A program made the position numbers and the translations under genes. Shown one piece after another: positions 1 through 44,833 of a stretch of DNA of 44,833 bases. Source of the stretch: a virus. The notes under the pieces were generated by a model that was not told where the DNA came from, did not search any database, and saw nothing but the letters and a program-made list of their open reading frames with translations. The number at the start of each line of letters is the position of its first letter. Position 1 is the stretch's first letter. The DNA is taken from positions 1-44,833 of IMG/VR virus record IMGVR_UViG_3300022413_000017; one strand, 5' to 3'.

Positions 1-965
1 CCGCTGCCCCCGGTGTGGCCACCGTGGTCATGGGCATCGCCACCGAGACCGATGCAGCCCTGGCCATGTCGGTGGGCCTGGGCGCCACTGTGGTCATGGG
101 CATCGCCGCCGAGACCGACACCGCTCTCACGATGACGCCCAGCCCTGGCCCGGTCACCGTCGTGGTGGGCATCGCTGGTGAGACGGACTCTGCCCTTTCT
201 ATGTCCGCCAACCCCGGTCCTGTGACAGGGATCCTTGGGATTTCTTCGGAGACCGATACCGCCCTGGCAATGACGGTGGGCATCGGCACCTTCACCGTGA
301 TCATGACGGTCGCTCCTGAGACCGACACGGCGCTGACCATGACACCGAGCCCGGGGCCGGTGACCATAGTTGCGGGCATCGCCACTGAGACCGACACCGC
401 CCTACCCCTCACGGTGTTGCAGGGTCAGAGCGTTGCAGTAGGGATCGCTACCGAAACGGACACTGCTCTGGCCATGACTGTCGACACCGGCCCGGTGTCT
501 GTGGTGATGGGTATAGCCAGTGAGACCGACACCGCCCTGGCAATGACGCCCGACACCACTGCCACTGTGGTGGTGGGCATTGCGACGGAGACGGATACCG
601 CTCTCACCATGACCGTGGGTATCGGTGGGGTGGCCGGGGTGCTCGGCATACCCACGGAGACGGACTCAGCCCTGGCCATGACCGCATCGCCTGGCACCGT
701 GACAGGGGTGCTCGGCATCCCCGGTGAAACAGACACCGCCCTCACCATGACCCCGAGCACTGGTCAGTTCATCACGCTCGGCATCCCGCTCGAGACCGAC
801 ACCGCCCTGGCCATGACCATCGACACGGGACCCACCTCGATCGTCATGGGCATAGCTCTCGAGACCGACTTCGCCCTGAGCATGACGGTGCTGGGGGGAG
901 AGGGTGGGGACGAGGCGGACGACAACGACATCATCCCCTGGCTCAGGCGTCTTCGATACGTGTAG
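1..965 (+). CDS. ETD-repeat virion surface protein, C-terminal part (5' end cut by window edge)
   Basis: The frame is open from base 3, so the true start lies outside the window. About 320 residues are visible, holding 13 copies of a 12-residue core of the form G-I-A-x-E-T-D-x-A-L-x-M, each followed by a 9-11 residue linker rich in T, P, G and V, giving a 20-23 residue period. One copy has lost the GI (VAPETDTALTM). The array ends in an acidic stretch (GGEGGDEADDNDI) and a basic tail (WLRRLRYV). The same repeat occurs in the gene that runs off the right end, so both are probably one protein in a circular genome. Similar ETDTA repeats are, as I recall, present in annotated phage structural proteins. 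A tail or capsid appendage role is inferred; no enzymatic motif is seen here. Confidence 0.8.
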   Translation, partial: AAPGVATVVMGIATETDAALAMSVGLGATVVMGIAAETDTALTMTPSPGPVTVVVGIAGETDSALSMSANPGPVTGILGISSETDTALAMTVGIGTFTVIMTVAPETDTALTMTPSPGPVTIVAGIATETDTALPLTVLQGQSVAVGIATETDTALAMTVDTGPVSVVMGIASETDTALAMTPDTTATVVVGIATETDTALTMTVGIGGVAGVLGIPTETDSALAMTASPGTVTGVLGIPGETDTALTMTPSTGQFITLGIPLETDTALAMTIDTGPTSIVMGIALETDFALSMTVLGGEGGDEADDNDIIPWLRRLRYV

Positions 966-980
966 TGCTAGGATCCCACC

Positions 981-1238
981 ATGCCCTCGAAGCAGGTTGC
1001 CAGTGTCACCAGCGGCACCGCCGTCCTCTTGCAGAAGGGGAGCGGGCAGGCTGGGAACCAGTCACTCGTCAAGGTGAACCCCACCCAGGCCATCTACGTG
1101 GGGGATAAAGCCGCTCAGGACTTCCCGGTAGCTCAGAGCACGACCGAGGACTTCCTCGTGGGTGCTGGTCAGGAGCTCTGGGGCATCGCCCAGTCCACCA
1201 CCGCTGACATCGACATCTGGTACTCGGCCGAGGTGTAG
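981..1238 (+). CDS. small virion protein of head-fibre/decoration type
   Basis: The product has 85 residues. The sequence (AVLLQKGSG..QSLVKVNPTQAIYVGDKAAQDF..FLVGAGQELWGIAQSTTADIDIWY) follows the pattern of short beta-rich phage proteins with the order 'I-Y-V-G .. G-x-x-L-x-x-G .. E-L-x-G-I-A .. V/I-x-V'. Such domains are common on phage capsids and tail fibres. It starts 15 nt after the repeat protein, with AGGAT upstream, and is probably co-expressed with it. The fold and the virion role are inferred from pattern only; a plain hypothetical protein is the alternative. Confidence 0.6.
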   Translation: MPSKQVASVTSGTAVLLQKGSGQAGNQSLVKVNPTQAIYVGDKAAQDFPVAQSTTEDFLVGAGQELWGIAQSTTADIDIWYSAEV

Positions 1239-1262
1239 CCCTCGTTGCAGGTTAGTTACAGA

Positions 1263-1299
1263 CCGGGCGGACAGGTTGATCGACACCCCGGACACCTGT
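1263..1299 (+). promoter_or_regulatory. possible H-type pseudoknot in the leader of the next gene
   Basis: Two interleaved complementary pairs are present: CCGGG (1263-1267) with CCCGG (1287-1291), and ACAGGT (1271-1276) with ACCTGT (1294-1299). The A-B-A'-B' order is the topology of an H-type pseudoknot. It ends 11 nt before the ATG at 1311, where it could affect ribosome access. The stems are short, so chance is possible. Confidence 0.25.
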
Positions 1300-1310
1300 T
1301 GGCTGAAGGT

Positions 1311-1508
1311 ATGTCACTACGACTAGTACGATCTCACACCCCGAACACCGACTGGAAGCACCACAAGATGGTGTCTAGGCCAGGGGACACCATCGTTGTG
1401 TTCACCTCGCACGAATGTCCCTACGATCTCCACTACCTGGTGGGGGAGGACACCCGGGGGCACAAGACTCTCACGCTACGGCGGGCTCCGAAGGGCTCAG
1501 AGGAGTGA
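1311..1508 (+). CDS. hypothetical protein
   Basis: The product has 65 residues (MSLRLVRSHTPNTDWKHHKMVSRPGDTIVVFTSHECPYDLHYLVGED...). The frame is open further upstream to 1245, but the ATG at 1311 is preceded directly by GAAGG and is preferred. It contains one Cys and several His residues but no clear zinc motif, and I do not recognise the family. Its stop overlaps the GTG of the following membrane protein (GTGA), so the two are translationally coupled and begin a tightly packed operon leading into the polymerase. Confidence 0.5.
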   Translation: MSLRLVRSHTPNTDWKHHKMVSRPGDTIVVFTSHECPYDLHYLVGEDTRGHKTLTLRRAPKGSEE

Positions 1509-1606
1509 CCAACCGGCGCAAGCTCAAGAGCTGGTTCATCTACTGGGGCCTGTTCTGGGTGCTCCCTCTCGTGGTTATCCCCACTCTCCTGAAGGGGTGG
1601 ATCTGA
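1505..1606 (+). CDS. 33-residue single-pass membrane protein
   Basis: The GTG start overlaps the previous stop (GTGA) with GAGGAG just upstream, and the stop shares its last A with the next ATG. The basic N-terminus (VTNRRKLKSW) is followed by one hydrophobic segment, F-I-Y-W-G-L-F-W-V-L-P-L-V-V-I-P-T-L-L, long enough to cross a membrane with the N-terminus inside. The function is unknown. Coupling on both sides argues that this tiny gene is real. Confidence 0.55.
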   Translation: MTNRRKLKSWFIYWGLFWVLPLVVIPTLLKGWI

Positions 1607-2124
1607 TGAGGACCTTCGAGTCGGAGGAGATACGCAACCGGGCCCTGGAGCTCTACCGCCAGGGCTACACCACCCAGGACGTGAGCTACTTCCTGACGGG
1701 CTCCGAGACGAATAGCCGTGAGCTGGGTCGGGAGATGTCCCGGGACCCTGAGTTCAAGGCCGCCTGCATGGAGGCCATGAGCAATCGGTATGAGTCGACA
1801 CTGATCCGGCTGCACGCCCATGCCGAGCACATCGATGTCGAGGGCGAGAACAAGGGGGCGTGGAGGGCGGCTGAGCTCATCGTCAACCACTACAACAGGG
1901 CACTCGATCGCCAACACCGGTGGGAGGTGGGCAAGCGGGCGCTGAAGGAGGGGACCAACACCGGGTCCAGCCCCAAGACATCCCTGGTGCTCGGCCCTGC
2001 AGGTGTGGATCATCTCATCGACCGCCTGACCCAGGGCCCGACCACCGACGTAGACAGCGAAGAGATCGAAGTCGCTCAACTGGAGCAACCAGAGGACCAA
2101 CATGACCAGGACGACACTGAATGA
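1606..2124 (+). CDS. helix-turn-helix protein, possibly terminase small subunit-like
   Basis: The product has 172 residues. Residues 1-60 (EEIRNRALELYRQGYTTQDVSYFLTG...ELGREMSRDPEFKAACMEAM) read like a helix-turn-helix followed by the 'DPEF' helix seen in many small terminase subunits. A helical middle (RAAELIVNHYNRALDRQHRW) and a very acidic C-terminus (DSEEIEVAQLEQPEDQHDQDDTE) follow. The start shares one base with the upstream stop. The frame extends upstream to 1396, but only by overlapping two coupled genes. It lies far from TerL (30130-31986), so it could instead be a replication-region DNA-binding protein. Confidence 0.45.
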   Translation: MRTFESEEIRNRALELYRQGYTTQDVSYFLTGSETNSRELGREMSRDPEFKAACMEAMSNRYESTLIRLHAHAEHIDVEGENKGAWRAAELIVNHYNRALDRQHRWEVGKRALKEGTNTGSSPKTSLVLGPAGVDHLIDRLTQGPTTDVDSEEIEVAQLEQPEDQHDQDDTE

Positions 2125-2281
2125 CATCAGGCGCAGGCACGAGGATCTGTTGGAGGACATCCGAGACCACCTCTGCACTGTGTCCTGTGTTGCTGCCACC
2201 AACCACTTGACCGGGCCACTGCACTGTCGGTGCAAGTGCCGAGGCACCAACCACGGCAAGCTGTGGGAGCTCCCTCGGTGA
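2102..2281 (+). CDS. small zinc-binding protein
   Basis: The product has 59 residues, starting at an ATG preceded by AGAGGACCAAC, the conserved leader of this genome. It overlaps the previous gene by 23 nt in another frame and ends in GTGA shared with the polymerase start. Metal ligands look like C-x3-C (CTVSC) and H-C-x-C-x-C plus H (LHCRCKCRGTNHGKLW), with the latter resembling a recurrent actinophage 'CxCxC-x4-HG' motif. The N-terminal half is a charged helix (DIRRRHEDLLEDIRDHL). The function is unknown, but the coupling suggests it is made together with the polymerase. Confidence 0.6.
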   Translation: MTRTTLNDIRRRHEDLLEDIRDHLCTVSCVAATNHLTGPLHCRCKCRGTNHGKLWELPR

Positions 2282-4053
2282 CAGAGATCCCACTGATCAC
2301 GGCTAAGCGCCTCGATCATCCCGAAGACGTACAGCCCTATCTCGAGTGGCTGACCGACGTACTCACCTCCGGTCAGGACATCGGCATCGACACCGAGACC
2401 CGCTCGATCGACGAGACCTGGACCCACACCGGGCGAGGGCACGGCCGGCTCTACCAGATCGGCACCGCCAACGAGGCTTGGGCCATCGACTTCCAAGATT
2501 GGCACGGCCTGGTGGCCGACACCCAGCGCCTGGTCAACGGCTCGGACTGCCGGGTGTGGGGTGCCAACTACGCCTACGACCAGTCGGTGTTCCACCGGGA
2601 GGGCGTGCCCCTCACCCCCTGGACTCACGTCGAGGACGTGGTCATAGCCCATCGACTCGCCCGCTTCGACCACTACACCCACAGGCTGAAGCCCGCAGCT
2701 GCTGCTGAGCTGGGTGACTGGGCCACCGTGGGGGAGGAGGAGCTCAAGCGGGTGATGGCCGAGAACAACTGGGACTGGGGCACCATCCCGACCGACACCT
2801 TCGAGTACTGGGCCTATGGCTGCATGGACACCTGCCTCCCTGTCCAGCTCGGCCAGAAGATCGAGCCAGATCTGCCCCAGTGGTACGAGGTGGAGATGGA
2901 GTACCAGCGCCTGGCCTTCAACATGACCCGACGTGGGGTGCTGCTCGACCCCGATGCGGTACAGAAGGCGCACGACCACTGGACCTCCGAGCTGGAGCGC
3001 CACGGTGCCATCCTCGCCGATCTCGGCTTCGACAAGCCGGCCTCGGCCAAGGTGGTGATGAACGTCTTCTCCGAGCTGGGCCATGTGCCCGAGGAGTTCA
3101 GCGAGAAGACCGGTGACCCCACCTACCGCAAGCAGATCCTCCAGGCCATGGTCGGTCTCGGGGGCAAGGTGGCCCAGGCCGCCGAGCACCTGCTGACCTG
3201 GCGCTCGGTCAACGCCTGGCGCAACAACTACGGCCGCAAACTGCTGCGCTACGCCGACAGCAGTGGCCGCATCCACCCAGTGATCAACACCATGCAGGCC
3301 CGCACCGGTCGCAGCTCGATCACTGAGCCACCACTCCAGACCATCCCCCACGAGGCGCTCACCCGGGACATGTTCAGAGCCGAGCCCGGCCACGCCCTCA
3401 TCGCCATCGACTACATGGGGCAGGAAGTTCGGATCCAAGCCGGTCTCTCCCTGGACCCTGCCATGTTGGAGTTCTTCGACAAGGGGGAGCAGAAGTTCCA
3501 CGCCTACGTCAGCGACATGATCGGCATCCCATATGAGGCGGCCAAGACGATCGTGTACGCCCGGTCCTATGGTGCCAGTGCTGCCACCATGGCCCGTACC
3601 GCTGGTTGCTCGGTGCCGCAGATGGAGTCCTACCTCGCAGCAATGGACACCACCTTCGCCCGGGCCAACCAGTGGCGGGAAGAGGTGACCGCACTGGCTG
3701 AGCTCCGAACCCAAGAGGACGGCTACCCGTGGGTCGAGCTGCCGTACGGCCGCAAGGCTCGCCTCGACAACGGACGAGAGTTCACCCAAGCCACCAACAC
3801 CAACATCCAGGGGCACGGCTCTGACGTACTCAAGCTGGCCATGTGCCGCATGGCCCAAGCCGGGCTCGATGAGTACTTCGTACTGCCCATGCATGACGAG
3901 GTACTGATGAGCGTGCCCAAGGCTGAGGCCGAAGAGGCCGCCCGCCTCGCCTCCCAGCTCATGGAAGACGAACTACTACCCGTACGACTGACCACCGAAG
4001 CCAGCCCCCCGCTCGAGCGATGGGGCGACAAATACCTCCGAGAGGACCACTGA
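2278..4053 (+). CDS. polA: family A DNA polymerase with 3'-5' exonuclease
   Basis: The product is 591 residues from the GTG that overlaps the previous stop. An upstream in-frame GTG at 2230 lies inside the preceding gene and is not preferred. The exonuclease domain shows Exo I D38-T-E40, Exo II in GANYAYD, and Exo III in YWAYGCMD. The polymerase domain has motif A at D378 (DYMGQEVR), motif B K423-x7-Y431-G432 (KTIVYARSYG), and motif C H539-D540-E541. All catalytic acids are present, so it should be an active replicative enzyme. No 5'-3' exonuclease domain is present. The residue matching E. coli Phe762 is Tyr427. The next gene starts at the stop (TGATG). This is the core replication enzyme of the phage. 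Confidence 0.96.
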   Translation: MTEIPLITAKRLDHPEDVQPYLEWLTDVLTSGQDIGIDTETRSIDETWTHTGRGHGRLYQIGTANEAWAIDFQDWHGLVADTQRLVNGSDCRVWGANYAYDQSVFHREGVPLTPWTHVEDVVIAHRLARFDHYTHRLKPAAAAELGDWATVGEEELKRVMAENNWDWGTIPTDTFEYWAYGCMDTCLPVQLGQKIEPDLPQWYEVEMEYQRLAFNMTRRGVLLDPDAVQKAHDHWTSELERHGAILADLGFDKPASAKVVMNVFSELGHVPEEFSEKTGDPTYRKQILQAMVGLGGKVAQAAEHLLTWRSVNAWRNNYGRKLLRYADSSGRIHPVINTMQARTGRSSITEPPLQTIPHEALTRDMFRAEPGHALIAIDYMGQEVRIQAGLSLDPAMLEFFDKGEQKFHAYVSDMIGIPYEAAKTIVYARSYGASAATMARTAGCSVPQMESYLAAMDTTFARANQWREEVTALAELRTQEDGYPWVELPYGRKARLDNGREFTQATNTNIQGHGSDVLKLAMCRMAQAGLDEYFVLPMHDEVLMSVPKAEAEEAARLASQLMEDELLPVRLTTEASPPLERWGDKYLREDH

Positions 4054-4613
4054 TGGCCAAGAACAAGACGACTGACCTCGAACGCTGGCGCACCGAATGG
4101 CCAGAGGAGCCCCCACTCAAGGGCTACGTGGCTGTCGATGCTGGCGGCACCCATGGTCTGGCCATCTGGGACCGACGCAACCCCGACAGCATCGTCCTGC
4201 GTGAGCCCTCCAGCCTGCAACAGCTGAAGTTGATGGTCCTCAACCACCTCGCCCTCGGGAGTGACGTGATCGGGGGTAGCTACACGGCCCGCATCCGAGC
4301 CAAGGGGTGGCTCATGGTGAGCGAGCGGTTCGACATAGGGAACGAGACCATCAAGTCCAACGCTCCGGTCGACAGCCTGTACGCCAACGGCTGGCTGGCC
4401 ACTGAGTTCGGGCCCAACGACTACGTCGAGGTGAGTCGAGGCGACGCCAAGGGATTCACCTCCAGCGCCAAGCTCAAGCACTACGGCTGGTGGCAGGTGG
4501 GCTCAGGCCCCCACTGTCGTGACGCCGGCAGAGTGCTGGCCTACGCCATGTCGCACTACGACGAGCCCTGGCTGATCGAGATGATGGAGACCTACATGCG
4601 GGGCCAGTCGTGA
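4053..4613 (+). CDS. RuvC-like (RNase H fold) resolvase/endonuclease candidate
   Basis: The product has 186 residues and starts at the ATG sharing its A with the polymerase stop, behind AGAGGACC. The first strand ends in V-A-V-D29-A-G-G-T-H-G-L-A-I-W-D, typical of RuvC/RNase H folds. The C-terminal PHCRD157-AGRVLAY resembles the final 'H/R-x-x-D-A' acidic motif of phage Holliday-junction resolvases. A central acidic residue cannot be assigned with certainty. It sits between the polymerase and an SNF2 helicase, as expected for a recombination or branch-resolution role. The assignment rests on these motifs only. Confidence 0.6.
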   Translation: MAKNKTTDLERWRTEWPEEPPLKGYVAVDAGGTHGLAIWDRRNPDSIVLREPSSLQQLKLMVLNHLALGSDVIGGSYTARIRAKGWLMVSERFDIGNETIKSNAPVDSLYANGWLATEFGPNDYVEVSRGDAKGFTSSAKLKHYGWWQVGSGPHCRDAGRVLAYAMSHYDEPWLIEMMETYMRGQS

Positions 4614-4777
4614 GGTGGCTGATCTACCTGGGTGCAGGTGCGTTCCTCGGAGTCCTCGCATCTATCGCCACCACACTAGGAGTGTGGCCTGATCTGTCGT
4701 ATCTGCAGTTCTGTGTGGCAGTGATGGTCGTCCTCACCGTTGGGCAGGTCATTGGGTATTTGGAGGACCAACTATGA
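4610..4777 (+). CDS. small two-helix membrane protein
   Basis: The product has 55 residues, from GTG (overlapping the previous stop) to TGA (overlapping the next ATG). Two hydrophobic stretches are visible: L-I-Y-L-G-A-G-A-F-L-G-V-L-A-S-I-A, and F-C-V-A-V-M-V-V-L-T-V-G-Q-V-I-G-Y. A short polar turn (GVWPDLSYLQ) separates them. The topology resembles a small holin or a membrane anchor for replication, but the location among replication genes does not fit lysis. The function is unknown. Confidence 0.55.
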   Translation: MRWLIYLGAGAFLGVLASIATTLGVWPDLSYLQFCVAVMVVLTVGQVIGYLEDQL

Positions 4778-6516
4778 GAACTGAAGTCCATCTCACCGAC
4801 GACCAACGCCACTGGCTCATCCGCACCGGGGTACGTGCCACGCCCAAGATGCGCACCATCTCGGGGTCTCGAGCTCTGCCCTCCCGCCTGCATCAGGTGG
4901 CGGAGTGGCAGGTGCCGGCATCGGCCGAGACCGCCAAGCAGCTGAAGGAAACCTTCCACCTGCGCTGGCACCCCACGGCCAGGGAACACCGGAACCAGCT
5001 GATGAAGCATCGCCGAGGACGCATCGGCCTGCAGCAGGAGAGCGAGGGCAACACGTGGGTGATACCCCTCAAGACAGAGACAGGTGATGAGGCCACACTG
5101 GCCCCCTTCCAAGTCTCGGGTGCTAGGTGGCTCATCAACGACTCCGGGATCCTGGCTGACGACATGGGGTTGGGCAAGACGGTCCAGGCCGTGTGTGCCA
5201 TGAACGAGAAGTTGGCCTGGGACGGATCATTGAATGCTTTGGTACTGGGCCCCGTCGCTGCCCTCGGTGTGTGGGAACAGCACCTGCGGGACTGGACCGA
5301 CATCGAGCCCTTCGTCTTCCACGGCCCCCGACGCAAGGTGCGCTACGAGGAGTACCTGGAGTACGAGGGACCAAAGGCCCTGATCTCCACGCACGGCCTC
5401 ATCGACAAGCACAGCTACCGCAAGAACTACGGGCCCAACCCCAAGGAGGGCAAGCCCGGGGAGTTCAACGAGGACTACGACCTGCTCGTGCTCGATGAGG
5501 CCCACAAGATCGGCATCGACCCCTCCCGTCCCCGGGTCAGGGCCACCGTGGCGGTGACCGAGTCGTGCGAACAGGTGTGGTGCACCACCGGTACCCCGGT
5601 GAACGACAGCCCCCGGGACATGTGGGTGCTCATGCAGTACATCGACCCCCGGGTGTTCGGCAGCTACGACACCTTCGCCAAGAGGTACTGCATCGTGCGG
5701 CCCAACCGGTGGGACGTCACCAACTTCGGGCTGCACCTCGATATGGAGCCCGAGTACGAGTGGGTCATCCGCCCGTGGGTTCTTCGACGGCTGAAAGAGA
5801 CCCACGGCAAGGACATCCCCGATGCCCTCCCGCCTCAGGTGATCCGTCTGCAGATGACCGGCCCCCAGAAGAAGGCGTACAACCAGATGACCACCGACCA
5901 GCTGGCCCTCATCGACGACAAGTTGGTGATCGCCCGGGGCCGGCTGCCAGCCCAACAGGTACTGCAGTACCTGGCCAGCTGTGTGCCCGTGATCGAGGAC
6001 CACAAGGTGGTAGCCCTCAACTGGCGCAACTCCAACAAGTTCCAGTACCTACTCGAGGTGGCCGAAGACCGACGAGGCGACCCCTTCGTCGTGTACGCCT
6101 ACTCCGCCAAGGAGGTCCAGGCGTATGCCGAGGGCTTCCGACACCACGGCTTTCGTGTCGGTGTGATTACAGGTTCGTCCTCGGATGAGGCCCGGCGCTC
6201 GACAGTGGCTATGTTCCAACAAGGGGAGCTGGCCGTCATCCTCGTCACCGACGCTGGGGGCGACGCCATCACCCTCACCGCTGCGGATCTGGTGGTACTC
6301 ACCCGGCCCAGCTGGCGGCCCCAGGCCAACCAACAGGTCATGGATCGCATCAACCGGTGGGGTCAGACCCGCCAACCCATGACACAGATCGTGGTCTCGG
6401 AGGACACCATCGACGAGACCCGACTTCTCTCCCTGCAGGGGAAGATCAACCTGCAGGAGGAGATGACCCTAGACAAGAAGCGACTCGGTTCCCTGTACAA
6501 GGGCCGAGTCATCTGA
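4774..6516 (+). CDS. SNF2/SF2-family DNA helicase
   Basis: The product has 580 residues. Motif I is DDMGLGK135-T, motif II is D241-E-A-H (LLVLDEAHKIG), and motif III is TGTPVND. The C-terminal RecA domain has LVTDAGGDAITLTAADLVV (motif V) and QVMDRINRWGQ (motif VI with its arginines). This order is that of Swi2/Snf2-like ATPases, a common phage replication/recombination helicase. The N-terminal ~100 residues are variable. The ATG overlaps the previous stop and follows GGAGGACCAACT. Neighbouring nuclease, Sak4-like and SSB genes support a role in DNA repair, recombination or fork restart. Confidence 0.93.
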   Translation: MRTEVHLTDDQRHWLIRTGVRATPKMRTISGSRALPSRLHQVAEWQVPASAETAKQLKETFHLRWHPTAREHRNQLMKHRRGRIGLQQESEGNTWVIPLKTETGDEATLAPFQVSGARWLINDSGILADDMGLGKTVQAVCAMNEKLAWDGSLNALVLGPVAALGVWEQHLRDWTDIEPFVFHGPRRKVRYEEYLEYEGPKALISTHGLIDKHSYRKNYGPNPKEGKPGEFNEDYDLLVLDEAHKIGIDPSRPRVRATVAVTESCEQVWCTTGTPVNDSPRDMWVLMQYIDPRVFGSYDTFAKRYCIVRPNRWDVTNFGLHLDMEPEYEWVIRPWVLRRLKETHGKDIPDALPPQVIRLQMTGPQKKAYNQMTTDQLALIDDKLVIARGRLPAQQVLQYLASCVPVIEDHKVVALNWRNSNKFQYLLEVAEDRRGDPFVVYAYSAKEVQAYAEGFRHHGFRVGVITGSSSDEARRSTVAMFQQGELAVILVTDAGGDAITLTAADLVVLTRPSWRPQANQQVMDRINRWGQTRQPMTQIVVSEDTIDETRLLSLQGKINLQEEMTLDKKRLGSLYKGRVI

Positions 6517-6520
6517 CAGA

Positions 6521-6533
6521 GAGGACCAACACC
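6521..6533 (+). promoter_or_regulatory. conserved leader/RBS GAGGACCAACACC deciding the nuclease start
   Basis: AGGA lies 8 nt before the ATG at 6534, inside the motif shared by a dozen phage genes. The frame is open upstream into the helicase gene, but this site fixes the start at 6534. Confidence 0.75.
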
Positions 6534-7562
6534 ATGCAAGATCTGACCCCCCAAGAGGAGGGGGTGCTGAACCTACGTCTCAGTGACCTGCGCACCTACC
6601 TCCAATGCCCCCGCCGGTTCTGGCTGGAGGTGCACCACGGCCTCTACCCCGGTGGAGATACCACCGAGCAGACGGAGATCACCGAGTACGACCACATCCA
6701 CCCCGAGGAGCTGGTCATCGAGACTCGGAAGGCCGCACGTCGGGACGAGGGCACGATGGCCCACCACGTGGTCAAGCACTACTACCAGCGTGATCCACTG
6801 CTCGACCCCAGCAACCCGGGCTACACCGAGTACGTCCGTGTGCTGGTGGAGCAGGCGGCCGAGGACCTGACGGAGGACCTGAGCGACAAGAGCTGGCAGG
6901 ACGCCATGCGATACGCCTTCTCCATGGCCCACGGCTTCATCCCGTGGGTCCAGTTCGAGGGCCACGACATCGGCAAGCGTCCCCTCCTGGTGGAGGAGCG
7001 TCTGTCTATGGACTTCCCCACGGTGTTGAAGTCCCACGGCTACAAGACCATCCGCCTCACCGGTCAACCCGACATCGTCGAAGAGGACGAGATGACTGGT
7101 GACATCGGGATTGGGGACACCAAGACGGTGCAGTCGCTGCAGAAGTCAGGCCCTCGGGCCCAGGACTTCCAGTTGCTGGGCTATGCCCTGATGTTCGCCG
7201 AGCACTCCCAGGCCCCCACCTACGGGTACCAGAATCTCCTGGCCCGATCGCTCCAGACCAGCCGCTCTTCACCCCCGTACTACCGGCGGGTGCCGATCAA
7301 CATCAACCAGCAGGCTCTGCACAACATGCGGGACTTCCTGGCCAGCGTGCTGATCGACATCGAACTGTTGATCGCCCGGTACGGGGTCGCAGACCAGGAC
7401 AACCTGCTCATCCCCTACTCCGAGACCAACCTGTGCGACTGGATCTGCCGAGTCGTGCCGGTGTGCGATGCCATGTCGACGGGCTCCCCCCATCGCTGGC
7501 GTGAGGTGGCCAACGAACACTTCGGCGGCACGTTCGAGAAGGAGCAGTTATTCCGTGACTAA
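6534..7562 (+). CDS. Cas4/RecB-like PD-(D/E)XK nuclease
   Basis: The product has 342 residues. The N-terminal LRLSDLRTYLQCPRRFWLEV is the usual entry helix of RecB/Cas4-type nucleases (PF12705-like 'S-x-x-x-x-x-x-C-P-x-x-F/Y'). A His motif follows (DEGTMAHHVV, H77/H78). The catalytic core is G177-Q-P-D180 ... I-G-D195-T-K197, followed by AQDFQLLGYALMF, the QxxxY-like helix. An iron-sulphur cluster is doubtful because only the N-terminal Cys is well placed. It probably processes DNA ends for the Sak4/SSB recombination pathway encoded downstream. The start is fixed by the conserved leader. Confidence 0.85.
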   Translation: MQDLTPQEEGVLNLRLSDLRTYLQCPRRFWLEVHHGLYPGGDTTEQTEITEYDHIHPEELVIETRKAARRDEGTMAHHVVKHYYQRDPLLDPSNPGYTEYVRVLVEQAAEDLTEDLSDKSWQDAMRYAFSMAHGFIPWVQFEGHDIGKRPLLVEERLSMDFPTVLKSHGYKTIRLTGQPDIVEEDEMTGDIGIGDTKTVQSLQKSGPRAQDFQLLGYALMFAEHSQAPTYGYQNLLARSLQTSRSSPPYYRRVPININQQALHNMRDFLASVLIDIELLIARYGVADQDNLLIPYSETNLCDWICRVVPVCDAMSTGSPHRWREVANEHFGGTFEKEQLFRD

Positions 7563-8367
7563 GCCCCGCAGGCCACGCCGTGGCACCTCATTCCTCATCC
7601 ATGCCCGACCGGGCAGCGGCAAGTCCACCCTGCTGCTCTCCCTGCCCAAGCCAGCACTCATCGTCGATGCCGAGGCCGGTGACTTCGATGGCTTGGCGAC
7701 CATCGAGGGGCTGGCGGACGTGGATGTCCGGAGCTGGGAGGAGTACGAGGACGATCCCACCATCCTCACCCCCAACACCGTGGTCATCATCGACTGTGAG
7801 GAGTACTCCGACTATCAGCTCGGATTGCGGGAGATCCGAGAGGATCGTGACCGGAAGTGGAAGGGCTTCGGCCTCGACACCATCACCCGCATCCAGGCCA
7901 AGATGGAGGAGGAGCTCGAACCCCTGGAGCGCAAGATGCTCCGGGCCCGTCGAGGCGGGTACGACCACTACAAGGCCATGCTCGATTACATGCGGGCCGA
8001 CCTGGAGTGGTTGCATGAGCAGACCATCCGACGTGGCCTGGTCACGGCATGGGCCTGCCAGACCAACGAGGAGATGGTCCCCCTCCACCCCCGCCTCGTA
8101 GGTCAACTCCGTCAGTCCATCCCCGACATCCCCGACATCGTGGGCTTCCTCCGAGTGGAGGAGGGCACCGATGAGGAGGGACACCACGTCCGGTGGCGGG
8201 AGCTGGACATAGCCAGTGCCGAGGGGGCATTGGCCACCGCCAAGTGTCGTCGTCGACACGTGGCCAACCACTACGGGGACACCGTCCCCAACCCCAACCT
8301 CGCCCAGATAGCAGCTGTGGCATCACCACGAAAGATCAACACCCGAAAGGAAGACATCAATGGCTAG
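7555..8367 (+). CDS. Sak4-like RecA-fold ATPase (AAA_24), recombination protein
   Basis: The product is 270 residues from a GTG 8 nt inside the end of the nuclease gene; the frame is open further upstream only as overlap. Walker A is ARPGSGK23-S, followed by PALIVDAEAGD. Walker B is VVIID80, and GLDTITRI fits the 'D-S/T-I-T' region of phage AAA_24/Sak4 proteins. Members of this family are single-strand annealing or RecA-like recombinases, often encoded beside an SSB, as here. Its stop lies 8 nt inside the SSB gene, so the two should be made together. Confidence 0.85.
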   Translation: MTKPRRPRRGTSFLIHARPGSGKSTLLLSLPKPALIVDAEAGDFDGLATIEGLADVDVRSWEEYEDDPTILTPNTVVIIDCEEYSDYQLGLREIREDRDRKWKGFGLDTITRIQAKMEEELEPLERKMLRARRGGYDHYKAMLDYMRADLEWLHEQTIRRGLVTAWACQTNEEMVPLHPRLVGQLRQSIPDIPDIVGFLRVEEGTDEEGHHVRWRELDIASAEGALATAKCRRRHVANHYGDTVPNPNLAQIAAVASPRKINTRKEDING

Positions 8368-8893
8368 CACCGCATCACTGAGAGATCTCTACGAGAGCTC
8401 GCGCAAGGAGCCCAAGAGCGCCCCAGGCAAGGGCGGAGGAGGTTGGCGACCCGACGACGGGGAGAAGTTCCCGTTCAAGATCGTGGCCTCCAACACCAAG
8501 GAGCGCCGGGGATTCGCCGCCTGGGGTGTCCACCTGGAGGTCACTGACGGGGACCACAAGGGCAAGCGCACCTGGGCCAACCTCGACTTCAATCCCGACC
8601 AGGACTTCGTCAACCGCCGCACCTTCGACAACATCGATGCCCTCGGCATCGACTCCGGGGAGGTGCTCGACATGGATCCTGAGGTGGTGGCCGACATGTA
8701 CATCGGCAAGACCGCCATTGCCGTGTGTGAGCACTCGGGCATGGGTCGACAGGGCACCCCGTTCATCAACTTCTTCTTCGAGGCCCGGCGCAAGAAGGCA
8801 CCGAAGCCCCAGCGCCCCCGGCCCGAGCCCGTGCCGGATGCGGATGAGGGTAGTTGGGACGAGGACGAGAGCTGGGACGAGGACGAGGACTAG
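8360..8893 (+). CDS. DUF669-like single-stranded DNA-binding protein
   Basis: The product has 177 residues. The body (PFKIVASNTKERRGFAAWGVHLEVTDGDHKGKRTWANLDFNP..) matches the DUF669 pattern, in which a beta-barrel describes '...L.VtdGp~kGR~~w.~~...N'. The C-terminus is strongly acidic with repeated WDEDE units, the usual partner-recruiting tail of SSBs. AAAGGAAG precedes the ATG. Direct coupling with the Sak4-like ATPase supports ssDNA coating during recombination and replication. Confidence 0.8.
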   Translation: MASTASLRDLYESSRKEPKSAPGKGGGGWRPDDGEKFPFKIVASNTKERRGFAAWGVHLEVTDGDHKGKRTWANLDFNPDQDFVNRRTFDNIDALGIDSGEVLDMDPEVVADMYIGKTAIAVCEHSGMGRQGTPFINFFFEARRKKAPKPQRPRPEPVPDADEGSWDEDESWDEDED

Positions 8894-8955
8894 GATCGGG
8901 AACCGAGGGGGAGTCGACCCCACAGTCCGGCTCCCCCTCACCCCCCGGAGCTCAT

Positions 8956-11469
8956 ATGGCCCGCACACTCACATCGCTGAAGATCACGATCGACCAGATC
9001 AAGGCGGAACTGCCGATCACCTACGTGCTCGATCGCTACGGGCACCACCCAGCCAATCGCACCGGCAGCCGACTGCACTACCACTCCCCGTTTCGGGAGG
9101 ACAACAACCCCAGCCTCGATGTCTTCTATTCAGAGGACCAGATCCAACGATGGGGAGATTTCGCCGACCCCGACCGCCCTGGTGGCTCAGTGGTCGACCT
9201 CATCCAGCATCTCGAGGGCAACGCCCGACTGAAGGACGTCATGCCCAAGGTCCGGGCCCTGTACGACGACTTCGTCCAGGGTGACTGGGAGGAGGAGCTC
9301 CAGCCCACCGACCGCTTGGCCGAGATCGACCCCGAAATCCTAGAACGAGAGCTGAAACTTGGAATTGTGGGGGCTGAATCCAAGTTGGCCCACCACCTGG
9401 TGGAGACTCGACCCGGTATCACCCTCAAGGCGCTCCAGACCTTCGAGGTGCGGGACGGAATCAGCTACCTGGCCGCCATCTACCCCGATCAGCGTGCCAT
9501 ACGGGTGCGGGACCGCAACGACAAGTGGTTCAGGGCCGGCTCCAAGACTGGCTTCTATCACGCCCCCGGCCACGGCCCGGATGACCTGCCCAAGTCCTGG
9601 CCGATCGTCATGTGCGAGGGAGAGAGCGACACCTGGGCCGCTTTCGCTGCCTATGGCCGGGACATGGTGGTGCTCGGCCTTCCCGGTACCGGTCAGATCC
9701 CCAAGGACAGGTACATGGAGTGGCTCATGGGCCGCCGTGTGGTGCTCGGGTTCGATGCCGACGAGAGTGGCCGACGATTCAGTCGACGATGGGCCGCTGA
9801 GCTCAAGGACGCAGGCTGCACGGTCTCTGTTCTGCCCTTGCCCGAAGGTAGGGACCTGGCCAGCTTCCCGCTCCAGTCTCTGTCCGAGTTCATGGAGCGT
9901 CGGCGCTTCGCTGTCGTCAACGTCACGAACCTCCACCCCCACCCACAGGGGTACGGGATCGATCGTGCTGAAGTCACTGATCTGGTATCGAACTGGACCT
10001 TGTTGGTGACCGAGGTGCTGTTGACCGAGGAGGATCACGCCTACAAGGTGCGGGTCCTGACCCAGGGTGAGACCAGCGATGACACCTACACGTTGGCCTC
10101 GACTGACCTGGAGTCGGCTTCGGCCATGAGCCGCTGGTCCCGCAAGTTCCATGGTGCCTGGTGGGGCACGACCCAGGACGTGCAGAAGCTGGTGGCCGAG
10201 CTCGAAGAGCAGTCGGTCTACGCACCCACGGTGAGGACTGTGCCCCGCCCCATGCTGATCAAGCCGAGCGGGTTCGCCCTTCCCGGCAAGTCCATCGACA
10301 CAGACGTGATCGTGGATGAGGAGAATGGCATGCTGGTGGGGGAGGTGGCCAACATGCGGTGGCCTACCTCCAGCAGGGGGGCCTCGGCCAAGACGCTCAT
10401 GCGGCTCCTTACCATGCACTCGCTGTCGGTGACATCACCGATCCTGGCATGGTTGGCCATGGCTCCCCTGCGTTCCCTGTACTCCGAGTTCCCCCAGTGC
10501 TTCGTCACCGGGGCTGCCGGCAGCGGGAAGACCACCATCTGCAGCACCATGGTCAGGATCATGAACAACGTGACCTCGGTCAGCTCCCTGACCAGCACCA
10601 CCCCCCACGGTGTGACCGTCCGGATAGGCAGCACCAACTGTCTTCCGGTGTGGTTCGACGAGTACCGACCAGGTGGGCGCAAGGCCGCCATCGAGCGCCT
10701 CGACCAGATGATGCGTGATGCTTACAACGCCACACCTTCAGTCATGGGCGGGCTCACCGCCGACAAGACCAAGGTGGCGGCTGTAGCTACTGACGCCCCG
10801 TTGCTGATCAGCGGGGAAGACCTGGCTGATGAGCAGTCCCACCGTGATCGGCTCATCCGGGTGGTGGTACCCCTCCGGGGCAAGGGCAACCTGCCGGACC
10901 CCCACCCTGTGGACGATCTGCTGGCCGTTGAGTACCTGCAGTGGCTGTCAGCCATGGGCCAGCGGGGCACGCCCTCCCGACTGATGGCGCCGCCCGAGGT
11001 AGACCCCGGCCCGTACCTCGATGTCCTGAACGACCGACAGGCATGGAACCTGGGGATTCTCGATGCCGGCTGGTCCCTGCTCGCTGAGTTCGTCGACCAC
11101 CTCTCGGGTGGGGAGATCGAGTGGCCCGAAGCCGATTGGTCGGCGGTGCTCTCGATGGAGGAGGCAGAGTCCGGAGACAAGATCTTGGAGATCCTGCGGG
11201 ATATGCACGAGCGGTGGGGCGACTGCCAGGCCATCTGGGTCGACAAGGAGACCGAGACCATCTACGTCTCGCCTGCGCAGACCACCCACAAGGCGAAGAT
11301 GGACGGGGTGGACATGCCCTTCCGATCCTCGAAGGTGTTGCGTGAGCACCTGGTCCAGAACTGCGATGGCGAGCCGACCCCACCGATCCGCCAGGCCAGG
11401 ATCGGACTCCACAAGACCCGCTACCTGAAGATCCCCCTGTCACTATGGAGTGATGACGATGAAGAGTAG
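8956..11469 (+). CDS. TOPRIM primase fused to AAA+ helicase-like ATPase
   Basis: The product is 837 residues from the ATG preceded by GGAG; the frame extends upstream to 8854 without a ribosome site. Residues 15-85 align by pattern with the CHC2 zinc-binding domain of primases, but the Cys ligands are replaced (CPFH reads SPFR; CxxC reads WGDF). TOPRIM follows: E221-G-E-S-D, then F-D267-A-D269-E-S-G. After a linker comes an ATPase with Walker A GAAGSGK525-T and a probable Walker B (LPVWFDEY), resembling DUF927/superfamily-3-like helicase modules. No DnaB-type helicase is encoded, so this one protein probably primes and unwinds. Confidence 0.85.
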   Translation: MARTLTSLKITIDQIKAELPITYVLDRYGHHPANRTGSRLHYHSPFREDNNPSLDVFYSEDQIQRWGDFADPDRPGGSVVDLIQHLEGNARLKDVMPKVRALYDDFVQGDWEEELQPTDRLAEIDPEILERELKLGIVGAESKLAHHLVETRPGITLKALQTFEVRDGISYLAAIYPDQRAIRVRDRNDKWFRAGSKTGFYHAPGHGPDDLPKSWPIVMCEGESDTWAAFAAYGRDMVVLGLPGTGQIPKDRYMEWLMGRRVVLGFDADESGRRFSRRWAAELKDAGCTVSVLPLPEGRDLASFPLQSLSEFMERRRFAVVNVTNLHPHPQGYGIDRAEVTDLVSNWTLLVTEVLLTEEDHAYKVRVLTQGETSDDTYTLASTDLESASAMSRWSRKFHGAWWGTTQDVQKLVAELEEQSVYAPTVRTVPRPMLIKPSGFALPGKSIDTDVIVDEENGMLVGEVANMRWPTSSRGASAKTLMRLLTMHSLSVTSPILAWLAMAPLRSLYSEFPQCFVTGAAGSGKTTICSTMVRIMNNVTSVSSLTSTTPHGVTVRIGSTNCLPVWFDEYRPGGRKAAIERLDQMMRDAYNATPSVMGGLTADKTKVAAVATDAPLLISGEDLADEQSHRDRLIRVVVPLRGKGNLPDPHPVDDLLAVEYLQWLSAMGQRGTPSRLMAPPEVDPGPYLDVLNDRQAWNLGILDAGWSLLAEFVDHLSGGEIEWPEADWSAVLSMEEAESGDKILEILRDMHERWGDCQAIWVDKETETIYVSPAQTTHKAKMDGVDMPFRSSKVLREHLVQNCDGEPTPPIRQARIGLHKTRYLKIPLSLWSDDDEE

Positions 11470-12118
11470 GCAAGACTGGGACGCTCGAGAGCCCGTCAGC
11501 ACCACGGCCATCAACAAGCCGGTGAGCAAGGCGTTCTTCCACTGGCCCGGCACGGTCCGACCCACCGACGATGATGCCGAGTGGTTGCGGGGCATCCAGA
11601 ACTACCACATGGACGAGAAGGGTTGGTGGGATATCGGCTACAGCCATGCGGCTGGCCGGGACGGCACCCTCTACGAGTGTCGAGGCTGGGCAATCCGAGG
11701 CGGGCACACCGTTCGACACAACACCACCAGCTACGGGCTGGTGTTCCTGGTCGGCACTGATGAGGAGGAGCCCACCGCAGCCCAGTACGACGCTGGAGCT
11801 CGGTGGCTGAAGATCGGCCAGGAGGAGGGTTGGTTCGACGGGGTTGTGGTACGAGCTCACCGAGAGGTGGCCAACACTGACTGCCCCGGTGACGCAATCT
11901 CGTCCTTCGCCACCATCCTCAACGAGACCGGCTGGGACGAGGTGAGCGTCGAGACACCCGATGAGCCTGAGCTAGACAGTCGACTAGTCGAGGCGTACCG
12001 GGACATCCTCAAGATCGAGCCCACGGGGTTCGCCCGTGTCTGGCAGCGACGCATGGACGAGGGTGTCGTCACCATCGACGACGTGCGCTGGAAGCTCTGG
12101 GCATCACGCAACCGCTAG
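11459..12118 (+). CDS. endolysin, N-acetylmuramoyl-L-alanine amidase
   Basis: The product has about 219 residues. It is an amidase_2/PGRP-type zinc enzyme cleaving the amide between muramic acid and L-alanine in peptidoglycan. Zinc ligands appear as H28 (AFFHWPG), H134 (VRAHRE) and C142 (NTDCPGD), with the usual WWDIGYSHAAGRDGTLYECRGW and GLVFLVG segments between. The C-terminal ~45 residues (RLVEAYRDILKIEP..VWQRRMDEGVVTIDDVRW) form a helical module, perhaps for wall binding. Of the possible starts at 11450, 11453 and 11459, the last has GGAG at a good distance. A holin follows 9 nt downstream. Confidence 0.92.
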   Translation: MKSRQDWDAREPVSTTAINKPVSKAFFHWPGTVRPTDDDAEWLRGIQNYHMDEKGWWDIGYSHAAGRDGTLYECRGWAIRGGHTVRHNTTSYGLVFLVGTDEEEPTAAQYDAGARWLKIGQEEGWFDGVVVRAHREVANTDCPGDAISSFATILNETGWDEVSVETPDEPELDSRLVEAYRDILKIEPTGFARVWQRRMDEGVVTIDDVRWKLWASRNR

Positions 12119-12127
12119 CGTGGGGTC

Positions 12128-12334
12128 ATGTGGAAGCCAACGACCAAGGCCCTCGTAGCGTTCCTGGGCATCCTCGTGCAGATGCTCTACGGCGGCGCTG
12201 ATGCCGGGTTCCTCGGGGACAACGAGGCATGGGTCCGTCCTGTCCTCGGTGCCGTCTCCGCCGCTGGCATCTACTTCGTGCCTGATCTCTGGCCGGCCCC
12301 GTCGGCCTGGGAACGTTTCGAGGATGAGATCTAG
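12128..12334 (+). CDS. putative holin
   Basis: The product has 68 residues. Two hydrophobic segments are visible: T-K-A-L-V-A-F-L-G-I-L-V-Q-M-L-Y, and V-L-G-A-V-S-A-A-G-I-Y-F-V. They are joined by GGADAGFLGDNEAWVRP, and the C-terminus is charged. The size, topology and position immediately after the amidase are those of a class II-like phage holin. It overlaps the opposite-strand gene by 4 nt at the stop codons. Confidence 0.75.
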   Translation: MWKPTTKALVAFLGILVQMLYGGADAGFLGDNEAWVRPVLGAVSAAGIYFVPDLWPAPSAWERFEDEI

Positions 12335-12558
12335 AGCTGCTTGTTGTGCCACTCGTCGTGGCGGTCCATCCGATCCTCGAGGCGGGTCACTCGACTGCCT
12401 ATCCCGTCGAACGCCGCCTTCAGGTAGTCCTTCATGTCCCCGACGTTCTGAACGAGGGCCCGGAAGTCGCCCTCCATCCTCAGGACGTAGCGGCCGATGC
12501 CGAAGGTGATGGTAACCAGGGCTGTTAGCCCCACCCCGACCACGATCTCCAGCACCAT
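12331..12558 (-). CDS. opposite-strand membrane plus coiled-coil protein, possible lysis accessory
   Basis: The product has 75 residues. An N-terminal hydrophobic helix (L-E-I-V-V-G-V-G-L-T-A-L-V-T-I-T-F-G-I) is followed by a charged amphipathic helix (LRMEGDFRALVQNVGDMKDYLKAAFDGIGSRVTRLEDRMDRHDEWH). This one-TM-plus-coil layout is common for second holins or spanin-like helpers next to lysis genes. It is the only minus-strand gene between 981 and 24130, and its stop overlaps the holin stop. A divergent spacer with a perfect 8-bp inverted repeat lies upstream. The function is inferred from context. Confidence 0.65.
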   Translation of the reverse strand: MVLEIVVGVGLTALVTITFGIGRYVLRMEGDFRALVQNVGDMKDYLKAAFDGIGSRVTRLEDRMDRHDEWHNKQL

Positions 12559-12560
12559 GC

Positions 12561-12597
12561 CAGCCTACTACCCCCCACCAGGGCCAATGGTAGGCTG
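12561..12597. promoter_or_regulatory. 8-bp inverted repeat in a divergent intergenic spacer
   Basis: CAGCCTAC (12561-12568) and GTAGGCTG (12590-12597) are perfect complements separated by 21 nt. They fill the 45-bp gap between the divergently read genes starting at 12558 (-) and 12604 (+). This could be an operator or a transcript hairpin; no clear -35/-10 pair is visible. Confidence 0.4.
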
Positions 12598-12603
12598 ACT
12601 TCC

Positions 12604-13236
12604 ATGCAGCTATCGGAGATACGGGATGAGATTCGCCTCCGGTACGGTGTTGCGGACACCGACGCCCTCTTCACCGACGACAACCTCACCGACCTGATCA
12701 ACGCAGCTCGACGACGGCTCCACCAGGTTCGAGAGTGGCCCTGGATGGAGACGGTCGCATCGGTCAACACCGTTGTCGACTCCAACGACCTGACCCTCGC
12801 CAACGACGTGCGACGGATCCTGCGGATGAGGTACAACAACCATTCGCTGCGCATGGTCGATGCCAGAGATATCAGCAACTACTACGGGTCCACCGGTAGT
12901 CCTCGATTCTGGACCTACGAGGCGGGATTCAAGGTGCTCCCGGCTGCAGACAAGATCTACGCCATCGAGTACGTCTACATCAAGGACAACGAGTCCCCGC
13001 TGGTCAACGCCTCCGATGTGCCCACCTGGCCCGACCGGGCGATCGATGTCCTCATCTCCTACACCGCCGTGCTCATGGCTCGGCGTGAGCGGATGATGGA
13101 GCTCGAGTCCCGAAGGTTCGCTGAGTACTCCTTGGCCCTGCAGGACACCCTCGATGAGCAGATCCGGGGCATGGAGGGTACGACCCCCCGACGAACCAGA
13201 GCAGAAGAGCAACTGAGCGGGTACTACTTCGTATGA
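12604..13236 (+). CDS. head-tail adaptor/connector protein
   Basis: The product has 210 residues. The opening MQLSEIRDEIRLRYGVADTDALFTDDNLTDLINAARRRLHQVREWPW is the signature pattern of podovirus adaptor proteins (SU10/P22 gp4-like) that ring the portal. The rest alternates beta segments (DLTLANDVRRILRM, YAIEYVYIK) and a long C-terminal helix (AVLMARRERMMELESRRFAEYSLALQDTLDEQI). It begins the plus-strand tail module. The name rests on pattern recognition, not on a search. Confidence 0.65.
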   Translation: MQLSEIRDEIRLRYGVADTDALFTDDNLTDLINAARRRLHQVREWPWMETVASVNTVVDSNDLTLANDVRRILRMRYNNHSLRMVDARDISNYYGSTGSPRFWTYEAGFKVLPAADKIYAIEYVYIKDNESPLVNASDVPTWPDRAIDVLISYTAVLMARRERMMELESRRFAEYSLALQDTLDEQIRGMEGTTPRRTRAEEQLSGYYFV

Positions 13237-13655
13237 GAGTCACACCAAGAGCGGAGCTGAAACTGTGGGGCCTCCACCCAGTGGAGGGGCGGCTTCTGGA
13301 GGCGGTCCGAGACGGACACTCCGACTACGGGTGGGAAGGTGACCCCTTCCTCTTCCCCGTGTACGTCCCCCGATCGGACAACTGGGCCGTCTTGGACGAA
13401 GCCTTCGACCCACCGAAGGTGGCGGTGTCCCGGCCGGGCAACGGTCGACGTGAGCTGCAGATGGTGGCTGAGCTGTGCACTGCACTACGTGAAGCCCAGA
13501 TCCGAGGACAGGGAGTGGGGGCCATCTACGACAGGATCACTGCTCGCAACGCCGCACTGGAGGAGGAGCAGGACAAGATGCTCCGGTCTCTCAGTCGAGA
13601 CGCTGCCGAGGGCATCTGGAGCTCCTACAGGGAGAAGCAGATCCTAGTACCCTGA
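13233..13655 (+). CDS. hypothetical tail-module protein
   Basis: The product has 140 residues and its ATG overlaps the adaptor stop (ATGA). It has no recognised domain. The N-terminal half is mixed (LKLWGLHPVEGRLLEAVRDG), and the C-terminal half is helical and charged (DRITARNAALEEEQDKMLRSLSRDAAEGIWSSYREKQI). Its position between the adaptor and the nozzle-like protein suggests a small virion or assembly protein. Confidence 0.65.
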   Translation: MRVTPRAELKLWGLHPVEGRLLEAVRDGHSDYGWEGDPFLFPVYVPRSDNWAVLDEAFDPPKVAVSRPGNGRRELQMVAELCTALREAQIRGQGVGAIYDRITARNAALEEEQDKMLRSLSRDAAEGIWSSYREKQILVP

Positions 13656-13659
13656 ATCC

Positions 13660-13812
13660 ATGGCGTATTCGCAGGACCAAGACCCTGATCCTCAGGTGAC
13701 CGAGGGTAAGTTCCCTGCGGTCAGGGGCTACGGAATGCCGCCCAAGACCAGGAAGAAGAGACCGCTGACTAACAGCCAGGTCATCCGTCTCCTGGGCCAC
13801 ATACGTAGATGA
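13660..13812 (+). CDS. small basic hypothetical protein
   Basis: The product has 50 residues and is basic (PPKTRKKRPLTNSQVIRLLGHIRR). It starts at the ATG 4 nt after the previous stop and ends in ATGA shared with the next gene. The coupling supports expression. Its role is unknown; a short assembly or binding peptide is possible. Confidence 0.5.
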   Translation: MAYSQDQDPDPQVTEGKFPAVRGYGMPPKTRKKRPLTNSQVIRLLGHIRR

Positions 13813-15470
13813 GCAAGCAGCAGATCACCTTCGACGCCGAGACTTGGAGGCGTGGTACTCGTGGGTTCCTCAAGGGGAACGATGATCTGCGGCGGGCCTA
13901 CATCGAGAACATGCGTATCCACCAGGACGGTCACCTCTACGTGAGACCCGCCTGGTTCCGCTGGGGTTACCACGCTACGGGCGGGTTCCAGGTGCTGTCG
14001 GGGTTCGACCGGGAGAAGGAGTCCGTCTTCTGGGTGGCCCAGTACCGGAATGACACTCATGCGGCTACGTCGGGGCCCGCACTGATGTTGTTCGACGGGG
14101 GTGGCATCAAGTCCTTCAACTACGACATCGTGGGTGACCCGCCCACAACCTACTGGACGAGCACCGACCACAACGCCAGGCCCGTCTTCGGTGCGGGGGA
14201 CATACAGCCCATCGACCAGTACAACTTCTTCGTGCACGGACGACTCATCCGTAACGAAGGGAACTCTGGCTCCAACGGGACGATCGTAGATGGGGGCACT
14301 CCCCTCGTAGGTCGGTTCATCACTGCCGGTCAGAACTGGGACTACGTCGCCAGCATCATCCACCAGGGGAGATCCTTCTGGACAGGGGTCACCTCAGTCA
14401 CGTCCGATGACACCAACATCCGGGGCAACCGGATCTACTACTCCGACCCCGTGGAGGAGTCCGACTACAGCGGGTACGTCACCTTCAGCTCGAACACCCA
14501 GTACTTCGATGTCGATGGCGAAGTCCGGGGGATGATGTCCATTGGGGCGAACCTCCTGTTCTGGACTCAAGAGGGTCACTGGTACATCCTGACGGGGCGT
14601 GGAGACCCGAGCAAAGGTCTCTTGCACCACCGAGGTCGGAACCAGAGGCCTGCCACGGACGACAACGGCGCCCGGTTTCAGGACTACGGACTCTTCGTCG
14701 ACCACGCCTTCAGCGCAGTGTGCATAGTCAACGCCGACGGGGTCATCGACTCCACCACCCTCGACCATCTGGGAAGACCCCTGTGGTTGGCCGGGGAGTT
14801 CCGTCGGTCTCCCATCTGTGCCAACCCCAGACACGCCACCATCACCGTCCCCCAGTTCAACTTGGGTACAGCGGCGAACATGACCAGAGGGGTGTGGACC
14901 AACGAGGATTGGAGTGAGATCTCCACACCATTCGATGACCGGATGCAGATCCGATCCTTCGACAACCTACGGCGGGAGTACCTGGGTATCCCTGTGGACG
15001 CAGGGGGAGGCAACTGGGACTGGGAGGTCTATTGGAGGTTCGTAGACTACAAGCGCCCGTCCCCATACGTCGATGCCACTGGTACCCAGCCAGCAGGAAC
15101 CGTAGTGGGGAAGATCTTCACTCCCCGCATCGATGATCCAGATCTGGACATAGCCGTTCGACAGGTCACCATCGATGGTCGGTACTTCAAGAACTCCTCG
15201 GGGTCAGTGTTCGATGATGTGGCCATGACCGTGAGCATCCAGGACTCGGAGAGCACCACCAACCACACCTGTACTCTCGACACCAACCTCTCCACGTTGG
15301 CAGCCGATCTCGACGCTGATGGGCTGGGTCAGCCCTTCCGAATCGTGGCTGTGCCCAACGGGGCTCTGCCCTACCGGTCATGGAGCGAGGTCCACCTCAC
15401 CGGACTACAAGCCGTTGGAGTCGAGAGGATCATGGTCGAGACCGAGCTCTCCGGGAGGAGAATCCATTGA
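13809..15470 (+). CDS. tail nozzle/stabilisation-like protein
   Basis: The product has 553 residues and is beta-rich. The segment NRIYYSDPVEESDYSGYVTFSS...GEVRGMMSIGANLLFWTQEGHWYILTGRGDPS matches the repeated 'R-x-x-Y-S-D-P .. G-x-I-x-G-L .. L-x-x-F-x-x-x-G-x-W-x-L' pattern of podovirus nozzle beta-propellers (T7 gp12 and P22 gp10 type). Its place between the adaptor and tailspike genes fits. No peptidoglycan hydrolase motif is seen. Confidence 0.6.
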   Translation: MSKQQITFDAETWRRGTRGFLKGNDDLRRAYIENMRIHQDGHLYVRPAWFRWGYHATGGFQVLSGFDREKESVFWVAQYRNDTHAATSGPALMLFDGGGIKSFNYDIVGDPPTTYWTSTDHNARPVFGAGDIQPIDQYNFFVHGRLIRNEGNSGSNGTIVDGGTPLVGRFITAGQNWDYVASIIHQGRSFWTGVTSVTSDDTNIRGNRIYYSDPVEESDYSGYVTFSSNTQYFDVDGEVRGMMSIGANLLFWTQEGHWYILTGRGDPSKGLLHHRGRNQRPATDDNGARFQDYGLFVDHAFSAVCIVNADGVIDSTTLDHLGRPLWLAGEFRRSPICANPRHATITVPQFNLGTAANMTRGVWTNEDWSEISTPFDDRMQIRSFDNLRREYLGIPVDAGGGNWDWEVYWRFVDYKRPSPYVDATGTQPAGTVVGKIFTPRIDDPDLDIAVRQVTIDGRYFKNSSGSVFDDVAMTVSIQDSESTTNHTCTLDTNLSTLAADLDADGLGQPFRIVAVPNGALPYRSWSEVHLTGLQAVGVERIMVETELSGRRIH

Positions 15471-17161
15471 GTGATCAACAGCCTGACTGGCTCATGGCAC
15501 CCCCGAGCATGGGGGAGTGGGGTCAGCGTTGGGACCAGTGGATGCAGGAACTGGTGGGGCGGATCAACACCAACTCCCCCACCCCTGCTCCGGATCCCCC
15601 GTTCCACTCCGTGGCCTTCCGCTCTCAGAACACCCTGGCCACCGCTGGAGCCCCCAACCACGTACTCGGGGCCTTGGGCTACACCGGCAGCTACCCCATC
15701 ACACGATCACAGCTCGACGGCATCCTCGACGACTGGGTGAGCTCCACCGGGGGCACCACTCGCAACGTCACAAGCTCCGGAACCTGGACCACGGCCATGA
15801 ACAACGCTGTGCCCGGGGACTTGGTGCGGGTGACCACGGGGTTCGATCCTGCCCCGGGGGTGAACGCACGAGGAGCCCTCTACGGGATCTCCGGTGCCAA
15901 CCTCACCGCCTCTCCCAGTGATCTGGGTGGGACGGCCGGTCTACCGATCATCGTGACCTGCGCCGACGGGGTCTACCTCGACGACAACGACACCTCGAGC
16001 AACGAGGCCATTCTCGATCTCCAGAACTGTCGCCATGTGTGGGCTGTCGGCTTCAACGTGCGGGACGGCCAGTTCGGCATCCGTGCCCAGAACTGGGGAG
16101 GTACTGCCTCCAACCCCGCCTACATCGCCTACTGCGACGTCGACAACATCGGTGACGCCGGCATCGCAGCGCAGGGCTGGTGGCAGGCCATTGCTGACTC
16201 CGGGGGCACACCTCCAGCGGGGACTGGGAACGAGTGGGGCTACTCGGAGTACTTCGTGATCGAGGAGAACACGATCGACGGAGTCGGAGTCCGGACCGGT
16301 GTAGCACCAGGCGAGGGGATCTACCTCGGTTACGGAGCCGGTGGTAGCCACAAGAGCTACGCCCAGTACGCCTGGGTGCGGGGCAACTCCGTCACCGACT
16401 ACACCTCCGATGGCATCGATGTGAAGCCCGGGGCCTGGAATATCTTCATCACCGACAATGACATCTTCATCGGCCACGCCAACAGCGGTGCCGCCATGCA
16501 GATCTACTACGTGGACTCCTCCACCACGGATCGGGACGGCACGCTCTTCGATCGGGACCCCGAGATCTACATCGAGGGCAACCGGGTGTGGGACCTCGAC
16601 ACCACCAACGTGGACGCTGGCTCTGTTCACTACATGCTCCAGTTCTCCGTGTCGGGGATTCGATGTGCCAACAACGTCTTCTGGGCCTGGCCCCAAACAG
16701 GCACTCACCCCGCTGTTCGAGCTCGAACCGAAGCTGGGGCCAACGACACCGAGGCCATAGCGGAGTGGCGTACCGACCCGACCTGGTTCGTCAACAACAC
16801 CTTCTGGTGCGACGACACCTTCCAATCAGCAGGCTATGGAGCCGGACCCACCGCCTTCCCCTCCACCATCACCGACACCTTCGACCTGAGGAACAACCTC
16901 TGCGATCAGGCATCCCCCGCTGATGGGGAGGTAGATGCTGCGGCTACCGACTTCATCGCCACTGTGCCGGCCATCGGGGTAGCGGGTGACGCCGAGTGGT
17001 CGACCTACGGGAAGGGATCAGCATTCGATCTGGCCACCCCATCAATCCACTCAGGTACAGGTGAATCAGTCAGCGATCTCTCCTTCTACATCGCCGCCGA
17101 CATCGCCGGACGTACGATCCCCAACCCCCCAGCCCCGGGAGCATTCCAGCCCTTCAGCTAA
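15467..17161 (+). CDS. right-handed beta-helix tailspike
   Basis: The product is 564 residues from TTG 15467, chosen because GGGAGGAG lies 6 nt upstream; longer in-frame extension would bury the start inside the previous gene. Residues 1-40 (PSMGEWGQRWDQWMQELVGRINTN) look like a virion-attachment helix. From ~90 on, the chain shows pectate-lyase-like beta-helix rungs: IIVTCADGVYLDDND, VWAVGFNVRDGQFGI, YFVIEENTIDGVGV, YAWVRGNSVTDYTSDGIDVK, NIFITDNDIFIG, EIYIEGNRVWDL. This fold is typical of tailspikes that bind or cleave surface polysaccharide. Catalytic residues cannot be assigned from sequence alone. It is a strong host-range determinant candidate. Confidence 0.85.
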   Translation: MSDQQPDWLMAPPSMGEWGQRWDQWMQELVGRINTNSPTPAPDPPFHSVAFRSQNTLATAGAPNHVLGALGYTGSYPITRSQLDGILDDWVSSTGGTTRNVTSSGTWTTAMNNAVPGDLVRVTTGFDPAPGVNARGALYGISGANLTASPSDLGGTAGLPIIVTCADGVYLDDNDTSSNEAILDLQNCRHVWAVGFNVRDGQFGIRAQNWGGTASNPAYIAYCDVDNIGDAGIAAQGWWQAIADSGGTPPAGTGNEWGYSEYFVIEENTIDGVGVRTGVAPGEGIYLGYGAGGSHKSYAQYAWVRGNSVTDYTSDGIDVKPGAWNIFITDNDIFIGHANSGAAMQIYYVDSSTTDRDGTLFDRDPEIYIEGNRVWDLDTTNVDAGSVHYMLQFSVSGIRCANNVFWAWPQTGTHPAVRARTEAGANDTEAIAEWRTDPTWFVNNTFWCDDTFQSAGYGAGPTAFPSTITDTFDLRNNLCDQASPADGEVDAAATDFIATVPAIGVAGDAEWSTYGKGSAFDLATPSIHSGTGESVSDLSFYIAADIAGRTIPNPPAPGAFQPFS

Positions 17162-17170
17162 GGTGTGAGC

Positions 17171-17857
17171 ATGAGCATCCTCGACTCAGATCCTGGGTTC
17201 CAGGCGTTTCTCCGAACGCTTCAGAGTCGTCGAGCCATGACCGAGGCAGAGCGCCTTCGTCGACTGGCAGCCCTTCGTGCATCCCACGCCATCCAGATGT
17301 CTGAGTTCTCCAACGCCCAGGAGCGGGGACTTGACGATGTCAACGATGAGTTCGGGTCTCGTGGCATGTTCCGCTCCGGTGGTCGACTGGAGGAGCGGGC
17401 AGATCTGATCCAGCAGATCAACGAACAGCGGGCTCGGTCGGAGTTCAACCTGGCGGAGGGGTCCTCCGAGGCCAACCGTCAGGCGCAGAATGTACTGGCC
17501 GAGCTGGCCCAGTCGAGGGCCGAGCAGGAGATATCGGCCCGGGCTCGGATCGCTGATCGTGAGTTCCAGATGGCCAGCCAGGCTCGGGCCGAGGCCCTGG
17601 CCAAGCAACAGCGGGACGACTGGCTGGCTGAGCAGGCCAGACTGCAGGCGCTCTACAACTCCAGCGGTGGGGGAAGCGGTGGAGGCGGTGGAGGCGGTGG
17701 TGGGTCCTTGATCTACTCCCCACCTGCAAGGAGGACGCCCACATCGACAATGGTTCTCACCCCGGGACCGGTAACACCCAAGTACACACCCAGATTGGTG
17801 GCCCGCCCGCCGAAGCCTGCGCCTGAGCACCGCACTGGGACCACGAGGTACTTCTGA
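17171..17857 (+). CDS. internal virion (ejection) protein, coiled coil with Gly-rich linker
   Basis: The product is 228 residues from ATG 17171, which has AAGG 7 nt upstream; GTG 17165 is an alternative. Residues ~15-160 form a long Ala/Glu/Arg-rich helix (ERLRRLAALRASHAIQMSEFSNAQERGLDD..EEISARARIADREFQMASQARAEALAKQQ). A Gly-Ser linker (G-rich, about residues 162-176) and a Pro-rich basic tail ending TGTTRYF follow. This is the composition of podovirus internal core proteins that are ejected with DNA. The stop overlaps the next ATG. Confidence 0.65.
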   Translation: MSILDSDPGFQAFLRTLQSRRAMTEAERLRRLAALRASHAIQMSEFSNAQERGLDDVNDEFGSRGMFRSGGRLEERADLIQQINEQRARSEFNLAEGSSEANRQAQNVLAELAQSRAEQEISARARIADREFQMASQARAEALAKQQRDDWLAEQARLQALYNSSGGGSGGGGGGGGGSLIYSPPARRTPTSTMVLTPGPVTPKYTPRLVARPPKPAPEHRTGTTRYF

Positions 17858-18600
17858 TGGCACTCTCCTCGACGCCCAAGAATCCCTACTCCAGTGGTGA
17901 GCAGGCTCAGAACATCCGAGCTGAGAAGATCAAGGTGCTCACCGCCGTGGCCGAGCTTGGCACCGAGGGCTACGAGATCTACGACCAAGCCCGCCAAGCA
18001 ATCCAAGAGGCCAAGGGCGACACACCCAAGGCCATCTCCTCACATGCCCCAGTAGCTCTCATCCAGTCCATCTCCGACCGACACACCGAGCACCTCGACG
18101 TGGCCATGGCCGCCATCAAGTCCCTTCGTGAAGCCGAGGGGGCCTACTACGGCACGGCCTCCAGCAGCATCGGGACCTACATGGACCAGGCCGCTGCTGA
18201 CCGTTCAGGCGCTACCCAATATGGTCAGAATCTGGACATGTTCGAGAGCCGTGGCCGTGAGCTCCAGCTGAACACCCGCCCCTATGCACTCCGGGCTCGA
18301 CCTCCTGTCCGGAGTGGTGGTGGCGGGGGCGGGGGCAGGCGTGGGGGTTCCGGATCTGGGTTCTCCGGGGCCCTCACCGTGCCCCAGGGGACACTCGAGG
18401 ACTACACCGGGGTGACCCTCGGCGGCGACATTGGACGTCTCGCCAGTTCATCTATCCGGAACATCCAGGCCATGGCCGGATCGGGATCCTCTCGACCCTC
18501 AACCAGCGTGGCTGGGTTCCAGCTCAGGGGTGTACGACCAAAGGCCAAGCAGCCACAGCTGTCACCCGGGGTGCGGTCCTTCATGTCCAGATTCCGCTGA
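17857..18600 (+). CDS. internal virion (ejection) protein with Gly-rich segment
   Basis: The product has 247 residues. Residues 15-140 are helical (AEKIKVLTAVAELGTEGYEIYDQARQAIQEAK..HTEHLDVAMAAIKSLREAEGAYYG). A run of glycines and arginines (RSGGGGGGGRRGGSGSG) then leads into a Ser-rich C-terminus ending VRSFMSRFR. Like the preceding gene it combines a coil with a Gly-rich linker and sits just before the giant ejection protein, so a role in the internal core is inferred. No enzyme motif is seen. Confidence 0.65.
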   Translation: MALSSTPKNPYSSGEQAQNIRAEKIKVLTAVAELGTEGYEIYDQARQAIQEAKGDTPKAISSHAPVALIQSISDRHTEHLDVAMAAIKSLREAEGAYYGTASSSIGTYMDQAAADRSGATQYGQNLDMFESRGRELQLNTRPYALRARPPVRSGGGGGGGRRGGSGSGFSGALTVPQGTLEDYTGVTLGGDIGRLASSSIRNIQAMAGSGSSRPSTSVAGFQLRGVRPKAKQPQLSPGVRSFMSRFR

Positions 18601-18634
18601 CAGGGCCAAACTCCCACTGTTGTAGCCTGTAGTC

Positions 18635-21600
18635 GTGGCTGACGACGAGGACATCCTGAAGCAGATCATCAGGACCGCCAAGACTGTCCCCGGAGCGACG
18701 GCCCGAGCCAAGGGGTTCGCACCCACAGCCAAGGACGCTGTCCTCGAACAAGCCACGCCGGTCACTCGGGTACCCAACACCACCCCCCTCAACTACCAGC
18801 AGTACTCCCAACGAGCGGCCGTCTACACGGACAACCCCCTCACTGAGCAGGAGTTCAACCAGTTGGCTCGGAGCGATGAGCCAGCTCGGTTCTACGCTGC
18901 GGCCCAGGAGAAGCAGGTACAGCGCACTGCAGAAGAGCAGGCGTACCAGCGCCTGGTGCAGAAGTACGAGCCCATGCGACTCCAGCAGGAGTCCATGGCC
19001 GTGGTTGAACGAGCCCAGGAAGCCCTCCGCAAGTCCGGCCAAGGTGAGCAGCTGACCGCCGAGAACTTCCAGGACATCGCCTACACCGCCGCCGCTCTTC
19101 TCATGATCGAGGGCGACAGCGAGGACGAGCAGGCCGCCCGAGCTCAAGGTGCCCAGATCCTGTCCGAGCACAGTGCCCGTCTCGCCCCACACCTCGAGGC
19201 TCGACTGGGACCTGACTGGCTGTCAAGCCAACAAGAGCACATACAGCAGGTGCTGGAGGAGGGGCCACCCCAGGGTGAGGGGAAGATGGCCAGCTTCCTC
19301 AACTTCCCGCTGGTCAAGATCCCGCTCCAGTTCTTGGAGACCCTGAACGACGTTGAACAGGGCTACCTCCACACCATCGCCGGGATCGCGGGCGCTGTCG
19401 GCCAGGGATTCGATGCGTTCGTGGGTGGTAGTGAAGAGAACCAGATTGCCGGGGACTACCTGAAGCACGCCGGAAGCTCTGCTCTGCGCACCATCGGCTC
19501 AGTGGGGAACTTCCCCGCCAGACTTGCTGGCAAGGAGAACCCATACGGCATCAGCCCCTCCCGTGGTATCACTACAGCTGACGGTGTGTGGGTGCCCGAT
19601 GCTGACCTGTCGGGGGACGCCAACCTGCGGGAGTTCGCCGGCATCGACCCCGAAGCCGGGGGATTCTTGGGGGATGTCGCCGACTTGGTCGGCATGATCC
19701 TCATCGACCCCCTCACCTGGACGACCCTCGGCACCAACACCTCATCCAAGGTGGCCATCTCGGCACTACGTCAGAGCCCTGAAAGGTTGGCCCAAGTGGC
19801 TGGCCAACGAATGCGCAACGGGGCCCGCTTCGCCGATCTCGAGGACGTGTACCAATTGTCCGCCCGGCAAGCATTCACGCAGTACCAGAAGAGGGCGGTG
19901 GCCAACCCATCCAACTGGCAGCTGGTGAAGAAGAACTTCCGACGTCACCCCAGTGAGGTGCTCCAACACCTGACCAAGGAGATCGACAACACCGAGAAGC
20001 TCACCGAAGCCTTGATCAAGTCTCGAGTGGACCGGATGATGAAGGCCACTGAGCGGGGACTGTTCCCCGCTATCAGAATCGGCAACCGCCCGATTGTCCC
20101 CCTCACCCGCTTCTACGACACGCTCGGGTTCATAGACACTCGACTAGCTCGGGGGGATGCCTGGGTAGACGAGGTGCGCCACATCGCTGATGTCAAGAGC
20201 CCCGACGAGCTGCTCCACTTCATCAGGACCTACGAGGGGTCAGCTCTACCAGAGGAGCTCCACGACCAGATCCGCAAGTGGTCGGTGTTCACCGAACGCC
20301 TAGACGAGGACCCCTATGGCTTCCTCGATGAGGTACTGCAACGCACCCCCGGGCCCTCCCGTCAGGTAGGTGACGATGCCATCGACGCCGCCGCCCGGGA
20401 GGTGTCCCAGCGTCCGGACGATGTCTTCGACTCCCTGGAACAGTTCGGTCGACTACTGCTCGGGGACGATGCCGTGGCCGACTGGCGACGCTGGTACGAC
20501 GAGGAGTGGGCCTACGACGCCCGCTACATCTTCGACGACGCCGCCCCACCCACCGGCAGGCTCAGTGACCCCGTCGATGCCATCCGTCAACAAGCTGTCG
20601 ATGCTCCCCTGCTGCGGGTGGTTGAGGCCCTCAATCCCTTCGATCTCAGTGATCTCGCTCGGGCCAGAGTGCTCCGGAACATCGATGTGTTCCAGAAGCC
20701 CACGATCCTCATGCCCAAGGAGACCTTCGGGGTGAAGGGACTCCGGTCCCTAACGCTCCGAGAGGACACAATTGGGCATTGGCTGCGCCGAATCTCTGAC
20801 ACGTTCAGCCCTCGGGCCCCCCTCCGTAGAGCCCAGGCACTGGGCGATGACATCGCTCTTGACATCGAGAATCTCACGGCCATAGAACGTGCCAAGCGGG
20901 AAGCGGTAACCGACCATGTCAACAGACTAGGCATCCACAACGGCCGCAGTAAGCTCTACGACGATGCCGCCGAGGAGATGGCCGCTCGAACTCCGGGGTC
21001 CGAGGATCTCGACCGCTGGCTCAACGATGCGCTCTCTCGATCTCCAGATCAGATCGATGATCTGATCGAGAGCACCGCCCGCGATGGGTTGGAGAACAGC
21101 GCAACCCTGCTTCAGGTGCTGCGGGACGTACGACAGGACATCTTCGACCTCTCCATCGCCGCTGGTTTCGATGAGCAGGTGATGTTGGAGCTCAAGGGCT
21201 ACCTGCCTCGGGCGCACACGGAGGAAGCTATCAAGTGGGCCCGCCGCCAGGCCAGCAGGGGAGTGAACCGGGAACAGGCCAAAGTCATGAGGAAGCTGGG
21301 ACTCCTGGGCGACACCGAGGACGTAGGTATGTTCCGGGCCAACCCCCTGGAACAGGCCGGCCATGCCCGAGGCCGTTCCTTCATGCGTGACACCCAGAAC
21401 ATCTTCGAGGTGAATGAGGCAGCCGAGAAGATGCTGCGAGAGTCCGGCCTCAGCGGGACCGACGGGTTCAAGCTGTATGAGGACAACCCCGTCCGAGCCA
21501 TGCTCTTCCGCTCGAGAGAGGCACACGAGGCCCGGGCATGGATGGACATGATCCGGGGGATGACCGATCTCACCGACATCGATGGTCGACCCCTGGCCTA

Positions 21601-24130
21601 CATTGCCCGCAACTCTGACGACAACACCTCCACCCTGTTGCGTAAGTCGATGGATGACAAGGACTTCGCCAGGACCGGGGCGGACTACCGCATGCGGGAG
21701 CTGCCCGACGGCACCCAGTACTGGATGCGGACTGAGATCGATGACGAAATCTCTCGAGTGATCAGGATCGTTCGAGATCCCAACGCCCTGAACTGGCTGC
21801 AACGGGGTCTCACCGGTTGGAACAACGTGTGGGGGGCCTGGGCCACGGTGCCCCTCGTGGGGGGCTTCGGATTCCACGCCCGGAACGCTGTCGGCAACAT
21901 CTTCAACATGATGCTGGCCGGCTTCAGGAGCCCTGGCGCTTTCAAGGAGGCATTCGACCTCCAGCGGCTGTACGCCAATGCCCGCAAGGCCATCGACTCA
22001 GAGCACATCACGTTGCCTGACGCCCTGCGCAAGCTCGGAGCCACCCCCGCCGAGGTCGACATGCTGACCGAGGCCCGCAAGTTCGGCATCCTCGGTGGCC
22101 AGGTGGCCGACATCTTCACCGCCTCCGACACCCTCAAGGGCGCTGGCAAGGGGCTCGCCAACAAGGCCAACCTCAACCCCTTCGACCAGGAGCACATCCT
22201 CCTGCGCTCCGGTCGCACCATTGGTTCTGCGATCGAGAACAACGCCAGGCTGGCCCTCTTCATCGACGGTCGAATCAACAAGGGCATGAACGGGGTGGAT
22301 GCAGCCAAGCGGGTGCGCACCTTCCTGTTCGACTACGGAGACCTGACCGGGGCAGAGACCGCCTACCTTCGCATGTTCAACCGGTTCTACACTTTCGCCC
22401 GCAAGAACACTGCGCTCCAGGCCCGAATCATCATGACGCAGCCGGGCAAGGTGATGAACGCCCAGCGGGTGGTCGAGGAGTTCGAGCGCCAGGTCCTGGG
22501 CTTCGGGGGGTACGACGAGGATGGTCGAGTGGACCCGGGGGCCATCCTCCCCGGAGGTGAGCGCATCCCCAGCTGGGTGCCCTCCACCATGGGTCTCTAC
22601 ACCAACGAGCAGGGGCACAAGCTTGTTGCTGGTGTGGACTCCCCCTTCGTTGCTTCGGCCGAGGTCATCGACTCCCTAGCCTCCGCCCTCAAGTCCCCCT
22701 TCGCCTTCGCCTACCAACAAGGTGGGGACCGAGACAGCCTCGAGTTCGCTCAACGTTCCGAGATCTACCGGGAACAGCTGAGCAATGCCTTGGCCCTGCT
22801 GAGTGGCGGGCCCGTAGAGTCCGTCAAGACTTTCGCCGAGCAGGCCACCCAGGAGGATCTCTTCATCGGAGGATCTCTGGCCGACATCGACAAGGACTGG
22901 CTCGATGGATACCTGCGGCTGGTGGACATGTTCATCCCCGCCGCCACCAAGGTGAAGCGGGAGGTCGAGTACTCCGACGACTACTACAACGCCCTCCTCA
23001 ACAAGTACGGGGGTCGGACTCCCCCAGACGACGAAGTGCTGGAGAGTGCCCGACTGCTCAACACCCTGCTCGGTTTCACCGCTGTGACTGGGATGTCCGA
23101 TCCCGACCAGATCACCCGCAACATGAACAGTCTCACCTACGAGCTGAGCGAGTCCCTCGGGGAGACGCAGCGTCGACTCGGCTCCGATGTGGTGCCCAGT
23201 ATCGACGACCTCATGAAGGCCGGCGAGGCGTACACCGAGAACCGGGCTGTTGAGTACCTGATCTACAACACCCTCGATGGGGAACCACTGTCAGCTGAGG
23301 AACGCCAAGACCTGATGGGGATGGTGCCCAACACCGTGCTGGAAGCCTATGGCATCAACGTGCCAGGGGGTGAGCGGGCGGAGTTCGACGAGAAGGAGAA
23401 GGCTCGCAGGATTCAGGAGATCATGTCGGCGCTCCAGGCCCTGGGCAAGCCAGTGACCAAGGAGATGGAGTACGAGCTCCTCCTTCGGGAGTCAGGTGCC
23501 TTCGTTCGCCACGTCAGGGAGTTGGGTATCGAGCCCAGCTTCCAGCGCAACCGGTACCTGTCTGGCGGCCCGGAGCAGACCGAGGAAGAGCTCTACCAGC
23601 AGAGCGTCTACCGACTCACCACTCTGGCTGACTTCATGGGCACCTCGATCCTCGATATCCAGCAGACCTTCCCCATGCTCGAAGAGTACGAGCGCATGGT
23701 GCGGGACATGCGAGAAGCCGGCTACGCCGACGGCCTCATCTACCAGGAGCTCCTCAGCAAGATGAATCGCCAGGAGCAGGCCATGATCGCCGGGGAAGAC
23801 TCCCTGACCAAGACCCGCAGCTACGAGCTGATGACCCCAGACGAGCTCATCAAGTTCCAGCAGAAGTGGTCGGCCAAGAAGGCCGAGCTGTTGGTGACCA
23901 TGATCGTCGGGTTCGGCTACCCCCCGACTCAGGAGCAGCTGGACGAGTGGATGAGCGAAGTGATGTTCACCGCTCCCGAGCAGCGTGCCCTCGGATTCGA
24001 CAACTACACCGCCCCGTCGGCGGAGAACATCACCCCCGATGAGATCTACGACGCCCGGCTACAGCAGAAGCTGAACGCCATCGGTGAGACCGAGTCGGGG
24101 ATTCCGTTCCTCGCCGGATTGGGGCAGTAG
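18635..24130 (+). CDS. giant internal virion/ejection protein
   Basis: The product has 1831 residues, the largest complete gene here. It starts at GTG with a poor ribosome site. Most of it is alpha-helical and charged. A Gly/hydrophobic segment near residues 1065-1100 (VWGAWATVPLVGGFGFHARN) could insert in a membrane. Residues ~1228-1262 (TFLFDYGDLTGAETAYLRMFNRFYTFARKNTALQ) match a motif recurring in large phage internal proteins and polyvalent proteins ('LFDY-x-D-L-T .. E .. FYTFxRKN'). No lysozyme or transglycosylase motif and no protease site were recognised. A T7 gp16-like role in DNA ejection through the cell envelope is inferred. Confidence 0.75.
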   Translation: MADDEDILKQIIRTAKTVPGATARAKGFAPTAKDAVLEQATPVTRVPNTTPLNYQQYSQRAAVYTDNPLTEQEFNQLARSDEPARFYAAAQEKQVQRTAEEQAYQRLVQKYEPMRLQQESMAVVERAQEALRKSGQGEQLTAENFQDIAYTAAALLMIEGDSEDEQAARAQGAQILSEHSARLAPHLEARLGPDWLSSQQEHIQQVLEEGPPQGEGKMASFLNFPLVKIPLQFLETLNDVEQGYLHTIAGIAGAVGQGFDAFVGGSEENQIAGDYLKHAGSSALRTIGSVGNFPARLAGKENPYGISPSRGITTADGVWVPDADLSGDANLREFAGIDPEAGGFLGDVADLVGMILIDPLTWTTLGTNTSSKVAISALRQSPERLAQVAGQRMRNGARFADLEDVYQLSARQAFTQYQKRAVANPSNWQLVKKNFRRHPSEVLQHLTKEIDNTEKLTEALIKSRVDRMMKATERGLFPAIRIGNRPIVPLTRFYDTLGFIDTRLARGDAWVDEVRHIADVKSPDELLHFIRTYEGSALPEELHDQIRKWSVFTERLDEDPYGFLDEVLQRTPGPSRQVGDDAIDAAAREVSQRPDDVFDSLEQFGRLLLGDDAVADWRRWYDEEWAYDARYIFDDAAPPTGRLSDPVDAIRQQAVDAPLLRVVEALNPFDLSDLARARVLRNIDVFQKPTILMPKETFGVKGLRSLTLREDTIGHWLRRISDTFSPRAPLRRAQALGDDIALDIENLTAIERAKREAVTDHVNRLGIHNGRSKLYDDAAEEMAARTPGSEDLDRWLNDALSRSPDQIDDLIESTARDGLENSATLLQVLRDVRQDIFDLSIAAGFDEQVMLELKGYLPRAHTEEAIKWARRQASRGVNREQAKVMRKLGLLGDTEDVGMFRANPLEQAGHARGRSFMRDTQNIFEVNEAAEKMLRESGLSGTDGFKLYEDNPVRAMLFRSREAHEARAWMDMIRGMTDLTDIDGRPLAYIARNSDDNTSTLLRKSMDDKDFARTGADYRMRELPDGTQYWMRTEIDDEISRVIRIVRDPNALNWLQRGLTGWNNVWGAWATVPLVGGFGFHARNAVGNIFNMMLAGFRSPGAFKEAFDLQRLYANARKAIDSEHITLPDALRKLGATPAEVDMLTEARKFGILGGQVADIFTASDTLKGAGKGLANKANLNPFDQEHILLRSGRTIGSAIENNARLALFIDGRINKGMNGVDAAKRVRTFLFDYGDLTGAETAYLRMFNRFYTFARKNTALQARIIMTQPGKVMNAQRVVEEFERQVLGFGGYDEDGRVDPGAILPGGERIPSWVPSTMGLYTNEQGHKLVAGVDSPFVASAEVIDSLASALKSPFAFAYQQGGDRDSLEFAQRSEIYREQLSNALALLSGGPVESVKTFAEQATQEDLFIGGSLADIDKDWLDGYLRLVDMFIPAATKVKREVEYSDDYYNALLNKYGGRTPPDDEVLESARLLNTLLGFTAVTGMSDPDQITRNMNSLTYELSESLGETQRRLGSDVVPSIDDLMKAGEAYTENRAVEYLIYNTLDGEPLSAEERQDLMGMVPNTVLEAYGINVPGGERAEFDEKEKARRIQEIMSALQALGKPVTKEMEYELLLRESGAFVRHVRELGIEPSFQRNRYLSGGPEQTEEELYQQSVYRLTTLADFMGTSILDIQQTFPMLEEYERMVRDMREAGYADGLIYQELLSKMNRQEQAMIAGEDSLTKTRSYELMTPDELIKFQQKWSAKKAELLVTMIVGFGYPPTQEQLDEWMSEVMFTAPEQRALGFDNYTAPSAENITPDEIYDARLQQKLNAIGETESGIPFLAGLGQ

Positions 24131-24142
24131 CTGGGTTGAGAA

Positions 24143-24167
24143 CCCTCCCCCAGCGGATAGGGGAGGG
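24143..24167. terminator. bidirectional GC hairpin between convergent operons
   Basis: CCCTCCCC (24143-24150) pairs perfectly with GGGGAGGG (24160-24167) around a 9-nt loop. It lies between the plus-strand stop at 24130 and the minus-strand stop at 24176, where both operons end. There is no U-tract, as is common in high-GC actinobacterial hosts. Confidence 0.75.
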
Positions 24168-24175
24168 CCCTCAGA

Positions 24176-24478
24176 TCAGTAGCCGAACACCATCACGTGG
24201 ACGGTGGTGGATGACTGGTCAGCGGTGACCGTCTCAACCTCGGTGGTCAGATCCACCAACTGCAGCTTCGAGTTGGCGACGTCCCAATGAGGGATGTGGT
24301 CCGTAGCCCCACCGGCATTGGTCACCAGCACGTGCTGGATGCTGGTGGGAAGTCCAAAGTCCGCTGGGGTGATGGCCTCCCCACCTGCTGGATAGGCGTT
24401 GTCGAAGGTCACCAAGCCGAACCAGTAGCGCTTGTCGCCCATGAAGCCCATGTCAGTCTTCGCATAGGTGAGAGCCAT
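24176..24478 (-). CDS. small capsid-associated (decoration-like) protein
   Basis: The product is 100 residues from the ATG at 24478; the frame is open upstream into the capsid gene but has no site there. The sequence (GDKRYWFGLVTFDNAYPAGGEAITPADFGLPTSIQHVLV...VANSKLQLVDLTTEVETVTADQSSTTVHVMVFGY) follows a common pattern of short beta-rich proteins encoded just after phage capsid genes. A capsid surface role is inferred. It ends the minus-strand operon. Confidence 0.7.
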   Translation of the reverse strand: MALTYAKTDMGFMGDKRYWFGLVTFDNAYPAGGEAITPADFGLPTSIQHVLVTNAGGATDHIPHWDVANSKLQLVDLTTEVETVTADQSSTTVHVMVFGY

Positions 24479-24480
24479 GA

Positions 24481-25704
24481 TCAGCTCGGCAGGAGGTCGT
24501 TGATCCGGCCGTGCACGTTGCGCCGGTCGGTGGTGAGCTCGCAGTAGCTGAACATGGTCGCCTCGTAGGCGTCCTTGTCGGTGATACGGGTGAGCACGGA
24601 GCCGTCCTCGTCCATCCACTCCCAATCAGCCGCCTTGTTCCAGGTGAGGTTGGCGGTGTTGATCAGGAAGGCCGTGTTGCCGGTGCAGTAGCGGTCGGAG
24701 ACCAGTCCGATCTCCCCCTCGCCGCTCGAGATCGGGAGAGCTGAGTAGCCACCCTTGAGCACGAGGTTGTCGACGAACCGCTTCTGCGACTGCAGCGTCG
24801 AGGCGTAGCGCCGACACACAGCGTGCGGCGCAACGGCCAGGTTCGGCACCATGCCCGAGTCGATCGAGATCTCGTCGATGGCCTCGATGAAGAGGTCCTC
24901 CGTCGGCTCCCGGTTCGTGCCCGAGTTGTCATCCACGTACGAGTTCCACAGGTTGACCGTGGCCCCGTTGATTCCGAACAGGGAATCACCAGTGCTGACA
25001 ATCTCCCGAAGGCCGGTGGACTCCACCGTGCGGTCGGCCGTGTCGTCGTACGAGTCGTGGATCCGGATGTAGTCGTTGGCGTCGAGAGCCGACCCAGGCT
25101 GGGGTGAGACGGTGACCGTCTCTGCCGCCCGATCGTAGGCCGTGATCACGGTGCCGTCGGCCTTGGTCTTGGCATCGGTAGCGGGACCGATGTCGACCTC
25201 CATACCTACGACAATGGACAGCCAGTTCTCCCGAGTGGCCCCAGCCACCGGGATCACACCAGCAGTGTCATCACCGCTGGCCTTGATGACGTAGCCCTCC
25301 TTGTCGTTGAAGATCTGCCGGTTCAGCATCTGCTTCAGGTCGATGATGAGCCGTTCCATCTCCTGGGAGGTGGCGTTGACGAAGGCACCAGCGTCAGCCA
25401 CAGCCCGACGCATGGTCTGACCAGTGAAGCCGACTCGGCCGTAGTGGTAGGCCAGATCGCTGGTGAACTTCTCGTAGCCCTGCCGGCCGATGGTGGGCAG
25501 GTCCCCGTACTCGGGAATCGAGGCCGAGCTGGGGTTCCGGCCGGTGTGGGCCGAACCGATGACCTGAGTACCCACGACGTTCTGGGAGCTCTGCTCGAGT
25601 TGGGAGAACGTGGGACTCAGCTTGTCGTTGAGCTGGTACCGCAGACGAGGAAGGTAGAAGTCCTTCATCACGTTTGCGGCAGCAGAGAGATCGAGGTGTG
25701 CCAT
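24481..25704 (-). CDS. major capsid protein
   Basis: The product has 407 residues. It follows scaffold and portal genes and precedes a small head protein. The N-terminus (VMKDFYLPRLRYQLNDKLSPTFSQLEQSSQNVVGTQVIGSAHTGRN) and the later segments EYGDLPTIGRQGYEKFTSDLAYHYGRVGFTGQTMRRA and NATSQEMERLIIDLKQMLNRQIFNDKEG match the usual capsid N-arm and spine-helix pattern of HK97-fold capsids of this type. No protease gene or delta-domain is evident. AAAGGG lies upstream of the ATG. The fold assignment is from pattern and gene order. Confidence 0.88.
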   Translation of the reverse strand: MAHLDLSAAANVMKDFYLPRLRYQLNDKLSPTFSQLEQSSQNVVGTQVIGSAHTGRNPSSASIPEYGDLPTIGRQGYEKFTSDLAYHYGRVGFTGQTMRRAVADAGAFVNATSQEMERLIIDLKQMLNRQIFNDKEGYVIKASGDDTAGVIPVAGATRENWLSIVVGMEVDIGPATDAKTKADGTVITAYDRAAETVTVSPQPGSALDANDYIRIHDSYDDTADRTVESTGLREIVSTGDSLFGINGATVNLWNSYVDDNSGTNREPTEDLFIEAIDEISIDSGMVPNLAVAPHAVCRRYASTLQSQKRFVDNLVLKGGYSALPISSGEGEIGLVSDRYCTGNTAFLINTANLTWNKAADWEWMDEDGSVLTRITDKDAYEATMFSYCELTTDRRNVHGRINDLLPS

Positions 25705-25816
25705 GGGGCAAACCCTTTCGCTTGAGACGTACGGATGTGGTTACCCGACAAGCTCTGCGGGGTCCAGCCCCTGCCACGCCTCGGGGGAGTCCAGCTCCAC
25801 CCCGGGATGCGCTCAG

Positions 25817-25822
25817 ATTATC
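25817..25822 (-). promoter_or_regulatory. possible -10 box (GATAAT) of a capsid-gene promoter
   Basis: Read on the minus strand this is GATAAT, one base from the TATAAT consensus, in an otherwise GC-rich spacer and about 115 nt upstream of the capsid ATG. No good -35 element lies 17 bp away; a hairpin stem occupies that position. The call is weak. Confidence 0.3.
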
Positions 25823-25831
25823 ACGAACAGA

Positions 25832-25875
25832 AGAGCCGGACACCCGAGGACCAACTCGTAGAAGTGTCCGGCTCT
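25832..25875 (-). terminator. strong hairpin between scaffold and capsid genes, with anti-leader loop
   Basis: AGAGCCGGACAC (25832-25843) and GTGTCCGGCTCT (25864-25875) are a perfect 12-bp inverted repeat with a 20-nt loop. Inside the loop, 25845-25848 (CGAG) pairs with 25855-25858 (CTCG) around six bases. Read on the minus strand those six are TTGGTC, and the surrounding decamer GTTGGTCCTC is the exact complement of the GAGGACCAAC leader found before early genes. It lies after the scaffold stop and may end or attenuate that transcript before the capsid gene. Confidence 0.65.
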
Positions 25876-25927
25876 ATCAACGGCCTACGCATCACTGGCC
25901 AATCTTGATTCTATATGCGAACGTGTC

Positions 25928-26452
25928 CTACGTGGTAGAGGCTTGCTGCAGCCCCTCCAGATACTTCAAAGCTGCAACATTCACCGCCTCCTTGTCGTTG
26001 TAGTCCAGCTCGTCGCCCTGAGCCTTGGCGTCCAGGTGAGGACCACCGGTGGTGCCGGCAGCAGCTGTCACCGGAAACTCCGGGGTGGGGGGTGCGGCCT
26101 CGGGGGCAGGCTGTTCACCTTCGACTGGCGGCTCGCCCTCCACCTGGTCCTTCGGCAGCTGGCGATACATCCGATCAGCCAGCTCCAGATTGCCCTTGGC
26201 CATCTCGGCCATGACGAGGAACTCTTCCCGGTCAGGGGTGCCAGGTGAGTACCCGTGCTGATCGAGCCACTCCTCCAGCTGGGCCACACCCTCGGCCTCC
26301 TGTGCCTGCGTCATCTGTTCCCGCTCGGCCTTGAGCTGTTCAACCTCCTGCTGCAGGGACTCCACCATCTGGAGTACCTCCGGGGGCAGTGCAGCTGGCG
26401 CTGAGTCCTGGGTCAACCCGGTGACGGGGAGTGCGCTGTCCTTCTCGGTCAT
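25928..26452 (-). CDS. possible nested short scaffold from internal start (Met85)
   Basis: Codon 85 of the scaffold gene is ATG, preceded on the minus strand by AAGGAAGGAACTGAG, a better ribosome site than that of the full-length start. It would give a 174-residue protein with the second coiled coil and C-terminus but without the N-terminal coil. Nested scaffold genes are known in other phages (lambda C/Nu3). Expression is inferred. Confidence 0.4.
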   Translation of the reverse strand: MTEKDSALPVTGLTQDSAPAALPPEVLQMVESLQQEVEQLKAEREQMTQAQEAEGVAQLEEWLDQHGYSPGTPDREEFLVMAEMAKGNLELADRMYRQLPKDQVEGEPPVEGEQPAPEAAPPTPEFPVTAAAGTTGGPHLDAKAQGDELDYNDKEAVNVAALKYLEGLQQASTT

Positions 26453-26704
26453 CTCAGTTCCTTCCTTGCTGTCCTGGGTTCCCAGTACAGAGTCCGCTAG
26501 TTCACGGAACAGCTCAGCTCCCGCTGAGGGGTTCTCGGTGAAGACGGTAACGAGGTGCAACAACCCTCGCTGCTCGTCCTCTGGCAATCCACTGAACGCA
26601 TCCCGGTAGGTGGCCGCCTCCTGCCTCCGCTTGGCGTTCTCGTCCCGAAGCCGGGAGATCTCAGCCCTCAACTGTTCAGGCGTTGCATTGTCCAGTCCGC
26701 TCAT
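25928..26704 (-). CDS. capsid scaffolding protein
   Basis: The product has 258 residues. It sits between portal and capsid genes, the standard scaffold place. The protein is highly charged and helical: a coiled coil at 10-35 (RAEISRLRDENAKRRQEAATYRD) and another near 105-140 (EVLQMVESLQQEVEQLKAEREQMTQAQEAEGVAQLEEWL). A Pro/Glu-rich linker (VEGEPPVEGEQPAPEAAPPTPEF) and a short conserved-looking C-terminus (DELDYNDKEAVNVAALKYLEGLQ) follow, probably the capsid-binding end. An internal start is likely at residue 85. Confidence 0.82.
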   Translation of the reverse strand: MSGLDNATPEQLRAEISRLRDENAKRRQEAATYRDAFSGLPEDEQRGLLHLVTVFTENPSAGAELFRELADSVLGTQDSKEGTEMTEKDSALPVTGLTQDSAPAALPPEVLQMVESLQQEVEQLKAEREQMTQAQEAEGVAQLEEWLDQHGYSPGTPDREEFLVMAEMAKGNLELADRMYRQLPKDQVEGEPPVEGEQPAPEAAPPTPEFPVTAAAGTTGGPHLDAKAQGDELDYNDKEAVNVAALKYLEGLQQASTT

Positions 26705-26714
26705 GTTCCCTTTC

Positions 26715-28586
26715 TCACAACAGCCCCATCATGGCGTCCACCGCAGCGGCGGGGTCCTGTGGGGCCTCTTCAGGAGGTGGGGCCATCTCCGGAGCCATTG
26801 CCGCCTCGGGCACCGGGATGTCCTCATCGGCCGAAGGCACCGCAGCCAGTGCGGGGTTGGCCTCCACCCGGCCCACCTGCTTGCCCATGGCCTCGTTGGC
26901 CAGAGTCTCATGACTCATGACGTGAGTGTCCACGACCATCTGCTGCTCTGGGTCGAGCATCTCGTACGCCGGGGTGGTTCGGAAGGCGTTGTGCTCGGTG
27001 ATGTGGGCCACGTGATCGTCGAAGGTGGCGGGGAGATCAACAGACCCCTTGGTCATGGCAGCGTTCTCCCTTCGAGCCTTGGCCACGTGGTGGTTCAGAG
27101 CGTTGACCAGGTGGCGTCGGCCCGGCATCTCGATGAAGCGAACGAAGTCCTCCAGCTGGGTGATCAACCCCATCTCCAAGAGCTTGAGACCGAGCTGTTG
27201 CATGGCGGCCCGACTGCGGGGGATGACACTCTCGAGGGGGATACGGGCGTTGTACTGACCGTTGATGTCCCCGCCCTCCCACTCCACAGCCACCGGACCC
27301 TCTCCCGTCTCGATGACCTGGAGCTTCTTGCCCTTGGCAAAGGCCTCCTGCATCTGCAGCACCATGGAGGCCGCACGACCGAACATACCGGCACCGACCT
27401 TCAGGAGACGTCCCTGAGGGGTGCCATCGAGCTCGGCCAGGATGGAGAGCGCAGTACCGCTCTCGAGATTGACCGGAGCCTTGCCTCGACTCACATCGTG
27501 CACGCCCATGATGTCGTCGATGTCGATCTTCAGATCCTCGGGCATGCGCTGCAACCAGGCGGGGAGCTGAGGAGGGTTGAGCCAGGCCGGGGGTGTCAGA
27601 CCATCGGGGTAGGGGTGCATGTAGCCCGGGATGTCGTTCATGGACTGCATGATCCGCACGGCTGAGTGGGGCACCAGCATGCGGGAGACCGATGCGTCCC
27701 GTAGGTGCTCACTCAGGTTGGACTCCGCCAAGTTGAGCTGGACCTGTAGCTGGCGAGCCTGGGAGTAGATCGTCTCTCCCCACCACTGATGGTCCGACAC
27801 GGTCTCAGTCCCCACCACCAGGTTGAGGCGATCGGTGAACGGGTAGGGCCAGGGGATGTCCTGCATCAGCCTGCCACCCACGTCCACACACACCCGGCCC
27901 TCTTCATTCAAGGGGTTGGGCCGCTCGTAGTAGGTGAGCACCAGGGTGAGTGGGTTGAGCTTCTCCACCCCCAGGTGACCTTCGAGCAGCCGCTCGGCCA
28001 AGGGGTTGAGCCCATTCGAGGCATCAGCCTGTGGAGGCTCCGACAGCCCGAACATCGACTGCACCTCCTCGGGGTGGTGCACCTGGGCCTTGATCCACCA
28101 CCGAGCAGTCTCCGGATCCCGACACCCGGGCTCGACCACGGCTTCGATGATGGAGAGCGCCGTCTCGACGGTGTCCAGGGCTTTGTCGTCCCAATCGACG
28201 GCGATGATGCCGGTGCCACCCTTGAGCATTGTGGTGTACAGCACCTCCCGCAGGTGCTCCCAGTTGTGGGCGAAGGCCAGGGCGTAGAGCACTTCCTCAG
28301 CCACATGAGCTGCCTGAGCACTGGCATCGTTGGCCCCGTTGGGGAACACCTCGTACGCCATGTTGCGCTGCATCAGGCCGGAGATCAGAGTCCGGTGATT
28401 GGCCGCCATCCGGTTGTTGACCATGCGCAGACGGTCGTCTACCGGGAGCTCCTCAGGGTTGTCAGCCGAGGGGTTCCACCAGATCCACTGGTAGCCACTG
28501 AGGAACCCAGTGTTCAGCCAGTAGTTCTGGCTGGCGTCTCGGGTGTCCCGGGCGGCCTTGCGGTACAACTCCCGAACGTTATCCAT
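26715..28586 (-). CDS. portal protein
   Basis: The product has 623 residues. The N-terminal FLSGYQWIWWNP...LPVDDRLRMVNNRMAANHRTLISGLMQRNMAYEVFP is the usual portal opening. GTGIIAVDWD follows, and the stem/crown region carries DIDDIMGVHDVSRGKAPVNLESGTALSILAELD, a hallmark of podovirus-type portals. The C-terminus is Pro/Ala/Glu-rich. It is the twelve-subunit ring through which DNA enters and to which the adaptor protein (12604-13236) should bind. The scaffold gene follows 10 nt downstream. Confidence 0.9.
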   Translation of the reverse strand: MDNVRELYRKAARDTRDASQNYWLNTGFLSGYQWIWWNPSADNPEELPVDDRLRMVNNRMAANHRTLISGLMQRNMAYEVFPNGANDASAQAAHVAEEVLYALAFAHNWEHLREVLYTTMLKGGTGIIAVDWDDKALDTVETALSIIEAVVEPGCRDPETARWWIKAQVHHPEEVQSMFGLSEPPQADASNGLNPLAERLLEGHLGVEKLNPLTLVLTYYERPNPLNEEGRVCVDVGGRLMQDIPWPYPFTDRLNLVVGTETVSDHQWWGETIYSQARQLQVQLNLAESNLSEHLRDASVSRMLVPHSAVRIMQSMNDIPGYMHPYPDGLTPPAWLNPPQLPAWLQRMPEDLKIDIDDIMGVHDVSRGKAPVNLESGTALSILAELDGTPQGRLLKVGAGMFGRAASMVLQMQEAFAKGKKLQVIETGEGPVAVEWEGGDINGQYNARIPLESVIPRSRAAMQQLGLKLLEMGLITQLEDFVRFIEMPGRRHLVNALNHHVAKARRENAAMTKGSVDLPATFDDHVAHITEHNAFRTTPAYEMLDPEQQMVVDTHVMSHETLANEAMGKQVGRVEANPALAAVPSADEDIPVPEAAMAPEMAPPPEEAPQDPAAAVDAMMGLL

Positions 28587-28590
28587 GTGT

Positions 28591-28878
28591 CTAGCCTAGT
28601 GGAGACCCTCCGGTGCCTAGGAGGTGTCCACCCCCCAGCCGATCCGGTGGTGGGTAGCTGCTACCAGGGACAACATCGGTCTCGTCGTCGTCATCGAGAC
28701 CGGAGTGCACCATGTCAGCCGCCACCGCAGCGTAGGGGCTGTTCTTCGTGGCCATCAGAGCCGACATCAGGAGCTGGTTCTGGTCGGTCAGCACCCCCAT
28801 GTGGCGGAAGACGTAGCGGGTGGCCAACACCAGCGTGGCCGAGACACCTACGGCGAGGACGATGAGGGCATAGGTCAT
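28591..28878 (-). CDS. small membrane protein
   Basis: The product has 95 residues. An N-terminal hydrophobic helix (YALIVLAVGVSATLVLATRYVF) with almost no leader is followed by a polar region containing DDDDETD and a Gly/Pro-rich end. The ATG overlaps the upstream stop (ATGA). It lies directly before the portal gene; the function is unknown. Confidence 0.6.
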   Translation of the reverse strand: MTYALIVLAVGVSATLVLATRYVFRHMGVLTDQNQLLMSALMATKNSPYAAVAADMVHSGLDDDDETDVVPGSSYPPPDRLGGGHLLGTGGSPLG

Positions 28879-29363
28879 GTCGTCTCCTCCACATCCTCCT
28901 GCAGGTCCCTCAGTACGTCCACCAGAAGTCCGGCCGGGATCTCCCCATCTGGGTGTTTGGGGCCATGTTTGAAGGGGGAGTCCCGGCCGAGTTCTCTGTT
29001 GAGCTCCTCGATCGTCGCCCGATAGCGGCGGGTCTTGCGCCGCTCGGAGTCCAGCTTGGTTGCGATTTCAACTACCACGTCGAGGCGAGAGCGGTTGACC
29101 TGGCCTTCCATCTCCCGCATTCGCTCGAGGTAGCCCTTGGCCTCGTCCTTGGCCTTGTCGAGCTCTTCAGCGGTGGCCATGCCCATCGATGCCGCCATCT
29201 CCCGCACGGCCGTGGGGCAGATGTCGAGATAGCCCCGTTCGGTCTGGATGTCGCCCAGCCGGAAGATGAAGTGCTCGTCGGGATCGAGCTTGCGGTTGTA
29301 GACGAAACAGCGGTGGGGGATCACCGAGCCCTGCTCGAAGTCGTTGCGCTTGTGCCAGGTCAT
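28875..29363 (-). CDS. hypothetical coiled-coil protein
   Basis: The product has 162 residues. The N-terminal 60 residues form a compact beta/mixed region (HRCFVYNRKLDPDEHFIFRLGDIQTERGYLDICPTAVREMAASMGM), and residues 62-125 form a long charged coil (EELDKAKDEAKGYLERMREMEGQVNRSRLDVVVEIATKLDSERRKTRRYRATIEELNREL). It is coupled to the zinc-ribbon gene upstream and to the membrane protein downstream. A structural or assembly role is possible, but the family is not recognised. Confidence 0.65.
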   Translation of the reverse strand: MTWHKRNDFEQGSVIPHRCFVYNRKLDPDEHFIFRLGDIQTERGYLDICPTAVREMAASMGMATAEELDKAKDEAKGYLERMREMEGQVNRSRLDVVVEIATKLDSERRKTRRYRATIEELNRELGRDSPFKHGPKHPDGEIPAGLLVDVLRDLQEDVEETT

Positions 29364-29527
29364 ATCTTCCCTTCACTCCTCAGCCTCTTGGCGGTCCCGA
29401 GATCCCGGAGCGTCCACGTCGGACCATCGCACTCATCACACTTCCACCTGCCAAGCAGCGTGGGGTACAGATCCCCCAAGCACACAGGACACTCGGATCG
29501 TCTCCTCAGCCTGCTCAGCTTGATCAT
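29360..29527 (-). CDS. 55-residue zinc-ribbon protein
   Basis: The product is basic, with two C-x2-C knuckles: ECPVC near residue 15 and KCDEC near residue 33, a classic zinc ribbon. The start overlaps the upstream stop by one base (TGATG), and the stop overlaps the downstream ATG (ATGA). This tight coupling supports a real gene. It could bind nucleic acid or protein; the function is unknown. Confidence 0.65.
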   Translation of the reverse strand: MIKLSRLRRRSECPVCLGDLYPTLLGRWKCDECDGPTWTLRDLGTAKRLRSEGKI

Positions 29528-29799
29528 CACCGTGTGATCGGCTGGGTGAGGGTGTCGAGCATGGCTCGGGTGACCATGTCTCGGCGACCGTTCTCCGCCG
29601 TCTTGACCGATAGCTCCCAGTACCCCTCACTGTGCACCGGATCCACTCGGAGCTGCACCGGCCTGGACCAGCCCTGTGCGCTCAGTTCATGCACCAACTG
29701 GTGTGACATCTTCACCATCATCAGGTCCCGAGCGAACATCTCGCATGCACACCCCCGGCAGTGTTGGATGTTCGGATCGAGCTCACCTTCAGCAACCAT
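29527..29799 (-). CDS. small hypothetical protein with CxxC
   Basis: The product has 90 residues. Near the N-terminus is HCRGCAC, a possible half zinc site with H13, followed by ARDLMMVKMSHQLVHELSAQGWSRPVQLRVDP and a beta-like segment. The family is not recognised. It is the first gene after the 330-nt non-coding interval downstream of terL, and TAGAAT upstream on the minus strand (29805-29812 area) might serve as its own -10 box. Confidence 0.6.
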   Translation of the reverse strand: MVAEGELDPNIQHCRGCACEMFARDLMMVKMSHQLVHELSAQGWSRPVQLRVDPVHSEGYWELSVKTAENGRRDMVTRAMLDTLTQPITR

Positions 29800-29813
29800 G
29801 GCCCAATTCTAAC

Positions 29814-29842
29814 TTGTCCGGGCGGACATGTTCCACTATCAT
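29814..29842 (+). promoter_or_regulatory. sigma70-like promoter with embedded palindrome, driving the candidate ncRNA
   Basis: TTGTCC (29814-29819) and TATCAT (29837-29842) are separated by exactly 17 bp and match the sigma70 consensus at 4/6 and 5/6 positions. Overlapping the -35 is the palindrome TGTCCG-GG-CGGACA (29815-29828), placed as an operator would be. The promoter points right, against the surrounding minus-strand genes, into a non-coding interval. Confidence 0.6.
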
Positions 29843-29848
29843 CTCTCT

Positions 29849-30125
29849 CATGGAGCTGCGACGGTGGCTCCAGGGAATGGCTGAATAACCGCTACAGGGA
29901 GGCTGGGCGGTAAGGCGACATGAGGACCAACGTCAGCGGCACCTGCGCCAAGCGGTCGGGTGGACGAGGACCATCGGTCCGGGTAGCACCGGATGGAGGT
30001 CAGCGCAGCTCAGTGCGCTCATAGGCACCGGGGATGGCTTGGTATGTCTACTCTCCCCCTCGGTTGCAGGACGACAATCCTGCTTCCCGCCCCACAACCC
30101 CTGGCTCCGGTCGGGGGTTGTGGTG
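29849..30125 (+). ncRNA. candidate structured non-coding RNA
   Basis: A 277-nt interval follows the promoter and contains no credible ORF. Possible stems: 29851-29856/29867-29872 (TGGAGC/GCTCCA), 29888-29892/29907-29911 (ACCGC/GCGGT), 29915-29919/29932-29937 with one bulged A, 29962-29965/29977-29980 or alternatively 29968-29972/29976-29980, 30002-30007/30014-30019 (AGCGCA/TGCGCT), 30066-30071/30078-30083 (GCAGGA/TCCTGC), and a closing stem 30029-30034/30084-30089. The 3' end is a strong hairpin. Loops near 29921 and 29966 carry GAGGACCA, the leader motif of early genes. It is not a tRNA (no T-loop TTCRA) and matches no RNA family I know. Confidence 0.5.
30092..30123 (+). terminator. 10-bp stem at the end of the ncRNA interval
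   Basis: CCACAACCCC (30092-30101) pairs perfectly with GGGGTTGTGG (30114-30123) around 12 nt; TGCTTCT follows on the plus strand. It lies 6 nt beyond the terL stop, so it could also end or slow the minus-strand terL transcript. Confidence 0.6.
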
Positions 30126-30129
30126 CTTC

Positions 30130-31986
30130 TCAGCGCCGTTGGGCACCTACGAGGCGGAGCATCTGGTCATAGGGGTGCTCCTTCCCGCCCTGCCGGCGCA
30201 GCTGGCGCATGTTGCGCTGCACGTGGCTCTCCTTGGGCAGGTCCTCGGGCTCCTCGCCCGGTGGCGTTTCACCTGGGCGCAGGTAGGTGCGGCTGTGGAT
30301 CCAGGCGTAACCCCCGTTGTCGACCTGGTCGTCGTGAGTGCCCCGAGGGAAGTTGGTGTGCTCGTTCTCCCAGTTCACCCCCCACGGCACGTACAGCGGG
30401 TCGGGGAACCAGACGTGGCCGGTGTTGGTCGCTACCGAGTACGGGGTGTTGCGGGTGATCTTGTCGAACTCGGCCTTGATGGGGATGATCACCCAGTCGG
30501 GTTTGGAGGTGCGGATGTCGTTGATCAGGTTCGTGCCGTAGGTCTTGGCCTCGATCCCAATCACCAGGGGCTCGGCCTCCGGTCGCTGAGCTTCAAGGAA
30601 CAGCTCCAACTTTGGAAGGTGATCGTCTGTACTTAAACGATCCTTGAACCTATCCACGAGTATCAGCTGGTTCTTCCAGGGGTCGAAGGCCCAGTTGGTG
30701 AACACCGTCCAGTCGGCCTGGGTCTTCTTCGATGCGGCCAGGTCCACAATCATGAAGTGCACCGTGGCCGGATCGGTGGCCAGCACCGACTGCTCCCCTG
30801 GTCCTCGGTAGGTCCTGGTCTGGTAGTCGTAGCGGTAGTGGTGGAAGGTCGATGGGCTGCCCTCGTGCTCCAGGGTCTTGCGGAACATGTTGCCCTGGGA
30901 GTGGATGGGGGACCCCTGGTACACACAGCTGAACCACACCGGATCGTTGTTCAGGCGCTGCTCGAGTGTGTCCTTCGACATCATCTGGGGGCACAGCGAT
31001 TCGCCCTCCTGGCGCCCCAGAGGGTCGCTGCCACCGGGCTCCGCCAAGGCAGGCAGACGCAGCACAGCCCATCCCGGCTTGGGGGTCTCACCATCCTCTT
31101 CCAGGGCGAAGGCCCCGGCCAGGTCGTCCTCGTGCCAGCGAGTCAGCATCATCACCTGCACCGGAGGCGGCAGGTTCTTGATGTTGGTCTCCCGGGACTC
31201 GAACACCGAGGTGTACCAGTTCTTCTTGGCTGTTCGATAGGCCGGGGACAGGGCCTCCTCGGAGTCCTTGAACGGATCGTCGATGATGCCGAGCACGAAT
31301 CCGGTACCCGTAGTGGCGCCGGCCAGGCCCCGGTAGTTGATCTCGCCCACGTCCTTGCCCGACCGGAAGCTGATGTTGGCGTTGGTGGCGCTGAGCGAGG
31401 TGAGCGGCTCGCCATCGGCAGCGAGCGGCATGTCCTTGGCCAGGTCGCTCTCGAGGAAGTCCTTGTGGGCTGCCCCCCACTTCTCGGCGAAGTCACCGGA
31501 GTAGGTGCTGATGAGGACCGGAGCTCGGGGGTAGCGAGTGAGGAACCACCGGGGCGTCCACTCCGTGACCTCGGTCGACTTGCCGTGCCGGGGCGGGCTG
31601 ACAAGTAGCAGCTTGCGCACCACGGTGTCGGCCTCGTCGGCCTCAGGCCCGGTGCCGGGGCGGGTGAGCTGCATCTCCGCCGCCCAGAACGCCTTGTCAG
31701 TGGTGGCCGCTTCTGACCCCTGGCCCAGCAGCTTCCAGGGGCCACGACCTTCGGTGGCACGGATCCACACATCAGGAGGTGGTCCGGGCCCGTTGGGGTA
31801 CATCTGCAGGTTGCACAGACTGACGATGTAATGGTCGAACAGACGTACGTGCGGGTAGTCGTGCACCCGATCATCAACTGACATCGCCAGGCACAGAGGG
31901 CTGGCCGACTTGGCGGCCTCGGCCATGTCGGGCTCGAGCGTGCCGGCCCGGATGGCGTCGTACAGCGGATCGAGCGGGGTTATCAC
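30130..31986 (-). CDS. terL: terminase large subunit
   Basis: The product is 618 residues from a GTG overlapping the upstream stop. The ATPase has Walker A P131-P-R-H-G-K136-S, preceded by KLLLVS, and Walker B VLGIID236-D237-P. A coupling motif lies near VMMLTRWHEDD. The C-terminal RNase H-like nuclease shows acids at D415 (MIVDLAASKK), E479 (IGIEAKTYG) and D552/D553 (GTHDDQVDNGG). All expected catalytic residues are present. It packages DNA into the prohead through the portal. The downstream gap holding a candidate ncRNA is unusual for this otherwise tight operon. Confidence 0.95.
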   Translation of the reverse strand: MITPLDPLYDAIRAGTLEPDMAEAAKSASPLCLAMSVDDRVHDYPHVRLFDHYIVSLCNLQMYPNGPGPPPDVWIRATEGRGPWKLLGQGSEAATTDKAFWAAEMQLTRPGTGPEADEADTVVRKLLLVSPPRHGKSTEVTEWTPRWFLTRYPRAPVLISTYSGDFAEKWGAAHKDFLESDLAKDMPLAADGEPLTSLSATNANISFRSGKDVGEINYRGLAGATTGTGFVLGIIDDPFKDSEEALSPAYRTAKKNWYTSVFESRETNIKNLPPPVQVMMLTRWHEDDLAGAFALEEDGETPKPGWAVLRLPALAEPGGSDPLGRQEGESLCPQMMSKDTLEQRLNNDPVWFSCVYQGSPIHSQGNMFRKTLEHEGSPSTFHHYRYDYQTRTYRGPGEQSVLATDPATVHFMIVDLAASKKTQADWTVFTNWAFDPWKNQLILVDRFKDRLSTDDHLPKLELFLEAQRPEAEPLVIGIEAKTYGTNLINDIRTSKPDWVIIPIKAEFDKITRNTPYSVATNTGHVWFPDPLYVPWGVNWENEHTNFPRGTHDDQVDNGGYAWIHSRTYLRPGETPPGEEPEDLPKESHVQRNMRQLRRQGGKEHPYDQMLRLVGAQRR

Positions 31987-32426
31987 TCCAGGTCCTGGTT
32001 CTCGGCCCGGGTCTGCAACCTGATCAAGGTGAACTCGTTGTCCACCACACCCTGCATGTAGGCCGACCTCTCCTCATCGGTGAAGTGGAGGTGGGTGCCC
32101 ATGGGCTCGCCAACGATCCAGGCGACGTCCTCCTTCTCCTTGCAGCACCCACGGGGACCAGCGGGCAGGGGCTGGAAGTACACCACCTGGCCATGGGCCC
32201 AGTCCTCTTCGGCGTAGTGCAGTGTCGGCCCATCGGGGTCCTTGGAGTCCCGCACCACCACGGTCCCGTCGCTGGGGTGGGCGGTGGCCTCGACGCAAGA
32301 GTTCGTGCTGCACGAGGCGGTCGACTTGCGCCACTGGGCGGCAACGCACTGCCCCCCAGCGGAGTAGGAGCTCGTGAGCCATCGTTGGTTGGTTGGTCGG
32401 CGTTGGTCGGTTGGTCGGCGTTCCAT
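31983..32426 (-). CDS. DUF397-domain protein (actinobacterial regulator family)
   Basis: The product has 147 residues. Residues 32-67 (WRKSTASCSTNSCVEA....TVVVRDSKDPDGP) match the DUF397 (PF04149) signature 'W-R-K-S-S-x-S .. C-V-E-V-A .. V-A-V-R-D-S-K-D-P-D-G-P'. A partial second copy precedes it (W16-LTSSYSAGGQCVAA). The usual domain end ('L-x-F-T .. W .. F-x-x-G-V-x-x-x-E-F') appears twice too: LHYAEEDW directly after, and LHFTDEERSAYMQGVVDNEF (113-132) after a ~40-residue insertion with GCCKEK. DUF397 proteins usually partner XRE-type regulators in Streptomyces; no such regulator is encoded here. The N-terminus comes from an 18-bp DNA repeat. The gene is coupled to terL. Confidence 0.75.
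   Translation of the reverse strand: MERRPTDQRRPTNQRWLTSSYSAGGQCVAAQWRKSTASCSTNSCVEATAHPSDGTVVVRDSKDPDGPTLHYAEEDWAHGQVVYFQPLPAGPRGCCKEKEDVAWIVGEPMGTHLHFTDEERSAYMQGVVDNEFTLIRLQTRAENQDLE
32384..32425. repeat. short tandem repeat at the start of the DUF397 gene
   Basis: GGTTGGTCGGCGTT occurs twice with an 18-bp period within a run of TTGGT units. In the minus-strand reading it encodes RRPTDQR/RRPTNQR. This looks like a recent slippage expansion of the 5' end. Confidence 0.55.
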
Positions 32427-32428
32427 AC

Positions 32429-32650
32429 CTACATCCTGTCAGGTCTGTCGGGGGGTGCGGTCGGCGCTGGTCCCACTGTGACCTCGTGGTACGTGGCCCA
32501 GGTGACCGGGAGCCCATCCCGCATCCGAGGGCCGTCGAAGTAGACCACGCTGTCGTCATGCCGGACCGGCGCTCGGGCCACGCCGAGGTAGTCGCCGGTC
32601 CGGTCGTTGTATAGGTGTGAGCCCTTCTTGATGTCACGTTTCCTGGCCAT
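32429..32650 (-). CDS. small hypothetical protein
   Basis: The product is 73 residues from the ATG preceded by GGAGGACC. It starts basic (MARKRDIKKGSHLYNDRTGDYLGVA) and continues with beta-like segments (SVVYFDGPRMRDGLPVTWATYHEVTVGP) and a Pro-rich end. The pattern suggests a small KOW/SH3-like barrel, but I do not recognise it. It lies just upstream of the DUF397 gene. Confidence 0.55.
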   Translation of the reverse strand: MARKRDIKKGSHLYNDRTGDYLGVARAPVRHDDSVVYFDGPRMRDGLPVTWATYHEVTVGPAPTAPPDRPDRM

Positions 32651-32677
32651 GGTCCTCCAGTGCTGCATACGGTGCGC

Positions 32678-32881
32678 TCACCACTCAACATCCCCTGCTA
32701 TCGATGTGCCATACTCCGAACCCTCAGATTCGGCCCACTCGAATGCTTCCCGCACCGTCGGGAACCGGCGATCAGTTACCGTCGGCACGGGTTCTGAGTT
32801 GTCGGAGGCGAAGCCCATGAGGGCGCAGTAGCCGATGCCTGATGGGTGGTTGCACACCACGTAGTAGTTGTCTTCGCTCAC
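32678..32881 (-). CDS. small hypothetical protein
   Basis: The product is 67 residues from a GTG overlapping the upstream stop (GTGA). The longer open frame is not used because it would overlap the coupled gene. The sequence YYVVCNHPSGIGYCALMGFASDNSEPVPTVTDRRFPTVREAFEWAESEGSEYG is a beta-beta-alpha arrangement with an acidic C-terminal helix. The function is unknown. Confidence 0.6.
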   Translation of the reverse strand: MSEDNYYVVCNHPSGIGYCALMGFASDNSEPVPTVTDRRFPTVREAFEWAESEGSEYGTSIAGDVEW

Positions 32882-33210
32882 GGTGCGTTGGTCTTCAATA
32901 GTCGTTCGATGACATCGGCAGCTCTCGCCATGGTCGGCAGAGCAAGCTCTCTCATCACGTCGGCAGCGGCAGCGTCCTTGGCCCTCAGGTGTTCGGGTGG
33001 TGTCGGGAACACTGATTCGGGGTAGGCCCGTTCGTAGTTGCGGAGCAGCTCGACCATGCGCTCGGCCTGGTCGAGCAGTCGGCTTCGGGCCCTCACTGTT
33101 TCGAGGGCTTCGGCCCACACTTGGGCTGGTGGTTTCGGGATGGCGATGTCGGGGAGGCCCAGGGCATCCCGCAGCTCTCGCACCATCTCTCGGGGGTCCG
33201 GGTCAGTCAT
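32878..33210 (-). CDS. helical hypothetical protein near terL
   Basis: The product is 110 residues from the ATG overlapping the stop of the 29-residue ORF upstream. The frame stays open to 33342 through a poly-Lys reading of the GAA repeat, which is probably not used. The chain is mostly helix (REMVRELRDALGLPDIAIPK, VWAEALETVRARSRLLDQAERMVELLRNYERAYPESVFP, AAAADVMRELALPTMARAADVIERLLK). A small terminase role is conceivable from position but no HTH is seen. Confidence 0.6.
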   Translation of the reverse strand: MTDPDPREMVRELRDALGLPDIAIPKPPAQVWAEALETVRARSRLLDQAERMVELLRNYERAYPESVFPTPPEHLRAKDAAAADVMRELALPTMARAADVIERLLKTNAP

Positions 33211-33296
33211 GGGTTCCACGGTGGGGGTGGTGACGGCACGGGCGGAGCGGGCGGGTCTGATGGGGGCATGGGCTGCCCGGGGCCTTTGCTGCTCAT
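33207..33296 (-). CDS. 29-residue proline-rich peptide ORF
   Basis: Its ATG overlaps the upstream stop (ATGA) and its TGA overlaps the downstream ATG, so a ribosome could pass through all three genes. The sequence is MSSKGPGQPMPPSDPPAPPV plus a Pro-rich end, with 14 prolines in all. It may be only a coupling device or a proline-rich pause element. Confidence 0.35.
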   Translation of the reverse strand: MSSKGPGQPMPPSDPPAPPVPSPPPPWNP

Positions 33297-33616
33297 CGCT
33301 GCTCTTCTTCTTCTTCTTCTTCTTCTGGGGGTTCGCTGGCAAGGATCAGGTCCTCGAGCTCGCCCAGGTGCTGGTACGTCTGGCGCAGTTTGGTCCTGGC
33401 GTAGGCCCACTCCGAGCCCGGGGCACTGATCCGCACCCGTTGGCCCTTGGGGTCGACGTCGTTGGCCTCGCAGTAGCGCAGGTAGTTGGCGTCAACCCTG
33501 AGGATCTCATCGAGCAACGTCACCTGCAGGGAACGAAGCTCCCTCAGTAGATCGCTCTTCTTGGGCGATGTGAGCAGTTGCAGGGGTGGCAGTGTGGGTG
33601 AACGTTTGTTCGTCAC
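33293..33616 (-). CDS. hypothetical helical protein with poly-Glu tail
   Basis: The product is 107 residues from a GTG with AAGGAACGTCA upstream. The body is helical (KKSDLLRELRSLQVTLLDEILRVDANYLRYCEANDVDPKGQRVRISAPGSEWAYARTKLRQTYQHLGELEDLILA). The end is eight glutamates encoded by a GAA/GAG triplet run (CTT/TTC on the plus strand, 33300-33326). It is the first gene of the minus-strand operon, just inside the divergent intergenic region. An HTH-lacking small terminase or a regulator are guesses only. Confidence 0.6.
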   Translation of the reverse strand: MTNKRSPTLPPLQLLTSPKKSDLLRELRSLQVTLLDEILRVDANYLRYCEANDVDPKGQRVRISAPGSEWAYARTKLRQTYQHLGELEDLILASEPPEEEEEEEEQR

Positions 33617-33768
33617 TGACGTTCCTTCCGCTTAGCCCGGGTAAAGATACCTACGGGATGAGAGTCATTGTAGCGGGAGGGGTGGTGGGAGTGGTGTCTG
33701 TCGCCACAGCGATTTGTCGGGGGTGGGCTAGGTAGTTGTGCCTAGTCCGGTTGGAAGGGTGTTTGGTC

Positions 33769-33796
33769 GGGGTGGGTGATTGGGGTGTGGGAGGGG
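33769..33796 (+). other. G-quadruplex motif
   Basis: Five G-runs occur in 28 bp: GGGG (33769), GGG (33774), GGGG (33782), GGG (33789) and GGGG (33793), with loops of 1-5 nt. This satisfies the standard G4 pattern on the plus strand. Confidence 0.6.
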
Positions 33797-33849
33797 TTAG
33801 GTCTGCGGTGGGGGCCAAACAACCATATAGACGGTGGGGGAGGGCGCAA

Positions 33850-33865
33850 GGGGGGTGTGCCCCCC
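33850..33865. repeat. 6-bp G/C hairpin
   Basis: GGGGGG (33850-33855) and CCCCCC (33860-33865) flank TGTG. It could act as a terminator for leftward or rightward readthrough, or as part of an origin structure. Confidence 0.45.
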
Positions 33866-33898
33866 CACCCCTAGTCACCTGCCTAGGTTTCAACTTTC

Positions 33899-33917
33899 TT
33901 GAGTCCGATCGACTCAA
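33899..33917. promoter_or_regulatory. operator-like palindrome TTGAGTC-n5-GACTCAA
   Basis: Perfect 7-bp arms flank CGATC in the middle of the divergent region. The symmetry and size fit a dimeric regulator or initiator binding site. Confidence 0.45.
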
Positions 33918-33969
33918 CTCGCCGCCGGTCGCCCCCCTCCGCCGATCGCCGCCGGTCCCCCTGGCCGAT

Positions 33970-33990
33970 CGCCGCTCGCCGCTCGCCGCT
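33970..33990. repeat. tandem CGCCGCT x 3
   Basis: There are three perfect consecutive copies of a 7-mer, in a wider run of related GCCGATCGCCGCCGG sequence. Short iterons of this kind occur in replication origins, but simple GC-rich slippage is an alternative. Confidence 0.45.
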
Positions 33991-34128
33991 CACCCCCCGC
34001 CGGCGGCCCCCGACTGTAACCGTTCTGTAACCGAACCGTCGCCACCGTAACAATTGGGCGTGAGACAATGAGAGCGTAGCTCGCTACGGGCTGCACGGTT
34101 CGGACCAACGGACCGCACTTCACACACG

Positions 34129-34140
34129 AGGACCAACACC
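34129..34140 (+). promoter_or_regulatory. conserved leader AGGACCAACACC of the first early gene
   Basis: AGGA lies 8 nt before the ATG at 34141. The 12-mer is identical to the end of the leaders at 6522-6533 and 37132-37143. Confidence 0.7.
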
Positions 34141-34425
34141 ATGCGCATCGCACCACCCCACCATTCCCCCCTCCTGGCTCCCACACCGCCGGCCAACACA
34201 CTCACGCACCCCACGTATGCCATCTTCCCCACGCCGTGGTACGCCAACGGCGCACAGGCCAGGACTCACCTCTACTTCGCCGACGACCAGACGACCGCCT
34301 GTGGCCACGCCAGAGGCAACGCCAGGATTCTCGACCACCACCACACAACAGGCACCGGCGAGCCCATCGACCAGGCACACGCACCCCGAGTCGTGACCTG
34401 CAGCCTCTGCCGGCGGTGGCTGTGA
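34141..34425 (+). CDS. hypothetical early protein with Cys/His cluster
   Basis: The product has 94 residues and is the first gene of the rightward operon. The N-terminal third is Pro-rich (PPHHSPLLAPTPPANTLTHPTY). The rest holds TTACGHARGN, a His run (DHHHTTG) and a terminal VTCSLCRRWL, so a zinc site C/H..C-x2-C is likely. The family is not recognised. Its stop is shared with the next gene (TGATG). Confidence 0.6.
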   Translation: MRIAPPHHSPLLAPTPPANTLTHPTYAIFPTPWYANGAQARTHLYFADDQTTACGHARGNARILDHHHTTGTGEPIDQAHAPRVVTCSLCRRWL

Positions 34426-34595
34426 TGTACAGCATCCGGGTCACACGCCACTCAGACGGCGCCGAGTGGCAGCTAGGCCACGACTACAACTTCGACACCT
34501 TCGACGGCGCCTTCGGCGAAGTCGACTACCTAACGGCCTCCTACGGCCATCGATGCAGCTTCACTGTCGTGCCGAGCCAGGAGCCGAAGCGATGA
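34425..34595 (+). CDS. small hypothetical protein
   Basis: The product is 56 residues (MYSIRVTRHSDGAEWQLGHD...), apparently a small beta-alpha-beta protein (SIRVTRHSDG..FDGAFGEVDYLTASYGHRCSFTVV). The start is ATG 34425, overlapping the previous stop by one base; GTG 34422 is an alternative. The stop overlaps the next ATG. The function is unknown. Confidence 0.5.
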   Translation: MYSIRVTRHSDGAEWQLGHDYNFDTFDGAFGEVDYLTASYGHRCSFTVVPSQEPKR

Positions 34596-34765
34596 CCAGC
34601 CGCTACCAGGCCGCCCCAGTGCACCTTCGGCACCGGCCAGCTGCCAACCCCGAACTACTGACCATCGTGACCGTCACCCCCCGGCGAGCCAAGGCACTGC
34701 TCAACGCTCACCCCGACCGCTACTCCCCCCTGTCCACACGCAAGCTTAGGAGCACCACACCATGA
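34592..34765 (+). CDS. small basic hypothetical protein
   Basis: The product has 57 residues with many Arg, Pro and His residues. ATGA overlaps occur at both ends. The segment LTIVTVTPRRAKALLNAHPDRYSPLSTRKLR is a beta strand followed by a helix. It has no known family. Confidence 0.5.
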   Translation: MTSRYQAAPVHLRHRPAANPELLTIVTVTPRRAKALLNAHPDRYSPLSTRKLRSTTP

Positions 34766-35022
34766 CCACCGCTCACACACACTACGGCCGCACCATGGCC
34801 GACATCCCCGACGACCCAACGGGCTACCTACGAAACCACTTCGACCACTGGGCCCGGCGAACCACCGCCGAACCGAGGCCCATCCCCGACACGTGGGATG
34901 AGCTCGACGTCGAGACCTTCTGGCACTGGTGCGCCGAACGATTCGACCGCACCCCCATCAACACAAGCTGGCCAGAACTACTGCAGACCTACCAACAGCA
35001 AACGGAGGACCACACACCATGA
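34762..35022 (+). CDS. small acidic hypothetical protein
   Basis: The product has 86 residues, Trp-rich and acidic (GYLRNHFDHWARRTTAEPRPIPDTWDELDVETFWHWCAERFDRTPINTSWPELLQTYQQQ). It looks like a small helical protein. It is coupled upstream and downstream by ATGA overlaps, and a GGAGGACC leader for the following gene lies inside its end. Confidence 0.55.
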   Translation: MTTAHTHYGRTMADIPDDPTGYLRNHFDHWARRTTAEPRPIPDTWDELDVETFWHWCAERFDRTPINTSWPELLQTYQQQTEDHTP

Positions 35023-35483
35023 CCAGCAACAGCGGCAACGTGACCAACATCCGAGAGCCAGGGCGACGCAAGGCCAAGGCCGAGCGGGCTCGCCGCTCAG
35101 CCGACGACCGAGCTCACACCTTCACCACACAGGAGGATCAGCTCCGGTTCACTCGCCATGCCGACGGCACCGTGTCCCTGCGCCTGCCCTACCGGCGGGC
35201 CAAGGACCTGTTGCAGAGCGCTGAACACCATGCTCTCTGTTCGCAGATTCCGCACAACACCATGTCACTCGACGACCGGCAGAGGTTCAACGAACAGATC
35301 CCCCTGCGCCAGGCGGAAGAGTACAGCTGGGCCGCTGCACTGGCCAAGCTCATCGACACGGTGAACGGGCGCAACACTGGCGACCTGTTCGGCGATGCCG
35401 ATCACCGAGCATGGACCATCGATCGATGGAACCGCATCCGATCCGAGCACCCCGACAACCGATACGGAGGCTACTCCCTGTGA
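35019..35483 (+). CDS. hypothetical protein
   Basis: The product is 154 residues from the ATG behind GGAGGACCACACACC. The N-terminal 35 residues are strongly basic (REPGRRKAKAERARRSADDR), suggesting nucleic-acid binding or a flexible tail. The remainder (LRFTRHADGTVSLRLPYRRAKDLLQSAEHHALC..YSWAAALAKLIDTVNGRN) is a mixed alpha/beta body. It has no recognised family. Confidence 0.6.
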   Translation: MTSNSGNVTNIREPGRRKAKAERARRSADDRAHTFTTQEDQLRFTRHADGTVSLRLPYRRAKDLLQSAEHHALCSQIPHNTMSLDDRQRFNEQIPLRQAEEYSWAAALAKLIDTVNGRNTGDLFGDADHRAWTIDRWNRIRSEHPDNRYGGYSL

Positions 35484-35629
35484 CCACCACCGACCAGCAA
35501 CACTGCGTCCGATGCGGCAAGGTCCTCGACCCTGCCAAGGACCCTGGCGCACCCCTACTCAAGCGATGCGCCGACTGTTTCACCTCCCGGACCAACCCTT
35601 GGGATGACCTACCTAGGTGGGACTGGTGA
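35480..35629 (+). CDS. 49-residue zinc-ribbon protein
   Basis: It starts at the GTG overlapping the previous stop. C-x2-C pairs at HCVRCGK and RCADC, 17 residues apart, form a zinc ribbon. The tail (TNPWDDLPRWDW) is Trp-rich. Small zinc ribbons of this type are common in actinophage early regions and may bind DNA, RNA polymerase or other proteins; the target is unknown. Confidence 0.6.
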   Translation: MTTTDQQHCVRCGKVLDPAKDPGAPLLKRCADCFTSRTNPWDDLPRWDW

Positions 35630-35814
35630 CCAACCGACCTTGCCCCGACGACAAGGCCCCGCCACCCCGCACCGTCACGGTGACCGTGCGATGGGACCGC
35701 CGACACGAGGAAGGCCACGATCTCACGCTGGCCGATGCCATCGCCATGGTGTACCAACACATGCGGCACCCCGACTACGACCACCTGACCATAGAGATGG
35801 GAAACCAGGACTGA
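35626..35814 (+). CDS. small hypothetical protein
   Basis: The product is 62 residues from the GTG overlapping the previous stop. The layout is a beta strand (RTVTVTVRWD), a helix (LTLADAIAMVYQHMRH) and a beta strand (HLTIEM), consistent with a compact fold. The function is unknown. Confidence 0.5.
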   Translation: MTNRPCPDDKAPPPRTVTVTVRWDRRHEEGHDLTLADAIAMVYQHMRHPDYDHLTIEMGNQD

Positions 35815-35900
35815 ACTGATCAGCGTGGCCGGCCGGACCCCACCCCGGAGCCGACCGGTCACGGTGCGCAGATAGCCCACCATCAAGAGAGGACCAAACC

Positions 35901-37055
35901 ATGACCACTGAAGCCAACACCTACCGCAACGTCACCCTTGACCAGCTCGCCGACCAGCTCAGCTACCGGGCCGAGCGATCGAAGGACTACGTCGTGCCGG
36001 CGTCCAAGCTGCACGCCAACGGTGGCCGGATCGAGATCGCCGGTCACGCTGAGGTCAACCCCTCACCCACCATGCTTGGCACCATGGGCCAGCGGCTCAG
36101 CATCCCGACCAAGTACATCAAGACGGTGCACGCCCGAGCCACCGAGACCCCCGAGGACAACGACGACCGGGGCCGACAGGTCGCCGCTCACTACCGGCGA
36201 GCCTTCGATGAGATGGTGAATGCCAGCCTGGCCGACACCGACCGCAAGTTCATGGTGCGCACGTATGAGAGCGGCAAGGGCACCGACTACGGGCGGGCCA
36301 TGCTGTCGGACAAGTTCAAGACCATCGACAACTGGGACGTGATCGCTGCCATGATCTCCGGCGTCGAGCAGGCCGGCGTCGATGTCGAGGTCGAGGGCTG
36401 CGACCTGGACGACCGCAACATGCGACTCCGCCTCTCGTGCCCGCAGGTCTACGTCATGGCGGAGGAGTTCCTCAAGGGGTACCGCAATCCCTTTGACCCC
36501 AGTCACACGGGCTACAACCAGGGTGAGGAGCCGATCATCTTCGCCGGGTTCGAGATGCGCAACTCTGAGACTGGGTTCGGTGCCTACTCCACGCAGCCCC
36601 GGTTCAAGATCAAGATCTGCCAGAACGGATTGGTGATCACCGAGGACGTGATGCGAGAGGTGCACGTCGGCACCCGACAGGCGGAGGGCCAGGTCACCTG
36701 GTCCGACGACACTCGCAAGACCGTCGTTGAACTGATCGGCAAGCAGACACGAGACGCCGTCACCCACTTCCTCAATGTTGAGTATCTGCAGGCATCGGTC
36801 GACAAGCTCACCGCCCTGGCGGGAGGCCAGGTCGATGACGTCGAGGGCACGATCCAGGTCGTGGCCAAGCAGTACTCGTTCACCGATGAGGAGCGGGCCG
36901 GCATCTTGAATCGATTCATCAAGGGAGGCCAGCTCACCTCCGGAGGTGTGGCCAACGCCATCACGGCTCACGCCCAGGACGTGGAGGACCCCGAGCGAGC
37001 TGCCGAGCTGGAGGCGGTGGCCGTGCCGGCCATGCGCACCGCACTGGCGGCCTGA
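35901..37055 (+). CDS. DUF932-like phage/plasmid protein
   Basis: The product is 384 residues behind AGAGGACCAAACC. KFMVRTYESGKGTDYGRAMLSDKFKTIDNWDVI matches the DUF932 pattern 'R-A-x-L-S-D-x-Y/F-x-x-I-D-N', and the segments before (LSIPTKYIKT) and after (PIIFAGFEMRNSETGFGAYSTQPRFKIKICQNGLVI) also fit. DUF932 proteins are widespread on phages and plasmids; their activity is not established. A strong hairpin after the stop may separate this gene from the next. Confidence 0.75.
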   Translation: MTTEANTYRNVTLDQLADQLSYRAERSKDYVVPASKLHANGGRIEIAGHAEVNPSPTMLGTMGQRLSIPTKYIKTVHARATETPEDNDDRGRQVAAHYRRAFDEMVNASLADTDRKFMVRTYESGKGTDYGRAMLSDKFKTIDNWDVIAAMISGVEQAGVDVEVEGCDLDDRNMRLRLSCPQVYVMAEEFLKGYRNPFDPSHTGYNQGEEPIIFAGFEMRNSETGFGAYSTQPRFKIKICQNGLVITEDVMREVHVGTRQAEGQVTWSDDTRKTVVELIGKQTRDAVTHFLNVEYLQASVDKLTALAGGQVDDVEGTIQVVAKQYSFTDEERAGILNRFIKGGQLTSGGVANAITAHAQDVEDPERAAELEAVAVPAMRTALAA

Positions 37056-37062
37056 TCAGCGG

Positions 37063-37094
37063 GGCCTGCCTCAGTACAGCGGCTGGGGCAGGCC
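37063..37094 (+). terminator. hairpin after the DUF932-like gene
   Basis: GGCCTGCC (37063-37070) pairs perfectly with GGCAGGCC (37087-37094); inside, CAG/CTG adds three more pairs after one mismatch. No U-tract follows, so it may be an attenuator or an mRNA-stabilising end. Confidence 0.6.
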
Positions 37095-37143
37095 ACGGTG
37101 GGCAGAGCGCACACCAACAACCATGAGAAAGAGGACCAACACC

Positions 37144-37467
37144 ATGCTTCAGGACCTGAGCTCCCGAATCATCAACGCCGTCATGACCGGCGACATCACC
37201 GCCGAACAGGGTGAGACCCTGCTCGATGTGCACATGCGAGTGACGCAGAGCTCCACGTTCACGTGCCCCATCACCGGAGAGTTGCTCGACTCCCGCACCT
37301 CCCACCTGCTGGAGGTGCGACCCTCCCCCGAGCACGACTCGGTGATGGTGGTCGTGTCACCTCGAGCCGATGACGACACCATCAACGCCCGGCTGCACGA
37401 GAACCTTGGCGAGGACGTGACCTTCACCCGCACCGACCCCGCCCCCATCTGGAAGGAGATCAACTAA
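37144..37467 (+). CDS. hypothetical early protein
   Basis: The product is 107 residues from the ATG behind GAGGACCAACACC; the frame is open upstream only as overlap. The N-terminal helix (SSRIINAVMTGDITAEQGETLLDVHMRV) is followed by FTCPITGELLDSRTSHLLEV, a beta hairpin with one Cys, and an acidic region. The pattern 'C-P-x-T-G-x-x-L-D-x-R-x-x' is typical of small phage proteins but I cannot name the family. Confidence 0.6.
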   Translation: MLQDLSSRIINAVMTGDITAEQGETLLDVHMRVTQSSTFTCPITGELLDSRTSHLLEVRPSPEHDSVMVVVSPRADDDTINARLHENLGEDVTFTRTDPAPIWKEIN

Positions 37468-37658
37468 TGAGCCGACCGACCATCGAAGAGGGTGGCGGTA
37501 TCACTCACACCCTCTTCAACTTCTACTGCCCCGACTGTTGTGTGATGGGGCCCACCTACCGGGTCAAGGACAACGCAATCGGAGACCTGGAAGCACACGA
37601 GTGCCCACCCCGACAGTGGCGGTGGGATGAGACCAAGCAGAGAGCGGACCAAGCATGA
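37467..37658 (+). CDS. small zinc-binding protein
   Basis: The product has 63 residues. Metal ligands are likely Y-C-P-D-C-C near residue 20 and H44-E-C near residue 45. The start overlaps the previous stop by one base (TAATG) and the end is coupled to the next gene. The function is unknown. Confidence 0.55.
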   Translation: MSRPTIEEGGGITHTLFNFYCPDCCVMGPTYRVKDNAIGDLEAHECPPRQWRWDETKQRADQA

Positions 37659-37870
37659 CTAACTACCTGACCAAACGACAGATGTCCACGTACAAGGGCC
37701 GACTGACCCGGGCCCAGAAGAAGGGACCGCAAGCCGTGCACGACACGGTGGTGCAGACCTTCAGGGAGTGGGACCAGGGGGACTACGCCTGGCCCGACGC
37801 CTGGCACACCTGGAACATCGCCTACCAAGACGCCTGCCTCCAGCTGGGCATCCAGCCCACCTGCTACTAG
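37655..37870 (+). CDS. small hypothetical protein
   Basis: The product has 71 residues and is helical and basic at the start (LTKRQMSTYKGRLTRAQKKGPQAVHDTVVQTFREWDQG), then Trp-rich (AWPDAWHTWNIAYQDACLQLG). The ATG overlaps the previous stop. A degenerate leader, AGCGGACCAAGC, precedes it. Confidence 0.55.
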   Translation: MTNYLTKRQMSTYKGRLTRAQKKGPQAVHDTVVQTFREWDQGDYAWPDAWHTWNIAYQDACLQLGIQPTCY

Positions 37871-37902
37871 CCCGCAACCACCAACAAGAAAGAGGACCAA
37901 CA

Positions 37903-38340
37903 ATGGGAACCCGAAGCATCACCAAGATCCACGACAACTACTGGGGCAACGACTCCACCCCGCCGATCGTCGTCGCCATGTACCGGCAGTTCGACGGCTA
38001 CCCCGAGGGTCACGGCTTGGAGCTGGCCCACTGGCTCCGCACCAAGCAGATCGTGAACGGCATCCCCGTCGGTGCCGACACCACCAACATGGCCAACGGT
38101 GCCGGCTGCCTTGCCGCCCAGATGGTGGCGCACTTCAAGATGGCTCTATACCACCAGGTCGGAGGCGTCTACATCTACCCCACCGATGCCGACCGGGAGG
38201 AGTACAACTACGACATCACCGTTAACCCACGGGGGCAAGGCATCACGCTGCGAGTCACCAACTACTACGCAGACGAGAAGTTCAACGGGACGCCGGCCGA
38301 GTTCGTGGCCAAGTACGGAGAGGGGGAGGAGGGGTCATGA
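37903..38340 (+). CDS. conserved 'MGTRS' phage protein of unknown function
   Basis: The product has 145 residues. MGTRSITKIHDNYWGND..IVVAMYRQFDGYPEGHGLELAHWL...IVNGIPVG....MANGAGCLAAQMVAHFK...GGVYIYP closely follows a family found in many phages, always with 'MYRQxDGYPxGHG' and 'NGxGCLAAQ'. No activity is known to me. The conserved leader AGAGGACCAACA precedes the ATG. It is coupled to the glycosylase-like gene. Confidence 0.75.
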   Translation: MGTRSITKIHDNYWGNDSTPPIVVAMYRQFDGYPEGHGLELAHWLRTKQIVNGIPVGADTTNMANGAGCLAAQMVAHFKMALYHQVGGVYIYPTDADREEYNYDITVNPRGQGITLRVTNYYADEKFNGTPAEFVAKYGEGEEGS

Positions 38341-38927
38341 CCCGCACCCGATGGGTCGACACGGTCGACCCCGCCACCCTCACCGCTCGGCTGGCCGATG
38401 CTGCCGATCGAGCCCACGACCACTACGGCGCCGGCATCGAGGAGGTGGCGAGCTGGTACATCCTCACCCGGGACCGGCTCGACCACGATCACCCCGACAC
38501 CGACACCCGCACCCGGTGCGGTGTGTTCGCCGCCCTCTCGCCCGGCTGCCATGTCGAGCGCAACCACCAGCTGGCATCGGAGATGCTGGCAACAGGTGAC
38601 TGCAACCACCCGTACGGCAATGCCACCCGCAAGGCCAGGGCCATCGCCGAAGGTGGTGACCCTGACCTGGTGCTCGGAGGGCAGAAGGTCCGGTCGTTCT
38701 ATGCCAACCTGCTCGACCCGCTCGACCCGATGCCGGTCACGATCGACCGACACCAGTCGGTCATCCTCGGCTGGCCCAACCGAGAGCTGGAGCGAGCCGG
38801 TGCCTATGACCTGGCCGCCGACATCCACCGTTGGCTGGCTGCCAAGTACGGGCTGCGACCCAATGAGCTTCAGGCCCTGACCTGGAGCTACCACCGAGAC
38901 ACCAAACAAGAGAGGACCAAGCAATGA
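38337..38927 (+). CDS. helix-hairpin-helix DNA glycosylase-like protein
   Basis: The product has 196 residues. GVFAALSPGCHVERNHQLASEML...RKARAIAEGGDPDLVLGGQKVRSFYANLLDPLDPMPVTIDRHQSV resembles phage DUF7178-type proteins with a base-excision-glycosylase fold. In these, 'G-x-K-V-x-x-F-Y' is the HhH hairpin and 'V-T-I-D-R-H' carries the catalytic-position Asp. Known relatives are mostly uncharacterised. A role in DNA base repair or in handling modified DNA is inferred. It overlaps its neighbours by 4 nt at both ends. Confidence 0.6.
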   Translation: MTRTRWVDTVDPATLTARLADAADRAHDHYGAGIEEVASWYILTRDRLDHDHPDTDTRTRCGVFAALSPGCHVERNHQLASEMLATGDCNHPYGNATRKARAIAEGGDPDLVLGGQKVRSFYANLLDPLDPMPVTIDRHQSVILGWPNRELERAGAYDLAADIHRWLAAKYGLRPNELQALTWSYHRDTKQERTKQ

Positions 38928-39124
38928 CCAAGCTTTACAGCGAGATCACCCCCGATCACATCGCACTCATCGCCAACAGCTGGGATGAGAACGGCAGATT
39001 CGATCGCCATGTCAACACCTGGCTCGCCGAGCACGGCTTCGCATGGGACCCGACCAAGACCGACGACGACAACCGCGACGACTTCTACCAGGTGGTCGAC
39101 TGGGTCCTCGACTTCCGCAGTTGA
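38924..39124 (+). CDS. small acidic hypothetical protein
   Basis: The product has 66 residues, starting behind AGAGGACCAAGCA. It is acidic and helical (DHIALIANSWDENGRFDRHVNTWLAEHGFAWDPTKTDDDNRDDFYQVVDWVLDF). No family is recognised. Phage small acidic proteins sometimes mimic DNA, but nothing here shows that directly. Confidence 0.55.
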   Translation: MTKLYSEITPDHIALIANSWDENGRFDRHVNTWLAEHGFAWDPTKTDDDNRDDFYQVVDWVLDFRS

Positions 39125-39138
39125 GCACCCACCTGCAT

Positions 39139-39549
39139 ATGACCGACTGCCACCACCCGCACACCTACCGGGACGTCGTGAACGCACGGCCTGGGACCGG
39201 CAACACCAACAGCGTGACCTACTACACCCGGTGCAGCGAGTGCAACCGCATCATCACCGGACCCTTACCCAATAGAGAGGACCAAGCGATGACCAACAAC
39301 GACAACGACAACGACCCCATCACCTGGGACCAGCTGGCCGAGCACGGCTGCCCCGTCTGCCAGAGCGATGACCTCGCCATGTACTCACCATGCGAGGGCA
39401 TCCACAACATCGACCTCGGTGCCTACACCGGAGGTGTCGTGCAAGCCTCATGGGTGGGGCACACCGACATGGAGACCGGCATCATCCGGTGCCGCTCGTG
39501 CTGGGCCGAGTTCCCCGGCCTCGACCAGTCGAAGGTGAGTTACCGCTGA
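39139..39549 (+). CDS. double zinc-ribbon protein with in-frame internal leader
   Basis: The product is 136 residues from ATG 39139. The N-terminal part (MTDCHHPHTY..TRCSECNRIITG) has C/H and C-x2-C ligands. The C-terminal part (CPVCQSD ... IRCRSCWAEF) is a second zinc ribbon. The conserved leader AGAGGACCAAGCG lies inside the frame and reads N-R-E-D-Q-A, with ATG 39289 behind it. Either two ORFs have fused, or a full-length and a short form are both made. Confidence 0.5.
   Translation: MTDCHHPHTYRDVVNARPGTGNTNSVTYYTRCSECNRIITGPLPNREDQAMTNNDNDNDPITWDQLAEHGCPVCQSDDLAMYSPCEGIHNIDLGAYTGGVVQASWVGHTDMETGIIRCRSCWAEFPGLDQSKVSYR
39276..39288 (+). promoter_or_regulatory. in-frame conserved leader (internal start at 39289)
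   Basis: The motif AGAGGACCAAGCG precedes ATG 39289 with AGGA 7 nt away. Translation from it would give an 86-residue protein (MTNNDNDNDPITWDQLAEHG...) ending at 39549. Confidence 0.65.
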
Positions 39550-39734
39550 TGACTACCTACCGAGTGATCACCTACTGCACCATCACCCAGGAGAGGTACA
39601 TCACCGCCGACTCCGATGAGGAACTGTTCACCGTCATGCACGACGCCGATGCCGAGGGCACCTGGGGTGACCACCCCCTCGGCGATGTGCTCGATGCCCT
39701 GGAGTACTCGCTCAAGTGGGAGGTGGTGCAGTGA
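39549..39734 (+). CDS. small hypothetical protein
   Basis: The product has 61 residues, acidic, with a beta-strand start (TTYRVITYCTITQERYITADS) and a helical end (LGDVLDALEYSLKWEV). It is coupled to both neighbours by overlaps. Confidence 0.5.
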   Translation: MTTYRVITYCTITQERYITADSDEELFTVMHDADAEGTWGDHPLGDVLDALEYSLKWEVVQ

Positions 39735-39982
39735 CTGAGTTCGGCGGCATCACCATCATCCACATGGCCGAGTTCCACCCCCGCACTGGGGAGAACCTGG
39801 ACCAGCTGTACTTCGCCATCGTGCGCCGGCTGCCTGCCAACTACCACGCCCGCCTGTTGAGCTCGACGGTGCTGGTGTACGGGCAGGACAAGCCGGGCCG
39901 CATGACGATGGAGGACTACGTGCTGCCCATCTTGGAGCAAGAGCACATCATCCCTGTCGACCCGGTCGACAGCACGAACTGA
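39731..39982 (+). CDS. small hypothetical protein
   Basis: The product is 83 residues from the GTG overlapping the previous stop. It is a mixed alpha/beta chain (GGITIIHMAEFHPRTGENLDQLYFAIVRRLPANYHARLLSSTVLVYG). No known family was recognised. The stop overlaps the next ATG by one base. Confidence 0.5.
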   Translation: MTEFGGITIIHMAEFHPRTGENLDQLYFAIVRRLPANYHARLLSSTVLVYGQDKPGRMTMEDYVLPILEQEHIIPVDPVDSTN

Positions 39983-40326
39983 TGGCGCCCCGGTTCCTTC
40001 GGTTCGCCGAGCCCGACACCTACCCCCAGGGCCATTGGCTCATCGATGGGAGGGTGGCCCGGTACAAGCGGACCTATCGACACGAGGGCATCGATGTCTA
40101 CACCTTCGATGAGGACGGCCACCCCAGGGTGCACGTCGCCAACCACCAGCGGCTGCCGCAAGCCGGGTTGGTGGGTACGGGACCCAACCCCGGACACCTG
40201 GCCGAGACCTACCGAAACGTGACCCGACGACGACAACCAGTGCCGGATGGGTGCCGGATCCACTGGACTGACCGCCTCGAGATGGTCAATCGGGGCCAGA
40301 AAAGTAGCCAAACCGAGGAAAAGTAG
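39982..40326 (+). CDS. small basic hypothetical protein
   Basis: The product has 114 residues. It has a beta-rich N-terminal half (HWLIDGRVARYKRTYRHEGIDVYTFDEDGHPRVHVA) and a basic C-terminus. The last nine codons run into the first GTAGCC boxes of the following repeat region, so the repeat overlaps the gene's end. Confidence 0.55.
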   Translation: MAPRFLRFAEPDTYPQGHWLIDGRVARYKRTYRHEGIDVYTFDEDGHPRVHVANHQRLPQAGLVGTGPNPGHLAETYRNVTRRRQPVPDGCRIHWTDRLEMVNRGQKSSQTEEK

Positions 40327-40564
40327 CCAAGGTGTAGCCACTTTTGTAGCCGACCTGACCAGGGGAAACACCCATTTGGCTACAGAAGCAACACTTTTTC
40401 TACATACATACCTCAGGTATGGAGTACCCCCCGTGTCACCCTCTCTGAAAGGGCGCTCTGTCTGAGAAAAGTGTTGCAAAAGTAGCCAGACCCCTGAATC
40501 CCCTGGTCAGGGCGGCTACACCACTGGCTACAAAGTGTTGCCACGGCTACATCACGGTGTAGCG
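40300..40564. repeat. nested palindrome region with nine GTAGCC boxes
   Basis: GTAGCC occurs at 40304, 40323, 40334, 40346 and 40482; its complement GGCTAC at 40378, 40514, 40526 and 40545. Inverted pairs nest around a centre near 40430: CCTGACCAGGGGA (40354-40366) with TCCCCTGGTCAGG (40499-40511); GCAACACTTTT (40388-40398) with AAAAGTGTTGC (40467-40477), flanked by boxes; and at the core CATACCT-C-AGGTATG (40407-40421). A third AAGTGTTGC lies at 40533. It is otherwise non-coding (about 265 bp) and locally richer in A+T. It could be an origin with iterons, or an operator array. Confidence 0.7.
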
Positions 40565-40576
40565 AACACATGTACG

Positions 40577-40590
40577 AGAGGACCAAGTCA
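40577..40590 (+). promoter_or_regulatory. conserved leader AGAGGACCAAGTCA
   Basis: AGGA lies 8 nt before ATG 40591. It marks the restart of coding after the palindrome region; the upstream in-frame codon at 40570 is not needed. Confidence 0.65.
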
Positions 40591-40857
40591 ATGACCACCT
40601 TCGAGCACCGGGGGCCCATGATCTGGGCCCTGGTCCAGGGGCCGAACGGGCGACGGACACACCTGAGTGGCATCGCCCACCGCCAGGCCGAGCGGTACCT
40701 ACAGGACGGAGAGATGCCCACCCTCTGGTGTGGACGCACCCCTCTCCGGGATCACCACATCATCCCGTGGGTGCGTGACCCCATCGGTGACCTCGACATG
40801 TGCTCGGCATGTCACCAGACCTGGGAGCACCACTTCGGGCTGTTCGCCCTGAGGTAG
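40591..40857 (+). CDS. small hypothetical protein with Cys/His cluster
   Basis: The product has 88 residues. LWCGRTPLRDHHIIPWVRDPIGDLDMCSACHQTWEHHFG contains one Cys, a C-x2-C and several His residues, so it probably binds zinc. The HH..C-x2-C order recalls HNH nucleases, but a complete HNH motif (D/E-H-H .. N .. H) is not present. It is the first gene after the palindrome region. Confidence 0.55.
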   Translation: MTTFEHRGPMIWALVQGPNGRRTHLSGIAHRQAERYLQDGEMPTLWCGRTPLRDHHIIPWVRDPIGDLDMCSACHQTWEHHFGLFALR

Positions 40858-40861
40858 TGCT

Positions 40862-41305
40862 ATGTTGGGCACCATGAGCGATGAGGAAGTGGTCGAGGCA
40901 GCCGAGCCATTGACCGAGGCCGAGCTGGTGGAGATCATGGCCGCTACAGCTCAGTACCTCGGCATCGACCTCGGCAACTATGCACCCGAGAAGGCGTACC
41001 GAGCGGGGGCCAGGCTGGCCAACCTCAAGGGGTACCAGGCCCGTGGCAGCAAGGACAACCCAGTGGACTACGGGGAGGCACAGCATCTCGATGTGCTGGT
41101 GTCCCTGGCTCAGTTCGCCCGAGCCAACCAGCTGGATGTGCCCGACGATGCCCGGTGTGGTACTCCACGACCCGCAGCCAACGGGTCCCTTTGCCTCCGA
41201 CTGAGGATCCCCGGGTACGACCACTGCCACTGGCATCCCACCTCTCGAAGCAACGCCCGAGAGAAGATGGCCATCATGCGAGCAGCCATAGGGATGGGAG
41301 ACTGA
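40862..41305 (+). CDS. hypothetical protein with C-terminal zinc motif
   Basis: The product is 147 residues from ATG 40862 (GAGG 7 nt upstream; ATG 40874 is an alternative). The N-terminal region is acidic (SDEEVVEAAEPLTEAELVEIMAATAQYLGID). The C-terminal RCGTPRPAANGSLCLRLRIPGYDHCHWH holds a C-x12-C .. C-x-W-H type site common in actinobacterial small proteins. It precedes virion genes, and the role is unknown. Confidence 0.6.
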   Translation: MLGTMSDEEVVEAAEPLTEAELVEIMAATAQYLGIDLGNYAPEKAYRAGARLANLKGYQARGSKDNPVDYGEAQHLDVLVSLAQFARANQLDVPDDARCGTPRPAANGSLCLRLRIPGYDHCHWHPTSRSNAREKMAIMRAAIGMGD

Positions 41306-41306
41306 G

Positions 41307-41603
41307 ATGGCAGTCAGGTTCAACATCGCCACCTCACAATGGGAAGATGACGAGGTGACCGCCAACCAAGCTCGCCTCGATGCACTTGAGGACGGGGTGT
41401 ACACCGACACCCGCACTGGTTGGACTGGCACCCTTCAACGGCCATCTACAGCAAGAGGCCTGGCCCGGGGTAATGATGGCCGACCCAAGGTGGGGCTGAT
41501 GGGTGCCTCAGGCAAGGAGGACAGGGTGAACGAGATTCGCCGGGCCTTCCTCGATGACCTGGTGCCATCCGACAAGGGACCGGAGGGCTTCGGCAATGGC
41601 TGA
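41307..41603 (+). CDS. small hypothetical protein
   Basis: The product is 98 residues, starting 2 nt after the previous stop. It is polar with no clear domain (QWEDDEVTANQARLDALEDGVYTDTRTGWTGTL..), ending in a Gly-rich stretch. It overlaps the next gene by 8 nt. Its position suggests a minor virion protein. Confidence 0.5.
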   Translation: MAVRFNIATSQWEDDEVTANQARLDALEDGVYTDTRTGWTGTLQRPSTARGLARGNDGRPKVGLMGASGKEDRVNEIRRAFLDDLVPSDKGPEGFGNG

Positions 41604-42072
41604 CCAGATCATGAACATCTCGAAGGGGCGCTTCGTCGAGTTCCACTTCCGAGTAGACAACAACGATCCGACCAATGCTGTGCTGGTGATGACACTGTGG
41701 CGGTCAGCCTCCGAAGCGGACGACACCCTGAACAACTACGACGACCTTGCCGCCATCGAGGCCGGTGCTAACACCGAAGAGACCGACGGCAGCTACGCCC
41801 GCATCGTGCTCGATGACACCGACCTGGCCGCCGAGCTGCCAGACGACACGGCCAACGACTTCGAGGTGGACATCGCTGTCGACCAGACATGGAGCACTCT
41901 GTCGAACGGGTCGAACGCCCTCGACAAGCTGATCCTCAACTACGACAGCGACAGCACTGCTGGCACCGACTCCAACATCATCCCCGTGGCTCACTACGAC
42001 TTCAGCGTCACCCCCAACGGCGGTGACGTGACTGCTCAGCTCAACATCGACGGGTACGGCCGAGCCGCCTAG
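41596..42072 (+). CDS. putative virion protein, beta-rich
   Basis: The product is 158 residues from ATG 41596. It is acidic and beta-rich (FVEFHFRVDNNDPTNAVLVMTLWRSA...SYARIVLDDTDLAAELPDDTANDFEVDIAVDQTW...PVAHYDFSVTP), like small phage appendage or decoration proteins. It is encoded 15 nt upstream of the repeat protein, with which it probably assembles. Confidence 0.6.
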   Translation: MADQIMNISKGRFVEFHFRVDNNDPTNAVLVMTLWRSASEADDTLNNYDDLAAIEAGANTEETDGSYARIVLDDTDLAAELPDDTANDFEVDIAVDQTWSTLSNGSNALDKLILNYDSDSTAGTDSNIIPVAHYDFSVTPNGGDVTAQLNIDGYGRAA

Positions 42073-42087
42073 TCCTGGGAGGCACGG

Positions 42088-44833
42088 GTGGCTGACCCAT
42101 CGGTTGCCTCTACCGCAAAGAACGACGAAGACCAGACAGCCGGCACTGGGCTGACCATCACCAAGCCCAGCGGCACGGTTGAGGATGACCTGCTGGTCGC
42201 CTACGTCATCGGCCACGAGGCCGGTGGCAGCAACTGGTCGTGGACGGGCCCGTCCGGTTGGACCGAGATCGACGACATCTCCGTCAGCCCTGGCACGGAC
42301 CAGACCGTTGCCTTCTACTACAAGGTGGCCGGGGCCTCTGAGGGTACGGACTACACCTGGACCTACGAGGGCAGCGCCCGCTGGCGAGGCGGGATCATCT
42401 GTCGGGTCATCGACGCTGACACGACCACTCCGCTCGATGTCACTTACGTCCAAGCCAACCACTTCGAGGCCCAGGCCAACGTCAATCCCCCGACGAACCC
42501 GGCGATCACGACCAACACCGATGGCGCCCTGGTCCTGATCTGGCACGGGTCGTCACTGGACGACATCACCGCTGGCGGGGCACCCACCGGGTACACCCTC
42601 GAAGACGAAATCACGGGGGCCACCAAAGACAACCGGCAGCTAATCGTAGCGTCGAAGACGGTGACCACGGCCGGGACGGAAACTCCGGGAGCGTGGACCC
42701 ATACCCACTCCCGAACGGACCAGGCCGACCCCCGCTGCCTCACGATCGCCATCAAGCCGGGCACGTCCAACCAGACCGTCAACCTCGGGATCGCAACGGA
42801 GACCGACACTGCTCTCCCCATGCAGGGGCTGCCCCAGACGGTGGCCCTGGGCATAGCAGCGGAAACGGACACCGCCCTGGCCATGACGGTCGGGGGACAG
42901 AACGGGCAGAAGGCCTTCCGCATCCGGACCACCGATCAGTACGGGCTGAACGTCGACAACGGGTGGGCGGCTGCACTCAACACCAATGTCTCCCTCCCCA
43001 CTGACCGCAGGTTCCGTATCCGGTTCGTCATCGCACCAAGCACCAGCTTCACCGACGGCTTTACCCTTGAATACAAGGTAAATGCTGGAAGCTGGACCGA
43101 CGTGGCCGATGACGGTGACTGGCTTCAACCTGGCACAACTACTTCCCTCGTCTCGGCTGTCCCGTCCGACCAGTTCGCTGACCTGGCGGCCACTACCCAG
43201 GTCATCGGCAGTGGCACGTTCGTTGCCGGTGATGGGTGCGAGGGGCCGACCAGCGGCACCGTCACCTTCAACGGCTCCAACGAGACCGAGCTTGAGTGGT
43301 GTGTCACTATGCACAACCTCGGGGCGGGTGACACCGAGCTGATAGACGGTGACACCGTGCAGTTCCGGGTGACCTACGACGACGGGACAGTGCTGGAGGA
43401 ATACCCCAACACCCCCACCATCACCATCGACAAGCTCGACGGGTGGGTCGGTGGGTGCGCTCCCGAGATGGGCGACTTCTTTGGCCCAGTAGTCGACGGC
43501 AACGACAACATGTACGTCTTCCTTGAGCGATCGGAGAATCAGAACGTACCCACGGTGATGAAGTCCGAGGACAACGGGGTCTCGTGGGAGGAGGTGGACG
43601 TAGCCAACAACCCCACCTTCGCTGACACCGAGGGGGTGAGCGTCGCCTACAACTCAGAGCTCGAAGAGATCACCATGTTCCACCGCAACGGTGGAGCGGA
43701 AATTGATGCCCACCTCTTCCGGACCTCAGCGCACGCCACCAATGCCGACACCTGGGGCACAGTCAACGACACCATCGACTCTGGCCTAGTCAATAAGTAC
43801 GGATCGAACGAGCACATATCCGCTGTCTACCGGCCAGCCCACGACGACTACGTGGTGGCCTACTCCGACTCCACCCCCAACACCTGGATTCGGGACGGCA
43901 CACCCGGGGGGACCTGGAACACCCGAATCGAGCTCGACGACACCGCCAGCGTTGACTTCATCACTCCGAATCTGGTGCTCGGTGAGTCCGGTGTCATCCA
44001 CGCCTTCTACGTGGATGCCACCAACGGCGATGTCTACCACAACGAGATCGCCAGTGATGCCACAATCACGGCCAGCTCGAGGACGGTGGCGAACCGCACC
44101 CAGATGGGGACCAACTTCGTCACCGGGTCGGCTGAGTCAGGGGCCCTCTCGAATGCCATCTACTACGACGACAGTGGCGAAGAGAACGTAGTCATCGGCT
44201 GGCACGATGACGCCGGCTCCGACTTTGAGGTGCGGGCCATCGTCGAAGGGACCCCCGGCACAGCGATCGACGCCAACGACGCCAATGTGATCGATGACGC
44301 TGCGGATCACGAGGGAGCATGGGCTAAGACCCTGGCCGTGGACGGCACCACCATCTACGCCCTGTGGATCGACAACACCAACCCCGAACTCATCCTCCAG
44401 GCCGAATCGGCGGACATGGCCGCCTTCTCCACACCGACCACATTCAAGGATCTGAGCACCGAAGAACCCAACGACAGCACCAACACCGCGTTCGGTGACT
44501 CATCCTGGGACATTGTGTCGGCTTCAGTCATCACTAGGGCCGGCAGCAAGTACCTGGCTGTACTGACATCCTTCGCTCGAGGTGGCCAAGGTTGCCGGTA
44601 CTACGAGACCGCCCTCACCAGCGACCAGACCGTGGTCATGGGCATCGCTGCCGAGACCGACACGGCACTGGCCATGGCGGTGCTGTGGGATCAGTCGATC
44701 ACCCTCGGGATCGCCGCTGAGACAGACACCGCTCTGCCCATCACCATCACGGGCACGATCAGCATCACCCTGGGCATAGCGGCAGAGACAGACACCGCAC
44801 TGCCGATGACCGTCACCGGGGCCATCACTGTCT
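42088..44833 (+). CDS. ETD-repeat virion surface protein, N-terminal part (3' end cut by window edge)
   Basis: It starts at GTG with GGGAGG 5 nt upstream; at least 915 residues are visible and the frame is open at the edge. Residues 1-230 form a beta-sandwich-like domain (GTVEDDLLVAYVIGHEAGG..WTEIDD..). Two ETD repeats follow (about 232-270). A jelly-roll-like part ending near 440 comes next, then a beta-propeller-like region with an Asp-box S493-E-D-N-G-V-S-W of the sialidase/BNR type and related 'FHRNGG', 'IHAFYVDATNGDVYHNEI' rungs. From residue 852 the ETD repeats resume (three copies) and continue past the edge, presumably into 1-965. It is probably a tail or capsid appendage that binds glycans. 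Confidence 0.8.
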   Translation, partial: MADPSVASTAKNDEDQTAGTGLTITKPSGTVEDDLLVAYVIGHEAGGSNWSWTGPSGWTEIDDISVSPGTDQTVAFYYKVAGASEGTDYTWTYEGSARWRGGIICRVIDADTTTPLDVTYVQANHFEAQANVNPPTNPAITTNTDGALVLIWHGSSLDDITAGGAPTGYTLEDEITGATKDNRQLIVASKTVTTAGTETPGAWTHTHSRTDQADPRCLTIAIKPGTSNQTVNLGIATETDTALPMQGLPQTVALGIAAETDTALAMTVGGQNGQKAFRIRTTDQYGLNVDNGWAAALNTNVSLPTDRRFRIRFVIAPSTSFTDGFTLEYKVNAGSWTDVADDGDWLQPGTTTSLVSAVPSDQFADLAATTQVIGSGTFVAGDGCEGPTSGTVTFNGSNETELEWCVTMHNLGAGDTELIDGDTVQFRVTYDDGTVLEEYPNTPTITIDKLDGWVGGCAPEMGDFFGPVVDGNDNMYVFLERSENQNVPTVMKSEDNGVSWEEVDVANNPTFADTEGVSVAYNSELEEITMFHRNGGAEIDAHLFRTSAHATNADTWGTVNDTIDSGLVNKYGSNEHISAVYRPAHDDYVVAYSDSTPNTWIRDGTPGGTWNTRIELDDTASVDFITPNLVLGESGVIHAFYVDATNGDVYHNEIASDATITASSRTVANRTQMGTNFVTGSAESGALSNAIYYDDSGEENVVIGWHDDAGSDFEVRAIVEGTPGTAIDANDANVIDDAADHEGAWAKTLAVDGTTIYALWIDNTNPELILQAESADMAAFSTPTTFKDLSTEEPNDSTNTAFGDSSWDIVSASVITRAGSKYLAVLTSFARGGQGCRYYETALTSDQTVVMGIAAETDTALAMAVLWDQSITLGIAAETDTALPITITGTISITLGIAAETDTALPMTVTGAITV

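Follow-up and report, generated by a model that had tools for sequence, protein, structure and literature searches.

An orphan DUF397 (BldB-family) protein with repeated half-domains is coupled to the terminase large subunit gene in an IMG/VR virus record

The window analyzed here, an IMG/VR virus record taken at its full length of 44,833 bases, encodes an orphan, virus-borne DUF397 protein that is tightly coupled to the terminase large subunit gene (terL). The gene occupies positions 31983..32426 of the minus strand and encodes a BldB-family protein of 147 aa. A sequence-only reading had assigned this ORF to DUF397, and the profile search bears the assignment out: PF04149 matches it in two stretches with E=7.3e-18 and 64.9 bits, above the curated cut-off of 24, and the CVE and RDSKDPDGP motifs are both present. 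The PHROGs DUF397 family, phrog_10815, also matches the ORF (E=6e-14). The phage setting and the coupling to terL, proposed in the same reading, were confirmed as well, since the adjoining gene (30130..31986, minus strand) is a terminase large subunit (phrog_38, E=2.8e-56; PF03237, E=2.5e-5). The DUF397 gene lies directly upstream of it on the same strand, and the terL start is inside the DUF397 stop, in a 4-nt overlap, GTGA. On the other side, a 79-aa ORF without a PHROG match (32429..32668, minus strand) ends 2 nt ahead of the DUF397 start. Third-position GC is 0.86 in the DUF397 gene, 0.85 in terL and 0.86 in the capsid gene, and the DUF397 protein is probably made together with the packaging and head genes. 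The XRE-DUF5753 partner typical of the family was searched for in the whole record, and both PF19054 (DUF5753) and PF13560 (HTH_31) are absent; the place directly upstream, where the XRE gene of an XRE-DUF397 pair would lie, is taken by the 79-aa ORF. All significant Pfam and PHROGs matches of the DUF397 ORF are DUF397-type and none is of a TerS family, and the PADLOC anti-phage defence models gave no match to it at E<=1.

The plus strand of the record carries genes for a DNA polymerase, helicase, primase, exonuclease, Sak4-like annealing protein and amidase; the minus strand encodes terminase, portal and capsid. The portal protein (26715..28586, minus strand; phrog_156, E=2.2e-19) and the major capsid protein (24481..25704, minus strand; phrog_14242, E=5.8e-65) are located downstream of the DUF397 gene. 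Relatives of the capsid protein, about 30% identical to it, were found only in Arthrobacter, Microbacterium and Cellulosimicrobium phages and in two uncultured phages. These relatives support an actinobacterial host independently of DUF397 and point to hosts of the Micrococcales type.

To describe the architecture of the protein, we used a translated search of the record with PF04149, together with a DUF397 model built in this analysis, for which the tail and the front repeat were each scored against 2000 shuffles. The protein consists of one nearly complete domain flanked by two further half-domains, a front half and a degenerate back half. The nearly complete domain (WRKS...CVE...RDSKDPDGP...) covers residues 30-77 (32196..32339, minus strand; profile positions 1-48, E=7.5e-16). 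It is preceded by an extra front half with strands 1-2, WLTSSYSAGGQCVAA, at about residues 16-29 (32340..32384, minus strand; profile positions 2-19, E=0.008 for the record), and followed by a second back half with strand 3, strand 4 and helix, VAWIVGEPMGTHLHFTDEERSAYMQGVVDNEF, at about residues 103-132 (32028..32120, minus strand; columns 31-55 of our model). A basic N-terminal leader, RPTDQRRPTNQR, is encoded by an 18-bp tandem repeat of 2.2 copies identified by Tandem Repeats Finder (32383..32422, minus strand). The tail past residue 77 scores 14.6 bits, which none of the 2000 shuffles reaches (best shuffle, 5.2), and the front repeat scores 5.5 bits, equalled in 2 of 2000 shuffles; the earlier observation that the start and the end of the domain each appear twice is thus upheld. 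The second back half aligns with the second halves of four other DUF397 proteins (L006, L054, L057 and L085). A 47-row alignment shows no variation at the Cys of CVE or in the RDSKDP loop; the search peptide had partly selected for the loop, but not for the Cys.

Structure prediction had been suggested as a check on the sequence-only reading. The AlphaFold model of the protein has a mean pLDDT of 69.9, with the front repeat at low confidence. The main domain is modelled with strands at 45-49, 56-60 and 68-71 and a helix at 73-78 (block pLDDT about 77-88), and the second back half with strands at 103-106 and 112-115 and a helix at 117-128 (pLDDT 74-83 over residues 111-140). The strand-strand-helix unit is therefore drawn twice (56-60/68-71/73-78 and 103-106/112-115/117-128), and what had been read as an insertion of about 40 residues in an interrupted domain is a linker plus a second half-domain, that is, a half-domain duplication of a kind general in DUF397. 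Foldseek found no significant match for the model (best E 1.3), and a sequence search for solved structures with DUF397 found none.

Half-repeats are a trait of the DUF397 family. Three genomes (Streptomyces, Micromonospora and Saccharopolyspora) supplied a sample of 59 chromosomal copies, picked regardless of repeats; six of them have the front repeat, as do 4 of the 15 S. coelicolor members (PMC10364602 Table 2). The front repeat was considered as a mark of phage orphans, being present in 11/29 viral orphans, 1/15 viral paired copies and 6/59 chromosomal copies (Fisher p=0.035 and 0.003), and was rejected: the association is weak, as it is post hoc, counts some contigs more than once and is set against 4/15 in S. 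coelicolor alone. Since XRE-paired chromosomal copies have front repeats too, these are not specific to orphans. In six chromosomal loci with several DUF397 genes behind one XRE gene (L063, L064, L070, L094, L116 and L123, a query-biased sample), the front half-repeat is in a later gene and not in the first. The back repeat is rarer than the front one, and was seen in this record, in the viral contig L006 and in the cellular loci L054, L057 (Kineosporia) and L085 (Actinacidiphila). In these four, as in the protein studied here, a second strand-strand-helix comes after a nearly complete domain. L006 and L057 carry orphans, as this record does, and L054 and L085 are XRE-paired. All four differ from our protein in lacking the extra front half, and none was seen adjoining terL. 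Among viral contigs, a search with L057 returned no further back-repeat relatives, and a search with L006 returned L006 itself and one remote match, L135. At L054:19-2072, the back-repeat DUF397 and its XRE gene lie close to genes that, by eye, resemble an ATP-grasp/methyltransferase (graspetide-type) cluster, a neighbourhood that agrees with a report of DUF397-DUF5753 co-occurrence (PMC13097080).

The sequence-only reading had also treated phage DUF397 as little known. This holds in part: DUF397 is already known from phages, being annotated in isolates and collected in phrog_10815, and the orphan form is the less familiar one. A tblastn search of isolate phages with the whole 147-aa protein and a megablast search with positions 25001-44833 both returned nothing; a consensus DUF397 query was required, and it matched fourteen records, with carriers such as the Streptomyces phages Picard, Samy, Success, Austintatious and Darolandstone and the Saccharomonospora phage PIS 136. 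All six isolate-phage loci that we opened have an XRE/HTH gene directly upstream of DUF397. These isolate DUF397s (phrog_10815) are phage-borne like the one studied here, but they are single-domain, XRE/HTH-paired and mostly located in integrase, repressor or accessory regions. Pairing is likewise usual in chromosomes, where an XRE-DUF5753 gene lies directly upstream of 53 of the 59 copies in the unbiased sample and DUF397 genes sometimes follow in series behind one XRE gene. The protein shares with the BldB/DUF397 proteins of Streptomyces (PF04149) the same domain and the KSS, CVE and RDSKDP motifs, whereas those proteins are paired with WhiJ-type XRE-DUF5753 proteins and ours is viral, lacks an XRE gene in its record, has a second, degenerate back half and is coupled to terL. 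A DUF397 attributed to a sea-ice virus paper was discarded, because the domain there is actually DUF3971.

A search of IMG/VR revealed 34 other contigs with DUF397. In about ten of them DUF397 is paired with XRE-DUF5753 or fused to it, and the remaining ~24, together with this record, have no DUF5753 beside DUF397. Orphans adjoining terL were found in this record (phrog_38) and in three others, which belong with another terL family: L003 and L024 (phrog_9, same strand, DUF397 directly upstream) and L001 (phrog_9, divergent). By a rough hand estimate, 0.5 to 1 contig would be expected by chance, against the 3 observed besides this record; we therefore speak of a recurrence and not of a proven enrichment, and terL adjacency as a strong rule was dropped, as it is not clearly above chance. 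Most viral DUF397s do not adjoin terL. In L024, a separate small helical-looking ORF without family match lies just upstream of DUF397, the position that a small terminase gene usually takes. In L001 (5995-6675), three DUF397 genes stand in series next to the divergent terL; the same viral contig (record G001) has two further DUF397 copies at 6586 and 8183. Other orphans (L005, L014, L044 and L045, with DUF397 at about 6000) lie within or next to tRNA-gene clusters with 6 to 35 members, and such clusters were seen at none of the other viral DUF397 loci checked, and others again follow endolysin or head genes. The terL relatives among viral contigs have only 34% and 27% identity, and DUF397 is absent from both loci. 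On a poorly resolved tree, viral DUF397 copies do not form one clade, and viral orphans require 17 changes against 26.5 with shuffled labels (0/500 shuffles as low), whereas viral XRE-paired copies are scattered as by chance. The clustering of the orphans beyond shuffled labels suggests lineages maintained in viruses.

Regarding function, we propose that the protein may act as a dominant or decoy BldB-like protein, an analogy drawn from BldB two-hybrid data and a phage WhiB precedent, to which we give about even weight for and against. Every step past an orphan DUF397 coupled to terL is one that we infer. The viral DUF397 would work through protein contacts, as chromosomal BldB does: it would hetero-oligomerize with host DUF397s or occupy their XRE-DUF5753 (WhiJ-type) partners, its extra half-domains would add binding surface, and as a dominant or decoy subunit it would keep a stress, developmental or antibiotic programme of the host repressed in late infection. 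When S. venezuelae loses BldB, iosA expression that depends on WhiJ9 is released, and BldB binds most of its paralogues at about positive-control strength in the bacterial two-hybrid assay (PMC10294661). There are also 129 WhiJ-BldB fusions (PMC10294661), and one viral contig, L025, carries a natural XRE-DUF5753-DUF397 fusion. These BldB contacts, together with the lack of clear DUF397 toxicity described below, make it most plausible that the viral protein would join host DUF397s on XRE-DUF5753 proteins or displace them there. The precedent comes from mycobacteriophage TM4, whose WhiB acts on host whiB2 as a dominant-negative regulator (PMC8612146). This WhiB resembles the viral DUF397 in that both are phage versions of small developmental regulators of actinobacteria, but it belongs to an unrelated family (an iron-sulphur protein), and its function was experimentally tested, whereas the role of DUF397 is argued by analogy. 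The development of Streptomyces keeps phage spread in check, with repression of developmental genes early in infection (PMC10117723), so that interference by a viral DUF397 could pay. The orphan status and the published BldB biology fit the decoy reading, as they do the sequence-only proposal that the protein may neutralize or hijack an XRE partner of the host. Against it, the position in the head and packaging block suggests late expression, a poor fit with an early takeover of a host programme, and Micrococcineae lack the best-conserved pair, SCO4441/4442 (PMC10364602), while the capsid relatives point to Micrococcales-type hosts.

Among the alternatives, the strongest, although we consider it rather unlikely, is that the gene is passenger cargo of host origin, acquired at an insertion-tolerant spot (by terL, in tRNA arrays or near lysis genes) and doing little or nothing for the phage. 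The varied sites of the orphans (beside terL, within arrays that reach 35 tRNAs, behind endolysin or head genes), a terL adjacency not clearly above chance and the 17 changes that separate viral copies into more than one clade would all be expected of such cargo. The intact reading frame with phage-like codon use, the invariant Cys of CVE and the clustering of viral orphans on the tree, which no shuffle of 500 equals, argue for a maintained gene instead. More doubtful still is that the gene is half of the phage's own XRE-DUF397 control cassette that lost its XRE gene, or that it now tunes an unrecognized regulator of the same phage, such as one for late-gene or lysis timing. In isolate phages the pair is intact and often lies close to the integrase or repressor region, and several chromosomal DUF397s can follow one another behind a single XRE gene; in this record, however, HTH_31 and DUF5753 are missing and the gene sits in the terL-portal-capsid block and not in a repressor region.

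We regard two further possibilities as very improbable. DUF397 was predicted to be a toxin from gene neighbourhoods in 2009 (PMC2701414), a prediction restated in PMC7159879, and the protein could on that basis be a toxin, acting alone or as one half of a type II toxin-antitoxin system; yet overexpression of 14 S. coelicolor DUF397 proteins found none clearly toxic (PMC10364602), and the record has neither an XRE antitoxin nor a PADLOC match. Equally improbable is a packaging accessory or small-terminase-like factor, a role suggested by the overlap with the terL start and by the DUF397 genes of L003 and L024, likewise directly upstream of terL. The sequence belongs to a cellular regulator family, the phages that carry it have unrelated terminases, most viral DUF397s are away from terL, and L024 has its own candidate small terminase in the small ORF upstream of DUF397.

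A broader form of the decoy reading is that orphan, repeat-extended DUF397s might be recurrent actinophage effectors that lack the XRE gene, lie by terL or in tRNA arrays and disable host XRE-DUF5753/DUF397 switches through mixed assembly. We consider this unlikely. If it were true, these switches would sense or limit phage infection. Actinobacterial XRE-DUF397 pairs are strongly multiplied, with a median of 19 BldB paralogues per bldB-containing genome (PMC10294661), and viruses that repeatedly carry the DUF397 half alone offer a natural probe of whether the switches guard against infection. The binding partner of a phage DUF397 would also give a handle on the control of antibiotics and development.

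We also modelled the partner domain, using the natural fusion at L025:1888-2937 (AlphaFold mean pLDDT 84.9). In this model, DUF5753 groups with phospholipase D (PLD)-like folds, with matches to SauUSI (Z 10.9 by VIA, rmsd 3.2 over 142 residues), R.NgoAVII (Z 10.4, rmsd 3.4 over 144 residues) and TrmBL2 (Z 9.5, rmsd 3.2 over 122 residues). Because the HxKx4D catalytic motif is absent from all rows of the XRE-protein alignment (0/53), DUF5753 may serve as a sensor domain built on an inactive PLD fold.

Finally, other features were noted elsewhere in the record. A 316-aa ORF at the record start (15-965, plus strand) is built of GIA-ETDTALAMT unit repeats, and near the opposite end (44689-44816) a 66-bp tandem repeat has similar coding content. 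The structural region contains an 1831-aa ORF without PHROG match (18635-24130, plus strand), and a small-gene region encodes a DUF7178 protein (38337-38924, plus strand; PF23802, E=8.7e-26).
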